Shown piece after piece: positions 1 through 55,859 of a stretch of DNA of 55,859 nt. The DNA lies in NCBI RefSeq assembly GCF_016841685.1, contig NZ_JAENYR010000019.1, positions 1 to 55,859 on the forward strand, read 5' to 3'. Origin of the DNA: Thiohalomonas denitrificans (GTDB lineage: Bacteria > Pseudomonadota > Gammaproteobacteria > Thiohalomonadales > Thiohalomonadaceae). Numbering within the stretch: the first letter of the stretch is position 1; every line of letters begins with the position of its first letter. The translations under genes were made by a program, and so were the position numbers. The notes below the pieces were generated by a model. The model was not told the origin of the DNA, did no database searches, and saw nothing but the letters and a program-made list of their open reading frames with translations.

Positions 1-2
1 AG

Positions 3-95
3 CCGGCCGAAGCCGAGGCGCAGTCGGAGCCGGTCGAAGTTGAGGCGCAGCCGGAAGCGACTGAAGCCGAGGCACAGCCGAAGGCAGCCGAATAA
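3..95 (+). CDS. C-terminal tail of an upstream gene, Ala/Glu/Pro-rich
   Basis: An open frame enters from the left edge and stops at TAA 93-95. The 30 visible residues are almost entirely Ala, Glu, Pro, Gln and Val in a loose repeat around EAEAQPE, a low-complexity acidic tail as found on several ribosomal or chaperone proteins. The body of the protein lies outside the window, so no function can be given. The run of codons without a stop and the biased composition support a real coding end. Confidence 0.55.
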   Translation, partial: PAEAEAQSEPVEVEAQPEATEAEAQPKAAE

Positions 96-123
96 GTCAC
101 GCCGTTTCGCTGTCTTCGCCCAA

Positions 124-187
124 GGAGCGGGCTCCTGCCAACACAGCCTACTCGGCCCAACGGTAGGAGCCCGCCCTTCGGGCGATT
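124..187. repeat. inverted repeat / REP-like palindrome before metH
   Basis: GGAGCGGGCTCCTGCC (124-139) is nearly the reverse complement of GGTAGGAGCCCGCC (162-175), giving a long imperfect hairpin between the upstream gene and metH. The right arm, GTAGGAG...CGGGCGATT, belongs to the same short palindrome family seen inside and after metH. It may also act as a terminator for the upstream gene, but no T-run follows. Confidence 0.6.
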
Positions 188-346
188 CATGCCGCCCCCG
201 CCCCAATCCGAGGGGCCCCCAGCCCTTCGGGCGAACAGCACACGGCTCTGGCAATCCCGGGCCAATCCCCACCCCAACCGGGAGCCGACGTTAACTCCGT
301 GCTAGAATTCCCGCCCAATTTCCTCAAATGATGTCCACGCACCGGC

Positions 347-4198
<3,852 letters not shown>

Positions 4199-4210
4199 TA
4201 GGCCCAACCG

Positions 4211-4568
4211 GCAGGAGGCGCGCCTCGCGGCGATTTTCCGCTGCAACCATGCCGAGGCGGCCCTCGTTCCACCTCCGCAGGTCATCCTTCGTGGGTAGGA
4301 GGCGCGCCCCCGCGGCGATACCGGCATCGCATCCATCCCAAAATGGCCTCCTACGCGGTCGTAATCTGCCAAACCCAAGCGAAGGGTCCTTTCTCCCCCG
4401 GGAGACGACTGCATGGACGCAGAAGGTAGAGCAACGCAGGAGCAGTTGCCGAAGGACAGGATGAGGGGTGTGGGCACCCCCAGGTTCGCGGTTTCGGCTT
4501 TTTATTCGACTCTGACCTTAATCCTAGGCTACGAAACCTAAGGTAGGAGGCGCGCCCCCGCGGCGATT
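4211..4568. repeat. cluster of three REP-like palindromes downstream of metH
   Basis: The 490 bp between metH and the next coding remnant contain GCAGGAGGCGCGCC...GCGATT at 4211-4235, GTAGGAGGCGCGCC...GCGAT at 4295-4320 and GTAGGAGGCGCGCC...GCGATT at 4543-4568. The core GGCGCGCC is self-complementary, so each copy can fold. A CGACTCTGACC motif shared with three later sites lies at 4501-4520. No convincing gene is visible in this stretch. Confidence 0.75.
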
Positions 4569-4687
4569 CGTACCGGCGGCGAGGCGCGCTTTGCGAGGAT
4601 TGCCCCTGAATCACCGAGCGAAACGATGCGACCCGCGGTAAACTGAGACTTGATGGCCTCCCATCAACTCTGCCACGGGAGAGAAGG

Positions 4688-4881
4688 ATGTCGCTAGCTG
4701 AACAAATCTACGAGGAGCGAAGCACCTCCCCGACGATGTCGCCCAAGAGGTGCTCGATTTTATTGAATTTCTGGGGGAAAAGCGGGGCATACGCTACAAG
4801 ACCGACCTAATCCGGGCACAGCAAGGTGTAATGGACAAGATTTGGGATAACAAGGAAGATGACGTCTGGAATGATATTTGA
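4688..4881 (+). pseudogene. frameshifted DUF2281-like antitoxin gene
   Basis: ATG at 4688 opens MSLAEQIYEE. The homologous continuation AKHLPDDVAQEVLDFIEFLG runs in the next frame to TGA 4879-4881. One missing base near 4715 (GAGGAGCG where GAGGAGGCG is expected) breaks the frame. The joined product of about 64 residues resembles the small DUF2281/VapB-type antitoxins, whose N-terminal motif is followed by VLDFIEFL. No PIN-domain toxin follows. Judged a decayed toxin-antitoxin half. A sequencing error at this base would restore it. Confidence 0.6.
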
Positions 4882-4908
4882 ACCCGCAGGCATCGCTGGA
4901 GGACAGGT

Positions 4909-5127
4909 ATGGCCACTCGAAAAGACGTTTTGAAGGAAGCCCTCACGCTGCCGCCAGCAGAGCGCGCCAAAGTAGTTGAGGAAATCTTGTCCGGTCTCGA
5001 TGAACCCGATCACGCCATGGATGAACTGTGGATAGGGGAAGCCGAGGATCGTCTGGATGCCTATGACCGCGGAGAGTTCAAAGCGATTTCCTTATCCGAT
5101 ATTCTGGAGAAATACGGCAGTCGATAG
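4909..5127 (+). CDS. addiction-module antitoxin (TIGR02574-like)
   Basis: Seventy-two residues of the short addiction-module component type. A helical N-terminus (LKEALTLPPAERAKVVEEIL) is followed by an acidic stretch with ELWIGEAEDRLDAYDRGE and a C-terminal SLSDILEK. In this family the protein binds and blocks a ParE/RelE-type toxin encoded immediately downstream. A GGAGG ribosome binding site lies 6 nt before the ATG. The downstream toxin reading frame overlaps its stop codon (TAGTG) but is cut after 18 residues, so this is an orphaned antitoxin. Confidence 0.75.
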   Translation: MATRKDVLKEALTLPPAERAKVVEEILSGLDEPDHAMDELWIGEAEDRLDAYDRGEFKAISLSDILEKYGSR

Positions 5128-5183
5128 TGGAAGTTGATTTCCTTTCACCGGCTGAAGTCGAACTGGCTGAAGCCATCGCTTAG
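5127..5183 (+). pseudogene. N-terminal remnant of a ParE/RelE-type toxin
   Basis: A GTG overlapping the antitoxin stop starts VEVDFLSPAEVELAEAIA and then meets TAG at 5181-5183. The 18 residues match the usual beginning of ParE toxins, where a Tyr would be expected at the stop position. The sequence after the stop no longer resembles a toxin in any frame, so the gene is truncated rather than merely interrupted. Confidence 0.6.
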
Positions 5184-5285
5184 AAAATCGCAGTGCTTTC
5201 TGCTCCAACATTCACACGGATTCGCAATGCATAGGTGAGCACCTGCGATGTGAGTAGGACTCCACTAAATGCCTTAAAGCCAATT

Positions 5286-5419
5286 AACTGCTAATTTCCC
5301 AAGATTTAGCAGTTCCCGACGAACAGCGCAGCGCCGAAAACCTCCTGCGCCACGCCCCGGTCCTGGCCGACAGCCTCAACCACCACCGCGAACGGTTTAA
5401 TCGACTCTGACCCTTTTAT
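5286..5419. repeat. composite repeat: hairpin, Fic-tail fragment and 24-bp motif
   Basis: AACTGCTAA (5286-5294) pairs perfectly with TTAGCAGTT (5306-5314). A fragment coding NLLRHAPVLADSLNH on the plus strand follows (about 5324-5395), and TTTAATCGACTCTGACCC closes it at 5396. The hairpin plus fragment recur at 10761-10989, the fragment alone at 6559-6806, and the closing motif at 4501, 9818 and 12254. No intact gene lies between 5184 and 5465. Confidence 0.65.
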
Positions 5420-5465
5420 TTCCAACGGATCGGAGCCGGTCCGCAGAAGAGCGAGTGAAAACGGA

Positions 5466-6488
5466 TCAACCCCGGGCCGCCGCCCGCGCCCGCTTCACCA
5501 TATCCTCAACCGCCTCCGTCATATTCATCGGCGCCAGGAGCGTGCCCGGATGGGCTCTCTGAAACACCCGGAACACCTCATCGGCGAACGCCTGCCCAAT
5601 CTCCTCCACGCCTTCGAAATCCAGCACAACGTGCTCGAATTTCTCGAACCTCGCCGTTAATCGCTTTGCCTGTGAGCGGGAGACGAGCTTTTCCCCTTCG
5701 TGCTGCGCCAGCCGGACTGGGACCACGGTTTTCGAAAAGGTGTACTCTTCGGGGGCGGCAAACTCATCGAACACCTCTTTCATCTTCCGACCGCTGTCAT
5801 TCGACAGCTGAAGGAACACCGTCGTCCCGGTCTCATCAACCGACTGTTCAAGGAGAATGTCCAGGTCCTCGTCTGCGTCATGCCGGAAATAGAGGTTTCG
5901 TGAAGTAATGACAAACGCATCGAACATTTTGGACGTGAAGAAGATGCCTTCTCCCGAATGCCGCTCCGGATCAGTCGTCAGCTTCCCCTTCGCCAGCTCG
6001 AGAATCGCCTCCCTTGGGTCCAGCAGCTCCAGGGAATGCTGAATCTTGTGAAAAATTCCTTCGCCCTCATCGGCCACGATGGCACTGGTCCGAAGCGCAT
6101 CTCTCCAAATATGGACCTGAACAACCTCCGAGCCGGAGTGGTCAATGGCGTTGTTCACCATCTCAGTGATTCCGTAATGCCACATGTCCCGAACGTTCTC
6201 GGCAAGGTTCCGGACGACAGGCGCACACTGCCTGTCCCACACGAGGTCTTCACTCAGCCCCTCGATCCTGTAGGACTGTTTGTCATCGGCCAGTTTGCAC
6301 AGATGATACCGGGTCCCACGCCCTGTGCCGGTGGATTCGATAAGTCCCTTCTTCTTGAACGCCCGGAGGCGGGCGCTCGCGGCCTGCCGGGAGACATCAA
6401 ACGCCTCCGCAACCCGGGCGCTCACATTGGCCCCATCCTGGTCGATGGCCTGGAGAGCGAACTGTTCCAACGGGTCTTGGGTCGGCAT
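5466..6488 (-). CDS. HTH-HATPase-DUF4325 (STAS-like) protein
   Basis: A 340-residue protein with three parts. An N-terminal winged-helix domain (about 1-70) includes EAFDVSRQAASARLRAFKKK. A GHKL-type ATPase domain (about 85-230) has an N-box ITEMVNNAIDHS and a G1 box VADEGEGIF. A C-terminal DUF4325/STAS-like domain (about 255-335) includes FEHVVLDFEGVEEIGQAFAD. GHKL and STAS modules occur together in anti-sigma/anti-anti-sigma switches, so a DNA-binding stress or phage sensor is plausible, but this is inference. The frame can start at TTG 6497. ATG 6488 is preferred because it begins the conserved region. Upstream DNA is A+T rich with two AAACGTAAA copies that could be operators. Confidence 0.8.
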   Translation of the reverse strand: MPTQDPLEQFALQAIDQDGANVSARVAEAFDVSRQAASARLRAFKKKGLIESTGTGRGTRYHLCKLADDKQSYRIEGLSEDLVWDRQCAPVVRNLAENVRDMWHYGITEMVNNAIDHSGSEVVQVHIWRDALRTSAIVADEGEGIFHKIQHSLELLDPREAILELAKGKLTTDPERHSGEGIFFTSKMFDAFVITSRNLYFRHDADEDLDILLEQSVDETGTTVFLQLSNDSGRKMKEVFDEFAAPEEYTFSKTVVPVRLAQHEGEKLVSRSQAKRLTARFEKFEHVVLDFEGVEEIGQAFADEVFRVFQRAHPGTLLAPMNMTEAVEDMVKRARAAARG

Positions 6489-6558
6489 GGTAACCAATAA
6501 ACGTAAAGTTAATGTCTTTTAATTGTAAAGCACACTGTTCCGAAACGTAAACCAAAAC

Positions 6559-6806
6559 AGCGCCGAAAAACCTCCTGCGCCACGCCCCGGTCCTGGCCGA
6601 CAGCCTCAACCACCGCCAAACCGCCCTGCTCAGCCACGCTTTATGCCACCCGGGCCACGGCTACACCGTGGCGAGCCACAAACGCTCCCACCAGATCACC
6701 ACCCAGACCACCCGCACCGACCTGCTCAAGCTTGCCGAATCGGGACTCCTGGAGCAGAGAAAGCGGGGCGGCGCCAACGTTTTCCATGCCCCCGCTGATT
6801 TGGGGG
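6559..6806 (+). pseudogene. C-terminal fragment of a Fic-family gene
   Basis: Reading from about 6571 gives NLLRHAPVLADSLNHRQTA, then LLSHAL, HPGHGYTVASHKRSHQITTQ and LLKLAESGLLEQRKRG. This matches the winged-helix tail found at the C-terminus of many Fic proteins. The Fic catalytic domain is absent upstream, where the DUF4325 gene begins divergently. After VFHAPADL the frame continues without recognisable homology. It is the longest of three copies of the fragment in this island. Confidence 0.65.
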
Positions 6807-7002
6807 GACCGAATCAAAGCGGCCAGTCGGACTTGAAAACCCCCGCTCTGCCGGAAGACGACCCCAGGGATGGGGCAAGGTCGGATTCCGACCCTCATCA
6901 TGCCTGCGACTGCAGATCCTTCAACTGCGACAAAGTCCCATTGCTTGCAGCCGAACATTGGGCGTATCTTAAGCAAAAGACTATGATCTGCTGATAACTG
7001 GA

Positions 7003-7368
7003 ATGGATGCTAAAGGACTGGAGACTTTGCTGGATCTGGATGGTCAAATCTTCGGCCAGGAAGGTGGGTACTGGATCAAGGTCGAAGCTCAACGGGTAGC
7101 CGCTACGCCCAACCGACCACACGGAGTCAGCTATAGCCTGACCTTGCATGCCATTGATGGCGGTCGGGTCCTGGAATTCGACAATGCCCATGCCGTTCGG
7201 GTGCGTGGCAATCGGTTTTCCGGACGGTCACTTGAATACGACCACCGGCACCGCACGGAAGAGGACGAGGGAATCCCTTACGAATTTGAAACGCCCGAGC
7301 AACTGTTGGCGGACTTCTTCCAGGCGGTGGACCGCTACTTGAAAGCTCAAGGGGTTCTAAAGCGATGA
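7003..7368 (+). CDS. tumE: TumE-type toxin (DUF6516)
   Basis: A 121-residue protein matching the TumE/DUF6516 toxin family in length and layout. It has the N-terminal GGYWIKVEAQRV strand, the central SYSLTLHAIDGGRVLEFDN segment, and a C-terminal helix with LLADFFQAVDRYL. Family members are proposed RNA-targeting toxins neutralised by a small HTH antitoxin encoded downstream. Here that gene overlaps the stop by 4 nt (ATGA), which fits a two-gene operon. Assignment rests on pattern and partner. Confidence 0.75.
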   Translation: MDAKGLETLLDLDGQIFGQEGGYWIKVEAQRVAATPNRPHGVSYSLTLHAIDGGRVLEFDNAHAVRVRGNRFSGRSLEYDHRHRTEEDEGIPYEFETPEQLLADFFQAVDRYLKAQGVLKR

Positions 7369-7715
7369 GCAAAAAAATCCGCATCGGCGTTATGCCGCAG
7401 GAACAAATCCGAGCCCGCGCCCTCGCCATTGCCCGCGGCGAGTACCACCCGAAGCCGACCGATCCCAAGGTCTGGTTCCCTTCCATGCGCTCGCTTGCCG
7501 AGGTGCTCAGCGATAAGAACCGAGCGCTCTTACGGCATATTGCCGAAACGCACCCTGCGTCACTGGAGGAGCTCGCCCAAAGCACCGGCCGAAAAGCCAG
7601 CAATCTCTCCCGAACGCTTCGAACACTCTCCAACTACGGACTGGTGGAGCTAAAGCGCGACCGCCGCTGCGTCCGGCCGATCGCAAAAGTTACGGAGTTC
7701 GAAATCCGGGCCTGA
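7365..7715 (+). CDS. tumA: TumA-type winged-helix antitoxin
   Basis: A 116-residue DNA-binding antitoxin. The N-terminus (RIGVMPQEQIRARALAIARG) and WFPSMRSLAEVLSDKNRALL are typical of the HVO_A0114/TumA group. They are followed by a MarR-like winged helix at about 62-105 (SLEELAQSTGRKASNLSRTL then LSNYGLVEL). It is expected to bind the toxin and autoregulate the operon. It overlaps tumE by 4 nt, implying coupled translation. Confidence 0.75.
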   Translation: MSKKIRIGVMPQEQIRARALAIARGEYHPKPTDPKVWFPSMRSLAEVLSDKNRALLRHIAETHPASLEELAQSTGRKASNLSRTLRTLSNYGLVELKRDRRCVRPIAKVTEFEIRA

Positions 7716-7745
7716 CGCGTGAGCGATCACCGTCGCGATATTCAG

Positions 7746-7771
7746 GTAGGAGGCGCGCCCTCGCGGCGATT
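7746..7771. repeat. REP-like palindrome
   Basis: GTAGGAGGCGCGCCC...GCGGCGATT, one base different in its core from the copy at 4543-4568. It sits between tumA and the HigA pseudogene. Confidence 0.7.
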
Positions 7772-7816
7772 CTCTCGGGCTCCCCGACGCCGCCCCACTA
7801 AGTGGTAGCTTCTGAT

Positions 7817-8113
7817 ATGACCGACAAACTTCCAAACATCCATCCCGGCGAGATCCTGCTGGAAGAGTTCCTGGTTCCGCTCGGGATCAGCTAGAACCGA
7901 CTCGCCCGGGATATCAACGTTCCCCCGCGCCGTATCAACGAGATCGTGCTCGGCAAGCGGGCCGTCACGGCGGATACGGCCGTACGCCGGGCTCGCTATT
8001 TTGGCACCACCGAGCAATTTTGGATGGGCCTTCAGGACGACTACGAACTCGAAGAGGCACACGCCGCGCTCGGCAACCGGTTGGATACAGAGGTGAAGCG
8101 GTTGCAAGCCTGA
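7817..8113 (+). pseudogene. higA: HigA-family antitoxin interrupted by an amber codon
   Basis: ATG 7817 opens MTDKLPNIHPGEILLEEFL, the signature beginning of HigA/VapI XRE antitoxins. Codon 26 is TAG (7892-7894), where GIS-Gln-NRLARDI is expected (CAG to TAG). The frame then continues intact through INEIVLGKRAVTADTA and RYFGTTEQFWMGLQDDYELE to TGA 8111-8113, 98 codons in all. No HigB toxin precedes it. The single nonsense change suggests recent loss, or read-through if a suppressor exists. Confidence 0.8.
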
Positions 8114-8292
8114 TTGCCGAAGGCAGGAGACGCGGTTACCCCGAAGCCTGGAAGCCAGGGCCACTCGGAAATATGGTGCTGTAATGGCATCCCATAGTTC
8201 TGTGAATCGATATATGGGAACTGAAATGCTTTCATATTTCGTTAAAGCGAGATATAAAGGCCTTCGCAAGCCGCATATTTTGGGTCCGAAAA

Positions 8293-9468
8293 ATGGAACG
8301 CAGCGGAACCTACCGCCAAACCCTTTCTGGATATAAGGCCTTTTTCCCGGCCGACTTGCCGCCGGAGCCCCCGGTCAGCCTGGACGGCGACCTGGTGCTG
8401 CTGCTATCAGAGGCCGACCGGGCGCTGGGCGCCATCAATACCATCGCCAGCGTCCTCCCGAGTCCGGACCTGTTCGTCGCCATGTTCATTCAGAAGGAGG
8501 CCCTGCTCTCCTCTCAGATCGAGGGGACCCAGTCCTCACTGACCGACGTTCTCGGGGCGGATGAGGAGCACATCCCCACTGCCGACGTCGGCGAAGTGGT
8601 CAACTACGTCAAGGCCATGCGCTACGGGCTGCGCCGCCTTGTCGATGAAGACTTCCCGATGTCGCTCCGGCTCCTGCGTGAGATCCATGGCGTGCTGATG
8701 CAACAGGTGCGCGGCGGAAAGCCCGCGCTCACTCCCGGCGAGTTTCGCACCGGTCAGAACTGGATCGGCGGAGCCAATCTGAAAACAGCACGTTTCATCC
8801 CTCCGCCGCCGGAGGCGATGCATGCCGCTTTGGATCACCTGGAGAAGTACCTCTACGTCAGCGACGATCTCCCGGTACTGGTTCAGTGCGCCCTGATCCA
8901 CTATCAGTTCGAGACCATCCATCCCTTCAACGACGGCAATGGCCGACTCGGGCGCCTACTGATTACCTTCTTTCTGGTTTGGCGCGGTGTCATCGAAGAG
9001 CCGATGCTCTATCTAAGCGCCTACCTCAAGACCTACCAGCAGGAGTATTACGACCGCCTGATGCAGGTCCGTAACAGCGGCAACTTCGAGGCCTGGATCC
9101 GCTTCTTCCTCGAAGGAGTGGTGAGTGTCTCCGATCAGGTCGTTAGCACGACCAAGCGGCTACAGCAGCAGGAGCGCAACGATACCGATCGTCTTATTGA
9201 GATCAATGCCGGCCCCGATGCCGTTCGCCTACTGCGTCACCTGATGCAGCAGCCGGTAGTAATGGTGAAGGACGTGCAGCAGGCGCTGGGAATCACATAC
9301 GGAAAGGCGAATGCCCTTATCGCCACCTTTGATCGCTGCGGAATTCTTCACCAAATCAGCCAAGGCCGGCGCAACCGAAAATTCTCTTACAAGCAATATA
9401 TCGACATCCTCGCGGAAGGCACCGAGATGCCCCCCAGCGACGAGACTCCCCAAGCGAGCACGAAATGA
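8293..9468 (+). CDS. fic: Fic-family adenylyltransferase with N-terminal inhibitory motif
   Basis: A 391-residue Fic protein that would transfer AMP (or another nucleotide moiety) to a Tyr/Ser/Thr of a target protein. The catalytic loop HPFNDGNGRLGR (210-221) matches HxFx(D/E)GNGRxxR. An inhibitory helix motif SSQIEG (73-78) matches [S/T]xxxE[G/N] placed before the Fic core, so this is a class II, self-inhibited enzyme. The C-terminal part (about 295-365) is a winged helix with VKDVQQALGITYGKANALI. It lies between a broken higA and a 171-bp duplicate of that gene's 3' end. The tail is of a different subtype from the Fic fragments at 6559 and 10800. Confidence 0.93.
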   Translation: MERSGTYRQTLSGYKAFFPADLPPEPPVSLDGDLVLLLSEADRALGAINTIASVLPSPDLFVAMFIQKEALLSSQIEGTQSSLTDVLGADEEHIPTADVGEVVNYVKAMRYGLRRLVDEDFPMSLRLLREIHGVLMQQVRGGKPALTPGEFRTGQNWIGGANLKTARFIPPPPEAMHAALDHLEKYLYVSDDLPVLVQCALIHYQFETIHPFNDGNGRLGRLLITFFLVWRGVIEEPMLYLSAYLKTYQQEYYDRLMQVRNSGNFEAWIRFFLEGVVSVSDQVVSTTKRLQQQERNDTDRLIEINAGPDAVRLLRHLMQQPVVMVKDVQQALGITYGKANALIATFDRCGILHQISQGRRNRKFSYKQYIDILAEGTEMPPSDETPQASTK

Positions 9469-9481
9469 GCATCGCAGCAAA

Positions 9482-9652
9482 ATCGTACTCGGCAAGCGGG
9501 CCGTCACTGCGGATACGGCCGTGCGCCCGGCTCGCTACTTCGGTACCACCGAGCAATTCTGGATGGGGTTGCAGGACGACTACGAACTCGAAGAGGCGCA
9601 CGCAGCGCTCGGCAACTGCTTGGATACCGAGGTGAAGCGGTTGGAAGCCTGA
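9482..9652 (+). pseudogene. duplicated 3' end of the HigA gene
   Basis: The 171 bp here align without gaps to 7943-8113, the 3' part of the HigA pseudogene, and code for LGKRAVTADTAVRPARYFGT and the same C-terminus. There is no start or N-terminal half. The copies flank the Fic gene as direct repeats, which suggests a duplication or exchange that brought Fic into this place. From 9653 to 9985 no gene is visible. A weak echo of the Fic-tail sequence lies near 9725-9762. Confidence 0.75.
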
Positions 9653-9817
9653 ATAGTCGTGGCGAACTGTCGCCACTGAGCCGATCTTCCCTTCCCCTCA
9701 AGCTACGCCCCGCCCCTGAAAACGATCTCAGCCACCACCAAGCCGCCACTGCTGAGTCATGCCTGGACCGGAAGATGATGCCAGAAGGGGCGAAGGTGGC
9801 CCGAACGGCGAACGGAG

Positions 9818-9841
9818 TTTAATCGACTCTGACCCTGTTTA
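9818..9841. repeat. 24-bp dispersed motif
   Basis: TTTAATCGACTCTGACCC followed by TGTTTA. Near-identical copies are at 5396-5419 and 12254-12277, with a shorter one at 4501-4520. Each sits just past a decayed or complete toxin-antitoxin unit. Confidence 0.6.
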
Positions 9842-9985
9842 TCCAGCGATCCTATGGATTTGGTCGAGGAGCAATTGCCGAAGCAGTGAGGTTATCCATC
9901 CGGTCCCGGCAAGAGGGATTGAGCGCACCCCCAGTCTCTGCTATAGACTGTCCCCTGAGCCAACTCAACAGTACCGGGTACTTTC

Positions 9986-10297
9986 TTGCATCCTTTGATA
10001 GCACGCCACAATAGAGAAATAGCAGCACTATGCCGCCGCTATCATGTGCGCCGGTTGGAAGTCTTCGGTTCGGCGGCACGCGGAAATGACTTCGATCCCG
10101 AGCACAGCGATGCCGATTTCCTGGTCGAATTTGAAGCCGAAAACGATATGGCCACCCTAGGGCAATTCTTCGAGTTTAGGGATCAACTCTCAGGTGTGGT
10201 CGGCCGCCCCGTCGATCTCGTGGAAGCCGGTGCGGTACGCAATCCCTATATCCTTGAAAGCATCAATCGTTCTCGCGAGGTGGTCTATGGAACGTGA
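9986..10297 (+). CDS. mntA: MntA-type nucleotidyltransferase antitoxin
   Basis: A 103-residue minimal nucleotidyltransferase. It has the GSAARG motif (28-33) and the metal-binding SDADFLVEF (41-49). In the known MntA/HepT pairs the enzyme transfers AMP units to a tyrosine of the HEPN toxin and thereby silences it. The frame begins with TTG (9986) and overlaps the HEPN gene by 11 nt. No strong ribosome binding site is visible before the TTG, so the exact start is uncertain. Confidence 0.88.
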   Translation: MHPLIARHNREIAALCRRYHVRRLEVFGSAARGNDFDPEHSDADFLVEFEAENDMATLGQFFEFRDQLSGVVGRPVDLVEAGAVRNPYILESINRSREVVYGT

Positions 10298-10637
10298 TCC
10301 TCGCAGCTATCTTTGGGATGTGCAGGCGGCAGCAGAGGATATCCAGTCTTTCATTAAAGGTGTCGATCTCGATGGTTACGCCGAAAACTCCATGCTCCAT
10401 TCGGCAGTAGAGCGTAAATTGGAGATCATTGGCGAGGCGCTCAACCAGTTATCCAAGACCGCCCCCGACCTGGCTAGCCGAATACCCGATCTACCCGCGA
10501 TTGTCGCCTTTCGAAACCTCCTGATCCACGGTTACGCGATCGTAGATCATCGACGGGTCTGGGGGACGCTCAACGAATCGCTGCCATCGCTACGCATCAC
10601 GGTCACTGCCTTGCTGGAGGAGTTGGGGCCTCCCTGA
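10287..10637 (+). CDS. hepT: HepT-type HEPN ribonuclease toxin
   Basis: A 116-residue all-helical HEPN toxin. RNLLIHGY (76-83) supplies the Rx4H catalytic motif (Arg76, His81) and the tyrosine (Tyr83) that MntA partners modify, i.e. the Rx4HxY form. ENSMLHSAVERKLEIIGEAL is the conserved DUF86 helix. It overlaps mntA, fitting a translationally coupled toxin-antitoxin pair. The module looks intact, unlike most others in the island. Confidence 0.9.
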   Translation: MERDPRSYLWDVQAAAEDIQSFIKGVDLDGYAENSMLHSAVERKLEIIGEALNQLSKTAPDLASRIPDLPAIVAFRNLLIHGYAIVDHRRVWGTLNESLPSLRITVTALLEELGPP

Positions 10638-10760
10638 TGGCGACTCCCTCCAAATCCCCGACGCCGACCAACACAGGTCCTTTCAACCCTGCCCAAATCG
10701 CGTTGAAATATGGGGTCGGTTCTTGCGCCAAAAAAGCGGCTAAACGCTTAAAAGCTAATC

Positions 10761-10989
10761 AACTGCTAATTTCCCAAGATTTAGCAGTTCGCTAAACCTC
10801 ACCCGTAGACCGACGAACAGTACAGCGCAGAAAACCTCCCGCGCCACGTCCCGGTCCTGGCCGACAGCCTCAACCACCGCCAAACCGCGCTGCTCAGCCA
10901 TGCCCTACGCCACCCCGGCCACGGCTATACCGTGGCGAGCCACAAACGCGCCCACCAGATCACCACCCAGACCGCCCGCACCGACCTGC
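10761..10989. repeat. second copy of the hairpin plus Fic-tail fragment
   Basis: AACTGCTAA and TTAGCAGTT form the same hairpin as at 5286 (10761-10789). From about 10805 a plus-strand fragment again codes for the Fic-tail HAL-HPGHGYTVASHKRAHQITTQ stretch and ends abruptly near 10989. No intact gene lies between 10638 and 11100. Confidence 0.65.
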
Positions 10990-11100
10990 GGTGCGCCGGG
11001 AAAGCTGGAGCCGCTTGGGCTCGGTTACTCGCTCAGTGGCTCACAATGACGGCCTGCGTTTGATATGCTTCCCTCACCCTGGGGCGACGTATACATCAGC

Positions 11101-11970
11101 ATGGAGCAAGTTCTTTCCCACCTACCGCCGGAAAAGCGCGACGAGCTCGGGCGAGCTGTCGAGCTGATTCGGGACGGCTGTCCCGGCGTCGGCGCAGTTC
11201 TGCTGTTCGGCTCTTACGCGCGGGGTGATTGGCGGGAAGAGGGCGACCTGCCACCCAAGCGCCGCTCCGGCCACGCCTCCGATTACGATCTCCTGGCGAT
11301 CACCGATGACGACCAGGACTGCGAATCCCGCACCTGGCTCGCGATCGCCCGCGCCTGCGATGAGGCGGGGCTCTCCACCCATGTTCGAATCATCCATTTG
11401 GAGATTGGCTATCTGAACCGGAAGCTGGCGAAGGGGCAGTACTTCTATTCGGAAATCGTCACCGAGGGGAAGGTGCTCTGGCGCGAGCCAGGGTTCGACT
11501 TGGCCGCGCCCGCGCTGCCCGATCGCGAGGAACGGCTTCGCGCGGCCCGGGAAGGCTTCGGCCATTGGTTCGAAAAGGCGAGCCGATTCTTTGCAATCCA
11601 TGAGTCCACCAAGAAGAAGGGCTGGTTACCCGAAGCCGCATTCCATCTCCACCAGGCCGCCGAAGCGGCCTACAAAGCAGTGCTGCTGGTTCATACCGGC
11701 TACATCCCCAACGAGCACTATCTGGCCCTGCTCGGCCAGAAGGCGGAGGAGGTGGACGCCCGCCTTGCCGGCCTCTTCCCCCGGGAGAGCGAATTCCAGA
11801 GCGACGCCTACGAACTGCTCGACTACGCCTACATCGGCGCCCGCTACGATCCCCAGTATCGTATCGACAGCACCACAGTGGAGTACCTGGGCAAGCGGGT
11901 GGCGACTCTGCTCAAGATAGCCGAGACGGTGTGTGAGGAGAAGATTGCGGGACTTGAACTGTCGGCGTGA
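11101..11970 (+). CDS. nucleotidyltransferase-HEPN fusion protein
   Basis: A 289-residue protein combining two halves usually encoded separately. The N-terminal nucleotidyltransferase domain has LLFGSYARGDW and, after an insertion, ASDYDLLAI. The C-terminal half is a HEPN domain with AAFHLHQAAEAAYKAVLLVH and GLFPRESEFQSDAYELLDYA. The insert between GSYARGDW and the DYD motif is longer than usual. Such fusions are thought to be self-contained toxin-antitoxin or regulatory proteins; no substrate can be named. The frame opens at 11065, but ATG 11101 (MEQVLSHLPPEKR) fits the domain start better. Confidence 0.8.
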   Translation: MEQVLSHLPPEKRDELGRAVELIRDGCPGVGAVLLFGSYARGDWREEGDLPPKRRSGHASDYDLLAITDDDQDCESRTWLAIARACDEAGLSTHVRIIHLEIGYLNRKLAKGQYFYSEIVTEGKVLWREPGFDLAAPALPDREERLRAAREGFGHWFEKASRFFAIHESTKKKGWLPEAAFHLHQAAEAAYKAVLLVHTGYIPNEHYLALLGQKAEEVDARLAGLFPRESEFQSDAYELLDYAYIGARYDPQYRIDSTTVEYLGKRVATLLKIAETVCEEKIAGLELSA

Positions 11971-12388
11971 CACCCGCGCCCTAACTAAGGATGGGATATA
12001 CTGGCCCCAGCCATGGACAGCGAGGAGCTTGTATTTCCTCGTGTAGGCTACGGTCGGAGGCGGCTAATGGGTGTCCCCGGAATTCCCTGTACCTGCTTGG
12101 CACCGGTGGGATACGATGTGCAAAAGAATTTACGGATGAGGATTGCACGGACGTGCCAACCGCCCTTCTCAAAACAGAAAAAACTAATGGTTCGCCAGGC
12201 AAAGAGTATGGAGCCGAAGCCTTAAATGGGCCCATCCGAACTCGTGCCTCCGGTTTATTTGACTCTGACCCCGTTTATCCGAGCTCAACGCCTCCGGTAC
12301 TAACGTCGGCCAGTCGCGGTCACTTGGCGTACCTGAAGCATGCGTATACTGTGACCGGAATGTCCACAGGGTTTAGTTGCCGGTGAAA
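11971..12388. other. gene-poor stretch before the hydrolase-ATPase unit
   Basis: No open frame here resembles a known protein. It contains the 24-bp motif at 12254-12277 (TTTATTTGACTCTGACCCC...). It also holds a possible promoter for the next gene, TTGGCG at 12324 and TATACT at 12345, whose 15-bp spacing is shorter than ideal. Base composition changes to A+T-richer DNA just downstream. Confidence 0.4.
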
Positions 12389-14092
12389 ATGATACGTCAA
12401 TTTGGACGCTCTGAGGCGAACCGCTCCAAAGAGCTAGACGAGAAGTTCCCTCAGATCCCCGCCGTTTCTGAAAACAACGTCTGGTATTCATACGATGAGC
12501 ACGCTTCCCATGTGATTATCTTTGTGCATGGCATTTTTTCGGATAGCCGGACTTGCTGGCTCCATCAAGACGATAACGTAACCAAGTGCGAGTACTGGCC
12601 AGAGCTTGTCCGCAGGGACTTACGACTATGTAACCCAGCTATATTCTTAGGCGGATTTTATACCGACCCTAATTCCACTACATACGAAATAAGAGATTGT
12701 GCGCATGAGCTCTTCTCCGCGTTACGTCGGCCCAGTGTGGATGGGCGGCTATCACCGCTGGATTTTCACCATCTAATTTTCGTTACCCACAGTACTGGCG
12801 GAATTGTCGTCCGTTATCTTCTTGAGCGGCATAAGAAAGAGTTTACCGACAAAGAAGTGGGCCTGGTGCTGGTAGCTTCCCCGTCTTATGGATCCAAGTG
12901 GGCTAACCGTACTGACCCCCTATCACGTGCACTAAATAACAGACTGTCCCAGCAACTCAAATGGGGCAATGACTCATTGCAAGAAATCGACGATAGGTTC
13001 CGTGAGCTAGTAGATGGCAAACACATCCCAAACCTCAAGGGCACAGAGGCATATGAAAATCATTTTCTTCGCCGAAATTTCTTTTGGGCCCGAACCAAAG
13101 TAGTAGACAAGGAGTCTGCCGGCCGATATTTCGGAAGTCCTAGACAACTGCCGAATACGGACCACTCAACGTGCGTTAAACCGGATACTTTCACTCACCC
13201 GGCCCACGAGTTGTTGGTGGATTTCTACACAAGCCTAGGTTGGATCTGCCCTGCTAGTTCCTGGGACTCTATCCCGGCTCCAAAAGGCGGCATTTCCAGG
13301 CATGCCGAAAATAATATCGATGCTGTGCTATTCGATGTTTACCAGCCTGGGTATGAAACCTACTACGTAAAGCGAAGTATTGACGACGAGTTTGCGAGAG
13401 CTAAGGATATTTTCCACTTATGGGTTTTCGGTCCTTCTGGATGTGGAAAGACCTGCCTTATCCGCCGAAATCTAGTCAGATTAGACTCCGAATACATCTT
13501 TATTTCACTAGCGAATTACTATGACTCATCTGCTGAAGAGTGGTTAGCAGCTGTAATCGAAGAGTTGTTTGCCGAAGCAAACCGAGCCTCCCCTCCCGAA
13601 CGCTCCCTACCCTACCTAATGGATAACGCGGCCAAACTTCTGTGCACTGAATATGAGAAAAGGCGGGTCTATATCCACATTGAAGAAATTCCTGTCCGCT
13701 CAGCCGAGTTACTAACGCAATTTGCAAAGCTAGTTTCCGCCTTTCTTGTTCATTACGCCACTAAAGCACAGAACGAGAACGTAAAGTTCGTCTTCTCATC
13801 TATCGACTTTCCCTACTCAGATTTAGATAATTTTCACAACAAGGTGCACGAGCGCCTAAGAGTTATGCCGATGACCATTTGGTCCGAAGACGCAATAAAG
13901 CGATTAGTTATAATGATTAGCGAAGAACTTAAATTGGCGCTCAGCGAAATCCAACAAAAAACCATCAAAGATTTCGCTCAAGGGAGCCCCCGTTTTGTGA
14001 AGAAGCTTTTTAGGAACCTACTCGCCCGCCAATTTCCGATTGAAGAGCAGTTCGACACGATTTTAAGAGAAACCGAACAAGAGCTCGGCTGA
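12389..14092 (+). CDS. alpha/beta-hydrolase (PGAP1/DUF676-like) fused to a P-loop ATPase
   Basis: A 567-residue two-part protein. The N-terminal half is a serine hydrolase of the lipase/esterase type. HVIIFVHGIFSDS (about 41-53) carries the oxyanion strand, FVTHSTGGIVVRYL the nucleophile serine near 134, and DHSTCVKP a likely catalytic histidine near 257. The second half is an NTPase with Walker A FGPSGCGKTCLI near 345 and a Walker-B-like strand RVYIHIEEI. Hydrolases of this type fused to ATPases occur in STAND-like immune proteins, where the hydrolase is a candidate effector acting on membrane lipid. The 864-residue AAA-TPR gene starts 5 bp after its stop. TTG 12377 is an alternative start. 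Coding DNA is visibly A+T richer than the flanks, a sign of transfer. Confidence 0.75.
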   Translation: MIRQFGRSEANRSKELDEKFPQIPAVSENNVWYSYDEHASHVIIFVHGIFSDSRTCWLHQDDNVTKCEYWPELVRRDLRLCNPAIFLGGFYTDPNSTTYEIRDCAHELFSALRRPSVDGRLSPLDFHHLIFVTHSTGGIVVRYLLERHKKEFTDKEVGLVLVASPSYGSKWANRTDPLSRALNNRLSQQLKWGNDSLQEIDDRFRELVDGKHIPNLKGTEAYENHFLRRNFFWARTKVVDKESAGRYFGSPRQLPNTDHSTCVKPDTFTHPAHELLVDFYTSLGWICPASSWDSIPAPKGGISRHAENNIDAVLFDVYQPGYETYYVKRSIDDEFARAKDIFHLWVFGPSGCGKTCLIRRNLVRLDSEYIFISLANYYDSSAEEWLAAVIEELFAEANRASPPERSLPYLMDNAAKLLCTEYEKRRVYIHIEEIPVRSAELLTQFAKLVSAFLVHYATKAQNENVKFVFSSIDFPYSDLDNFHNKVHERLRVMPMTIWSEDAIKRLVIMISEELKLALSEIQQKTIKDFAQGSPRFVKKLFRNLLARQFPIEEQFDTILRETEQELG

Positions 14093-14097
14093 TTGAC

Positions 14098-16692
14098 ATG
14101 AAGAAACTCACGTCGACGACAATTATTCCAAAAAGCTTATACGTTGCTAGGGATGCGGACCGCCAGCTTGCAACCGTGATTTCAGGGATGGGGCGCCCCG
14201 GTTACGTCCTTGTGGCACGGCAAATGGGGAAGACAAACCTCTTAATAAATGCAAAACGTGATCTCGAATCTTCGGAAGACGTTTACGCCTATATCGATTT
14301 ATCAGGTGGTTATTACGAAAATCCGAGAGACTGTTTTCGTAATATAATAGACATTGTCTTGGAGGTTGGGGGAGAAAACATATCAGTTCCTTCTGAAGCA
14401 ATTTTAAAAGACAGGGAACGCCCCACTTCCCTTCCGGCCGCCAAAGAACATGAGAGAGAGCTGAGGGGGGTTCTGAAGAACCTTAAGGGTAAGCTCGTAA
14501 TTATTTTAGACGAAATTGACTCATTAACGAAAACTAATTTCTCTGATCAAGTATTTGCGTTTATTCGTAGCATATACTTTTCGCGCGTTTCGTATTCTGA
14601 ATATGAAAAGTTAACATATGTTCTGTCTGGCGTAGCCGAACCTGCCAACATAATAAAAGATAAGAGCATTTCGCCTTTTAATATTGGTCAAAAGATATAT
14701 TTGGATGACTTCAATAGGGCCGAGTTTGATGCATTCCTTTTTAAATCCGGACTCGAACTCGATGGTTTAATAGCGGATCGTATCTTTTGGTGGACTAATG
14801 GAAACCCAAGAACGACATGGGATTTATGCTCATCTATTGAAGATGCCTTGCTTGCTGGAAAAGAAGCAACAGAAGAGTCCGTCGACGAAGCTGTCAATCA
14901 GCTCTATTTCGGTTCATTTGACAAAGAGCCTATTGATCACATTCGGCAACAAGTAGCAGACAGTAAAGAGATCAGGAATGCGCTGACGCAGATGGCATAC
15001 GGAAAAGGTGAAGAGCTTTCTGATGCTATGCGATCCCGACTTTATTTGGCGGGAATAATTGGCGGGTCCTACGCTCAAGGGAACCCCGTTTGTATAAAAA
15101 ATAGAATAATTGAGCGCGCTCTTTCGGAGAAATGGTTATCTGATATCGAGCGGAGCCGAAAAAGCCTTCTCGCACTTGCGGATGATAAGTACGATGAGGG
15201 TGATTATCAGGCGGCTGTCGATTTTATGCAAGAATATTTGTCTCAACACGGCCCGGCGGCCGAGTCCATCTCCCCACTGACGTACTTCCGATTGGCTACA
15301 GCCCATTTTATGCTTGGCAACTACCACGATGCTCTGAAGGCATACGACAAGGCTGATATCGATAAGAAAAAGCTTGCGCAGTTTTATTACGAGAAGGTTT
15401 ACAGGCGGGGTATCGCCTGCTTTTTCGTCGGGTTGAGCGAGGACAGCATCGCGGCATTTGAGACATACACTGAGGAATATTCGGACGGAAATTTTTATAG
15501 ACAAGCCCAGCTTAACCTTTCATCGGCATATTTTAAATGCAACTTCGAAGAGAAGCGGGACAAAATTGAGGCAATAAACCGAGAAATACTTGACAGTGCA
15601 GACGCGGAAACGGTCGATGGCCGTGAATTATTGACGTTTGCTTCAGTTAACCTGTCTCGCATGTTTGGTAGAGAAGGTAATGAAAAGGAGGCAGTAAATT
15701 ACGCTCTGGAAGCTCTCAAGACCGCGAAAAATGAAGAGCGCCCGGCCATTTTCCTTGAGGCCCTTAACAAGTGCACTGAGTCAGATGACCGTGATTATTT
15801 TTTGGGTAAAGCAATTGAAGCGATTATTAGCGGAGAGCTAGAAGTTCAGCGCTTTCGCCAAGAAAACACGTTTCAATATAACCATCAAGTTCTTCTCGGA
15901 ATCCTCGCAGAAGCCTACATCAATAGCGAATCGGATTACGCACGGCTATGGGACTATTCTACAGGCGGGAACACAGGCGGCGCCATTCCTTCCGATAAGC
16001 TCGAGTTTGATGTAATTCTTACTTTGTTGGGAAAAACACAATTTGCTAAAGCGGAAGCCCTGTTGAATGATTCGGTGGGAAACAATAGGATTTCGATGGA
16101 CCAACGTATCGCGGTCTACAAATATTTGTGGCTCCTTACGGGCAAGGAACAGGATACATATCGAAATTCATATATTAGTTTATTCGAGAGCGATGATAGT
16201 ACTTTCAAACTTGATGAGACGGACGTTGATTTGGTGCTCGACGCGATCTCTGATGCCATCACCAGCAAGTCCTATTCTAGAGCGCTCGAACATATAGCGG
16301 ATGTTCACAGGCATGGACTCAGTGGGAATCTCGATGAAGGAGCTCGGGCTTTGGTCGAATATATGGAAATGGTCCTTAACTCGCGATTGGGACGTGAAGC
16401 CGAGGCGAGAAAAATTGCAGAGCACATTCTAGGAAAATTAAGGTCGCTAACTAAAAGCGGCTCGGAGTACGTTAGTAGGGAGACCTTGGAGATCGTTCAA
16501 AAACAGGCTGCTGATATTGGGCGCCATGCAATTATGGTACCCATAAAGCGAACACAAAAAAAGATCGGTCGAAACGAAAAAGTGCGGGTAAAATATCTGG
16601 ATGGGCGTGTCATAGAAGAAAAGTATAAGCGCGTGCAAGGGGATGTTGAAGAAGGCAAGTGCGAATTATTAAGCCCGATCGGGACGGAATGA
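14098..16692 (+). CDS. AAA_35-like ATPase with TPR repeats
   Basis: An 864-residue protein. The N-terminal ATPase has Walker A YVLVARQMGKTNLL (about 37-50) and Walker B LVIILDEIDSL near 140. RQMGKT in place of GxxGxGKT is typical of the AAA_35 group. From about 350 to 800 it is a helical solenoid with TPR-like units such as LALADDKYDEGDYQAAVDFM and FRLATAHFMLGNYHDALKAY. The last 45 residues are basic. It follows the hydrolase-ATPase gene by 5 bp. The pairing suggests a sensor/regulator (TPR scaffold) with an effector (hydrolase), the logic of abortive-infection systems; this is inference. I do not recognise the exact pair as a named system. Confidence 0.75.
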   Translation: MKKLTSTTIIPKSLYVARDADRQLATVISGMGRPGYVLVARQMGKTNLLINAKRDLESSEDVYAYIDLSGGYYENPRDCFRNIIDIVLEVGGENISVPSEAILKDRERPTSLPAAKEHERELRGVLKNLKGKLVIILDEIDSLTKTNFSDQVFAFIRSIYFSRVSYSEYEKLTYVLSGVAEPANIIKDKSISPFNIGQKIYLDDFNRAEFDAFLFKSGLELDGLIADRIFWWTNGNPRTTWDLCSSIEDALLAGKEATEESVDEAVNQLYFGSFDKEPIDHIRQQVADSKEIRNALTQMAYGKGEELSDAMRSRLYLAGIIGGSYAQGNPVCIKNRIIERALSEKWLSDIERSRKSLLALADDKYDEGDYQAAVDFMQEYLSQHGPAAESISPLTYFRLATAHFMLGNYHDALKAYDKADIDKKKLAQFYYEKVYRRGIACFFVGLSEDSIAAFETYTEEYSDGNFYRQAQLNLSSAYFKCNFEEKRDKIEAINREILDSADAETVDGRELLTFASVNLSRMFGREGNEKEAVNYALEALKTAKNEERPAIFLEALNKCTESDDRDYFLGKAIEAIISGELEVQRFRQENTFQYNHQVLLGILAEAYINSESDYARLWDYSTGGNTGGAIPSDKLEFDVILTLLGKTQFAKAEALLNDSVGNNRISMDQRIAVYKYLWLLTGKEQDTYRNSYISLFESDDSTFKLDETDVDLVLDAISDAITSKSYSRALEHIADVHRHGLSGNLDEGARALVEYMEMVLNSRLGREAEARKIAEHILGKLRSLTKSGSEYVSRETLEIVQKQAADIGRHAIMVPIKRTQKKIGRNEKVRVKYLDGRVIEEKYKRVQGDVEEGKCELLSPIGTE

Positions 16693-16784
16693 AGCACGAA
16701 GAGGGGTCGGGTGTTTCCTAGTGAATGCACAAGCTTGTTAGACACCTAATTTTCAGGTGACCCCGCTCAACCCCTTCGAAACTG

Positions 16785-19700
16785 TCACTGTACCATGCTC
16801 CAAATCACATTCATCGGCCCGCTCCCCTGGTGGCCCTGATATCGCACCTGCCCGATATAGCGGAAGGGAGCTGCCTTACCGCCGATCAGCTTTTGTTCAC
16901 GAACGAACAGGTGGACCTCGATGCCGCGCTGTTCGTGCTCGATGATCTCCCGTCCCCATGCGCTTTCCGGCGTGGTGCGGTTCTGGCTTTGCCAGTGGAA
17001 GGTGTGTTCGTCAATGAAATAGTCGTGGTAGCGGTGCTCAGCGCTCTTGCCTTGTTTGTTGAGGGTCACCAGTAGGATGTGTCGACGTGGGTGGTTCAGG
17101 ACGACGTGGCCGGCGTGCCAGTTGCCCGGGTTGAAGCTCTCGCCGAAGAGTTCCGGGATCTCTTCGCGCATGAAGGTTTGGCCAGTGGCCAGTTCCAACG
17201 GGTCGAGCACGGCTCTTAACCGTGCCAGGGTGCGCATGGTTTCGTCCGCTGTGTAGTCCGGATAGTCGGGGTTGGTCGCCTTGAGGATGTGGTGGCCATC
17301 GGGCGTCTTGGTGACCTTGCGCAGCAGATACTGATCGTCGCCGGTGGTGTCCTGGCGTTCGATAACGACGATGCTGCCGGTGATGGCGCCGGCGTTGCCG
17401 GTGTCCATGCGTTCGAGTAGCAGGTAGTCACCGTCGTGGATAGGGTGTTTGCCGCCGTTCATGGAGTCGCCGATGGCGCGGGCGATGAAGTGGCGTGCGG
17501 GATCGAGGCGGCCGTGGCCCGGGCCGAGGGTACGGTACTCTTCGGTGTCGGCGCGCCCGACGCGAAAGTAGCCGCAGGCGATTCGGACGTTGGGGAAGTA
17601 GGGCAGCTCTGTCCCCTCGGTTGGCTGGGGGAACGGCACCACATCGGCGGAAGGGGGCGCGGACGTTTCATCAGTGGCCGGGCGGTGAGCCTGGTAGTCC
17701 GCCAGGCGATAGTCCACCAGTTCTTGGAGCATCGATTCGAACGGTTCGATCTCGCTTGGTTCAACGGGGAAACGAGGGCGAAAGCGCCCATCGACAGTCT
17801 CGAACCATTTTTTGCCTTCGTGCGCAAGATGGTGGATTGGGTTGCGACTCCAGTAACGGTGCCAGGCGCCACTATCGATCTGCTCAATATCCTGAAGCTC
17901 GGGAATAATGTCACCGATCAGGCTGCGCCGACGACGGAAAACGTCAAGTGCCTGGCTAGAGAGCCCCTCGAGTTTTGGCGGATCGAGAAACCCACCGTTC
18001 TCAAGCAAGGACTCCAGCAGCACCATTTTGAAGCTCTTGTTCATCCGCTCGACTTCCATGTCGCGGAAGAAGTCGGCATGCCGTGCAAAACACACCTCCT
18101 CTTCAGCGCTCAAGTCCCCCTGGTCCTGCACTAATGCCCACCAGTGGCCATACTGCTTGCGCAGTTGCGGCATGCTGACGCCGGCCCGATAGAGCTCCGC
18201 CAATGTCGGGCGGCGCCCCAGGGTATCTTTGAGAGCCTGGTAGTCCTGCTGAATCCCCTTGCTGTCCAGCCGCTTGAGGAAGTTGATGATTGCCAGGTCA
18301 TAGTTGACGTAGCAGCCTTCGGGCAGCTGGAGCTTACCTTGCTCCGCTTTGCGGGCGAAGGCGGCGAGACTACGATAGGTACCGCTGACGTTGAACAGCG
18401 CTTGGGGCTTGTTGAGGAAGCCCCGGTGGTTGCCGATGAAGTCGAGCACCACCAAACGCTCCTTCCCTTCATGCCGGCGTAGCCCGCGCCCGAGCTGCTG
18501 GAGGAAGAGGATCTTGGATTCGGTGGGGCGGAGCATCATCACGGTGTCGATGGCCGGCAGGTCGACGCCCTCGTTGAACAGGTCCACCGAAAAGATCACT
18601 TCGAGCTGACCTTCGCGCAGGGCATCCAGGGCCTCGCCCCGTCCCAGCTTGGAGCCGGCGTAGGCCGCGGCAGCCTTGATGCCCTCTTTCCGGAAGTGGT
18701 CGGCCATAAAATCCGCGTGCCGCTGCGATACGCAAAAGGCGAGGGTTCGCCGCTGCCGTTTCTCCTGCCACTCCCGCCAGGCGTGGCGCGCCCGGGCGAG
18801 CGTCGCCAGTTTGTTGCTCAGGGCGTCCGGATCGAAGCGGCCGTTGCGCCATGGGATTGCGTCGTACTCCACCGATTCGTCGTGGATGCCGTAATAGGTG
18901 AAGGGGCAGAGCAGTTTTTCGTTCACCCCCTGAAACAGGTCGCAGGTATAGACCAGGTTGTCGTCGCAGAGGGAGAGGATGTCGGACTGGTCGGTGCGTT
19001 CCGGAGTGGCGGTGAGCCCCAGGAGGAACCGAGGTTGAAAGTGGTTCAGTAGGCGGCGATAGGTGTTGGCCGCCGCGTGGTGAAATTCGTCTACCACGAT
19101 GTAGTCGAACTGGCCTGGAGCAAACCTTTCGAGGTGATGGGCCTGGCCCAAGGTTTGGACCGAGGCGAATAGTAGATCGACCTGATCATCCTTACGGGTT
19201 CCGGTGTAGCGACCCACACGCGCCCGGGGCCGGATACGCTGGAAGGTATTCTCCGCCTGAAGCAGGATCTCTTCGCGGTGGGCGACAAACAGCACACGAC
19301 CTGCGTTCATCTGCTGGCTGTCGAATGCAGCGAGATAGGTCTTGCCCAGCCCCGTCGCCATCACCACCAAGCCACGGGCGTAGCGCTGTCGGCGTGTCTC
19401 CGCCAGTGCGGCGAGCGCCTCCTGCTGTACCGAGGTCGGTTCGGGCGGCGGCAGTTCGGGATCATCGCTGCCCGGTGCGACCGGCAGTGGGTGTGATTGG
19501 CGGCGCTGCTCGTAGGCCTCGATCCAGGCGTGGTCCAGAGGGCGCGCGTTCGGGTTGTTGAACAGGCGCACGAATGCGTTGCGGATCTCGTCGAAACGTT
19601 CCGGCTCCGGATGATCGGCATTGGGCAGGCCGATCCGGTAGTTCCATTCCAAGCCATCCTGCAGAGCGGTCGCGCTGATGTTGCTGGAGCCCACGAAGGC

Positions 19701-20048
19701 GGTGCCGTAGACGGTCTCCTCGCCATCGGTTCGCACGCAGATGTAGGCTTTCAAATGGAAGCTGCCCGATCCTGCCTCATGCACCCGAACCTCGGCACCC
19801 TCGTCGCCAAGCAGCATGAGCATACGCAGTGCTTGGGGATCGGTCACGTCGAGGTAATCACTGGTCAGCACCCGCAGTCGCGCTTTGCGGACGGTGACCG
19901 CCTCGCTCAATGCATCGTAGAGCAGCTCGAGACCGCTGGCCTTGATGAAGGCGACAGCGAAGTCGATCTCATTGGCCTGGCGAATGGCCTCGAGCAGGCG
20001 CGGTAGAAAGGGGTCGTTGGGTCCGCCGGTGGTCAGATAGGGAGGCAT
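16785..20048 (-). CDS. PLD nuclease - SF2 helicase - LexA-like - DUF3427 protein
   Basis: A 1087-residue protein. The N-terminal phospholipase-D-like nuclease domain has FHLKAY (HxK near 98) and VGSSN. The superfamily 2 helicase has Walker A MATGLGKTYLAAF near 233, the DEFH box IVVDEFHHAAANTY, GLTATPERTD, and motif VI QQLGRGLRR. A helical region follows, then an S24/LexA-like fold with IGDSMNG (Ser near 860) and LLRKVTK (Lys near 909). DUF3427 sequence forms the C-terminus. It likely acts on DNA; a defence or repair role is inferred. The chosen ATG is preceded by GGAGG at good spacing, and the start overlaps the upstream methyltransferase by 16 nt. A longer frame to 20126 exists but lacks support. 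Confidence 0.85.
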   Translation of the reverse strand: MPPYLTTGGPNDPFLPRLLEAIRQANEIDFAVAFIKASGLELLYDALSEAVTVRKARLRVLTSDYLDVTDPQALRMLMLLGDEGAEVRVHEAGSGSFHLKAYICVRTDGEETVYGTAFVGSSNISATALQDGLEWNYRIGLPNADHPEPERFDEIRNAFVRLFNNPNARPLDHAWIEAYEQRRQSHPLPVAPGSDDPELPPPEPTSVQQEALAALAETRRQRYARGLVVMATGLGKTYLAAFDSQQMNAGRVLFVAHREEILLQAENTFQRIRPRARVGRYTGTRKDDQVDLLFASVQTLGQAHHLERFAPGQFDYIVVDEFHHAAANTYRRLLNHFQPRFLLGLTATPERTDQSDILSLCDDNLVYTCDLFQGVNEKLLCPFTYYGIHDESVEYDAIPWRNGRFDPDALSNKLATLARARHAWREWQEKRQRRTLAFCVSQRHADFMADHFRKEGIKAAAAYAGSKLGRGEALDALREGQLEVIFSVDLFNEGVDLPAIDTVMMLRPTESKILFLQQLGRGLRRHEGKERLVVLDFIGNHRGFLNKPQALFNVSGTYRSLAAFARKAEQGKLQLPEGCYVNYDLAIINFLKRLDSKGIQQDYQALKDTLGRRPTLAELYRAGVSMPQLRKQYGHWWALVQDQGDLSAEEEVCFARHADFFRDMEVERMNKSFKMVLLESLLENGGFLDPPKLEGLSSQALDVFRRRRSLIGDIIPELQDIEQIDSGAWHRYWSRNPIHHLAHEGKKWFETVDGRFRPRFPVEPSEIEPFESMLQELVDYRLADYQAHRPATDETSAPPSADVVPFPQPTEGTELPYFPNVRIACGYFRVGRADTEEYRTLGPGHGRLDPARHFIARAIGDSMNGGKHPIHDGDYLLLERMDTGNAGAITGSIVVIERQDTTGDDQYLLRKVTKTPDGHHILKATNPDYPDYTADETMRTLARLRAVLDPLELATGQTFMREEIPELFGESFNPGNWHAGHVVLNHPRRHILLVTLNKQGKSAEHRYHDYFIDEHTFHWQSQNRTTPESAWGREIIEHEQRGIEVHLFVREQKLIGGKAAPFRYIGQVRYQGHQGSGPMNVIWSMVQ

Positions 20049-20644
20049 GGTGCCTCCGGCTTTCGGAGCAGTGCGTTGAGCCAACGCTCGTCCCGGCGGT
20101 CGGGACGCTGGTCGCCGGTTTGCCACATTTCAATTAGTGTCAGGCCACCGGTCTCGGGCAGGAGTTGGCGCAGACCGGCTTCGTCCAGATCGGTGAAGCG
20201 GCGTCCACCCGCCTCACGCTCTCCCGTGCCGTATTTGAACGAGCAGTATAGAACCCCGCCCGGCTTGAGCGCATTGGCCAGGCGCTGGAACACGTTCGGC
20301 AGCTCACGCCGGGGAACGTGCAGCAGGCTGGCACAGGCCCAGATGCCATCGAACTTATCGTGCCAGGAGAGCTCCTCGAAGCGCAGCACCTGCACCGACT
20401 GACCCAGGTGCTCTGTCGCCAGCGCGGCGAGCGTCGGCGCAGAATCGAAGGCAGTGACACGGTAGCCGAGCTCCAGAACGGCACGGGCATCGCGCCCGGA
20501 GCCACAGCCGGCATCCAGAATGTGTCCGTTCGCAGGAAGGTGCTTCAGAAACGGACCATGAAGAGGCGCCATCTCGACAGCGACCGTGTCACGGAAGAAG
20601 CTGGTGGCGTGCTGCTCGTAGTAGTCGCTGTCGTCCTGGGGCAT
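20033..20644 (-). CDS. class I SAM-dependent methyltransferase
   Basis: A 203-residue Rossmann methyltransferase. Motif I is HILDAGCGSGRDARAVLELG (about 36-55), followed by the acidic residue in VTAFDSAP. DGIWACASLLHVPRREL is the motif IV region. Similar small enzymes include TehB-like and type-11 methyltransferases; the substrate is unknown. Its 3' end overlaps the start of the PLD-helicase gene by 16 nt, so the two are co-translated. That makes a modification-plus-nuclease unit conceivable, although a DNA target is not indicated by any DPPY-type motif. Confidence 0.85.
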   Translation of the reverse strand: MPQDDSDYYEQHATSFFRDTVAVEMAPLHGPFLKHLPANGHILDAGCGSGRDARAVLELGYRVTAFDSAPTLAALATEHLGQSVQVLRFEELSWHDKFDGIWACASLLHVPRRELPNVFQRLANALKPGGVLYCSFKYGTGEREAGGRRFTDLDEAGLRQLLPETGGLTLIEMWQTGDQRPDRRDERWLNALLRKPEAPCLPI

Positions 20645-20824
20645 GCTCGAAGGCCGTTGAGGCAGGCGGGTATTGTTACCAGGTTAGGCAGCGCCGCGGC
20701 AAGAGCGGTCGGGAAACTCCGCTGCATGTGGGGAGCCACGGGCGTACTGCCGCTATTCTTGGCTCAATGCCTGGAGTCCCTGCGACCGTCTTGTTCTTCG
20801 TGGAGTTGGTGCCTTTAACGTTGG

Positions 20825-21079
20825 TCACCGACTCTTTTCTCGACAGACTGATGGTTTCCTTGCCTCTACAGCAGCAACAAGCTTGGCAGGAGATGTGTCG
20901 AGGGCTTCGGCAAGCGCGAAAAGACTCCTCAGTGATGGTTGCCTCAATCCCCGCTCAAGGAAGGAAATGAAGGTTCGGTCCACGCCCGCTTCGAGGGCAA
21001 GCCTCTCCTGGGACAACTTGCACTCAATGCGCCTCGCCCGCAAGACCTGACCGAAAGCCGTTTCCAGTGTTTCTCCCAT
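20825..21079 (-). CDS. XRE-family HTH regulator, copy 1
   Basis: An 84-residue XRE repressor-like protein whose helix-turn-helix spans about 12-66 (VLRARRIECKLSQERLALEA then FISFLERGLRQPSL). The frame extends to 21343, but ATG 21079 begins the conserved domain. It is divergent from a 58-residue coiled-coil gene at 21211. The same divergent arrangement is repeated at 21508-22054. It probably controls the intergenic promoters. Confidence 0.8.
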   Translation of the reverse strand: MGETLETAFGQVLRARRIECKLSQERLALEAGVDRTFISFLERGLRQPSLRSLFALAEALDTSPAKLVAAVEARKPSVCREKSR

Positions 21080-21210
21080 GGACGCAAGCTTCCCTTCTTG
21101 CGAGACTGATGGTCTACGGACTATAGTATGCAGTCCCTCGATCGCAACTGTTTGCTGGCCCAATGGGCGACCGGATGGTGGACGATGAAATGCGGGGTAA
21201 GGAGTATCGA

Positions 21211-21387
21211 ATGAAAAGGAAGAACAGTGCCAAGATCGCACGCCTGAAGGCCAAGATCGTGGACTTGGAAGTGCTAGTTGAAAAGTGGGCGCACGCGAAC
21301 GATCCGGAATCGAAGTGGATGCTCTATCTGCTGCGGGAAGCACTTGAAATGGGGCGGCTCAAATTGCGAGCCATGGAACGTAATTAA
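21211..21387 (+). CDS. small coiled-coil protein, copy 1
   Basis: A 58-residue, strongly helical protein. A basic heptad stretch (KIARLKAKIVDLEVLVEKW) leads to HANDPESKWMLYLLREALEM and a basic end. I do not recognise the family. A close paralogue sits at 21842-22054, with 20 identical residues in a row from ANDPESKW onward. The chosen ATG has AAGGAG 6 nt upstream, and the paralogue keeps the same spacing, which validates this start. Divergent pairing with an XRE gene suggests a small toxin, antitoxin or co-regulator; this is inference. Confidence 0.65.
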   Translation: MKRKNSAKIARLKAKIVDLEVLVEKWAHANDPESKWMLYLLREALEMGRLKLRAMERN

Positions 21388-21426
21388 GTGGGGAAGGCTG
21401 CGACCTTCGATAGCTACATCGGCATA

Positions 21427-21492
21427 TCCTCGCTTCGATATCATACCCTATTAATTCGACATTTCTGACGAAGGCGGGATTGAGCAGCAGGA
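21427..21492 (-). pseudogene. 66-bp remnant of a paralogue of the XRE gene at 27279
   Basis: CGCTTCGATATCAT...TTTCTGACGAAGGCGGGATT...AGCAGCAGGAT aligns closely with 27644-27708, inside the 275-residue XRE protein gene. On the minus strand it codes for the LLLNPAFVRNIE stretch. Nothing else of that gene remains here. Confidence 0.6.
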
Positions 21493-21507
21493 TGGTGGTT
21501 GTCTCGG

Positions 21508-21753
21508 TTACTGTCCCTTTATCCTTTGCAGCTCACTTGTCGGTGGGAATAAATCCCCGACTTCCACATCAAGCACTGCGGCGATTTTGATGAGGTTCAG
21601 CGCCGCAACATTCCTCTCACCCCGCTCAACTCCCCCGTAATAGGCGCGATCGAGCCCGACTTCGGCCGCGAAGCCTTCTTGCGATAGGCCCTTCGATTCC
21701 CTTACTGCCCGAATCCTGGCTCCGAGGGCCACCAGATGAGGGTGCTTGCTCAT
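21508..21753 (-). CDS. XRE-family HTH regulator, copy 2
   Basis: An 81-residue protein with a complete XRE helix-turn-helix (ARIRAVRESKGLSQEGFAAE then YYGGVERGERNVAALNLIKI) and a C-terminus ending in VGDLFPPTSELQRIKGQ. It is divergent from the second small coiled-coil gene, with 88 bp between the starts. Sequence identity to copy 1 is only moderate, whereas the coiled-coil partners are very similar, so the regulators have diverged faster or were exchanged. Confidence 0.82.
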   Translation of the reverse strand: MSKHPHLVALGARIRAVRESKGLSQEGFAAEVGLDRAYYGGVERGERNVAALNLIKIAAVLDVEVGDLFPPTSELQRIKGQ

Positions 21754-21841
21754 GAGCCCACGCTAAGGGTAGTATGCTTTTCCGGCCACGGCCTATGAGT
21801 ATCAATTGCTTTTTCTGAATGCATTAGTCAAGGAGCTTGGA

Positions 21842-22054
21842 GTGAAGAGGGAAAGGGGAACCGAGATCGCGCGTCTGAAGGCAAGGATTGCCGACTTGGA
21901 AGGATTGATCCAAAAATGGGCGTACGCCAACGATCCGGAATCGAAGTGGATGCTGTACCTTTTGCGGGAAGCGCTGGAAATGGGGCGGCTGAAGTTAAGA
22001 CGTGTCGAGCGGGAGAACGGAGATGAAACGCGGAAACTGGGACGGAGGGGTTGA
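21842..22054 (+). CDS. small coiled-coil protein, copy 2
   Basis: A 70-residue paralogue of the 21211 gene. It shares EIARLKARIADLEGLIQKW, then ANDPESKWMLYLLREALEMG, and has an extra basic tail (ENGDETRKLGRRG). The start is GTG 21842 with GGAG 6 nt upstream, matching copy 1. A longer in-frame start at 21806 lacks the conserved spacing. The gene stops 2 bp before the convergent HepT remnant. Function unknown. Confidence 0.65.
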   Translation: MKRERGTEIARLKARIADLEGLIQKWAYANDPESKWMLYLLREALEMGRLKLRRVERENGDETRKLGRRG

Positions 22055-22056
22055 AT

Positions 22057-22167
22057 TTAGAGCAGCGGTTGAATCAGGAGACCGGCGCTGTAGGCGAGCA
22101 CCTTCTCGGAGAAGGCGATCATATCGTTGATGTAAAAAGCCCATTCGCGCTTCGGTGTTTCAGACAT
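22057..22167 (-). pseudogene. N-terminal remnant of a HepT/HEPN toxin
   Basis: Starting at ATG 22167, inside the end of the nucleotidyltransferase gene, the frame reads MSETPKREWAFYINDMIAFS and EKVLAYSAG, and stops after 36 codons. This matches the beginning of HEPN/DUF86 toxins. The catalytic RxxxxH half is missing, replaced by the adjoining coiled-coil gene. The antitoxin-like nucleotidyltransferase survives. Confidence 0.6.
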
Positions 22168-22450
22168 TAACCCGTTCCTGTTCGATATACGGGCGTAATT
22201 CCGGACGTAGCGCCTTTTCAGTGACCAGGTCTACGGGGCAACCGAGCAGGTCTTCCAAATAAAACTGCACCCCGAAATAGCGGCCGGACGTGGCGGGCCT
22301 GTCGAAGTCCACCAGGATGTCCACATCACTTTCTCTGCCCGCTGTATCGCGCGCCGTTGAGCCAAAAAGGGCCAGCCGGATAACGCCGAAACGGGCCTGC
22401 AACTCCGGCTTGCCGAGAGCGAGCAGTTGAAGGGCGCGCTGTCGTTTCAT
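22160..22450 (-). CDS. MntA-like nucleotidyltransferase, orphaned
   Basis: A 96-residue minimal nucleotidyltransferase with LFGSTARD (29-36) and SDVDILVDFD (41-50), and a C-terminus (LLGCPVDLVTEKALRPELRP) typical of the MNT partners of HEPN toxins. It overlaps the start of a truncated HepT by 8 nt. With the toxin catalytic half gone, it is an orphan antitoxin. It is only distantly similar to the intact MntA at 9986. Confidence 0.85.
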   Translation of the reverse strand: MKRQRALQLLALGKPELQARFGVIRLALFGSTARDTAGRESDVDILVDFDRPATSGRYFGVQFYLEDLLGCPVDLVTEKALRPELRPYIEQERVNV

Positions 22451-22577
22451 GCCGGTTTCCGGAAAAGACGTTACCTGAGATTAGAAGAAAAAGCTTACCA
22501 CGGAAACCCTTCCAGGGTTTAGCCGCTGACAACCCGCGTTGGAGCATCGGGAGCGTGGAGCAAGGAGCCGAGCCGCC

Positions 22578-22775
22578 TCAGCCTTTCCAATACCGGAGCT
22601 CTGGCGATAGCACGCCATCGATCTCTTTGATTCGCTTTTGGTATTGCGCAATCCAACTATCCGCAGGCGGATTGACATACTCCTGATAGTCGAACCCGTG
22701 TTTAGCGATGTGTTCCCTGAGGGACTCTTGTAGTTTGATACGCTCTTTCACCAATTCTGCACGATTTTCGCTCAC
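22578..22775 (-). CDS. small hypothetical protein
   Basis: Sixty-five residues, not recognised. It begins with GTG at 22775 preceded by GGAGG at 8 nt, a strong ribosome binding site that supports translation. The sequence is charged and helical (ELVKERIKLQESLREHIAKH) with a middle HGFDYQEYVNPPADSW. There is no signal peptide or membrane segment. The preceding 22451-22577 and following 22776-23000 bp hold no recognised feature. Confidence 0.55.
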   Translation of the reverse strand: MSENRAELVKERIKLQESLREHIAKHGFDYQEYVNPPADSWIAQYQKRIKEIDGVLSPELRYWKG

Positions 22776-23000
22776 TGTTTTTTCCTCCGAAACATGAAGT
22801 CACAAGGAATCGCCGCTCCCGGTAACGGACCTGTGGTTCTAAATGGGAGCGAGGAATGGCAAATTAAGTCTGACTGCGTCAGTTCAGCCAATTATAGTGT
22901 GCTGCCGATCAGGCGAGCGGCCGTTGTGTGAATCTGTGCCGGTGACGCTCGTTGCTTCTTGCTAGGATGGACCGATTTTTGGTTAGAAGAGCAGACAATA

Positions 23001-23648
23001 ATGAAAACGAGCGTTCTCTTCATGCTGGTGCTGTGCGGCGTTCTTTTTCTGCCCGGCTACGCAGTAGCGGACCCCTGGAAAGATGAATCGGGCCATGGTT
23101 ACAAGGACGAGCCGCCGCCCTGGGCGCCGGCCCACGGCTACCGTCGCAAGCATGAAGGTCCGCGTGACTATCGATACCGGGAGGAGAAACCGGTGGCGGA
23201 GATACGGGTCTCGAACGCAGGTATCGCGATCCGGGGCAGCACCTGCGACCGTGAAGCCGCCGGAGCGGTCTTTGGTGGCATTCTTGGTGGCATCATCGGC
23301 AACCAGGTCGGCCGCAACGAAGGCAACCAGGAACTGGGGACGGTTGCGGGCGCGATTATCGGGTTCGCTGTTGGCAAAAGCCTCGGCCGCGGCATGGATA
23401 GCAAAGATGCCAGCTGTACCGCGCACGCCCTGGACAGCGCACGCGATGGCCAGACAGTGAGCTGGCACAATCCGGACTCCGGGGTCGATTTCCGCCTGAC
23501 GCCGATCGAAACCTTCCAATCCGATGGTCTCCTGTGTCGGCGCTACCACACGGAGGTGATCGGGAGTGATGATCAGGCAGAGGGCCGCTCGAAGGCGTGT
23601 CGCACGCAGGATGGCACCTGGCGATTCGGGCAGAAGACGTCCACCTGA
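23001..23648 (+). CDS. secreted glycine-zipper protein
   Basis: A 215-residue protein with an N-terminal signal peptide (MKTSVLFMLVLCGVLFLPGY then AVA). A Pro/His/Arg-rich linker is followed by a glycine-zipper 2TM segment: AGAVFGGILGGIIGNQVG and LGTVAGAIIGFAVGKSLG. The C-terminal domain has four cysteines. The layout matches the Rickettsia 17-kDa antigen/OmpA-like glycine-zipper family of outer-membrane or periplasmic proteins. ATG 23001 is chosen because the signal peptide starts there. Confidence 0.8.
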   Translation: MKTSVLFMLVLCGVLFLPGYAVADPWKDESGHGYKDEPPPWAPAHGYRRKHEGPRDYRYREEKPVAEIRVSNAGIAIRGSTCDREAAGAVFGGILGGIIGNQVGRNEGNQELGTVAGAIIGFAVGKSLGRGMDSKDASCTAHALDSARDGQTVSWHNPDSGVDFRLTPIETFQSDGLLCRRYHTEVIGSDDQAEGRSKACRTQDGTWRFGQKTST

Positions 23649-23658
23649 ACGACTCTGA

Positions 23659-24027
23659 TTAGCTAACTTTTCCGTAGTCGTACCAGACGGCCTCGATATT
23701 GTGGCCGTCTGGGTCGTAGACAAACGCGGCATAGTAGCCCGGCCAGTAGTCACGGTAGCCGGGAGCACCGTTATCGGTTGCGCCGGCATTCAGCGCCGCC
23801 TTGTAGAAAGCCTCAACCTCTTTTCGGCTGTTTGCCTCGAAAGCGAGGTGAGTCGGCACAACGGTATCCTCGCGCTCAATCCAGAAGTCTGTATTCTTCC
23901 CGTCGTTGAAACCCGCCGCCTCACCGAATTCCATGTTATTCCTATAGCCGAGCGGTGCGAGAGCCTGCACGTAGAAAGCTTTCGACTTCGTGTAGTCGCT
24001 CACGTGTAACGTGGTATGTGCGATCAT
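23659..24027 (-). CDS. VOC-family (glyoxalase-like) protein
   Basis: A 122-residue protein of the vicinal oxygen chelate fold. It has the first strand HTTLHVSDYTKSKAFYVQAL, a central TDFWIERED and the closing YAAFVYDPDGHNIEAVWYD with a metal-ligand type Glu. Family members include glyoxalases, dioxygenases and fosfomycin-resistance enzymes; the substrate cannot be predicted. It stands alone, convergent with the glycine-zipper gene. Confidence 0.85.
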   Translation of the reverse strand: MIAHTTLHVSDYTKSKAFYVQALAPLGYRNNMEFGEAAGFNDGKNTDFWIEREDTVVPTHLAFEANSRKEVEAFYKAALNAGATDNGAPGYRDYWPGYYAAFVYDPDGHNIEAVWYDYGKVS

Positions 24028-24114
24028 GGCCGGATCTCCCCATGCCTGGAGCTTAGGCAGCTTAGGTTCTGTCCCCTAGTGTAGATGACCCCGCTTTTTC
24101 GATCGTCCCGGCTT

Positions 24115-24138
24115 CCCGGGCGTCACCCGACGCCCGGG
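24115..24138. terminator. perfect 10-bp GC-rich hairpin, no T-run
   Basis: CCCGGGCGTC (24115-24124), loop ACCC and GACGCCCGGG (24129-24138) form a perfect stem. It lies upstream of the VOC gene, with no gene ending toward it, so its role is unclear. The 490 bp from 24028 to 24520 hold only this and a MITE. Confidence 0.4.
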
Positions 24139-24362
24139 CGGGCGTTCGATGTTCTGCATTGGCGCGAATAATCGCAGGCGAGAATGGGATCCACCATGGG
24201 ATTTGCAGGTTAGCGGAGCCCCCGCATAGACGGACGGGGCAGCCGAGCAGAGGGGACGGAGGGAATAAATTCTGAGCGGTTTCGCACCAATCACTTTTTG
24301 GGAATATATGGATTTTCTTCTGTATATAGACGGATATTCTGGCACTAACTAGCTTTATAGTA

Positions 24363-24488
24363 GTAACTACTCACCCCCTCCGTCATTCCCGCGTAGGCGG
24401 GGATCCAGAGAACAGAAGCATGGCTCCAAATGGATGCGGGGATGATGGATTTCCCGGGCCGTGCGCGATCACCCGGGCGAGCAGTTAC
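24363..24488. mobile_element. MITE-like element, short copy
   Basis: Begins GTAACTACTCACCCCC and ends GGGCGAGCAGTTAC, the same terminal inverted repeats as the copies at 32118, 32403, 47856 and 49932, with an internal CGTCATTCCCGCGTAGGCGG block. It is 126 bp, missing about 70 bp of the 197-bp form. Flanking 8-mers (TTATAGTA and TGATATTA) agree at 6 of 8 positions. It ends 32 bp before the multicopper oxidase start. Confidence 0.75.
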
Positions 24489-24520
24489 TGATATTACGTC
24501 CAAACACGAAGGTGTTCGTG

Positions 24521-25531
24521 ATGAAAAGGAGAGCCTTTCTTCAGAGAACGGTGCGCGGCTCCGGTGTGCTTTTTGCTGGTGGTTTGGGGCTGCTCTCGTG
24601 GGCTCCGCGGAGTGTGGCCGCGACGATACAGGTTGCCCTCGGCGTGCACGCCGGTTATGCGCCGATGGTCGATGGTACGTCCGCCTACATGGTGACTTTC
24701 AGCGGTGGTTCCAGTGTCGAATTCCCGGGGCCGACCATCGTCTGCCGCGAAGATGACCTGGTCAGCATCAGCATCCAGAACCCCTTGTCCATCAACGCGG
24801 TATTTCACGTTGGGCGCACCGCGATTCGCCACACAGTCGGCGCTGGCTCGAGTGTAAACTTCGACTTCGAGGCACCCCCGGCCGGTACTTACCTCTACTA
24901 CGACGACCAGAACAGTGGCGTTAATCGGTCGATGGGTCTGCATGGCACGCTGGTGGTGATGCCCGCCGGCAGCGACAACCGTTCGTTTTCGGACGGGCCA
25001 ACATTTGTACGTCAGTACAAATGGTTACTCGCAAGCGTCGACCCGGCTTGGGGCGAACATCTCGCGAACAGTGGAGTCGCTGCCATCGGTGGAATCGATC
25101 CGGACAGTTTTTCGCCGCGTTACTTCACGATCAATGGTCGCAGTTTCGACCAGACCGATGAACCCAATACGCATATCAAAGGCTTGGTAGGGGACGCCAC
25201 GCTTATCCGCCTGCTCAATGCCGGAGGCATGGTCAATTCCCCCCATTTCCACGGCAACCACGTCGAAATCGTCAGCCTGAACGGAAGCAATTCCAGTGGC
25301 GCACGCAAAAAGAAAGATATCGTTTCGATGTTTCCGCTCGACTGTCGCGATGTCCTCCTGCCGATGGCAACCCCGCCCGACGCCTGGCCGCCGGCTTCCG
25401 GTGCGCAGCATTTTCCAATGCACTGCCATGCCGAGATGTCACAGACCGCAGGCGGCGGCTTCTATCCTCACGGCATGCATGCGTCGATAACCATTGGCGA
25501 GGCGCCGACCAGCGAGCCGCAGTTGGACTGA
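24521..25531 (+). CDS. multicopper oxidase-like protein, Tat-exported
   Basis: A 336-residue cupredoxin-fold protein. The N-terminus MKRRAFLQRTVRGSG is a twin-arginine signal leading to a hydrophobic stretch, so the folded protein is exported. Copper-type motifs include NSPHFHGNHVEIV (near 240) and HFPMHCHAEMS near 300 with a later PHGM. The first-domain HxH motif usual in full oxidases is replaced (AVFHVGRTAIRHT). A second cupredoxin gene follows after 36 bp with its own ribosome binding site. Together they resemble a divided multicopper oxidase; substrate (Cu, Mn, Fe or organic) unknown. ATG 24521 is chosen for the Tat motif. Confidence 0.8.
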   Translation: MKRRAFLQRTVRGSGVLFAGGLGLLSWAPRSVAATIQVALGVHAGYAPMVDGTSAYMVTFSGGSSVEFPGPTIVCREDDLVSISIQNPLSINAVFHVGRTAIRHTVGAGSSVNFDFEAPPAGTYLYYDDQNSGVNRSMGLHGTLVVMPAGSDNRSFSDGPTFVRQYKWLLASVDPAWGEHLANSGVAAIGGIDPDSFSPRYFTINGRSFDQTDEPNTHIKGLVGDATLIRLLNAGGMVNSPHFHGNHVEIVSLNGSNSSGARKKKDIVSMFPLDCRDVLLPMATPPDAWPPASGAQHFPMHCHAEMSQTAGGGFYPHGMHASITIGEAPTSEPQLD

Positions 25532-25567
25532 GTCGGGCGCTCACGAAATCTGTAATGGAGAGGAGCT

Positions 25568-26596
25568 ATGAGTCACGGTATGGATGGTGGTAATTGTCCG
25601 GCGGGCATTACCGGAACCTGTGGACTTCATCTCGATTCGCCGGCAACGCCGGGCCGGGTGACGCCGGACATCGAGTTCTTCCGTAACACCTTCATGGATG
25701 GCAACCAGGTCATCAATGGTGTGAACGTTCCCATCTGGGGATTCAACGAAGGCGGTGGTATGGGTGGTGGCGGTATGGGTGGTGGCATGGGTGGTGGCAT
25801 GGGGGGCGCTTTGCCTTCGTCACCCATCCGAGTGAAGGAGGGGCAGATCGTACATACCCACCTCACCACGATGATGGCACCGCATACCATCCACCACCAC
25901 GGCATCGAACCGGACACCTTCAATGATGGTGTCGGGCATTACTCCTTCGATGTCGACGGCAGTTATACCTATCAGTGGCGCGCATCCCAAGCCGGGACCT
26001 ACTTTTATCATTGCCACCTCAACACCGTCCTGCATGCGGAGATGGGGATGTACGGGGCGCTGATTATCGACCCACCGGGCGGGCCGGGCACGGCGTTCAC
26101 CGGTGGCCCGTCTTACGACGTGGAGGCGATTTGGGCGGTGGACGACATCGACATGGCCTGGCACTGTCTGCCGTGGGATGCGGCCCTTTGTGGTGGTGAT
26201 GCTCGCCTGAACGACTTCAACCCCGATCTGTTCTGCATCAACGGGCTGGGCGAGGATCTGACCGAAACCGATTCATCGGTGGCGATCACGGCCGCGGCTG
26301 GTGAATCGATTCTGCTGCGTTACATCATGGCAGGCTATGTGCCACAGCGGGTGAACTTCCCCGCCGGGCTGGGCGACGTCTACATCATCGCCGAGGACGG
26401 CAGACCCTTGCCGCAAGCGCAGCTAGTGCCGGCCGGTGGTTCGGTACTGATGACACCTGCGGAACGCTACGAGTTTCTCATCCAGCCGGGCAGCCCGGGA
26501 ACCTATCCTGTCGACATCCGGTTCTACGACTACCGGGCGGTCTCCGGAGCATTGCGCCAAATAGGCGGTATCCGAAGCACTGTCACCGTGAACTGA
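25568..26596 (+). CDS. multicopper oxidase-like protein with Met/Gly-rich loop, no signal peptide
   Basis: A 342-residue cupredoxin protein. Copper ligands are visible in HTIHHHGIEPDTFNDG and in GTYFYHCHLNTVLHAEMGM (HCH-x5-H-x3-GM, type 1 site). A Gly/Met repeat (GGGMGGGGMGG and on, residues about 63-81) precedes the first copper motif; Met-rich loops bind Cu(I) in copper oxidases. AGGAGCT precedes the ATG. There is no Sec or Tat signal, although the neighbour has one, so export by hitch-hiking on the Tat partner is plausible. Confidence 0.8.
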   Translation: MSHGMDGGNCPAGITGTCGLHLDSPATPGRVTPDIEFFRNTFMDGNQVINGVNVPIWGFNEGGGMGGGGMGGGMGGGMGGALPSSPIRVKEGQIVHTHLTTMMAPHTIHHHGIEPDTFNDGVGHYSFDVDGSYTYQWRASQAGTYFYHCHLNTVLHAEMGMYGALIIDPPGGPGTAFTGGPSYDVEAIWAVDDIDMAWHCLPWDAALCGGDARLNDFNPDLFCINGLGEDLTETDSSVAITAAAGESILLRYIMAGYVPQRVNFPAGLGDVYIIAEDGRPLPQAQLVPAGGSVLMTPAERYEFLIQPGSPGTYPVDIRFYDYRAVSGALRQIGGIRSTVTVN

Positions 26597-26856
26597 GTGC
26601 AGACATGGAAACGGGTAAAGGGGGAGGTGTTGCTTTGTGTACCGGCGTCCGGGACTCGACGGACTACCGGGATAAGAAGTGTAAGGCCATGTAATTAAAT
26701 GCACGGGGGGAGTCGATCCCTGGCGGCAACGCGAACAGACTCAGGATCTTTCCTCTTGCACTAACCCACAAATCCCGATGGTAATCCCGCTTTGGTCGGT
26801 CACAACCCGGATAAATCGTTTGTCGCGGCGCTCCCGGAGCAACTTTAGCCGGGCCA

Positions 26857-27250
26857 GTCGGCGCATTTGGACGTGCCCCTTGCGAGGTTGGCGCACGCTG
26901 AAACTCTACAGTTTTGTCAACCAATGGTGGCGGGTCAAGAATGCGCCCTACGCAAGGGCTCTCCTCGTAGGGTGCATTCTGCAAATGCACCGTTTTCGGC
27001 GGAGAGCGGAGTCGGCGCATTTGGATGTGCCCCTTGCGAGGTTGGCGCACGCTGAAACTCTACAGTTTTGTCAACCAATGGTGGCGGGTCAAGAATGCGC
27101 CCTACGCAAGGGCTCTCCTCGTAGGGTGCATTCTGCAAATGCACCGTTTTCGGCGGAGAGCGGAGTCGGCGCATTTGGATGTGGCCCATGCAATGGTGGT
27201 GAAATCTGAAAAAGTACCGGTTTTGCCAAACGATGGTGGCGGTCAAGAAT
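26857..27250. repeat. 154-bp tandem repeat, two full copies and a decayed third
   Basis: GCGCATTTGGA starts at 26861, 27015 and 27169, a constant period of 154 bp. The first two units are nearly identical; the third diverges after about 80 bp. Each contains an inverted pair around GTAGGGTGCATTCTGCAAAT. Open frames on both strands in this block are products of the repeat and are not called as genes. The region from 26597 to 27278 holds nothing else recognised. Confidence 0.85.
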
Positions 27251-27278
27251 GCGCCCTACGCGAGCTGGGGAATGCGTT

Positions 27279-28106
27279 CTATTCCACGACGCTCAACCGG
27301 TGGTAGCGCTCGGCCGGGATTTCGATGGCGACCACATGTTCCAGATTTACGAACCGCGAGCGATAGTGACCCTCTTGTGCCAGCTCCACGAACGCGCTGC
27401 GTGGTACATGGGCGTGTCCGAACTCGAGGGCGAACAGGTCCGGAACGACCTCTTCATTGAGGTAGCTCCACTCGTCTTTTCCGTTGTCGTAGGTCACCCG
27501 CAAGTCGGTGGCCAGTTGTAGGGCGCGTTCTTCGCCGAGTTCCGCAATCAGCCTTTCGCAGGCTTTTCGGACTTGGCCGGTGATCGCTTCGTGGCCCCAG
27601 CCATCCAGTGCCCGATAGACTTCGGGGTGTTCAAACCCGGGCATCGCTTCGACATCATCCCCTATCAACTCGATGTTTCTGACGAAAGCGGGATTAAGCA
27701 GCAGGATTTTGTTGTTCAGCGTCCAGGCGTAGAGCCAGCCATCCGGGGTGCCTTCCGCGTGCAGGGGCTTGCGCGGTTCGAGTTGTTCCAGGAGCGATTC
27801 CCGTGCCCGTTCGTCGATGGGGAATTGGCGGTGGCCAACGGTGGTTTCTATGGTAAGGGTTCCGTAAGGGGTACCGGTATCGGTGACGGCGAACGGCGTC
27901 TCCGGCCACTCCTCGGGCTCGATCTCCCAGCCGAGCAGTTCTTCCACCGTGCAATGCAGCACCATGCACAGGTCCTTCGCCTGGCGAACGCTCAACAGGG
28001 CGTCGCCGCTCTCCCAGCGGGCGATGTTTACCGGCTCTGTGCCGAGGCGCGCCGCCAACTCTTCCCGGGTCATCCCCTGCTGGGTGCGAAGATCCCTGAG
28101 TCGCAT
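27279..28106 (-). CDS. XRE-family regulator with unknown C-terminal domain
   Basis: A 275-residue protein. An XRE helix-turn-helix lies at about 1-60 (RDLRTQQGMTREELAARLGT then NIARWESGDALLSVRQA). A 200-residue C-terminal domain follows that I do not recognise, with WLYAWTLNNKILLLNPAFVR and YNGKDEWSYLNEEVVPDLFA-like segments; it could be a ligand-binding or enzyme domain. A 66-bp piece of a paralogue remains at 21427-21492, indicating recombination between the two loci. No obvious partner gene. Confidence 0.75.
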   Translation of the reverse strand: MRLRDLRTQQGMTREELAARLGTEPVNIARWESGDALLSVRQAKDLCMVLHCTVEELLGWEIEPEEWPETPFAVTDTGTPYGTLTIETTVGHRQFPIDERARESLLEQLEPRKPLHAEGTPDGWLYAWTLNNKILLLNPAFVRNIELIGDDVEAMPGFEHPEVYRALDGWGHEAITGQVRKACERLIAELGEERALQLATDLRVTYDNGKDEWSYLNEEVVPDLFALEFGHAHVPRSAFVELAQEGHYRSRFVNLEHVVAIEIPAERYHRLSVVE

Positions 28107-28308
28107 CAGTGTGGCTCCTTTTCAATCGGTGGCCCCAATATGTGGGCTCCGTTGTGTCGGTGTCAATCCATCCGTAAGAGGCGCGGATGCGGCAAGGTAA
28201 GTTCGGTCGTACACTGTTATGCCCCGAGCTAGCTGAGTCTGTCCTGGCTAGATAGCTGTTCCGAACTTGTGTCCAGCACGCTCCTTTTGGCGACACATCG
28301 AAATACAA

Positions 28309-28361
28309 GTAGGAGCGGCGGAAGCCGCGATTCGGCATATCGCGACTCCCGTCGCTCCTAC
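28309..28361. repeat. inverted pair of REP-like palindromes
   Basis: GTAGGAGCGGCGGAAGCCGC on the left faces GTCGCTCCTAC on the right with TCGCGA/CGCGA arms between, a 53-bp hairpin-forming unit. It belongs to the GTAGGAG...GCGAT family near metH but has the GCGGC core. It lies in the 337-bp gap upstream of the flavin reductase-like gene. Confidence 0.7.
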
Positions 28362-28443
28362 ACGCATGGACACCAATTTGGAACGCGTATTTTGCGTACT
28401 CTGTCCTAGACTGATGGTGTGCAGTAACGGTTTGGGAGGGTAG

Positions 28444-29106
28444 ATGCAAAACGCGACCATCCTGATGTCCGAGTTCGTCACCCACGACGTGAAGCGCTTT
28501 ATTGTCAGCAAGCCGGAGGGCTTCGAGTGGTCCCCCGGTCAGGGGGTCGAGCTTGCCCTGGATGCGCCGGACTGGCGGGAGGAGACCCGGCCGTTTACCC
28601 CGACTTCGCTGCCGGAAGACCGGGTGCTGGAGTTTACTATCAAGGGTTACCCGGAACATCGGGGCGTCACCGAAAAGCTCCATGCCCTGGGAGCCGGGGA
28701 TCGCCTGTTGATATCCAAGCCCTTCGGGACGATCACCTACCAAGGCCCGGGTACTTTTATTGCTGGCGGGGCAGGGATTACGCCATTTATGGCGATTCTG
28801 CGGACCCTGGCCCGGGATGGGCAGCTGGTGGGGAATTCACTGCTCTTTTCCAACAAGACGCCGGACGATGTGATCACCGCCAAGGAGTTTCGCTACTACC
28901 TGGGCGAGCGCTGTACTTACCTCTGCTCTCGGGAGGCGGGTTCCGGCTGTCAGTCGGGACGGATCGACAAGGCGTTTCTCGAACGGCATATCACTGATGT
29001 GGATCAACGGTTCTATTTGTGCGGTCCGCCCAGGTTCGTCAGCGGCATCAAAGAAGCCCTCGGCTCTCTGGGGGCCAATCCCGACGCGGTGGTGTTCGAA
29101 CGCTGA
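28444..29106 (+). CDS. ferredoxin/flavodoxin-NADP reductase-like oxidoreductase
   Basis: A 220-residue FNR-fold protein. The FAD-binding barrel carries TRPFTPTSLP (RxFTxTS in place of RxYS). The nucleotide-binding domain has FIAGGAGITPFMAILRTL and FYLCGPPRFVSGI. It would pass electrons between NAD(P)H and an iron-sulfur, heme or flavin partner. There is no fused 2Fe-2S domain, so the partner is encoded elsewhere. Confidence 0.87.
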   Translation: MQNATILMSEFVTHDVKRFIVSKPEGFEWSPGQGVELALDAPDWREETRPFTPTSLPEDRVLEFTIKGYPEHRGVTEKLHALGAGDRLLISKPFGTITYQGPGTFIAGGAGITPFMAILRTLARDGQLVGNSLLFSNKTPDDVITAKEFRYYLGERCTYLCSREAGSGCQSGRIDKAFLERHITDVDQRFYLCGPPRFVSGIKEALGSLGANPDAVVFER

Positions 29107-29188
29107 GCCTCCCGGTAACCATCCCCATAATCTCAGCTTCCTCCCGTCGACCTCCGGGATAGGGGTGTACGGGTGGAATTTCTTTTCG

Positions 29189-29983
29189 CTACCGTGCGAG
29201 CCTCTGCTCCATTGCCGCCTGATCCGGTCCAACGAAGGTGGGCGCATCGATGGCCCGGTTGAGGAGCTCACCCAACCGGTCGTTCATCCCCGGCGCGGGC
29301 GGCAAGTGACTGCTTAATACTGTTTTTGGCTTGTGCTCCAGAAAGCTTGTGACCGCCTGCCTGTGGAGACGGTCGTCCACTACGCGAAGCCAGGGAGCAT
29401 CTACGGTGGCCCAGGTTGTGAGTCCTTCGTCCAGTTCGTCGGCCGGGACCTGTCGGCTGTCCTCGTAGGGTGAACTGAGCAGGGCGCCGAAACAGTCGGC
29501 GCTGAATAATGCCCTGGAAACCGGATCGAACAGGGCGGTCGTCTCCGGGGCGTCGTAGGTGGGCGGTCTGACTGCCTGGATGGTGCGGTCACCGACGTTC
29601 AGGGACTGTCCCGGATTCAGCAGGTAAACCCGTTCGACGACCGGCAACCCGAGCATGGTCATTTTGGCCATGCCGACATAGTTTGTGACTACCCGTGCCT
29701 CGGGCGCTGCTTCCAGTACCGCCGCCAGATTGCCCACATGGTCGGCGTCGGTGTGAGTCACCCAGATCCAGCGCAGCGTTTTCGGATCGAGGGCGGAGCT
29801 CAGTGCGGAGAGAAAGCCTTCCCGCAGCATGGCGAGACCGGTATCGACCAGCATCGGCTGAGCGGCTCGTAGCAAAAATGCATTGACGGGAAGCACGCCG
29901 AACCCGGGAACCGGAAGGTACGACGGGAGTATCTCGACCCCGTCTGCCACGGTTTCGCGTTTGCCGAAGGTGGGCTCGTCCAT
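29189..29983 (-). CDS. MBL-fold metallo-hydrolase
   Basis: A 264-residue metallo-beta-lactamase-fold protein with WVTHTDADHVGNL (HxDxDH metal site), the aspartate in FSADCFGALL and a late histidine in KTVLSSHLPP. The layout resembles flavodiiron-protein MBL domains without the flavodoxin part. The start at ATG 29983 has GGGAGG 6 nt upstream. ATG 29989 and a longer frame to 30007 are alternatives. Substrate unknown. Confidence 0.83.
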   Translation of the reverse strand: MDEPTFGKRETVADGVEILPSYLPVPGFGVLPVNAFLLRAAQPMLVDTGLAMLREGFLSALSSALDPKTLRWIWVTHTDADHVGNLAAVLEAAPEARVVTNYVGMAKMTMLGLPVVERVYLLNPGQSLNVGDRTIQAVRPPTYDAPETTALFDPVSRALFSADCFGALLSSPYEDSRQVPADELDEGLTTWATVDAPWLRVVDDRLHRQAVTSFLEHKPKTVLSSHLPPAPGMNDRLGELLNRAIDAPTFVGPDQAAMEQRLAR

Positions 29984-30231
29984 GGTCATCCTCCCGCTGG
30001 GTATCAATCATCATTCAAGCGCGTCAGTGGGATTGCGCAAGAGGTTGCGTACGAAACCGTTCATTTGGGGTGCCAGAGGTAGAGGCGCACGTCATGGCAC
30101 CAGGAGCTTGTCCGAGAATAGCAATGGGCTCCAAAAGGTAGGCTGGCGCTGAGGAACGAAGCCCAACCAAATCAGCATTGGGGTTCGCATAACTCACCAA
30201 CCTACAAAAAACGATGTTCTTGGACAGGCTG

Positions 30232-30957
30232 CTAGACGGGCCGGCGCAGCAAATCAACCCGAATAGGCATCGCGAAGTGTGCGCCCTGCGGTCCCATGAA
30301 GCCCTCGAATTTGTCACGCACGGTCTGGAGGAGTTCCGGGCTCAGTTGATGGTCGGTGTGGGTGACGCCGATGATCCCGCGTTCGAAGTCGGCGAAGTCC
30401 TTGAAGTGGTTCAAGGTATTGAAAAACCGCTGCTCCTCCAGCTCCAGTGCGCCCTGTTCGACGGCTCTGCGCACGGCGTTGAAAGCAGCCTCGCGGACGG
30501 CCCTTTCGTCGTGGAACAGGCGCAGCACCTCGTTGAAGTCGCCTGCATAAACCGGTTCGGAGATGTAGGCGAGTCCGCCGGGACGCAGTACCCGCCGGAT
30601 CTCCTGTATTGCATCATCCATTGCCTCCATTGGCACATGATGCAGAGACTTGAACATCATCACGATGTCGGTGCTGCCATCTTTTGCCGGGATCGCCTGC
30701 GCCCCGGCGTGGCTGAAGGTCACGGTCGGCAAATCGGTGATGGCCAGATTCTTTTCGTGCTGCACCGTATCCACTTCGCAGGCGAGCGTGGAGGCTGGCC
30801 GCCCACTCTCGGCAATAGCCCGGGTGTGTGCCGCGGCACCGCACCCTAATTCAATGATGTGCGCCCCATCGAGCGGCAGCAGATCGTGGTACACCTCGGT
30901 TTCGTCGACTACTTCGTGTGCGGCGGGTTGCTGAATCCGCATCTCGGCTTCTGTCAT
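30232..30957 (-). CDS. class I SAM-dependent methyltransferase
   Basis: A 241-residue methyltransferase with motif I HIIELGCGAAAHTRAIAESG (about 33-52), VMMFKSLHHVP at motif IV and EIRRVLRPGGLAYISEPVY at motif V/VI, all typical of the UbiE/type-11 group. The C-terminal half is helical. The substrate is unknown. It stands alone on the minus strand. Confidence 0.85.
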   Translation of the reverse strand: MTEAEMRIQQPAAHEVVDETEVYHDLLPLDGAHIIELGCGAAAHTRAIAESGRPASTLACEVDTVQHEKNLAITDLPTVTFSHAGAQAIPAKDGSTDIVMMFKSLHHVPMEAMDDAIQEIRRVLRPGGLAYISEPVYAGDFNEVLRLFHDERAVREAAFNAVRRAVEQGALELEEQRFFNTLNHFKDFADFERGIIGVTHTDHQLSPELLQTVRDKFEGFMGPQGAHFAMPIRVDLLRRPV

Positions 30958-31577
30958 TTTTCAATCCTTCCGGTGTTCGCCTGCAAGATGGAAGAGGCGG
31001 TCTTGAAAATCCCCACGAACCGTCCAGGTACATGGCTGTTTTTATGGAATAAAGGGTGTTTAGATCATCCCGGATGGGCAACCTGATTCGGTCTAGGATC
31101 GTAGCCATCACGAGCGGACTGATTACCGGGCCATTGATACGAGTATTGGTCATTGCTGTCAAACGCTGCAGCGAGCCGATTGCCCGCGCTGAAGATGGAG
31201 TGTCGAAGTAGCCCCGGCCGCAGTGATGGATTGCAACGCCATTGATGGTCGGGTTGGTGCAGTTCGCGCCTGACCGGCATCCTATGGCGGGAGAAGCCGC
31301 CGTGTATATATTCTGGTCCGAAGATGGCTCAGTCGGTCTGGTCACCTTTGCCCAGGGATGCATTACTGGATATCCATCGGGTTTCGGGAAAAGTGAACGG
31401 AAGAGGGGAAGTCTGTTAGGCACACTGCCAAATGTCACCTGTTTTCGTGCGCGTCCGCACAAATTTGCGTTTAAATAGATGCTTCGCCGATGGTTCGGTA
31501 CTACTTTGAGCAGAGTGTGGCCCACCAGTCCGGGCTGCCGAATGTTGTTCAGGCCGGACGAGAAAATTGGGGACCCA
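30958..31577. other. 620-bp stretch without a recognised gene
   Basis: Several medium-length frames exist on both strands, but none shows a domain, a signal peptide or a good ribosome binding site. I see no repeat shared with the rest of the window here. Confidence 0.4.
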
Positions 31578-32045
31578 ATGGATATGGAAATGCTTTCGTC
31601 GAAATTGACCAAGCTGAAAGAACGCAAGAAGGAACTGAGGCTCGAGCATGCCAAAGACCTCCAGGGGGTCGACGCTCAGATCCGTGAGCTTCACGAGAAG
31701 CGAGCGCGGACGATACTAAAACACAAGCTATCTGCTGATGCACTGGACCGGGAAATTGCTGAGCTTCTCGGGCAGGCGAAGCGGGCGCATGACGCGAATA
31801 GGAAGAGGTCATCCAATTCGGCGGAGCAACGCCCGAAGACGGCTTCCCCTCAATTGACGGATCTCAGCGTGGTGATCGTAGATATCCTCAAAGAGCGGAA
31901 AGACATCAGTGAAAGCCTCCTGCGGGAGAAGCTCCGTGGAAAGGGCCTGGATGTCGGCCAATTGGGCAAGCAGTTGGATAGAATGGTGGCTGATGGCGAC
32001 GTTCGGCGTCGAGCCCGTGACTATTCGCTCGCAAAAAAACGCTGA
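31578..32045 (+). CDS. coiled-coil protein with C-terminal winged-helix-like domain
   Basis: A 155-residue protein. Residues 5-75 form a long charged coiled coil (MLSSKLTKLKERKKELRLEH and on). A Ser/Lys/Pro linker follows. The C-terminal 60 residues look like a small winged helix (LSVVIVDILKERKDISESLL then LGKQLDRMVADGDVRRRARD). The layout recalls nucleoid-associated or plasmid-type regulators, but no family is recognised. ATG 31578 is preceded by GGGGA. An upstream start at 31479 is possible. Confidence 0.6.
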   Translation: MDMEMLSSKLTKLKERKKELRLEHAKDLQGVDAQIRELHEKRARTILKHKLSADALDREIAELLGQAKRAHDANRKRSSNSAEQRPKTASPQLTDLSVVIVDILKERKDISESLLREKLRGKGLDVGQLGKQLDRMVADGDVRRRARDYSLAKKR

Positions 32046-32117
32046 GAAGAAAAGACTTGTTAGAGTTCCTGCAGTCAAGCCGGTGCCTTGTTCACCCAAC
32101 CCTTCCTTTTAAAATTC

Positions 32118-32394
32118 GTAACTGCTCACCCCCTCCGTCATTCCCGCGTAGGCGGGAATCCAGAGAACAAAAGCATGGCCCAAAATGGATCCCCGCCTAC
32201 GCGGGGATGACGGTTCTTGGCCAGGATGTATTCTGAGATCGACTGCTGGATCCCCGCCTACGCGGGGATGACGTAATGCGCGTAGCCAGCGGAGAAGAGC
32301 CGCCCGCTGGATCCCCCGCCTACGCGGGGATGACGGATTTCCGGGGCCGTGGGCGATTCCGGGGCCGTGGGCGATCACCCGGGCGAGCAGTTAC
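32118..32394. mobile_element. MITE-like element, long copy
   Basis: A 277-bp copy running from GTAACTGCTCACCCCC to GGGCGAGCAGTTAC. The core CCCCGCCTACGCGGGG block appears three times instead of twice, accounting for the extra length. It is separated by 8 bp (AATTCTTC) from the next copy. Its left flank (TAAAATTC) does not match, so one end was probably exchanged by recombination with the neighbour. Confidence 0.8.
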
Positions 32395-32402
32395 AATTCT
32401 TC

Positions 32403-32599
32403 GCAATTACTCACCCCGTCCGTCATTCCCGCGTAGGCGGGAATCCAGAGAACAAAAGCATGGCCCAAAATGGATCCCCGCCTACGCGGGGATGACGGTT
32501 CTTGGCCAGGATGTATTCTGAGATCGACTGCTGGATCCCCGCCTACGCGGGGATGACGGATTGCCGGGGCTGTGGGCGATCACCCAGGCGAGCGGTTAC
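32403..32599. mobile_element. MITE-like element with perfect 8-bp target duplication
   Basis: A 197-bp copy with slightly worn ends (GCAATTACTCACC, GGCGAGCGGTTAC). It is flanked on both sides by AATTCTTC (32395-32402 and 32600-32607), a perfect 8-bp target-site duplication. The interior contains the TCATTCCCGCGTAGGCGGGA palindrome and two GATCCCCGCCTACGCGGGGA blocks. No coding capacity. Confidence 0.88.
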
Positions 32600-32684
32600 A
32601 ATTCTTCTCGACTTTCCCTTGGCTCTCTCGCCAAACCAGCCTGCGATCTGCAAATCGCTGATAGGAATGCCGGACGGAACGTAG

Positions 32685-33047
32685 ATGATTGCTCGCATGA
32701 TAATCGGTGTTGTCCTGCTCTTCGGGATACTGCTGCTGAGCTTGCCAAAAAGAGACGAGGAGTCGCTCGCGAAGATCGCTTCGGCCTCCATGTTGATGTG
32801 CACTATGGAGCTTCGTGAACGGGTGGCTCGGCAGGTGATCAGGGAAGAGGCTATTGATGCGGAGTTCAGGAGCAAGTGCCCGGACCTTATCGCCGCGCTG
32901 GAGGTAAATGAGCTGGGCAATATGGTGATTACCGGCAGGAAGCACCAGCTGAAGATGACATTAAGCCCAATCGTGGAGGGTGGCAAGATACGCTGGAGTT
33001 GCCGCGGTGAACCCGCTGCCACAGTGACAAAATTGTGCAAGCCCTGA
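32685..33047 (+). CDS. membrane-anchored pilin-like protein
   Basis: A 120-residue protein with one N-terminal membrane helix (MIIGVVLLFGILLLSL then PKRDE). A helical stretch leads to a C-terminal part with KMTLSPIVEGGKIRWSCRGE and a final KLCKP. The last section resembles the disulfide-closed end of type IV pilins (IxWxC...C). The usual prepilin cleavage site (G-F-T-L-I-E) is absent, so it is a degenerate or specialised pilin-like protein at best. It starts 86 bp after a MITE. Confidence 0.5.
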   Translation: MIARMIIGVVLLFGILLLSLPKRDEESLAKIASASMLMCTMELRERVARQVIREEAIDAEFRSKCPDLIAALEVNELGNMVITGRKHQLKMTLSPIVEGGKIRWSCRGEPAATVTKLCKP

Positions 33048-33090
33048 TCAAATCAGGACTGCTGTTCCTCTCCTTTGGTCGTTATACCTC

Positions 33091-33470
33091 TCAGTAACCC
33101 TTATGCCCCGCCACGCCTTTCGTCCCGGCCTGAATGGCCTCTCGCTCGTCGTCCGCGCTGACTCCAGCCAGCGCATAGAGCGGCATCGCGAGTTGCTCGG
33201 CAATCCGCTTTAACCCGCCCCAGCCCAGCGGTTCGATATCCAAGTGCGCCTTGGTGTATCCAGCCCCGGATCACCGGTAAGCAACACCTTGCAGCCGTGC
33301 TGGTGTGCCAAATCGATAACCTCCCTGGCCAGTTCCGCATAGGCTTCCGGCTCCATCTCAACTGCATGAGGCGGGTCCCCGCTTGCAGACTGCGATCCAA
33401 AGATGCGAGGAATTCCGCCCGGTTTCCGGGGGTGGGGGTCATCAGATAGTGGGTCGGCAGTCCCACAGGG
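33091..33470 (-). pseudogene. broken ThiE-like domain (MutT-ThiE type)
   Basis: Minus-strand homology to thiamine-phosphate-synthase-like domains is spread over three frames: THYLMTPTPGNRAEFLASLD with LQAGTRLMQLR, then PEAYAELAREVIDLAHQHGC with KVLLTGDPG, then LGWGGLKRIAEQLAMPLYAL with AGVSADDEREAIQAGTKGVA. At least two small deletions cause the shifts. A Nudix half, to which this domain is often fused, is not visible upstream. Nothing is recognised from 33471 to 33891 apart from A+T-rich promoter-like DNA before mtrC. Confidence 0.7.
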
Positions 33471-33891
33471 ACCGAAGCGATTGGGAGTTGGACCGATGGT
33501 ATTGGAGCCGTCGATGCTGGTGCTTTTTCAGCGGAAAAGGATTTTGACCCATTTTGAACCTTTTTCGCTCCTTTCTCAGACAGTATCTCGGCCCCTCCGA
33601 CCGGATGATCAGAAGGCACATTCTGTAGCCAAAATTTGATAAAACGCAAAAGCTGCGGCTTTTCAAGCAATTACATGCGATGAGTGCTTGCTTTTGGCCT
33701 TTCGCAATGATAATTGGTTAGGTGTTGGGTGTGATTTGATGCATACATAAATAAAACTTGGTCTAACAATCAATTTCCGAGAACAAGGTGTCTTCAAGAA
33801 CACCGGGGTCCGCTGGATCCCGTCACCCGCCGCGAAAATCCTGTTCCAAGGGTCGCCGCGTCGGAAACTCGGGAGCGAGGAGGGGTTAAAC

Positions 33892-36075
33892 ATGTTTGTT
33901 CGTCGAGTACTTCAGCACGTTCATGCGCTGCTAGCCGTGGCGCTCATTCTTTCTCTAGCTGCCTGCGGAAGTGATGGCAGCGATGGCGCCGATGGTCAGC
34001 CGGGACCGGGCACCGTAACAACGGCGAAGGCGCTGGACGTTCAGGTCTCCAGCGTTGAAATCGAGAGTCCACCAGTCGTCGAGTTCTACATCGAAGACGA
34101 GTACGGCATGCCGTTCACCGGCCTGACCGCCGGAGATGTGCGCTTCACCATTGCCCAGTTGAAACCGGGCGCCAATGGCGAGCCGAGTGCCTGGCAAAAC
34201 TATATCAACAAGACCGAAGAGGCGGGCAGCGTCGGATCCGGCACCGAAGACAAGGTGCAGGCCAACTATGAGAGCGCCACCAATGGCACCTTCGTCAATA
34301 ATGGCGATGGCTCCTACACCTACACCTTTGCCACCGATATCACCAACGTGACCTCGCCCGTGGCGGTCCCCTACGAACCCTCCCGGACCCATCGCCTGGC
34401 GATGCAGCTCGAGAAGGGGGTGCCGGTCACCAATGTGATCTACACCTGGCAGCCCTCCACGGGGACCACCAGCGGCATCACCAGCCGCGAGATCGTGAAG
34501 ACCGACTCCTGCAATGAGTGCCACGGCAAACTCGCTTTCCACGGCGGCGGTCGCATCGACACCCGCTACTGCGTGACCTGCCACAATCCGGGCAGCGCCG
34601 ACGCCAACAGCGGCAACACCATCGACGCCAAGGTCCTGTTCCACAAGCTGCACATGGGGGCCAATCTGCCCAGCGTCGTGGCAGGTGGCACCTACAGCAT
34701 CTTTGGTCATCGCGACAGCGAGCACGACTATTCCGATTTGCACTTTCCGCAGGACGTGCGCAACTGCACGAAGTGCCATGACGGCGCCGACAGCGATACC
34801 CCGGACGCGGACAACTGGAAGAATCGTCCCAGCGCCGAGGCCTGCGGCTCCTGCCATGACGACGTCGAGTTCGATACCGGGCTCAACCATACGGGCGGTG
34901 TCGCCGACAACAGCATGTGCAGTGGCTGCCACGCCAGTAGCGGCTCGGCCGGTCCGGTGGCCGATTCGCACGTTATCCCGACGCATGTGGCGAGAGAGCG
35001 GTTCGCCTATAACATTACCGGGGCGAGCTACGATGCGGGCACCGGGACGGTCAGTGCCAACTTCACCATTACCGATCCGGCCAACGGCGATGCGCCCTAC
35101 GACCTCACCGAGGCGGACTGGGCGACCAGCACCCTGCGACTCAATATCGCCTGGGACAGTCGTGACTACACCAATACCGATAGCGCCAACGGCGTCTCCA
35201 AGGCGGTGCAGATTGCCTTCCTGAGCAGTGGTGCCCTGGACCCGGCCTATCACTCCTACGATGCCGGCACCGGGGTGCACACGGTAACGTCCGATCCCCT
35301 GCCGCTCGCGGCACAGGCCGCGGGCAGCGGTTCGGTGGCCATCGAGGGCTATCCGAAGTCCGATGTGGACGGTGTGATCGTTAACACCCCGATCACGAGC
35401 GCCGTGGAGTATTTCGCCATCAGCGATGGTTCCGCCCGGGCGCGGCGTCAGGTGGTCGACAATGCCAAGTGCCTGCAGTGCCATGAGACTCTGTCGCTGC
35501 ACGGCAACAACCGCGTGAACGACACCGCCATCTGCGTTACCTGCCACAACCCCAACAACACCGACATCTCCGTGCGACCGGCCGGTGCGGTCAGCGGTAT
35601 CGATGGCAAGCTGGAAGAGTCCATCGACTTCAAGCGGCTGGTCCATGCCATCCATGCCACCGGCTTCCGCGAGAATCCCGTTGTCTTCTACGGGCATCGG
35701 GGTAGCGTGCATGACTACAGCGGGCTTCGCTTCCCGGGGATTCTGGGCAACTGTCAGACCTGCCATGACGGTGACAGCTATGCGCTGCCACTCGCCGGCG
35801 AGGTATTGCCGAGCGTTATCGACACCACGGATGCGGGGACGGCCTCGGATTCGGATTTTGTCGACACCGATCCGGCTAACGACCTGATGATCACGCCGAC
35901 CGCGGCGGTCTGCTCCTCCTGCCATGACAAGGCCGTTGCCCAGGCACACATGGAATACAACGGCGCACAGTTCAATGTCGACCGTGTAACGGCAGCGGGA
36001 AGAATCGAGGTGTGTGAAACCTGCCATGGCCCGGGTCGTACGGCGGATGTTGCCGTCATGCACGGCATCGAATAG
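33892..36075 (+). CDS. mtrC: outer-surface decaheme c-type cytochrome (MtrC/OmcA family)
   Basis: A 727-residue lipoprotein: signal peptide with lipobox LAAC (Cys25). It has ten CxxCH heme sites in two groups of five: CNECH, CVTCH, CTKCH, CGSCH, CSGCH (about 207-345), then CLQCH, CVTCH, CQTCH, CSSCH, CETCH (about 527-710). The stretches before each group (25-205 and 350-525) are beta-rich. This is the four-domain plan of MtrC/OmcA, the terminal reductase on the cell surface that hands electrons to minerals or other extracellular acceptors. AGGAGG precedes the ATG. It leads the mtrC-mtrA-mtrB operon. Confidence 0.94.
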   Translation: MFVRRVLQHVHALLAVALILSLAACGSDGSDGADGQPGPGTVTTAKALDVQVSSVEIESPPVVEFYIEDEYGMPFTGLTAGDVRFTIAQLKPGANGEPSAWQNYINKTEEAGSVGSGTEDKVQANYESATNGTFVNNGDGSYTYTFATDITNVTSPVAVPYEPSRTHRLAMQLEKGVPVTNVIYTWQPSTGTTSGITSREIVKTDSCNECHGKLAFHGGGRIDTRYCVTCHNPGSADANSGNTIDAKVLFHKLHMGANLPSVVAGGTYSIFGHRDSEHDYSDLHFPQDVRNCTKCHDGADSDTPDADNWKNRPSAEACGSCHDDVEFDTGLNHTGGVADNSMCSGCHASSGSAGPVADSHVIPTHVARERFAYNITGASYDAGTGTVSANFTITDPANGDAPYDLTEADWATSTLRLNIAWDSRDYTNTDSANGVSKAVQIAFLSSGALDPAYHSYDAGTGVHTVTSDPLPLAAQAAGSGSVAIEGYPKSDVDGVIVNTPITSAVEYFAISDGSARARRQVVDNAKCLQCHETLSLHGNNRVNDTAICVTCHNPNNTDISVRPAGAVSGIDGKLEESIDFKRLVHAIHATGFRENPVVFYGHRGSVHDYSGLRFPGILGNCQTCHDGDSYALPLAGEVLPSVIDTTDAGTASDSDFVDTDPANDLMITPTAAVCSSCHDKAVAQAHMEYNGAQFNVDRVTAAGRIEVCETCHGPGRTADVAVMHGIE

Positions 36076-36081
36076 AGGCCA

Positions 36082-36107
36082 GCGCGGGCGCCTTCGGGCG
36101 CCTGCGC
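36082..36107 (+). promoter_or_regulatory. strong TTCG-loop hairpin between mtrC and mtrA
   Basis: GCGCGGGCGCC, loop TTCG and GGCGCCTGCGC form an 11-bp stem with one G-T pair, 6 bp after the mtrC stop. No T-run follows. It could stabilise the mtrC transcript or attenuate read-through into mtrA and mtrB. Confidence 0.55.
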
Positions 36108-36177
36108 CGGGGATCGAAACCACAGCTAAGCCGGCAGGGAGGCCGGCCCCTTTAAAGTGGACCCTGTGAGGTGCCTT

Positions 36178-37131
36178 ATGCGACAACGACGGGCTTATGC
36201 CATTGCGGCCCTTCTGTTCCTGATTTCTATCGGCTTCACCGTATCGGCGCAGGAAAGCGAAGAGACTTCGCCGACCTACACCGACCGCGGCGCTGACCGC
36301 TGCCTGAAGTGCCATGACGAATTTTCCGAGTTTCCCGTCATGGATATCTTCAAGACCAAACATGCCGAGAGCTCGGACCCACGCACGCCTTTCGCGAAAC
36401 TGCAGTGCGAGACGTGCCACGGACCGGGATCCGAACACGCCGACATGGCCATCGATGATGACGAGGAAGAGCGGCCGCCGATCCGCGACTTCGGCCATCG
36501 CGGGGCGGAAACACCGGTGGCCGAGCAGAATGCGGTCTGTCTGAGTTGTCACGATGACCGTCACCGAAACGACTGGCGTGGCAGTGCCCACCAGACCGGA
36601 CAGGTGGCCTGTGCCGACTGTCATCGGATCCATACCACCCATGACCCGGTGCTCACGCCCTCGGAAGAGCCGCAGGTCTGTTTCCAATGCCATACGCGGG
36701 AGCGTTCGGAGAGTTACCGTGCCTCGTCGCATCCGTTGCGCTATGGCCTGATGAGTTGCGGATCCTGTCATGAACCCCATGGTTCCTTGACCGAATCGAT
36801 GCTGCGGCGCTCGACACTCAATCAGACCTGCTACGAGTGTCATGCGGAGAAGCGCGGGCCCTTCCTCTGGGAGCACGCTCCCGTTAGCGAAGACTGCACC
36901 CACTGCCATCAACCCCATGGCTCGAACCATCCGGCGCTACTGACGCAGCGTGCGCCTCTGCTGTGCCAGCGCTGCCATTCACAGGCGGGTCATCCCAGCA
37001 TCGCCTTCACCGGCGACCTGTTGTCCGGCGCATCGCCCACTGCGGGGCTGCTGCTCGGACAGAGCTGCATGAATTGCCATTCCCAGGTGCACGGCTCCAA
37101 CCACCCCTCCGGGGTCAACCTGAAGAGGTGA
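36178..37131 (+). CDS. mtrA: periplasmic decaheme c-type cytochrome (MtrA/DmsE family)
   Basis: A 317-residue exported protein: signal peptide MRQRRAYAIAALLFLISIGF then TVSAQ. Ten CxxCH motifs occur in order: CLKCH, CETCH, CLSCH, CADCH, CFQCH, CGSCH, CYECH, CTHCH, CQRCH, CMNCH. Number and spacing match MtrA, which threads through the MtrB barrel and wires the periplasm to MtrC. The start at ATG 36178 has GAGG upstream and gives a clean signal peptide; a GTG start at 36157 is possible. It is 3 bp from mtrB. Confidence 0.94.
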   Translation: MRQRRAYAIAALLFLISIGFTVSAQESEETSPTYTDRGADRCLKCHDEFSEFPVMDIFKTKHAESSDPRTPFAKLQCETCHGPGSEHADMAIDDDEEERPPIRDFGHRGAETPVAEQNAVCLSCHDDRHRNDWRGSAHQTGQVACADCHRIHTTHDPVLTPSEEPQVCFQCHTRERSESYRASSHPLRYGLMSCGSCHEPHGSLTESMLRRSTLNQTCYECHAEKRGPFLWEHAPVSEDCTHCHQPHGSNHPALLTQRAPLLCQRCHSQAGHPSIAFTGDLLSGASPTAGLLLGQSCMNCHSQVHGSNHPSGVNLKR

Positions 37132-37134
37132 TGT

Positions 37135-39258
37135 ATGACCAGACTGAATCGACGTTTTTTGGCAGGACAGCCGGTGGTCGGCTTGATCCTGATCGGAGTT
37201 TCAACCAGCGGTGCGGCCGCTGAACTGTGGACCCAGGCTGGAGAGGTGGACAAGTCGGAGTGGGAGTGCAAGTACTGTCTGTTCGAGAGTGGACTCAGCG
37301 GTGATGTGCAGTTGGGGGTCGGCTCCGTGGACGAAGATCAGTTCGGCTTCGGCAATTACACCGGCTATGACGACGACGGCGCCTACCTCGTTCTCGGAGC
37401 GGACTTGCGTTACCGGGGAGAGGAGGCCGCCTACTGGCGACTGAACAGCTCGCGTCTGGCACTGGATAGCCGGAGTGTCCGGCTCGAAGGTGGTCGTCAG
37501 GGTAGTTACCGGGTCGGCGTCGACTACCTGGAGATACCCCGGCTCTACTCCGACAGGGCAGAGACCCCGTTCACCGGAGTCGGCGGCAACGACTTGCAGC
37601 TTCCGGATAACTGGGTCAAGGCGGGCACTACCGACGGCATGACCGAGCTGGACAACAGCCTGCGTCCGGTCGCGTTGCGGACCGACCGTCGCCGGGTCGG
37701 TGTCGGCGTGGAGATTACCCCGACCTCACGCTGGAGCTATTCAGCCGACTTCCGGCGCGAGAGGAAGGAGGGGCTCAACGTGATCGGCGGTTCGGTGCTG
37801 TTCCGCAGCGCCCTGCTGCCGGAACCGGTGGACTACACCACCGAACAGCTTGATCTGGGGGTAGGTTATCAAGGGGATCACTGGAATGTTCAGGTCGGCT
37901 ATTACGGCTCATTTTTCCGGGACGATAACCGGTCACTGCGCTGGGACAACCCCTTCGGCGACCCGACCGGCGCCAACGAAGGGCAATTGGCGCTGCCGCC
38001 GGACAATGAGTTCCATCAGGTGACCCTGTCCGGCCGATACGATGTCAGTGAAGCGACCCGGGCCAGTGCCAGGGTGTCGCTGGGGCGTATGACCCAGAAT
38101 GATGAATTCCTGCCGTATACGGTCAACCCCTCCCTCACCACGGGCGGGTTGCCCCGGGATTCGCTCGAGGGTGAAATCCGCACCGCCAATCTCGATGCGA
38201 GGCTGGTGTCTGCCTGGAATGAACGTCTTACTCTGCAGGCGGATTTTCGCCACGACGAGCGTGACGATGAGACGCCCACCGACAGCTTCGATTATGTCAG
38301 TACCGATGCCATTCTGCCGGGTGCCCGCGAAAACCGGCAGTACGACCGCCGGGACAGCCGGTTAGCGATGCAGGGACGCTATCAACTGACGCCGAAAACG
38401 CGGGTGTCGACAGGCGCGGACTACGATCGAAAGAGACGGCCCGATGAGGAGGTCGAAGAGACACAGGAGACCACCGTCTGGGCCGAAGCCGCCTCCCGGC
38501 TCCACCCCACCAGCCAGCTGGTCGTCGGCCTCGCTTATGCGGATCGGGATGCGTCGGAATACCGGGTAGTGGATGCCGCGATCCCGGAGCAAAACCCGCT
38601 GATGGTGAAGTTCAACATGGCATCGCGGGAGCAGGAACGGGCGGAGGCGCGCCTGACCGTTTCACCGCGAGAACACATCGACTTCGGAGTCGAATTCGCC
38701 TATCGGGACAACGACTATACGGACGGGGCCATCGGGCTGCGCTCGAGCCGTGACACCAGCGTCAGCTTCGATGCCACGGTGCTGGTCAGTAGAAGCCTGA
38801 GTTTCCATGGCTTCGCCAGCCGGGAAGTCCACGACAACGAGCAGACCGGCAGTCAGAACTTTTCGGTTCCCGACTGGTTCGCAACCACCGAGGACGACAT
38901 CAACAGTGCCGGCGTCGGGGTGTCGTGGGAGGTCTTCCACGACAGCTTCACCCAGAAAGGGCTGAACCTGAGCCTCGATTACGTTCGCTCCGACGCTACC
39001 GGAAAGATCGGCATTAGGAACGAGACCGATTTTCCGGACCTGGAAAGCTCGGTGACCAGTATCCAGGCGCAGGCTCGCTATCGGGTCAGCGAAACGGTCT
39101 CGACCGAGCTTGCCTACTACTACGAGCGGTTCGAGAGCGATGACTGGATGGTGGACGGGGTCGAGCCCGATACGCTGCCGACCGTGCTCACTCTCGGCAG
39201 TGAGGGCCTGGACTACGACAATCACGTGATTGCCGCCTACGTCCGCTACCGGTTTTAG
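37135..39258 (+). CDS. mtrB: MtrB/PioB-type outer-membrane beta-barrel
   Basis: A 707-residue protein with a signal peptide (residues 1-29). The N-terminal CKYC pair (Cys45, Cys48) is a mark of MtrB from several metal reducers. Alternating amphipathic strands run to a C-terminal aromatic residue (AYVRYRF), as expected for an outer-membrane barrel. It sheathes MtrA and holds MtrC at the surface. It follows mtrA by 3 bp, and a hairpin lies 16 bp after its stop. Confidence 0.93.
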   Translation: MTRLNRRFLAGQPVVGLILIGVSTSGAAAELWTQAGEVDKSEWECKYCLFESGLSGDVQLGVGSVDEDQFGFGNYTGYDDDGAYLVLGADLRYRGEEAAYWRLNSSRLALDSRSVRLEGGRQGSYRVGVDYLEIPRLYSDRAETPFTGVGGNDLQLPDNWVKAGTTDGMTELDNSLRPVALRTDRRRVGVGVEITPTSRWSYSADFRRERKEGLNVIGGSVLFRSALLPEPVDYTTEQLDLGVGYQGDHWNVQVGYYGSFFRDDNRSLRWDNPFGDPTGANEGQLALPPDNEFHQVTLSGRYDVSEATRASARVSLGRMTQNDEFLPYTVNPSLTTGGLPRDSLEGEIRTANLDARLVSAWNERLTLQADFRHDERDDETPTDSFDYVSTDAILPGARENRQYDRRDSRLAMQGRYQLTPKTRVSTGADYDRKRRPDEEVEETQETTVWAEAASRLHPTSQLVVGLAYADRDASEYRVVDAAIPEQNPLMVKFNMASREQERAEARLTVSPREHIDFGVEFAYRDNDYTDGAIGLRSSRDTSVSFDATVLVSRSLSFHGFASREVHDNEQTGSQNFSVPDWFATTEDDINSAGVGVSWEVFHDSFTQKGLNLSLDYVRSDATGKIGIRNETDFPDLESSVTSIQAQARYRVSETVSTELAYYYERFESDDWMVDGVEPDTLPTVLTLGSEGLDYDNHVIAAYVRYRF

Positions 39259-39274
39259 CGAGCAGCCTTACCGG

Positions 39275-39309
39275 CCGCCACCGGGGCGTATATCACGTTC
39301 CGGTGGCGG
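39275..39309 (+). terminator. terminator-like hairpin after mtrB
   Basis: CCGCCACCGG (39275-39284) and CCGGTGGCGG (39300-39309) pair perfectly across a 15-nt loop, just past the mtrB stop. There is no T-run, so Rho-dependent or bidirectional function is possible. Confidence 0.5.
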
Positions 39310-39350
39310 AGGGCTCGAGCAGCTCTTCCATCTTCGACTGGAGGTCTTGT

Positions 39351-39520
39351 GTACTGTCTCATGCTTGGCGGTGCTTTCAGCGGGTCGCCCGAAGGGAGCC
39401 CCCCAAAAACGCCATGACGGCGTTGTAGCGCTTGACAAGGGACAACCATCGCCCGCGCGCTACGCCTTGTCCTGACGTTTTTGGGGGGCTCTGAAAGTAT
39501 CGCCAAGCATGAGACAGTAC
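39351..39520. mobile_element. 170-bp palindromic element with 20-bp inverted ends
   Basis: The outer 20 bp (39351-39370, GTACTGTCTC...) are the exact reverse complement of 39501-39520. Further in, CTTTCAG...AGCCCCCCAAAAACG is mirrored by CGTTTTTGGGGGGCTCTGAAAG, the left arm having an extra 16 bp. No target duplication is seen. The right arm supplies the last codons and stop of the lipoprotein gene. MITE-like; not related to the GTAACTGCTC elements. Confidence 0.75.
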
Positions 39521-40335
39521 ATTAGCCACTCCTGCCAGCGCTGTTTGTACGAATCGAATTCGTCGCCTTCGACCGTATCGAGCCGCTGGTGTGCGGTCAG
39601 TAACGCATCGCTGCTATCGGCGATGGACTCCGTGGTGGGGCGGGCCAGGGAGTCACTGCTTTCATGCAGATCATTGACGACTTCGCGCAGGATGTCCTGG
39701 TCTTCTTTCGTGGTCTTGTCCCGGTGTTCCTTCAGGGCACGCTCGATCGAGTCGGCCAGCTCACCCATGTGCCTCTCCAGCTCCGCTCCGTAGTGTTCCA
39801 CACGTTCGGAGGCGTCTTCCTGCAGCGACCGGGAAAAGGTACGCACCTGCTCTGCCATGCTCTTGATGTTGGCATCCAGTTCGCGGGAGGCGTGGTCGAA
39901 CTGGCTGGAGATCTCCCGGCCGAGAGCACCGACGCTGTTGACGAGGCCATCCAGTGCAGCTCTGGCCCGCAGTTCATCGGCGGTGCGGGCGTAATCCACC
40001 CTCCACTGTTCGCCCTGCCGGACCAGGTGGGTCGAAAACGCCAGGTTGTCGCCGGGAGCCTCCGGGTTTGACAGTCGGGTGACGATTTCGGCATCAGCCG
40101 TATCGATGACCACCTTTCCCCATGACAGTTCGATATCCGCCCAGTCGTCGCGGGAGAAGCGGTCGTAGCCCTCGATGTCGCTAAGCGTCGAGTAGCCGAC
40201 GATGCCATCCGCATCACCGTGACTGACGGCTGTCCAAAAGGCTTGCGTGACTTCCTGAGGCGTCTTTGGTCCGCCACATGCGGAAAGCAGCAGTAGCGAG
40301 CACATGAGTCCGATAATGCGTATCTTGTTCTTCAT
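39460..40335 (-). CDS. lipoprotein with DUF4878-like domain and coiled coil
   Basis: A 291-residue lipoprotein: MKNKIRIIGLMCSLLLLSAC with lipobox LSAC. The first 100 residues (TPQEVTQAFWTAVSHGDADG) resemble NTF2-like DUF4878 lipoproteins. From about 130 to 270 it is a long charged coiled coil. The last residues (YCLMLGDTFRAPQKRQDKA) are encoded by the right arm of the palindromic element at 39351-39520, so the natural C-terminus has been replaced or extended. The start at 40335 is chosen for the signal peptide. Confidence 0.7.
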   Translation of the reverse strand: MKNKIRIIGLMCSLLLLSACGGPKTPQEVTQAFWTAVSHGDADGIVGYSTLSDIEGYDRFSRDDWADIELSWGKVVIDTADAEIVTRLSNPEAPGDNLAFSTHLVRQGEQWRVDYARTADELRARAALDGLVNSVGALGREISSQFDHASRELDANIKSMAEQVRTFSRSLQEDASERVEHYGAELERHMGELADSIERALKEHRDKTTKEDQDILREVVNDLHESSDSLARPTTESIADSSDALLTAHQRLDTVEGDEFDSYKQRWQEWLMYCLMLGDTFRAPQKRQDKA

Positions 40336-40427
40336 CGCTGTTTTCAGATCCGATATCTTTGTCACCGCGTGACTCGAACCCGTTATTGTCAGGGGAGTGA
40401 TGCCGGGTTCGCGTGCACTACCCGGTT

Positions 40428-40748
40428 TCAACCTCGTATCAGGCTGGCCCCGCGTGGTACCTCTTTACGCAATTGGCGACAGTTTCCGGGAGGGGGTTGC
40501 TGTCCCGGCTCGCGCCCGTGATACCAGATACGGCACTCCCCGGGAGGCGGCTTGTGCCCGGCAGGAATGTTCGGATTTGATCGCGCCCTTGTTCGGCTTC
40601 TTTCTTGTTCTCTATCCGACCCGAAGGTGATGCTAACATCCACCTCATCCAGACCTGAATTCGCGCGACCGCTCACATCGGCGGCCGTTATCGCCCCGGA
40701 AAATGCGAGCAGGCAGGCAATCGCGCCGATTCTGGTCGTTTTTCGCAT
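40428..40748 (-). CDS. small secreted protein with PPPGxCRIWY motif
   Basis: A 106-residue protein with a signal peptide (MRKTTRIGAIACLLAFSGAI then TAA). Its conserved second half reads IPAGHKPPPGECRIWYHG and REPGQQPPPGNC. This short Pro/Gly/Cys motif recurs in small periplasmic proteins of proteobacteria with unknown function. GGAG lies 8 nt before the ATG. Confidence 0.7.
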   Translation of the reverse strand: MRKTTRIGAIACLLAFSGAITAADVSGRANSGLDEVDVSITFGSDREQERSRTRARSNPNIPAGHKPPPGECRIWYHGREPGQQPPPGNCRQLRKEVPRGASLIRG

Positions 40749-40880
40749 AATGCATATCTCCAGAGTTTACCCGCAGTATCTTACGTGAGGAGAAGAGCAG
40801 GATCCGTGACCGGATTCGACTTGTCCAGAAGAACACGTTAGGGGCGCTCCGCAGTAGAGGCGCGGCGGTGTAGCTTCGGT

Positions 40881-41291
40881 TCAGGGCTCGATTCCATGCC
40901 CGGCCAGCCAGCGACGGTCCAGCTCCCAGCGGACCGCGTCGATGCCGGGCTGAATGGTGATGACGGCCTTGGCCCGCTGCTGGTGCTTCGCCAAATCCAT
41001 CTGCGCCTGCTGGAAGGCGGGGCTCTGCACACTCTGCCCAGCCACGGCCGGGTAAAGGATACCGATAATTCGGGCGACCGGGACCTGCGGAGAGCGGGGC
41101 GTCGAAACGACAGCAGTGTTTCCCTCCACCCGAAGGACACGAAAGGGGTAGGGATAGGTGGCCAGTTCGGTGTCTTGCGACAGCACATCATTGATGGCCG
41201 AGACCTGCGGATCCTCGTAGAGCGCCCAGATCAGCCAGGCGATCCCCACTGCAAGTAAAAACCACGCGTAGATCCTGGTTGCTCGATCCAT
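40881..41291 (-). CDS. membrane-anchored conserved hypothetical protein
   Basis: A 136-residue protein with one N-terminal membrane helix (YAWFLLAVGIAWLIWALYED) and a soluble domain containing YPYPFRVLRVEGNTAVVSTP and a C-terminal VRWELDRRWLAGHGI. The pattern looks familiar from conserved gammaproteobacterial hypotheticals. I do not assign a function. Confidence 0.65.
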   Translation of the reverse strand: MDRATRIYAWFLLAVGIAWLIWALYEDPQVSAINDVLSQDTELATYPYPFRVLRVEGNTAVVSTPRSPQVPVARIIGILYPAVAGQSVQSPAFQQAQMDLAKHQQRAKAVITIQPGIDAVRWELDRRWLAGHGIEP

Positions 41292-41369
41292 TCGCTTTAT
41301 CCGATCTTATGATGTTTTCATGATAACATCCTGACTGCGGGAATCCCGCAAACGCACCCCCACTCCGGA

Positions 41370-42824
41370 TCACACAGAAGGCAGCTTATAGCCTTTTTCC
41401 TCGAACAGACCTTGGCAGGCATCCACCGCCAGCGGGTCGTATAAAACCCCTCGCTGTTGCGTCACTTCTTCCAATGCCTTTTCGGTCCCAAAAGCGGGCC
41501 GGTAGGGTCGGAAAGATGCGATGGATTCCACTACGTCAGCTACGGTGATAATGCGGGCGCCGGTGATGATCTGGTCGGCCTTGAGCCCCCGGGGATATCC
41601 CGAGCCGTTCAGACGTTCGTGGTGCTGCAGCACCATCTCGGCGACCGGCCAGGGAAACTCGATCACTTTCAGGATTTCGTAACCCACCTGAGCGTGGGTC
41701 TTGACCAGATCGAACTCGATCAGACCGAGTTTGCCGGGAAAGCTGAGGATTTCGGCCGGGACGTGAATCTTGCCCACATCATGGATGCTCGCGGCAAGGA
41801 AAATGCCGTGAACTTCCTCTTCGGGCAGCTCCAGCTCCCGGGCGATGTGGGCGGCGAGGTCGGCCACCCGTCGCTGGTGTCCGGCCGTATAGGGATCGCG
41901 CCTCTCTATGGTGGACGCCATCGCTTCCACCGTGGTTTCCATGCTCCTTTCCAACCGTAACAGGAACTGCTTCCGTTGCTCCTCCAGCCGCTCTCGCTCG
42001 GTGACATCCTGTACCGCACCGTCCCAAACGATACTGCCGTCCTCCTGTAGCGTAGGCATGGCATTGAACAGAATATGCCGCTCGTTGCCGTCCTGGTCCT
42101 GCCAGCGAAAGACTCGATTGACGCGGCCGACCGTCCGGGTGAGCCGGGTGGCCGCCTCGAAATCCTCCCGATCCTCGGGTAGCAGACGGGAGAAAAAGCA
42201 GTCCCCATCGGCCAGCAGCTCCGTCGGCGTCACAGCCAGCGTTGCCCGCGATCCTTCGCTCACATAGGCAAACTGAAACGCCCCGTCCGGATAACGCACG
42301 AGCTGAAACAGCATCTCCGGCACGTTGTTGGCCATGGCAATAAAGCGATGTTGGGAGGAGAGCCGCGTTAGCGTAGATCTGAACAGGCCCGCCACAGCCA
42401 GGTAGAGATTGAGGGTTTTTCGCGACAACGGTTCGGCCTGGCGGTGGCCGATAATCATTACCGCCCCCATCGCCGTGCCCTGGTTCAGGGCCAGGAATGC
42501 CAGGGCGTAGTCCTCGCCCAGATTCACCTGCTCGGTAGCCAGGAAACCATTTTCAAACACCTGGCGCATGGTGTGATTGGTGGCCTTGACGAGGTCAGAG
42601 CAGGCTGTACCGGCCGCGACGCAATGGTGCAGCACCAATTGCCCGTCGGTCCGGCGGGTAACGAATGCGGCCAGGTCGGCACCGAGAAAATGCACCGCTA
42701 CCTTTCCCAGTTCGGCCCAGATATCGCGTTCCGATTGCAGCCCCGCGAGATACTGGGCGGTCTTGATGACCGCGTCGAGCTTCTCCTGCCCGTGGGACAG
42801 CGGGTGATGGTCCGAGTGAGTCAC
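41370..42824 (-). CDS. GAF-PAS-HD-GYP signalling protein
   Basis: A 484-residue cytosolic protein. An N-terminal GAF-like domain (about 15-155) is followed by a PAS domain (about 165-280, with PAC-like HILFNAMPTLQEDGSIVWDG) and an HD-GYP domain (about 295-480). The HD-GYP has HDVGKIHVPAEIL (His348, Asp349) and HHERLNGSGYPRGL (about 401-414), so the cyclic-di-GMP phosphodiesterase site looks complete. It starts with GTG only 1 nt after the stop of the ferredoxin-ASKHA gene, with AAGGA inside that gene, so it is the last gene of the corrinoid operon. The GAF or PAS domain may sense the state of that pathway; this is inference. Confidence 0.9.
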   Translation of the reverse strand: MTHSDHHPLSHGQEKLDAVIKTAQYLAGLQSERDIWAELGKVAVHFLGADLAAFVTRRTDGQLVLHHCVAAGTACSDLVKATNHTMRQVFENGFLATEQVNLGEDYALAFLALNQGTAMGAVMIIGHRQAEPLSRKTLNLYLAVAGLFRSTLTRLSSQHRFIAMANNVPEMLFQLVRYPDGAFQFAYVSEGSRATLAVTPTELLADGDCFFSRLLPEDREDFEAATRLTRTVGRVNRVFRWQDQDGNERHILFNAMPTLQEDGSIVWDGAVQDVTERERLEEQRKQFLLRLERSMETTVEAMASTIERRDPYTAGHQRRVADLAAHIARELELPEEEVHGIFLAASIHDVGKIHVPAEILSFPGKLGLIEFDLVKTHAQVGYEILKVIEFPWPVAEMVLQHHERLNGSGYPRGLKADQIITGARIITVADVVESIASFRPYRPAFGTEKALEEVTQQRGVLYDPLAVDACQGLFEEKGYKLPSV

Positions 42825-42825
42825 G

Positions 42826-44418
42826 TCAATCGTCCTTTATCGGGCGTAGGTAAAGATTTTCAAGGAACAGGTCGTCGAAAGCGGGATAGTATGACAAGTT
42901 GATGAGTTTGGGCAGCTTCCGCAGCCGGGACAAGCGCTCGGCTGCTTCCGACGACAGCATCACGTCGGCGCAACCGGCGAGGGCGGTGTTTCCCACGAGC
43001 TCAACCCGCTCCGGCGGCACCGGTGGCAACAATCCGACTTCCTGTCCGCTCGTCACATCGAGATAGCGTCCGAAGGCCCCGGCTACGCAGATTCGCCGCA
43101 GCTCCTGCGTGTGAATCCCCGCTTCACGGCAGAGGGCAAGCGTGCCCACGGCAATAGCCGCCTTGGCTCGCTGAAAGGCATCGACATCCCGTTTGGTGAG
43201 AAGCATTTTCTGTCCGCCCACCGTAAAGGCGTAAGCCTGTTTTTGCATGAAATTCCCCGTAGCGGTAAGAATATTCCCTTCCCGTAAGCGGGCGATCAGG
43301 TCCACCAAACCCGAGCCACACACCCCTTTGGCCCGATCATCGCCCAAGAGGTGGAAATCCAGACGTCCTTCTATAGAGGAGACACGGTACACCGCTCCTG
43401 GTTCGGCAGGCATACCGAAATCTCCACTGCTCTCGAACGCCGGCCCGCCTGCCGCTGCAGTCACATGCAGCGTGCGACCGTCCCAGAGAGCGACTTCGGA
43501 ATTGGTGCCGACGTCCACAAACAGGGCCGGTGCAATGCCTTCGGAAAGCCCGGTCGCCACTATTCCTGCCAACAGATCCGAACCCACAAACCCCGCCAGG
43601 GGCGCCAATATCTCCATCTCCGCTTCGGGATGGACGGACCATCGTTCGGTCCAGGACGTATAGTCGGCTGGCTGACAGTCGATAAACTCGGTCCAGTTTT
43701 CCGGGCGAAGGAGTAGCGCGTAGTTCCGGCCGGTGAACAGGCACAACATCGCCGTATTCCCGACCAGGGTGATCCAGGCGATCCGCCGCAGGTCCAGGCC
43801 ATGCCGCACAGCGATATCCTGTAGTGCTTCCCCGATCGCATCCGCCACCGCTTCACCCATTTCCTGCGCAGTCTCTTCCGACGCGGCCGCCGCACTGAGA
43901 CGGGTCAGCACGTCGGCCCCCCACGCTCCCTGGGGATTGCGTCCCCAGCGGTCGGCGAACCAGCGACCTTCGGGCAACTCGAACACCGAAAGACAAATAT
44001 TGGTGGTGCCCACGTCGATGGCAAGCCCGCAGGGGTGCCTTACATTGGGCAACTCACGGAGGACGTCCGAGCCGGGTATATCGCCCCGCCGCCACAGACC
44101 CTCCGGTGTTGCGTGCCAATTGGAGGGGGCTGCCGGGTTCAGCACATCGATCGTCAGATCGTCCAAAGGGTGCATCTGGCAGGCCAGCCGCTCCCCGCGT
44201 TCCAGCCGTCGCTCGTGAAGGTGGAATTGCTCGCTCCTGGTCACCGGTCCGCCCGCACCCGACAGCAGGCGCACCCGACACAGTCCGCAGGCCCCGTTAC
44301 CACGGCATCCGGAGCGCACCCGAAACTCGGTGGACTCCAACAAATCCCGGACCGACGAGCCGGGCTCGAACGAAAGCGAGTGAACTTCGCCGCAGAAATG
44401 GATGGTCAGGACTGCCAT
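42826..44418 (-). CDS. ferredoxin-ASKHA reductive activator of corrinoid proteins (RACE, DUF4445)
   Basis: A 530-residue protein. An N-terminal 2Fe-2S ferredoxin domain has ligands Cys38, Cys44, Cys47 and Cys80 (SGCRGNGACGLC ... LAC). A long ATPase of the ASKHA type follows, with AIDVGTTNICLSVF, ITLVGNTAMLCLF, LFVDVGTNSEVALW and GAFGRYLD. Such proteins use ATP and a reduced iron-sulfur cluster to return inactivated cob(II)alamin to cob(I)alamin in methyltransferase systems. It overlaps the upstream methyltransferase by 13 nt. Confidence 0.92.
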   Translation of the reverse strand: MAVLTIHFCGEVHSLSFEPGSSVRDLLESTEFRVRSGCRGNGACGLCRVRLLSGAGGPVTRSEQFHLHERRLERGERLACQMHPLDDLTIDVLNPAAPSNWHATPEGLWRRGDIPGSDVLRELPNVRHPCGLAIDVGTTNICLSVFELPEGRWFADRWGRNPQGAWGADVLTRLSAAAASEETAQEMGEAVADAIGEALQDIAVRHGLDLRRIAWITLVGNTAMLCLFTGRNYALLLRPENWTEFIDCQPADYTSWTERWSVHPEAEMEILAPLAGFVGSDLLAGIVATGLSEGIAPALFVDVGTNSEVALWDGRTLHVTAAAGGPAFESSGDFGMPAEPGAVYRVSSIEGRLDFHLLGDDRAKGVCGSGLVDLIARLREGNILTATGNFMQKQAYAFTVGGQKMLLTKRDVDAFQRAKAAIAVGTLALCREAGIHTQELRRICVAGAFGRYLDVTSGQEVGLLPPVPPERVELVGNTALAGCADVMLSSEAAERLSRLRKLPKLINLSYYPAFDDLFLENLYLRPIKDD

Positions 44419-45431
44419 GGCGGCACCGTGGAGCAGGCGGCGATCATGGCCTCGATGTTCTCCGGTTTCGATTCAGGCGGGATCTCGCAGCCGGAAGAGA
44501 GCAGAAACCCGCCCCGTCCGGCAAAGCTGTCGCGGAGCGCCGCCGCGGTCTTGAAGACCTGCTCTGGCGTGGCCTCAACAAAATCCAGCGACTTGAGGTT
44601 GCCGTCCAGGCAGGTGTGGGGCAGGCAGCGCTGGGCCTCGGTGGCACTCACGTAGTAATCGAAGTTGGCGATCTCGGCGCCGGCCTCCGCATGCAAAGGC
44701 AGAATCGGTGCCGTTGGCCCGGCGATATTGAGCCAGGTGGTGATTGCACCGTTCTGCCGGAAGGCGGAGAGCACCTTTTTCAAGCGGGGCAGCAAAAACT
44801 CGCGGAAAAACGCCGCCGGCACTACCGCCGGGGAAGCGGAAGGGTCAAACACCACCGGCACGTGCGCTCCCGCCTGCAACTGTGCCTTGCCGAAGGTAAT
44901 GATAACGTCCGTTGCGTAGTCCAGCAGCCGCTCGAAGCCGTCCGGATCGTCGGCGGCGAAATAGAGGGCATCCTCGATACCGACCAATTGGGTGGCGAGG
45001 GTCATGGGTCCCACCACGCTACCGGCAATCAGCAACCGGTTACCCGCTTCCTGGCGCAATAGCGAAACGGCATGCAACAGTTCCGGCATGCGTCCATCTT
45101 GCCGGGGCTCGGGGATCCGCAGCCTTGCCGGGTCATCACCCGGCCTCAACGCGTACTTTGCGACATCCGGGTAAAGTTCATCACGGTAAAGCAGGGTTGA
45201 ACCGACCGCTTCGGTCTCCACGGACAAATCCATGAAGGCGAATACGGCATCATGCCCGTAGCGGGCCTCGGCGGAGAGCTGACAGCGGGCCAGCAGTGCA
45301 CCGTCGTGCAGGTAGTCCACCAATTTGATGCCCGCCAGGACCGCTGCATGGCCGAACAGTTGCGGTACCACCGGCAGCCGGTCGGTGGGTTGGAAACGTA
45401 CTGCCGCCATTACCCTTTCCAGACCGTTCAT
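44406..45431 (-). CDS. uroporphyrinogen decarboxylase-family methyltransferase
   Basis: A 341-residue UroD-fold protein of the corrinoid methyltransferase branch (MtaA/CmuA-like), not heme synthesis. Features include RFQPTDRLPVVPQLFGHAAV, GPMTLATQLVGIEDALYFAA and SSGCEIPPESKPENIEAM. In MtaA-type enzymes zinc is held by an HxC pair in an IHxCG segment plus a later Cys. Here the corresponding stretch reads TTWLNIAGPTAPILP, so the HxC pair is missing while the later Cys remains. It may bind a different methyl acceptor or donor. It overlaps the corrinoid gene by 4 nt (ATGA). Confidence 0.85.
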   Translation of the reverse strand: MNGLERVMAAVRFQPTDRLPVVPQLFGHAAVLAGIKLVDYLHDGALLARCQLSAEARYGHDAVFAFMDLSVETEAVGSTLLYRDELYPDVAKYALRPGDDPARLRIPEPRQDGRMPELLHAVSLLRQEAGNRLLIAGSVVGPMTLATQLVGIEDALYFAADDPDGFERLLDYATDVIITFGKAQLQAGAHVPVVFDPSASPAVVPAAFFREFLLPRLKKVLSAFRQNGAITTWLNIAGPTAPILPLHAEAGAEIANFDYYVSATEAQRCLPHTCLDGNLKSLDFVEATPEQVFKTAAALRDSFAGRGGFLLSSGCEIPPESKPENIEAMIAACSTVPPWQS

Positions 45432-46078
45432 TGCGCATCCCCCACCAGGTCGTCGAGAAAGCGGGCTCCATCAAAGGCGGTCTCCGCCACATAGTCCACA
45501 TCCAGCGCTTCCGGCGTCGCCTGCTTCAGCGCCGCGCCGCCTGCGACAATGGTGATGTGTTCGAGACCTCTTGCCGCCAGGGCCGGGCGGACCTTCCGCA
45601 CCTCGCGGATCACCGACGTGATCAGACCGCTGACCAGGACCGCCCGGGCATTCTCCCGTGCTGCCGCTTCCACCACCGTCTGCACCGGGCAGTCCTTCCC
45701 CAGGTCGACCACCCGGTATCCCTTGCCGATTAGCACCATCTTGGTAACGTTCTTGCCGAGGTCGTGGACATCGCCCTCCAGGGTCGCAATGATGAAGGTT
45801 GCCTTTCCGGCGGTCGGTGGCTCGCCTCCCGGATACAGCTCGTTGACGACGGCCGAAACCGCCCGTCCCACCAGCATGATCTCCAGAAGATTGAAACCTT
45901 CTACCGTACATTTTTCGTCGAGTCTGCTCATGGCCGCCTCGAGGCCCTCAGTCACAATTCGCTCGCGCGGCAGTCCGGAGGCCAGGAGAGCCTGCGTTTC
46001 CCTCAGAGCAGAGGTATGGTCGCCATCCAGCAGAGCCGCCATCAGAGGTTTCAGTTCGGGGGCGAGGTCTTCACTCAT
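45428..46078 (-). CDS. corrinoid-binding methyl carrier protein
   Basis: A 216-residue protein of the MtaC/MtbC type. The N-terminal helical cap (about 1-85) includes KCTVEGFNLLEIMLVGRAVS. The B12 domain has EGDVHDLGKN with His105 as cobalt ligand, VLVSGLITSV, and IVAGGAALKQ. It carries the methyl group between donor and acceptor proteins. It is the first gene of the four-gene operon; no separate substrate-specific MtaB/MttB-type methyltransferase is present. The frame is open to 46306, but ATG 46078 starts the domain. No cobalamin riboswitch was recognised upstream. Confidence 0.9.
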   Translation of the reverse strand: MSEDLAPELKPLMAALLDGDHTSALRETQALLASGLPRERIVTEGLEAAMSRLDEKCTVEGFNLLEIMLVGRAVSAVVNELYPGGEPPTAGKATFIIATLEGDVHDLGKNVTKMVLIGKGYRVVDLGKDCPVQTVVEAAARENARAVLVSGLITSVIREVRKVRPALAARGLEHITIVAGGAALKQATPEALDVDYVAETAFDGARFLDDLVGDAQ

Positions 46079-46385
46079 CGTTGTACAGCCGAAGAAAGCG
46101 ACGGCACGATACCCCGGGCAAACGGGGCCCCAGGCTATCTCCTGCTTGCCTGTTGCATAGGCTACATGGTCGCCCCATGTCCAAACTCCATCGCGAACGC
46201 TCTTTCTCAGCGTAGCAAAACGGAATACCGCACTCTGTCCAGGTGTGTAGGGGATGCTGATGCGAATGGTCCGCCGCCAAGGGGTGGGCCGGCTGCTCGG
46301 AAGCAAAATCGACGTGCGCTTTACGCCCAGTAACTCCCCAGGCGGATATCAAATCCGCCGGGGCGTTCTGTGTAATAATGAACGG

Positions 46386-46649
46386 ATGTCTACCTGCGAT
46401 ACTTGTAGAGCCAACTGCTGTCGGCTGCAGGTCCTGCTCATCGATGACAACGATGTGCCCGAGTCGATGACCGATTGGACAGACTGGGGGGGACAGGTCA
46501 TGTACCGTCGTGATGATGGCTGGTGCACGGCAGTCGACCGCGAGACGATGCGGTGCACCATCTACGCCCGACGCCCGCAGGTCTGTCGCGACTTCGAAAT
46601 GGGCGGTAGGGAGTGTCTTGAGGAGCGCAATGCGCCCGGGAACGAATGA
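46386..46649 (+). CDS. YkgJ-family cysteine-cluster protein
   Basis: An 87-residue protein with the CxxCxxxCC cluster near the start (STCDTCRANCC) and later Cys residues in GWCTAVDRETMRC, YARRPQVCRDF and GGRECLEE. These match the YkgJ (UPF0153) group that probably binds zinc or an iron-sulfur cluster. Role unknown. ATG 46386 is chosen because upstream in-frame codons lack homology. It is divergent from the corrinoid operon. Confidence 0.8.
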   Translation: MSTCDTCRANCCRLQVLLIDDNDVPESMTDWTDWGGQVMYRRDDGWCTAVDRETMRCTIYARRPQVCRDFEMGGRECLEERNAPGNE

Positions 46650-46706
46650 TGGCAGAGTAGTGCGGCGACCCGTTTCTGGTGCATCCCTTCGGGGCGGCAA
46701 ACGCGT

Positions 46707-47765
46707 TTACACAGGCGGTATCCACCACATGCTTCCGGGCGCCAGTGCGCGCAGGGCTTCCTCGGATACGCCGTTCGCTTCCCGGGCCCGTGCCAGCTCC
46801 TCCAGAGGTTCGCCATAGGCTGTGTCCGCCAGGGGAAAGGTGTCGAAGTGACTCGCCAGGCTGTGGCGGGCGCCGATTTTCCGGTGTGCGCGTACGGCTT
46901 CGTCCGGGTTCATGTGCCCATAGGACATGAACCAGCGGGGCTTGTAGTCGCCGATGGGCAGGGCAGCCAGCCGAATCGGTCCGAAGCGTTCACCGGCATC
47001 CTCGAAGTAGCGCCCTTCACCCCATCCCGAATCACCGACGAAATAGATATTTCCATCCGGCGTCTTCAATAGAAAGGCCGCCCACAGGGCACGATTGCGA
47101 TCCAGCAGGCTGCGCGCCGACCAGTGGAACATCGGCGCGAGGCGCAGATGCACCTCGTCCGACAGGGCGACCTCATCTTCCCAGTCGTAGGCTTCCACGC
47201 GAAGGTCGGGATGTTCCCGCTGAACGATGGTGTCGTTGCCGAGCGGAACGATCACGCGAGGCTGGTCACGCTTCCATAGGCGATTCAGTGTCGCGAGGTC
47301 CAGGTGGTCGTAGTGATTGTGGCTCACCAGTACGATGTCGATCGGCGGGAGGTCATCAAAGGACACGCCGGGTGGTGTGACTCGGCGTGGCCCGATCCGG
47401 GAAAACGGACTGGCACGCTCCGACCAGACCGGATCGGTGAGTATGTTGAGGCCGCGGGTCTGGATCAGTAGCGTTGCATGTCCGATGAAGCTGACCCGCA
47501 GCTGTTCGCCATCGACGCGCTGCGGAGGGCGATCAGGCGTGACATCGACCGACTGCGGCCACTCCGGCGGCTCGCGTGTAAGACGCCAACGGAGCAGATC
47601 CCGGATGCCGATATCACGCGGAGGACCGGCGTTGAAAAACTGCTTGCCGTCGAAATGATCGGATTCGGGACCCTGGTAATAGGACTTTGCACATCCAGTC
47701 ATCGTCAGCACCAGCCCAAGTACCCATTCCGTGATTTTCTGATCGTGCATGAAATCTCTGCTCAT
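46707..47765 (-). CDS. NAPE-PLD-like MBL-fold hydrolase, probable lipoprotein
   Basis: A 352-residue protein. A hydrophobic leader ends in a lipobox-like TMTGC. The metallo-beta-lactamase fold has SFIGHATLLIQT, VSHNHYDHLDL (HxHxDH), FVGDSGWGEG and MSYGHMNPDEA, the pattern of N-acyl-phosphatidylethanolamine phospholipase D/UlaG-like hydrolases. It probably acts at the membrane; substrate not known. The start at ATG 47765 is uncertain; ATG 47750 is possible. Confidence 0.85.
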   Translation of the reverse strand: MSRDFMHDQKITEWVLGLVLTMTGCAKSYYQGPESDHFDGKQFFNAGPPRDIGIRDLLRWRLTREPPEWPQSVDVTPDRPPQRVDGEQLRVSFIGHATLLIQTRGLNILTDPVWSERASPFSRIGPRRVTPPGVSFDDLPPIDIVLVSHNHYDHLDLATLNRLWKRDQPRVIVPLGNDTIVQREHPDLRVEAYDWEDEVALSDEVHLRLAPMFHWSARSLLDRNRALWAAFLLKTPDGNIYFVGDSGWGEGRYFEDAGERFGPIRLAALPIGDYKPRWFMSYGHMNPDEAVRAHRKIGARHSLASHFDTFPLADTAYGEPLEELARAREANGVSEEALRALAPGSMWWIPPV

Positions 47766-47855
47766 TCTCTTGCTTCGTGCGGCTGGAATTACCCTCAACC
47801 AATCCTGTTTCTCAGGGAGGGACCACTAGCATCGGCCGATCGGCTTTGCTTGTTT

Positions 47856-48052
47856 GTAACTACTCACCCCCTCCGTCATTCCCGCGTAGGCGGGAATCCA
47901 GAGAACAAAAGCATGGCCCAAAATGGATCCCCGCCTACGCGGGGATGACGGTTCTTGGCCAGGATGTATTCTGAGATCGACTGCTGGATCCCCGCCTACG
48001 CGGGGATGACGGATTTCCGGGGCTGTGGGCGATCACCCGGGCGAGCAGTTAC
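47856..48052. mobile_element. MITE-like element
   Basis: A 197-bp copy, almost identical to 32403-32599, with intact ends GTAACTACTCACC and GGGCGAGCAGTTAC. It is flanked by GCTTGTTT (47848-47855) and GCTTGTTC (48053-48060), an 8-bp target duplication with one change. Confidence 0.87.
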
Positions 48053-48173
48053 GCTTGTTCATTAGCAGCCTCAGTACTCACCAGGAGTGTCGAATCGCGC
48101 ACAGGACGATTTGCATTCGATGGCAGGACGGGTTCTTATAGGGTTGCACATGCACTCAACGGAAGTGATGCCA

Positions 48174-48629
48174 ATGAAAATATGGGTAGACGCAGACGCA
48201 TGTCCCGCAGTCATCAAAGACATTCTGTTCAGAGCATCAGAGCGCACCGGCCTGGAGCTGACGCTGGTAGCCAACCACACCTTACGCATACCACCCTCAC
48301 CCCTCATTAGTTTTGTTCAAGTCCCATCGGGTTTCGATGTTGCCGACAACGAGATCGTCAACCAACTCGATGCGGGCGACCTGGTGGTTACCGGCGACAT
48401 TCCTTTGGCGGCCGAGGTGATCGAAAAAGGAGGGCACGCTCTCAATCCGCGTGGCGAAATGTATTCGGCCGACAATATCAAAGAGCGTCTGACCATGAGG
48501 GACTTCATGGAGACGCTGCGAGCCACCGGCATCGATACCGGGGGGCCGCCGCCGCTGAGTCAAAGCGATCGGCAATCCTTTGCCAATCATCTGGATCGGT
48601 TGTTGACCCACGAAAGCAAGGTCGGCTGA
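48174..48629 (+). CDS. yaiI: YaiI/YqxD-family (DUF188) protein
   Basis: A 151-residue protein of the UPF0178/DUF188 family, a PIN-like fold. [20 protein letters not shown] gives the acidic start, followed by [40 protein letters not shown] and [10 protein letters not shown]. The conserved acids suggest a metal-dependent nuclease, but no activity is established. ATG 48174 is preceded by GGAAGTG. A start at 48168 is also possible. Confidence 0.92.
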
Positions 48630-48636
48630 CGCAAAT

Positions 48637-48658
48637 GAGGCGCCCGCCAGGGCGCCTC
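48637..48658. terminator. perfect 9-bp hairpin after yaiI
   Basis: GAGGCGCCC, loop GCCA, GGGCGCCTC. It begins 7 bp past the yaiI stop; no T-run follows. Confidence 0.55.
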
Positions 48659-48743
48659 GAATCGATCGACCTCAGTGTAACGTCAGCGTGAAAAGGCCGG
48701 GTAATTGGGATCCCATGCCGGCCAGTTCGTTCCAAAACATCCC

Positions 48744-49352
48744 CTACCAAGTCCAATCGCAGCAAACGCTGTCATTGTGCGGCGCCCGGACATTTCTAGT
48801 TTGTATTGACGTGGTTAAGCTCCAAGAACGGGAGACTAACGGCACGGCCTCCTGGATCGACAACCCCTTGAGTCGAATTAGCCGAAGGTCCGCCGGAACC
48901 TTGTCCCCTGGTTGAAGCTGGACGATGTCCCCCGGCACCAGTTGGTCCGCAGGCAGTGTGGTCAGGTGGCCGTTACGCAATACCGAGGCATTCGGCGACA
49001 GCATGTCACGGATGGCCTCTAGGGCGTTTTCCGCCTTGCCTTCCTGGAGAAAGCCGATGACGGCGTTGACCAGCACCACGCCGGCGATCACCAGCGTATC
49101 GGCCCAGTGTCCGAGCAGTGCCGTAATGATTGCAGCTACGATCAACACCTGAATCAGAAGGTTACCGAACTGGGCCAGCAAGCGGGCGACTGGTCCCCGC
49201 CTGCGCGGCTGCGGCAGGCGGTTCGGTCCGTATTGCCCGCGCCTGCGATCGGCTTCGTGGGTACTCAGCCCATCCGGAGTGGTCCCCAGCGCACCGAATA
49301 CTTCATCGGTATCTTTCGAATGTCACTGCGACTTGTTCTGGTCACCGGACAT
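48744..49352 (-). pseudogene. N-terminal part of a P-type cation ATPase, broken
   Basis: ATG 49352 starts MSGDQNKSQ, then TGA (49323-49325) stands where Trp is usual before HSKDTDEVFGALGTTPDGLS. The frame continues through the cation-ATPase N-domain (RRRGQYGPNRLP), two membrane helices (LLIQVLIVAAIITALLGHWA then VIAGVVLVNAVIGFLQEG) and the actuator start PGDIVQLQPGDKVPADLRLI. Homology ends at about 48850 after LKGLSIQEA; the phosphorylation and ATP domains are missing. It carries both a nonsense change and a 3' truncation. Confidence 0.85.
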
Positions 49353-49366
49353 CAGTGAGAAACAGC

Positions 49367-49795
49367 CTATTGCTCGAGGTGTGCATCGAGGGTGATATCG
49401 ATGGCCTTCAGCGCTTGGGAAACGGGACAGGTCTGCTTGGCCTTTTCGGCCTCACTCTGAAAGGTCGCTTCGGGAATGTTCGGGACACGTGCCTTGGTGG
49501 TGAGCTCGACCCGGGTGATGGCAAAACCGTCGGGTACCTTGTCGAGGTGGACCCGGGCGCTGGTTTCGATCCGTTCGGGTTTGAAACCGGCCTGCTCCAG
49601 GGAGAGCGAGAAGGCCTGGGAGAAGCAGCCGGCGTGAGCGGCTCCGATGAGCTCCTCCGGATTGGTTCCTTCCTCTTCCTCGAAACGAGAGGCGGCAGTG
49701 TAGCGCCCCTCGAAGCTTCCGCTTTCGGTTTTCAGACGTCCGGCGCCCGCCTTCAGAGTCCCTTCCCACACGGCACTTGCATTTCGGATCGGCAT
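49367..49795 (-). CDS. OsmC-family peroxiredoxin
   Basis: A 142-residue thiol peroxidase. The reactive cysteine is Cys57 (GAAHAGCFSQAFSL) and the resolving one Cys123 (KQTCPVSQALK). EGRYTAASRFEEEEGTNPEE is the family's dimer region. It reduces organic hydroperoxides in the cytosol. Length and both cysteines fit OsmC rather than Ohr. It stands next to the decayed ATPase. Confidence 0.92.
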   Translation of the reverse strand: MPIRNASAVWEGTLKAGAGRLKTESGSFEGRYTAASRFEEEEGTNPEELIGAAHAGCFSQAFSLSLEQAGFKPERIETSARVHLDKVPDGFAITRVELTTKARVPNIPEATFQSEAEKAKQTCPVSQALKAIDITLDAHLEQ

Positions 49796-49931
49796 GGTTG
49801 GTTCCCAGTTGCTGGAGTTTGTTTCCAGAGCAAAGCATAGAACGGCTCCGCAAAACGAGCGATATCAGGGGGTCAGCCGTGATGGGCTTGCGCTTCTTCT
49901 TTTCTGTGCCACGCTGAATAAAAGCATGATC

Positions 49932-50067
49932 GTAACTGCTCGCCCCGGTTGATCATGCGCGGCATAGGAGATTCGTCCTCCCCGCGCAGGCGGGGATCCA
50001 TTTCGAGCCATGCCGCTGCTCTCTGGATTCCCGCCTCCGCGGGAATGACGGGGGAGTGAGCAGTTAC
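49932..50067. mobile_element. MITE-like element, reverse orientation, perfect target duplication
   Basis: A 136-bp copy inverted relative to the others: it starts GTAACTGCTCGCC and ends GAGTGAGCAGTTAC. It is flanked by GCATGATC at 49924-49931 and 50068-50075, a perfect 8-bp duplication. It lies 285 bp upstream of narG. The interior is the most diverged of the five copies. Confidence 0.85.
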
Positions 50068-50351
50068 GCATGATCAAAATAATTGTAGGGAGAGTCGCAG
50101 CGGTGCGTACCCGTTCTTCACGAACACCCACGCCGGGAAAACTTCGTCCGTAGCGCTGCAAAAGCCGATTCTTTTAACGGTGGCCTGGCCAGAGTGGCGC
50201 GAGGCTATCGACGCTTTTTTCGGTGTCATCACTTTCGTAGTAACCGGACGCAGGCATGATGCCCCGCATCAAGCATCCTTGAGATTCATGGCTGCAAAGC
50301 CGTATCAAACTGCAGCGGCTTCGCCACTTACGTTTCCAGGAGGATCGCGGT

Positions 50352-53300
50352 ATGAGTCAAATCCTGAAGCGCCTGACCTACTTCAAGCGCGAGCGGACAT
50401 CGTTCTCGGGGGAGCATGGAATCCTCACCACAGACGACCGGGCCTGGGAGGACTCCTACCGCCAACGGCAACAGCACGACAAAATCGTGCGCTCCACCCA
50501 TGGTGTGAACTGCACCGGGGGTTGTAGTTGGAAGATTTACGTCAAGAATGGTCTGGTGACCTGGGAGATCCAGCAGACCGATTACCCCCGCACCCGCCCC
50601 GATATGCCCAACCATGAACCACGCGGTTGCCCCCGCGGCGCCAGCTACTCCTGGTATCTCTATAGCGCCAATCGCCTCAAATACCCCTTGATTCGTGGCC
50701 GTCTGCTTCGGCTCTGGCGCAAGGCCAGGGAGCAGCACGGGGACCCGGTAACGGCTTGGGGTTCCATCGTTGAGGATCCGGATAAAGGCAAGGAGTACAA
50801 GAGCAAGCGCGGCATGGGCGGCTTTGTTCGCGGCGACTGGGAGGAGGTCACCGAGCTGGTTGCCGCCGCCAACGTCTACACCATCAAGAAATATGGTCCG
50901 GATAGGGTCGCCGGTTTTTCACCGATTCCGGCCATGTCGATGATCTCCTATGCCGCCGGTACCCGCTACCTCTCACTGATTGGTGGTGTCTGCCTGAGCT
51001 TTTATGACTGGTATTGCGATTTGCCGCCCGCGTCACCGCAGACCTGGGGTGAGCAGACCGATGTGCCCGAATCGGCCGATTGGTACAACTCCGCTTTTAT
51101 CATCATGTGGGGCTCCAACGTTCCGCAGACCCGCTCACCGGATGCCCATTTCATGACCGAGGTGCGCTACCGCGGCACCAAGACGGTGGTGGTTTCTCCA
51201 GACTACTCCGAAGGTTCCAAGTTCGCCGACATCTGGTTGCATCCCAAGCAGGGCACCGATGCTGCAGTGGCCATGGCTATGGGCCACGTCATTCTCCGGG
51301 AGTGGCACCTGGATGGCACGAGCGAGTACTTCGACAGTTACGTTCGCCAGTACACCGATATGCCAATGCTGGTGAAGCTCGAAAAGCAGAACGGACGTTG
51401 GGTTCCCGGACGTTACCTGCGTGCCAGTGATTTTTCCGATGGGCTGGGACAGAAGAACAACCCCGAGTGGAAGACAATTGCTCTCGAAGAGGGCAGCGAC
51501 GACTTTGTCCTGCCACACGGGAGTATCGGCTTTCGCTGGGGTGAGGATCGGAAGAGAAAGGGCAGGTGGAACCTGGAGCCGAAGGACGCCCGCGACGGCA
51601 AGGAGCGCAAACTGCGGCTGACGCTACTGGACAAGCACGACGATGCGGTGCCGGTGGCGTTTCCCTACTTCGGCGGTGGCGAGCAGGCCAGTAAGCACTG
51701 GTCGCATACGCAGCACGAGGCGATCCTCGAACGCGTCGTGCCGGTGCGCAAGATCACGTTGGCGGATGGTGAAGAGGCGCTGGTCACCACCGTGTTCGAT
51801 CTGAGTTGCGCCAACTATGGTCTCGACCGGGGACTGGGGGGCGAGAATGTCGCCGCCGACTTCGACGACGACTTGCCCTATACGCCGGCCTGGCAGGAGC
51901 GCATCACCGGTGTACCCCGCGACCGCCTCATCACGGTCGCCCGCCAGTTCGCGGAAAATGCTCACAAGACGCACGGCAAATCCATGGTGATCATCGGCGC
52001 GGGGATGAACCACTGGTACCACATGGATATGAACTACCGCGGCGTCATCAACATGCTGATGATGTGCGGCTGTATCGGTCAGAGCGGTGGCGGCTGGGCG
52101 CACTACGTCGGTCAGGAGAAGCTTCGCCCGCAGACCGGCTGGCTGCCGCTGGCCTTCGCGCTGGACTGGGCGCGGCCGCCGCGGCAGATGAACTCCACGT
52201 CGTTTTTCTACATGCACAGCAGCCAGTGGCGCTATGAGAAACTCAAGATTAGCGAGATTCTCTCGCCGCTGGCCGACCCCGCACAGTTCACCGGCAGTGT
52301 GGTGGATTACAATGTGCGCGCCGAGCGCATGGGCTGGCTTCCCAGTGCGCCCCAGCTCTCCCGCAACCCGCTGGAGATTGTGCGTGATGCTACTGCCGCT
52401 GGCGTTGATCCCAAGGAGTATGTCGTGCAGGGCCTCAAGGACGGCTCCCTGGGTTTCGCCAGCGAAGACCCGGATGCTCCCAATAACTACCCACGCAATA
52501 TCTTCATCTGGCGCTCCAATCTGTTGGGGGCCTCCGGTAAGGGGCATGAGTATTTTCTCAAATATTTCATGGGCGCGGAGAGCCAGCATGGCGTCCTGGG
52601 CCTGGACCTCGGCAAGGACGAGGGCGAGGTCAAGCCCGAGGAGGTGGTATGGCGAGAGCGGGCCGTCGAAGGCAAGCTGGACCTGATGTGCACGCTGGAC
52701 TTTCGCATGTCCACCACCTGCCTCTACTCGGATGTGGTATTACCCACCGCCACCTGGTATGAAAAGGACGACCTCAACACCACCGATATGCACCCCTTTA
52801 TCCATCCCCTTTCCAAGGCGGTGGATCCCGCCTGGGAGTCACGCTCGGACTGGGACATCTACAAAACCATTGCCCGCAAATTCTCCGAGGTGACCCAGGG
52901 ACATCTGGGCGTCGAGAAGGATATCGTCACCGTACCGATCCTGCACGATTCACCGGGGGAGCTTGCCCAGCCACTGGACGTCAAGGAGTGGAAGAAAGGG
53001 GAATGTGAACCGATCCCCGGCAAGACCATGCCCAACCTCGCAGTCATCGAGCGCGATTATCCCAATACCTATCGCAAGTTCACCTCGCTGGGTCCGTTGA
53101 TGGATACGCTTGGCAATGGCGGAAAGGGGATCACCTGGAAGACCGAAGAGGAGGTGCAGAAGCTCGGGGCACTGAACAAGACCGTCGATATCGAAGGCGT
53201 GAGTCAGGGCCGCCCGCGAATCGATAGCCCGATTGATGCCTGCGAAACCATTCTCATGCTGGCACCCGAAACCAACGGTGAAGTGGCCGTCAAGGCCTGG

Positions 53301-54131
53301 GCGGCGCTGTCGAAGATCACCGGCCGCGACCATACTCATCTTGCCCGTCCCAAGCAGGACGAGAAGATCCGTTTCCGCGACTTGCTCGCCCAGCCGCGCA
53401 AGATTATCAGCTCACCCACCTGGAGCGGTCTGGAATCCGAACACGTCTCCTACAACGCCGGCTACACCAATGTGCATGAGCTGATCCCCTGGAGGACCTT
53501 GAGCGGTCGCCAGCAGTTCTATCAGGACCATCCCTGGATGCGCGGCTTCGGCGAGGATCTGTGCGTCTACAAACCGCCGGTGGATACCAAGACCATTGCA
53601 CCGATCAAGGGCCACCACCCCAACGGCAACCCCGAGATCGTCCTCAACTTCATCACCCCGCACCAGAAGTGGGGTATCCACTCCACCTACACCGACAACC
53701 TGATCATGCTCACCCTCTCGCGGGGCGGTCCCATTATCTGGATGAGCGAGGTGGATGCGAAGAAGGCCGATATCGAGGACAACGACTGGATCGAGGCCTA
53801 CAACATCAACGGCGCCATCACCGCACGATCGGTGGTCTCACAACGCATACCCGAGGGTATGGCGATGATGTACCACGCCCAGGAAAAGCTGGTGCATACG
53901 CCCGGTTCGGAGATGACCGGACGCCGCGGCGGCATTCACAATTCGGTGACCCGCACCGTGCTCAAGCCCACGCACATGATTGGCGGCTATGCCCAGCTCA
54001 GCTGGGGGTTCAACTACTACGGCACTGTCGGCTCCAACCGCGACGAGTTCATCATCGTCCGACGCATGGACAAGGTCGACTGGCTGGCCGGCGCACCGCG
54101 CCACATCCTGACCAAAGTGGAGGGCGAATAG
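50352..54131 (+). CDS. narG: respiratory nitrate reductase, alpha subunit
   Basis: The 1259-residue molybdenum catalytic subunit reducing nitrate to nitrite at the cytoplasmic face of the inner membrane. The FS0 4Fe-4S ligands are His50, Cys54, Cys58 and Cys93 (STHGVNCTGGCSW ... EPRGCPRGA), the same spacing as E. coli NarG. The molybdenum ligand is Asp223 in YDWYCDLPPASP. There is no Tat cleavage signal, as expected for NarG. AGGAGG precedes the ATG by 8 nt. No transporter or regulator gene lies upstream, and no clear FNR site was found. narH follows directly. Confidence 0.97.
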   Translation: MSQILKRLTYFKRERTSFSGEHGILTTDDRAWEDSYRQRQQHDKIVRSTHGVNCTGGCSWKIYVKNGLVTWEIQQTDYPRTRPDMPNHEPRGCPRGASYSWYLYSANRLKYPLIRGRLLRLWRKAREQHGDPVTAWGSIVEDPDKGKEYKSKRGMGGFVRGDWEEVTELVAAANVYTIKKYGPDRVAGFSPIPAMSMISYAAGTRYLSLIGGVCLSFYDWYCDLPPASPQTWGEQTDVPESADWYNSAFIIMWGSNVPQTRSPDAHFMTEVRYRGTKTVVVSPDYSEGSKFADIWLHPKQGTDAAVAMAMGHVILREWHLDGTSEYFDSYVRQYTDMPMLVKLEKQNGRWVPGRYLRASDFSDGLGQKNNPEWKTIALEEGSDDFVLPHGSIGFRWGEDRKRKGRWNLEPKDARDGKERKLRLTLLDKHDDAVPVAFPYFGGGEQASKHWSHTQHEAILERVVPVRKITLADGEEALVTTVFDLSCANYGLDRGLGGENVAADFDDDLPYTPAWQERITGVPRDRLITVARQFAENAHKTHGKSMVIIGAGMNHWYHMDMNYRGVINMLMMCGCIGQSGGGWAHYVGQEKLRPQTGWLPLAFALDWARPPRQMNSTSFFYMHSSQWRYEKLKISEILSPLADPAQFTGSVVDYNVRAERMGWLPSAPQLSRNPLEIVRDATAAGVDPKEYVVQGLKDGSLGFASEDPDAPNNYPRNIFIWRSNLLGASGKGHEYFLKYFMGAESQHGVLGLDLGKDEGEVKPEEVVWRERAVEGKLDLMCTLDFRMSTTCLYSDVVLPTATWYEKDDLNTTDMHPFIHPLSKAVDPAWESRSDWDIYKTIARKFSEVTQGHLGVEKDIVTVPILHDSPGELAQPLDVKEWKKGECEPIPGKTMPNLAVIERDYPNTYRKFTSLGPLMDTLGNGGKGITWKTEEEVQKLGALNKTVDIEGVSQGRPRIDSPIDACETILMLAPETNGEVAVKAWAALSKITGRDHTHLARPKQDEKIRFRDLLAQPRKIISSPTWSGLESEHVSYNAGYTNVHELIPWRTLSGRQQFYQDHPWMRGFGEDLCVYKPPVDTKTIAPIKGHHPNGNPEIVLNFITPHQKWGIHSTYTDNLIMLTLSRGGPIIWMSEVDAKKADIEDNDWIEAYNINGAITARSVVSQRIPEGMAMMYHAQEKLVHTPGSEMTGRRGGIHNSVTRTVLKPTHMIGGYAQLSWGFNYYGTVGSNRDEFIIVRRMDKVDWLAGAPRHILTKVEGE

Positions 54132-55679
54132 ATGCGTATCCGCGCGCAGATTGGCAAGGTCCTCAACCTCGACAAATGCATCGGCTGCCACACCTGTTCG
54201 ATCACCTGCAAGAATGTCTGGACCAGCCGGGAAGGTCAGGAGTATGCGTGGTACAACAACGTCGAGACCAAGCCCGGCGTCGGCTATCCCAAGGACTGGG
54301 AAAACCAGGACCGCTGGCGCGGCGGCTGGGTGCGCACCGAAGAGGGTGGAATCCGGCCGCGGCTGGGCGGCAAGTGGCGCGTGATCGGTAACCTGTTCTC
54401 CAATCCGGACATGCCCTCCATCCAGGACTACTACGAGCCCTGGGACTACGATTACGAAACCCTGCAGACCGCACCCGAATCCAAAAGCATGCCCCAGGCA
54501 CGGCCCTACTCCCTGCTCTCCGGACTGATGATGAACAAGGTGGAGTGGGGCCCGAACTGGGAGGAAATTCTCGGCACCGAATTTGCGAAGCGCTCCAAGG
54601 ATTACAATTTCGATGGCGTGCAAAAGGAGATCTACGGGCAGTTCGAAAACACCTTCATGATGTATCTGCCCCGCCTTTGTGAACACTGCCTCAATCCCTC
54701 CTGCGTCGCCTCGTGCCCCTCGGGCGCACTCTATAAACGCGAGGAGGACGGCATCGTTCTCATCGACCAGGAGATGTGCCGGGGCTGGCGGATGTGCGTT
54801 ACCGGCTGCCCCTACAAGAAGATCTACTACAACTGGAAGTCGGGAAAATCAGAGAAGTGCGTGTTCTGCTTTCCCCGCATCGAGGTGGGCACCCCGACCG
54901 TCTGCTCCGAGACCTGCGTGGGCCGCATCCGCTATCTCGGCGTACTGCTGTATGACGCCGACAAGATTGAGGAGGCGGCCAGCGTACCGGATGAAAAGGA
55001 CCTCTATCAGGCGCAACTGGATTGTTTTCTCGACCCCTTTGATCCGGAAGTGGTCGCGGAGGCACGCCGCCAGGGTATCCCCGATAACTGGATAGAAGGT
55101 GCGCAGCGCTCGCCGGTCTACAAGATGGCCATGGAATGGAAGGTTGCCTTTCCGCTGCATCCCGAATATCGCACGCTGCCGATGGTCTGGTACGTCCCGC
55201 CGCTGTCACCCATCCAGGCGGCAGCGGATTCCGGCAAGATTGGCAAAAATGGGATCTTCCCCGACGTCGAATCGCTGCGCATCCCCATGCGCTATCTGGC
55301 CAACCTGCTCACTGCCGGTGACGAGGCCCCGATTATTCAAGCCCTCGAACGCATGCTGGCCATGCGTGCCTACATGCGCGACAAGCACGTCGAGGGACGT
55401 GTGAATACCGAAGTACTGGAGCGCGTGGGGTTGAGCGAAGCGCAGGTGGCGGAGATGTATCGCTATATGGCGCTTGCCGACTACGAGGATCGCTTCGTCA
55501 TCCCGACCAACAAGCGAGAATATTCGAGCCACATCTATGATGCGATCAGTGAGCGCGGCGGCAGCGGTTTCAATTTCGGCGCGCGCGGCGGCGTCGAAGG
55601 CGGTGCCGATGTGTTTGGCGGAAAACCCACCGCACAACGCAAGTACTTCCCGATTCGAATCGAGAACAAACGTGACTAG
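54132..55679 (+). CDS. narH: respiratory nitrate reductase, beta subunit
   Basis: The 515-residue iron-sulfur subunit carrying electrons from NarI to NarG. Four cysteine groups are visible: CIGCHTCSITC (16-26), CEHCLNPSCVASC, CRGWRMCVTGC and CVFCFPRIEVGTPTVCSETC. The Trp in CRGWRMC marks the 3Fe-4S cluster. Its ATG follows the narG stop at once. narJ and narI would be expected next but do not begin within the remaining 180 bp, which is filled by a tandem repeat. Confidence 0.97.
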   Translation: MRIRAQIGKVLNLDKCIGCHTCSITCKNVWTSREGQEYAWYNNVETKPGVGYPKDWENQDRWRGGWVRTEEGGIRPRLGGKWRVIGNLFSNPDMPSIQDYYEPWDYDYETLQTAPESKSMPQARPYSLLSGLMMNKVEWGPNWEEILGTEFAKRSKDYNFDGVQKEIYGQFENTFMMYLPRLCEHCLNPSCVASCPSGALYKREEDGIVLIDQEMCRGWRMCVTGCPYKKIYYNWKSGKSEKCVFCFPRIEVGTPTVCSETCVGRIRYLGVLLYDADKIEEAASVPDEKDLYQAQLDCFLDPFDPEVVAEARRQGIPDNWIEGAQRSPVYKMAMEWKVAFPLHPEYRTLPMVWYVPPLSPIQAAADSGKIGKNGIFPDVESLRIPMRYLANLLTAGDEAPIIQALERMLAMRAYMRDKHVEGRVNTEVLERVGLSEAQVAEMYRYMALADYEDRFVIPTNKREYSSHIYDAISERGGSGFNFGARGGVEGGADVFGGKPTAQRKYFPIRIENKRD

Positions 55680-55705
55680 GGGCGGTTTCATGGATGCACT
55701 GCGAA

Positions 55706-55859
55706 GTACCCCCTGCTGCGTAGGCCCGAATCAATGACGAACCTTCAGCCGTCATTGCGAGCCGTACCCCCTGCTGCGCAGGCCCGAATCAATGACGAAC
55801 CTTCAGCCGTCATTGCGAGCCGTCCCCGCCGCACGCGGCCCCGAATCGGTGACGAACGT
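55706..55859. repeat. 58-bp tandem repeat after narH
   Basis: GTACCCCCTGCTGCG begins at 55706 and 55764, and a diverged GTCCCCGCCGC at 55822, a constant 58-bp period. The units contain GTCATTGCGAGCC and ATCAATGACGAACC. The array runs off the window edge, so its full size is unknown. Confidence 0.85.

Follow-up and report, generated by a model that had tools for sequence, protein, structure and literature searches.

A conserved predicted hairpin protein paired with unrelated XRE-type regulators in Thiohalomonas denitrificans

The genome of Thiohalomonas denitrificans (G000) contains six intact copies, on three contigs, of a small gene coding for a predicted helical-hairpin protein. All six are divergent from a gene for an XRE regulator (Pfam HTH_3). 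Among modules with this layout, those that have been studied best combine related regulators with unrelated small proteins. Here the situation is reversed: across six pairs in one genome, the small protein has been kept and the regulators have been swapped, as if one output had been wired to several unrelated switches. The pairs are very probably XRE-controlled divergent switches.

Two modules in one window

Two of the copies lie inside the window, the whole stretch of 55,859 nucleotides that was analysed. The original prediction placed a minus-strand XRE gene and a plus-strand small gene twice between 20825 and 22054, and both the arrangement and its coordinates are correct. The features are as follows.

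20825..21079, minus strand: XRE/C-protein-like regulator of module 1, 84 aa, start MGETLETAF; Pfam HTH_3 2e-15
21080..21210, no strand: putative divergent promoter/operator region of module 1, 131 bp
21104..21136, no strand: candidate C-box-like operator of module 1; GACTGATGGTC, then GACTATAGTA inside GGACTATAGTATGCAGTCC; includes TAGTATGC
21211..21387, plus strand: small predicted helical-hairpin protein, copy 1, 58 aa, ATG start; dN/dS ~0.05 against copy 2
21508..21753, minus strand: XRE/C-protein-like regulator of module 2, 81 aa; HTH_3 2.1e-14
21754..21841, no strand: putative divergent promoter/operator region of module 2, 88 bp; TAGTATGC at 21770, GGCCACGGCCTATGAG at 21784-21799
21842..22054, plus strand: small predicted helical-hairpin protein, copy 2, 70 aa, GTG start; 76% identical to copy 1

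Both small genes carry AAGGAG six bases before the start codon, which is the common spacing of the ribosome-binding site that had been described. Homology between the two modules begins abruptly at this site. The description of the modules as duplicated pairs therefore holds for the small gene from its ribosome-binding site onward, but not for the DNA upstream, where identity is at background level. Tandem duplication of the whole module was considered and ruled out, because the XREs and the upstream DNA are unrelated between the window copies.

The two small proteins share a run of identical residues, as had been noticed, although it is 25 residues long (ANDPESKWMLYLLREALEMGRLKLR) and not 20. 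The XRE partners do differ much more, with 32% identity against 76% for the small proteins. Comparison of synonymous with non-synonymous change between the two small genes, which had been proposed as a check, gives dN 0.10 against dS ~2.0 (dN/dS ~0.05). With synonymous sites near saturation, such a ratio means that the small genes are constrained and were not recently duplicated. By this measure the hairpin protein is under strong purifying selection, and the small genes are real ones.

Copies in the genome and relatives elsewhere

Each of the six small genes is a single-gene unit, with a convergent gene next downstream. HTH_3 matches number 18 in the whole genome. For any one gene, our own arithmetic then gives a chance of ~18 x 150 / 3.79 million (7 in 10,000) of a divergent XRE gene at 150 bp or less, so that divergent pairing within 150 bp in six cases out of six is far beyond chance.

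The same linkage is found outside this species. In G018, which belongs to another genus of the same family, a homologue of the small protein is encoded in the same divergent layout, and its XRE is 69% identical to that of module 2. A weak relative of the small protein in G009 (E = 0.007) lies opposite an XRE-like gene that scores below the Pfam cut-off. The G009 module is therefore a probable but not a certain member of the family; its later high profile score arises by construction, since the G009 sequence was already in the alignment. Over all eight intact copies the distance between XRE and small gene is 59-145 bp. Two further weak relatives, in G192 (E ~1e-5), have no XRE neighbour. The E-values of the weakest relatives are marginal.

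The hairpin family is narrow. Single-protein and profile scans of GTDB contigs with the small protein gave no relative outside its own genome, and searches of viral contigs, plasmids and phages gave no homologue. The genomes searched comprised one per species, with the class and the phylum sampled (~400 each). Three phage matches at E=0.8 were dismissed as chance, and weak profile matches in the ~400 class and ~400 phylum genomes, which fell mostly within long unrelated ORFs, were rejected.

Decay of the module can be seen in a congener, G001. What remains there is the module 2 XRE gene with a frameshift and 37 bp of the small gene, and no intact module was found. Since the small gene has been lost and the XRE degraded, the module is dispensable in that genome. 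A truncated fragment of the small gene was also found at L010:14089-14186. The modules are dispensable and lie in DNA that changes fast and has many toxin-antitoxin and defence genes; the neighbours tested around them match families of these kinds.

Discordant evolution of the two partners

Pairwise identity across the six copies is 53-76% for the small proteins and 21-37% for the XREs, save for one pair of XREs at 95%. This pair belongs to modules 3 and 5; identity between them is ~90-100% over the operators and the HTH half of the XRE, and the small gene is more diverged. Between genera the pattern is reversed: module 2 and the G018 module have XREs that are 69% identical and small proteins that are 36% identical. 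The homology boundaries in modules 1 and 2 and in modules 3 and 5 indicate that the two halves act as separable units joined between the operator and the ribosome-binding site. As an alternative to such an exchange of partners, concerted evolution of the small genes could produce discordant distances of this kind.

A conserved hairpin with swapped regulators makes a sharp prediction, namely that there is one common target. Because the output is conserved while the regulators differ, this target would be something other than the cognate XRE, a conclusion that is rather probable.

A different possibility is that the hairpin antagonises its own divergent XRE in a closed feedback loop. An example for such logic is found in Bacillus, where the HTH repressor SinR is paired with SinI, a helical antagonist of ~57 aa that binds a dimerisation domain of SinR. 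The present modules likewise join an HTH regulator with a small helical protein, and the two genes are adjacent. A similar loop has been proposed for the multi-copy XRE/small-protein pairs of Streptomyces (PMC6262351). However, a single hairpin would here have to act on XREs that are 21-37% identical and belong to different classes, and the distances of the two partners do not track each other. Moreover, most of the XREs consist of the HTH only, without an extra interaction domain such as the dimerisation domain bound by SinI. The small protein gave no match to the SinI family in Pfam or NCBIfam. A hairpin directed at its own XRE is thus unlikely.

The Streptomyces pairs (WhiJ/SCO4542, Scr1/Scr2), in which an XRE is combined with a DUF397 protein, were long predicted to be toxin-antitoxin systems (PMC6262351). 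They resemble the present modules in that a genome may hold many paralogous pairs of an XRE and a protein of ~60 aa (PMC6262351). They differ in layout, as DUF397 genes follow the XRE gene and the hairpin gene is divergent from it; a search of Pfam with the small protein gave no DUF397 match.

The small protein

The intact copies of the hairpin protein are 53-70 residues long. AlphaFold2, given an alignment of eight sequences, models the protein as a two-helix hairpin with a pLDDT of 93 and a pTM of 0.73. No significant match was found in Pfam, NCBIfam, PHROGs, PADLOC, PDB or viral structures. A Foldseek search with the model returned nothing at E<=0.001, which is expected for a two-helix hairpin.

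The residues invariant among the six copies include hydrophobic ones and polar ones such as E33, S34, K35, E43 and E46. In the model, the invariant hydrophobic residues fit the core of the hairpin. The invariant polar residues suggest that the protein carries a conserved binding surface. Net charge is not conserved and ranges from +5.6 to -4.5 over the six copies, which argues against simple binding of nucleic acids.

The same evidence bears on the idea of a Rop-like hairpin that binds nucleic acids or serves as a scaffold, with no antagonist role. The modelled fold does resemble Rop (TM ~0.84), as it does many other hairpins, and two of the copies are strongly basic. Nevertheless, no Foldseek match reached E<=0.001, and what has been conserved over the six copies is a set of hydrophobic and mixed polar residues rather than charge. 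A Rop-like role is very improbable.

Regulators and their candidate operators

The XREs are 76-84 aa long, with the HTH covering nearly all of the protein; a C-terminal extension is seen in those of module 6 (108 aa) and of G009. Of the five XRE types, three are similar to the controller (C) proteins of restriction-modification systems. For the module 1 XRE the nearest solved structure is C.AhdI (3.3e-9) and the PADLOC Control_protein model matches at 6.8e-12; the module 2 XRE matches C.AhdI at 1.3e-17 and Control_protein at 2e-21. The module 6 XRE is a homologue of C.Csp231I (8e-27). C-protein or Control_protein models match the XREs of modules 1, 2 and 6 and of G018, that of module 3 weakly, and that of module 4 not at all.

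Several modules have operator-like arrays between the two genes that are specific to their XRE and have no exact match elsewhere in the genome. An orphan protein family thus comes with ready-made candidate operators. Looking for repeated dyads brought them out. Their occurrence in the genome was assessed by exact matching, which misses degenerate sites, so that the regulon may be wider. Scoring simple inverted repeats in one intergenic region at a time gave nothing significant and was uninformative.

In module 1, two promoter-like sites stand face to face (21098-21127 on the plus strand and 21147-21120 on the minus strand) and have a common -10 box, TATAGT. This box sits within GACTATAGTA, which is similar in sequence to the C-box GAC-TATA-GTC, the published optimal site (PMC3758141). 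A perfect GACTATAGTC occurs on a Pseudomonas plasmid (L054), upstream of an XRE 52% identical to that of module 1.

The motif TAGTATGC, to which the original prediction had drawn attention, does occur in the window exactly twice, at 21124 and 21770, but alone it carries little weight. Some 8-mer is common to two such intergenic stretches in ~21% of shuffles, and at least two occurrences of TAGTATGC were seen in 5 of 100 shuffled windows. The first copy overlaps the C-box-like site; the recurrence in module 2 is suggestive only. In module 2, the first ~45 bp of the intergenic region are kept in the G018 module up to CTATGAG, and from there, at the small gene, the two diverge.

Three TGTTCANATNTGNAC sites are present in each of modules 3 and 5, and in both modules one of them abuts the XRE start codon; none occurs elsewhere in the genome, and the control count is 0. 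Module 4 alone has two perfect GCTCCG-N4-CGGAGC dyads, one of them spanning the XRE start codon. The reversed control of this dyad is also found twice in the genome, so that it is the clustering that counts. Module 6 has two CTWAGN5CTWAG sites 22 bp apart; the pattern used, ACTTAGGNATNCTNAG, matches twice there and at no other place in the genome (control 0). C.Csp231I itself recognises a pair of CTAAGN5CTTAG sites spaced by 18 bp (PMC4321490), and CTAAGN5CTTAG is present upstream of the plasmid relatives of the module 6 XRE. Judged by sequence, modules 6 and 1 thus each combine an HTH of the C-protein type with a matching candidate operator upstream.

The likeness to restriction-modification controllers therefore includes the protein classes, C.AhdI (1.3e-17 and 3.3e-9) and C.Csp231I (8e-27), and the types of candidate operator, GAC-TATA-GT and CTWAGN5CTWAG pairs. 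It does not extend to the genes controlled. Neither the lists of ORFs nor the family searches at the loci showed a restriction-modification pair beside a module, and the hairpin gene occupies the position that is often the methyltransferase's. A type IV-like helicase is encoded at a distance of 0.7 kb from module 1, beyond a methyltransferase-like gene. Among six inspected plasmid relatives closest to the XREs of modules 1, 2 and 6 (48-59% identical), none has an annotated hairpin neighbour. These observations suggest that proteins of the restriction-modification controller type have been recruited as general switches without restriction-modification genes.

A model for the modules

In the proposed mechanism, each pair would be a self-contained two-gene switch. 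A short XRE, of the C-protein type in several copies, would bind the operator array between the divergent genes. Sites at the XRE start codon and sites toward the small gene would allow the XRE to control its own expression as well as the small gene's, by repression or activation. The output would be the conserved hairpin of 53-70 residues, which may bind a target protein common to all copies. It would most likely act as an antagonist, similar to an antirepressor, of another regulator or complex and not of its own XRE. For the role of protein-binding antagonist the case is about evenly balanced. As an overall reading, an XRE/C-protein switch with a hairpin output acting on a shared cellular or prophage protein is the best available and is held with middling confidence.

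The closest parallel is provided by the TF-smORF modules of phages, in which a C-protein-like transcription factor controls a counter-oriented antirepressor smORF (Silpe et al. 2023, PMC10432266). Both kinds of module have a short HTH regulator resembling restriction-modification controllers (C.AhdI, C.BclI), a counter-oriented small ORF of similar size (here 53-70 aa in eight intact copies), regulator-operator specificity and a small protein without a recognisable domain. There, however, the two characterised transcription factors are homologous and the smORFs unrelated; in the present modules it is the small protein that is conserved, and the regulators that are unrelated. Each smORF there targets its own cI (PMC10432266), whereas a common target is expected here. 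Finally, the TF-smORF modules reside on plasmid-like phages and the present ones in toxin-antitoxin and defence neighbourhoods; no structural phage genes were recognised near the modules in the ORFs read, the contigs being fragments. The best reading by analogy is that the hairpin modules may work like phage TF-smORF antirepressors; membership in the phage class is not claimed.

Regulated modules of either a phage-switch or a toxin-antitoxin type had been suggested. The former is supported by divergence from an XRE in all six copies, by the two other genomes, one of them with a weak homologue, and by the operator-like arrays of several modules. For the latter, the hairpin would be a growth inhibitor against which the XRE protects by repression, forming an addiction or stress module amid toxin-antitoxin genes. 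A plain listing of neighbours agrees with such a setting: HicAB (module 4), AbiEi/AbiEii (module 5), Xre/RES (module 6), an MNT/HepT remnant (module 2) and a NERD-UvrD helicase (module 3). Circuits of C-proteins also usually govern a harmful enzyme. However, the genes are divergent in all copies and do not form one operon, most of the XREs are HTH-only and have little room for a toxin-binding domain, and the small protein matches no toxin family in Pfam, NCBIfam or PADLOC. In addition, the similar XRE-DUF397 pair was non-toxic in tests (PMC6262351). A growth-inhibiting hairpin is therefore fairly unlikely, and a classical type II toxin-antitoxin operon is disfavoured, as it fails on gene layout.

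One elaboration of the switch with a shared target is a tripwire array. Different elements, whether invading or resident, that disturb any one of several unrelated regulators of phage or plasmid type, each with private operators, would release the same effector. This is a long shot.

Surrounding DNA

Next to module 2, a truncated hepT remnant (22078-22195) lies beside an intact nucleotidyltransferase antitoxin-like gene (22160-22450). In the congener G001 the hepT ORF has its full 120 aa (L009:2648-3010). Between modules 1 and 2, a 64-bp fragment (21430-21493) is 87% identical to 27644-27707, which falls within another XRE gene (27279-28106). The protein encoded at 16785-20126, of PLD/helicase/S24/DUF3427 composition, matches PADLOC models for type IV methyl-directed restriction at 2.6e-118.

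The toxin-antitoxin-rich part of the window has two pairs of direct repeats of ~170 bp with 90-92% identity (7943-8113/9482-9652 and 6557-6725/10822-10989), one of them close to a match to HTH_3 (7862-8020) that contains an in-frame stop. In G018, a second ORF for a C-type XRE (L008:1119-1550) comes after the small gene in the same orientation, and the two may form an operon. Regular repeats with a spacing of ~72 bp, resembling CRISPR arrays by eye and self-BLAST, lie next to the G009 module (L018:42-250 and 452-870). Farther along the window, at 33892-39258, inspection by eye shows two multihaem cytochrome-like ORFs and, after them, a probable outer-membrane barrel; this layout recalls extracellular electron transfer.

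Follow-up and report, generated by a model that had tools for sequence, protein, structure and literature searches.

In a 55,859-nucleotide stretch of the Thiohalomonas denitrificans genome (RefSeq assembly GCF_016841685.1, contig NZ_JAENYR010000019.1; hereafter the window), we characterized a module whose constant feature, compared across related loci, is a predicted corrinoid methyl-transfer trio coupled to an exchangeable signalling output, and not c-di-GMP. With moderate confidence, we interpret the trio and its co-translated, exchangeable output as a sensory cassette, in which the trio would generate or process a signal that the output protein reads.

A corrinoid trio runs directly into a signalling gene

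A corrinoid carrier, a URO-D methyltransferase, a ferredoxin-ASKHA activator and a GAF-PAS-HD-GYP protein follow one another in this order on the minus strand, from position 46078 to 41370. The carrier and URO-D genes overlap by 4 nt, the URO-D and activator genes by 13 nt, and the HD-GYP gene starts with a GTG located 1 nt past the TGA of the activator gene, which bears out the sequence-only reading that all four genes overlap or nearly touch. The locus comprises the following features:

45428..46078, minus strand: corrinoid (B12-binding) carrier protein, 216 aa; Pfam B12-binding 3.7e-18; DVHDLG
44406..45431, minus strand: URO-D-fold corrinoid methyltransferase, 341 aa; Pfam URO-D 1.1e-67
42826..44418, minus strand: RACo/RACE-type reductive activator, [2Fe-2S] ferredoxin plus ASKHA ATPase, 530 aa; Fer2, Raco_middle, RACo_C_ter
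41370..42824, minus strand: GAF-PAS-HD-GYP signalling protein, 484 aa; HD_5 1.1e-33
42351..42803, minus strand: GAF sensor domain, residues ~8-158; alignment A4, AlphaFold2 model, Foldseek, GAF_3 match in the relative L061
41970..42347, minus strand: PAS domain, residues ~160-285; weak PAS_3/PAS_4 below cut-off, NCBIfam sensory_box 24.1 bits (cut-off 22.9)
41400..41957, minus strand: HD-GYP phosphodiesterase domain, residues ~290-475; HD_5, HDVGK, KTHA, HHERLNGSGYP
46079..46253, no strand: divergent intergenic region; the next gene, at 46254 on the plus strand, encodes a CxxCxxCC protein

The divergent region 46079..46253 is the likely promoter side of the operon. A separate promoter for the HD-GYP gene would be at odds with its linkage to the trio; no sigma-70-like match was found at the activator/HD-GYP junction, which is weak evidence (2 matches in the scan of the whole stretch against 1.4 expected in shuffles) and leaves the link in place. 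The carrier holds the cobalt-histidine motif DxHxxG (as DVHDLG) in its B12-binding domain, counts MetH, 1y80 and MtaC among its PDB relatives, and gives pyl_corrinoid-, MtgC- and MtaC-like NCBIfam matches, all below their cut-offs. The activator matches Fer2, Raco_middle and RACo_C_ter (7.6e-58) in Pfam and the RACo structure 3zyy in the PDB (1.6e-58); with its ferredoxin motif CRGNGACGLC...LACQ, it combines the [2Fe-2S] domain and the ASKHA domains by which RACo/RACE proteins are defined.

Elsewhere in the window, about 2 kb from the module, genes for an OmcA/MtrC-like multihaem cytochrome, an NrfB-like multihaem cytochrome in the MtrA position and an MtrB/PioB porin stand in a row on the plus strand (33892-39258) and constitute an MtrCAB-type extracellular electron conduit. 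The same strand carries NarG, the alpha subunit of respiratory nitrate reductase (50352-54131), and the cobalamin-dependent methionine synthase MetH (347-4198). MetH shares the contig with the module, and cobalamin is therefore used in this genome, whose other corrinoid genes were covered by targeted searches. Judged by eye, a lower-GC patch at 12377-20126 (47% in 12001-16000) resembles a mobile or defence island; it encodes two large ATPase-like proteins next to a helicase-like one.

The signalling position is constant and its occupant is exchanged

Among related loci, a signalling gene directly follows the methyltransferase or activator gene in all 26 whose downstream side could be read, the window included. 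In 24 of these loci the spacing falls within -4 to +13 nt; it narrows to -4 to +3 nt in all ten that share the GAF domain described below, and L039 has a 298-nt gap. Five outputs are HD-GYP proteins (window, L004, L060, L061, L062), two are GGDEF proteins (L038 and L094, with GG[DE]EF and RxxD motifs, one of them on a Thiodictyon plasmid), 18 are histidine kinases (HisKA outputs in L005, L006, L039, L040 and 14 Nitrospirae-group loci), and one is a GAF gene cut at the contig end. The kinases were identified by Pfam in L005, L006, L036, L039, L040 and L063, and in the other Nitrospirae-group loci by 51-61% identity to the L063 kinase. The sequence-only reading had stressed a tight linkage to a c-di-GMP phosphodiesterase and called for a survey of the four-gene order. 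The same order indeed recurs in four further Pseudomonadota genomes, the HD-GYP gene is linked to the trio in the four relatives named above, and the linkage is real. However, c-di-GMP is not constant: in relatives the GAF head is also joined to a diguanylate cyclase or to a histidine kinase, and the differing outputs rule out c-di-GMP as an essential partner.

In the URO-D tree, 22 module enzymes group together (support 93/97). The five HD-GYP cases form one clade (100/99), the GGDEF cases fall in two places and the kinases lie elsewhere; with output types scattered over the tree in this way, the trio has stayed constant while its outputs were exchanged. The activator is retained in 24 of the 26 loci; in L039 (49-3481, minus strand) and L076 (7705-10481, minus strand), the module consists only of corrinoid protein, URO-D enzyme and kinase. 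In the Nitrospirae group, the trio is flanked by a sigma-54-type response regulator on one side and, on the other, by a PAS histidine kinase that lacks the shared GAF domain, and the URO-D enzyme and activator are usually one fused protein. Such a regulator is found upstream of the corrinoid gene in fourteen of the 18 kinase loci, with only fragments of the Nitrospirae-group regulator readable in L071 and L076. More distant corrinoid/URO-D control loci had no signalling gene beside the cassette; in the control L007, a GGDEF gene and an activator-like fragment are more than 1.8 kb away on the other strand.

Two neighbourhoods hold additional genes. In L061, a second HD-GYP protein (DUF3391 plus HD_5; 9333-10544, minus strand) is encoded just upstream of the module's corrinoid gene. 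In L063 (6787-9380, minus strand) and L065 (10957-15852, minus strand), the module adjoins a convergent operon whose genes encode CcmH, an FGE-sulfatase, and thioredoxin-like and DsbD-like proteins; in these Nitrospirae-group loci that operon is possibly a target of the module or a mere neighbour.

The module is patchily distributed

In a scan of one genome per species, three close URO-D relatives came from MAGs labelled Dechloromonas (61%), 'Deltaproteobacteria' (60%) and Sulfuricurvum (51%). All three have the same gene order and share the N-terminal domain of the fourth protein, which is an HD-GYP protein in the Dechloromonas MAG and a histidine kinase in the other two. A URO-D family profile (E at most 1e-60), searched in a sample of each group, was found in 17 of 24 genomes in the phylum of a Nitrospirae MAG, 5 of 297 in the phylum of the L005 genome (a group of uncertain name, labelled 'Deltaproteobacteria' and placed under Myxococcota in the tree), 4 of 200 in the family of the Dechloromonas MAG and 1 of 249 in the phylum of Sulfuricurvum. 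The figures were 1 of 398 for Pseudomonadota (the window's own genome) and 1 of 20 for the window's order, and the profile was absent from the other genome of the window's genus. Outside the Nitrospirae group, it is rare in these samples and scattered, the pattern that gene transfer would leave. One copy is located on plasmid pTs417 of Candidatus Thiodictyon syntrophicum, which is a finished record; the relatives are otherwise mostly metagenome-assembled. A phage origin was rejected, there being no match in phages or viral contigs.

The URO-D enzyme has lost the coenzyme-M zinc motif

The AlphaFold2 model of the URO-D enzyme (pLDDT 95) has 4ay8/4ay7 as its nearest PDB entries (TM 0.89), the coenzyme M methyltransferase MtaA being the best match, and scores 171.6 bits against TIGR01463, below the cut-off of 235.4. 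In the window enzyme, the zinc-binding His-x-Cys reads N-I-A and the last zinc Cys is retained as C315. Across the module enzymes, too, the last Cys is conserved. Ala or Thr replaces the first Cys in 22 of 22, and the His position is occupied by Asn, His, Ser or Phe; H-x-C is retained in five control URO-D proteins, some from the same genomes as modules. Asp68, Glu72, Glu74, Glu153, Trp233, Tyr259, Cys315 and Glu316 are invariant in the module enzymes.

S-methyltransferases of the URO-D superfamily use His-Cys-Cys ligands, and O-methyltransferases replace one or both Cys (PMC10418091); CdmB, which takes chloromethane as its substrate, is zinc-free (PMC13222342). Taken with this ligand pattern and with zinc-free CdmB, the lost zinc ligands suggest that a thiol such as coenzyme M is an unlikely partner of the URO-D enzyme, and an O-methyl or other donor would be possible. 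The module also sets apart a URO-D subfamily whose active site is unusual. It had been claimed that no substrate-specific gene is present, but this is not established: URO-D-fold enzymes such as CdmB and O-demethylases can themselves be the substrate-demethylating enzyme (PMC13222342), and the present subfamily lacks the coenzyme-M zinc motif.

A shared GAF domain heads ten output proteins

One GAF subfamily heads ten of the output proteins (alignment A4, with the Thiodictyon member assigned by separate comparison). In the window protein, Pfam called no GAF match and PAS_3 is weak, below the Pfam cut-off. The GAF label given earlier nevertheless proved correct, as the AlphaFold2 model of this region (pLDDT 87.6) matches GAF domains in Foldseek with a probability of 1.0; a search of the GAF profile against the sequences of solved structures gave nothing useful, in contrast to the fold search. 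Binding of haem or cobalamin via a conserved residue was rejected, as alignment A4 contains no invariant Cys or His. Within the 200 genomes of the Dechloromonas-MAG family, the genomes with the GAF subfamily are the same four that have the module, and within the 297 genomes of the L005 phylum it is present in three module genomes plus, weakly (1.8e-7), one generic GAF kinase; the profile was trained on module members, so only its absence elsewhere carries information.

The HD and GYP motifs of the window protein, including the metal ligands, are intact (HDVGK, HH, GSGYP). PDB relatives of the domain are 5z7c (V-cGAP3) and 4mcw, the closest solved chain by score being the cGAMP enzyme V-cGAP3; the nucleotide would presumably be c-di-GMP, with cGAMP as the alternative. 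The whole genome contains 18 GGDEF matches, and HD-GYP matches at two places. A c-di-GMP network therefore exists, within which the HD-GYP protein would act.

A sensory role and its alternatives

By domain content, the parts of the trio suffice for loading and unloading a methyl group on cobalt and for cobalt repair. In the modules read, there is no second methyltransferase (folate acceptor) passing the methyl group into metabolism, and every module has a signalling output; a sensory cassette is therefore the best reading. The URO-D enzyme would be specific for one small methylated compound and exchange a methyl group between it and the carrier's cobalt, and the activator would restore accidentally oxidised corrinoid to active Co(I). 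The signal would be the presence or flux of the compound, conveyed as the methylation state of the corrinoid or as an enzyme product. The GAF(-PAS) head of the fourth protein would read this signal and set the HD-GYP cyclic-dinucleotide phosphodiesterase, or a diguanylate cyclase or histidine kinase in relatives. More tentatively, the signal may specifically be the methylation state of the corrinoid on a separate protein. The enzyme-carrier pair would then be a new kind of signal input, and its reader a GAF domain that combines with HD-GYP, GGDEF or histidine kinase outputs. We build on gene order, coupling, conservation, output exchange, the predicted GAF fold, intact catalytic motifs and the loss of the coenzyme-M zinc motif; from these we infer that the trio would act ahead of the signal, what kind of ligand it may handle, which way the methyl group would move, a possible contact between corrinoid protein and GAF domain, and c-di-GMP as the nucleotide. 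The earlier suggestion of a link from corrinoid or one-carbon state to a second messenger is supported in its tie to signalling, but a second messenger is not the constant partner. Points against a sensory cassette are the GAF domain without invariant Cys/His, the two loci without activator, the wide gap in L039, the Nitrospirae kinase without the shared GAF and the largely metagenome-assembled nature of the relatives.

Co-transcription would equally fit an ordinary demethylation enzyme accompanied by its own sensor, where the trio breaks down or detoxifies a methylated compound without making a signal, and the GAF/PAS protein binds the compound independently to adjust lifestyle or expression. 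Ligand-binding regulators are often encoded within the operon they serve, small ligands of many kinds bind to GAF domains, type 1 mlp clusters are metabolic URO-D/corrinoid/activase sets without a folate methylase (PMC10418091), and kinase and sigma-54 response regulator flank the trio in the Nitrospirae group. We nonetheless consider this explanation less likely: no other catabolic gene is constant across the loci, the modules read contain no folate-acceptor methyltransferase, and the output is often a cyclic-dinucleotide enzyme instead of a local transcription factor.

Alternatively, the low-potential corrinoid and its activator could report redox or oxygen state to the output, methyl transfer being secondary. 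Co(I) corrinoids are labile to oxygen and oxidants, the activator is widely kept, and nitrate reductase and the MtrCAB conduit are encoded in the same window. A pure redox sensor would, however, have no need for the invariant acidic and Cys residues of the URO-D active site, and L039 and L076 dispense with the activator yet keep the URO-D enzyme, making this explanation quite improbable. Chance adjacency of the HD-GYP gene, spread by common descent, would fit the single HD-GYP clade but is so improbable as to be negligible, being contradicted by the locus survey, in which other clades hold different outputs at the same closely spaced position, control loci lack a signalling neighbour and the position is kept in 26 of 26 related loci, far beyond chance.

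If the sensory cassette reading is correct, organometallic methyl chemistry, familiar as a route into carbon metabolism, doubles as a sensor front end, and an environmental methylated compound could directly set cyclic-dinucleotide or phosphorelay signalling. The occurrence of opposite c-di-GMP enzymes (phosphodiesterase and cyclase) and of kinases behind one trio makes the sensor hypothesis testable.

Comparison with known systems

In the open-access literature, to which the search was largely confined, we found no description of this cassette, in which a corrinoid methyltransferase is paired with a signalling output. Type 1 mlp gene clusters (MGCs; Kountz and Balskus, PMC10418091) resemble the module in clustering a URO-D methyltransferase, a corrinoid protein and a Ram/RACE activase without a folate methylase. 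They differ in having at least two URO-D proteins (Mlp2 and Mlp3), His-Cys-Cys zinc ligands and no conserved synteny (PMC10418091), whereas the module has one URO-D gene without His-x-Cys, a fixed order and a signalling gene, and does not combine Mlp2 with Mlp3 as such clusters do. CdmB and O-demethylase methyltransferases share the URO-D fold and methyl transfer from substrate to corrinoid, and CdmB needs no zinc (PMC13222342); the sequence relation to the module enzyme is weak (9rui, E 8e-6), and the Cdm operon has a folate methyltransferase, which the module lacks. MtaA/MtbA and CmuA have the URO-D fold (4ay8, TM 0.89) and a partner corrinoid protein in common with the module enzyme, which has lost the zinc His-x-Cys and falls under the TIGR01463 cut-off.

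The defining feature of the MsmS and RdmS kinases of Methanosarcina is a conserved GAF Cys acting as a haem or thiol switch, whereas the module GAF shows no invariant Cys in alignment A4, and these kinases are not known to belong to a conserved trio with exchangeable outputs. As methyltransferase-associated sensor kinases they are similar to the module, but archaeal (PMC11784639). CarH-type cobalamin photoreceptors, some of them fused to a diguanylate cyclase, also tie a B12-binding domain to signalling (PMC11796333); they rely on B12 photochemistry in the same chain, whereas in the module the methyl carrier is a protein apart, served by a dedicated methyltransferase and activator.
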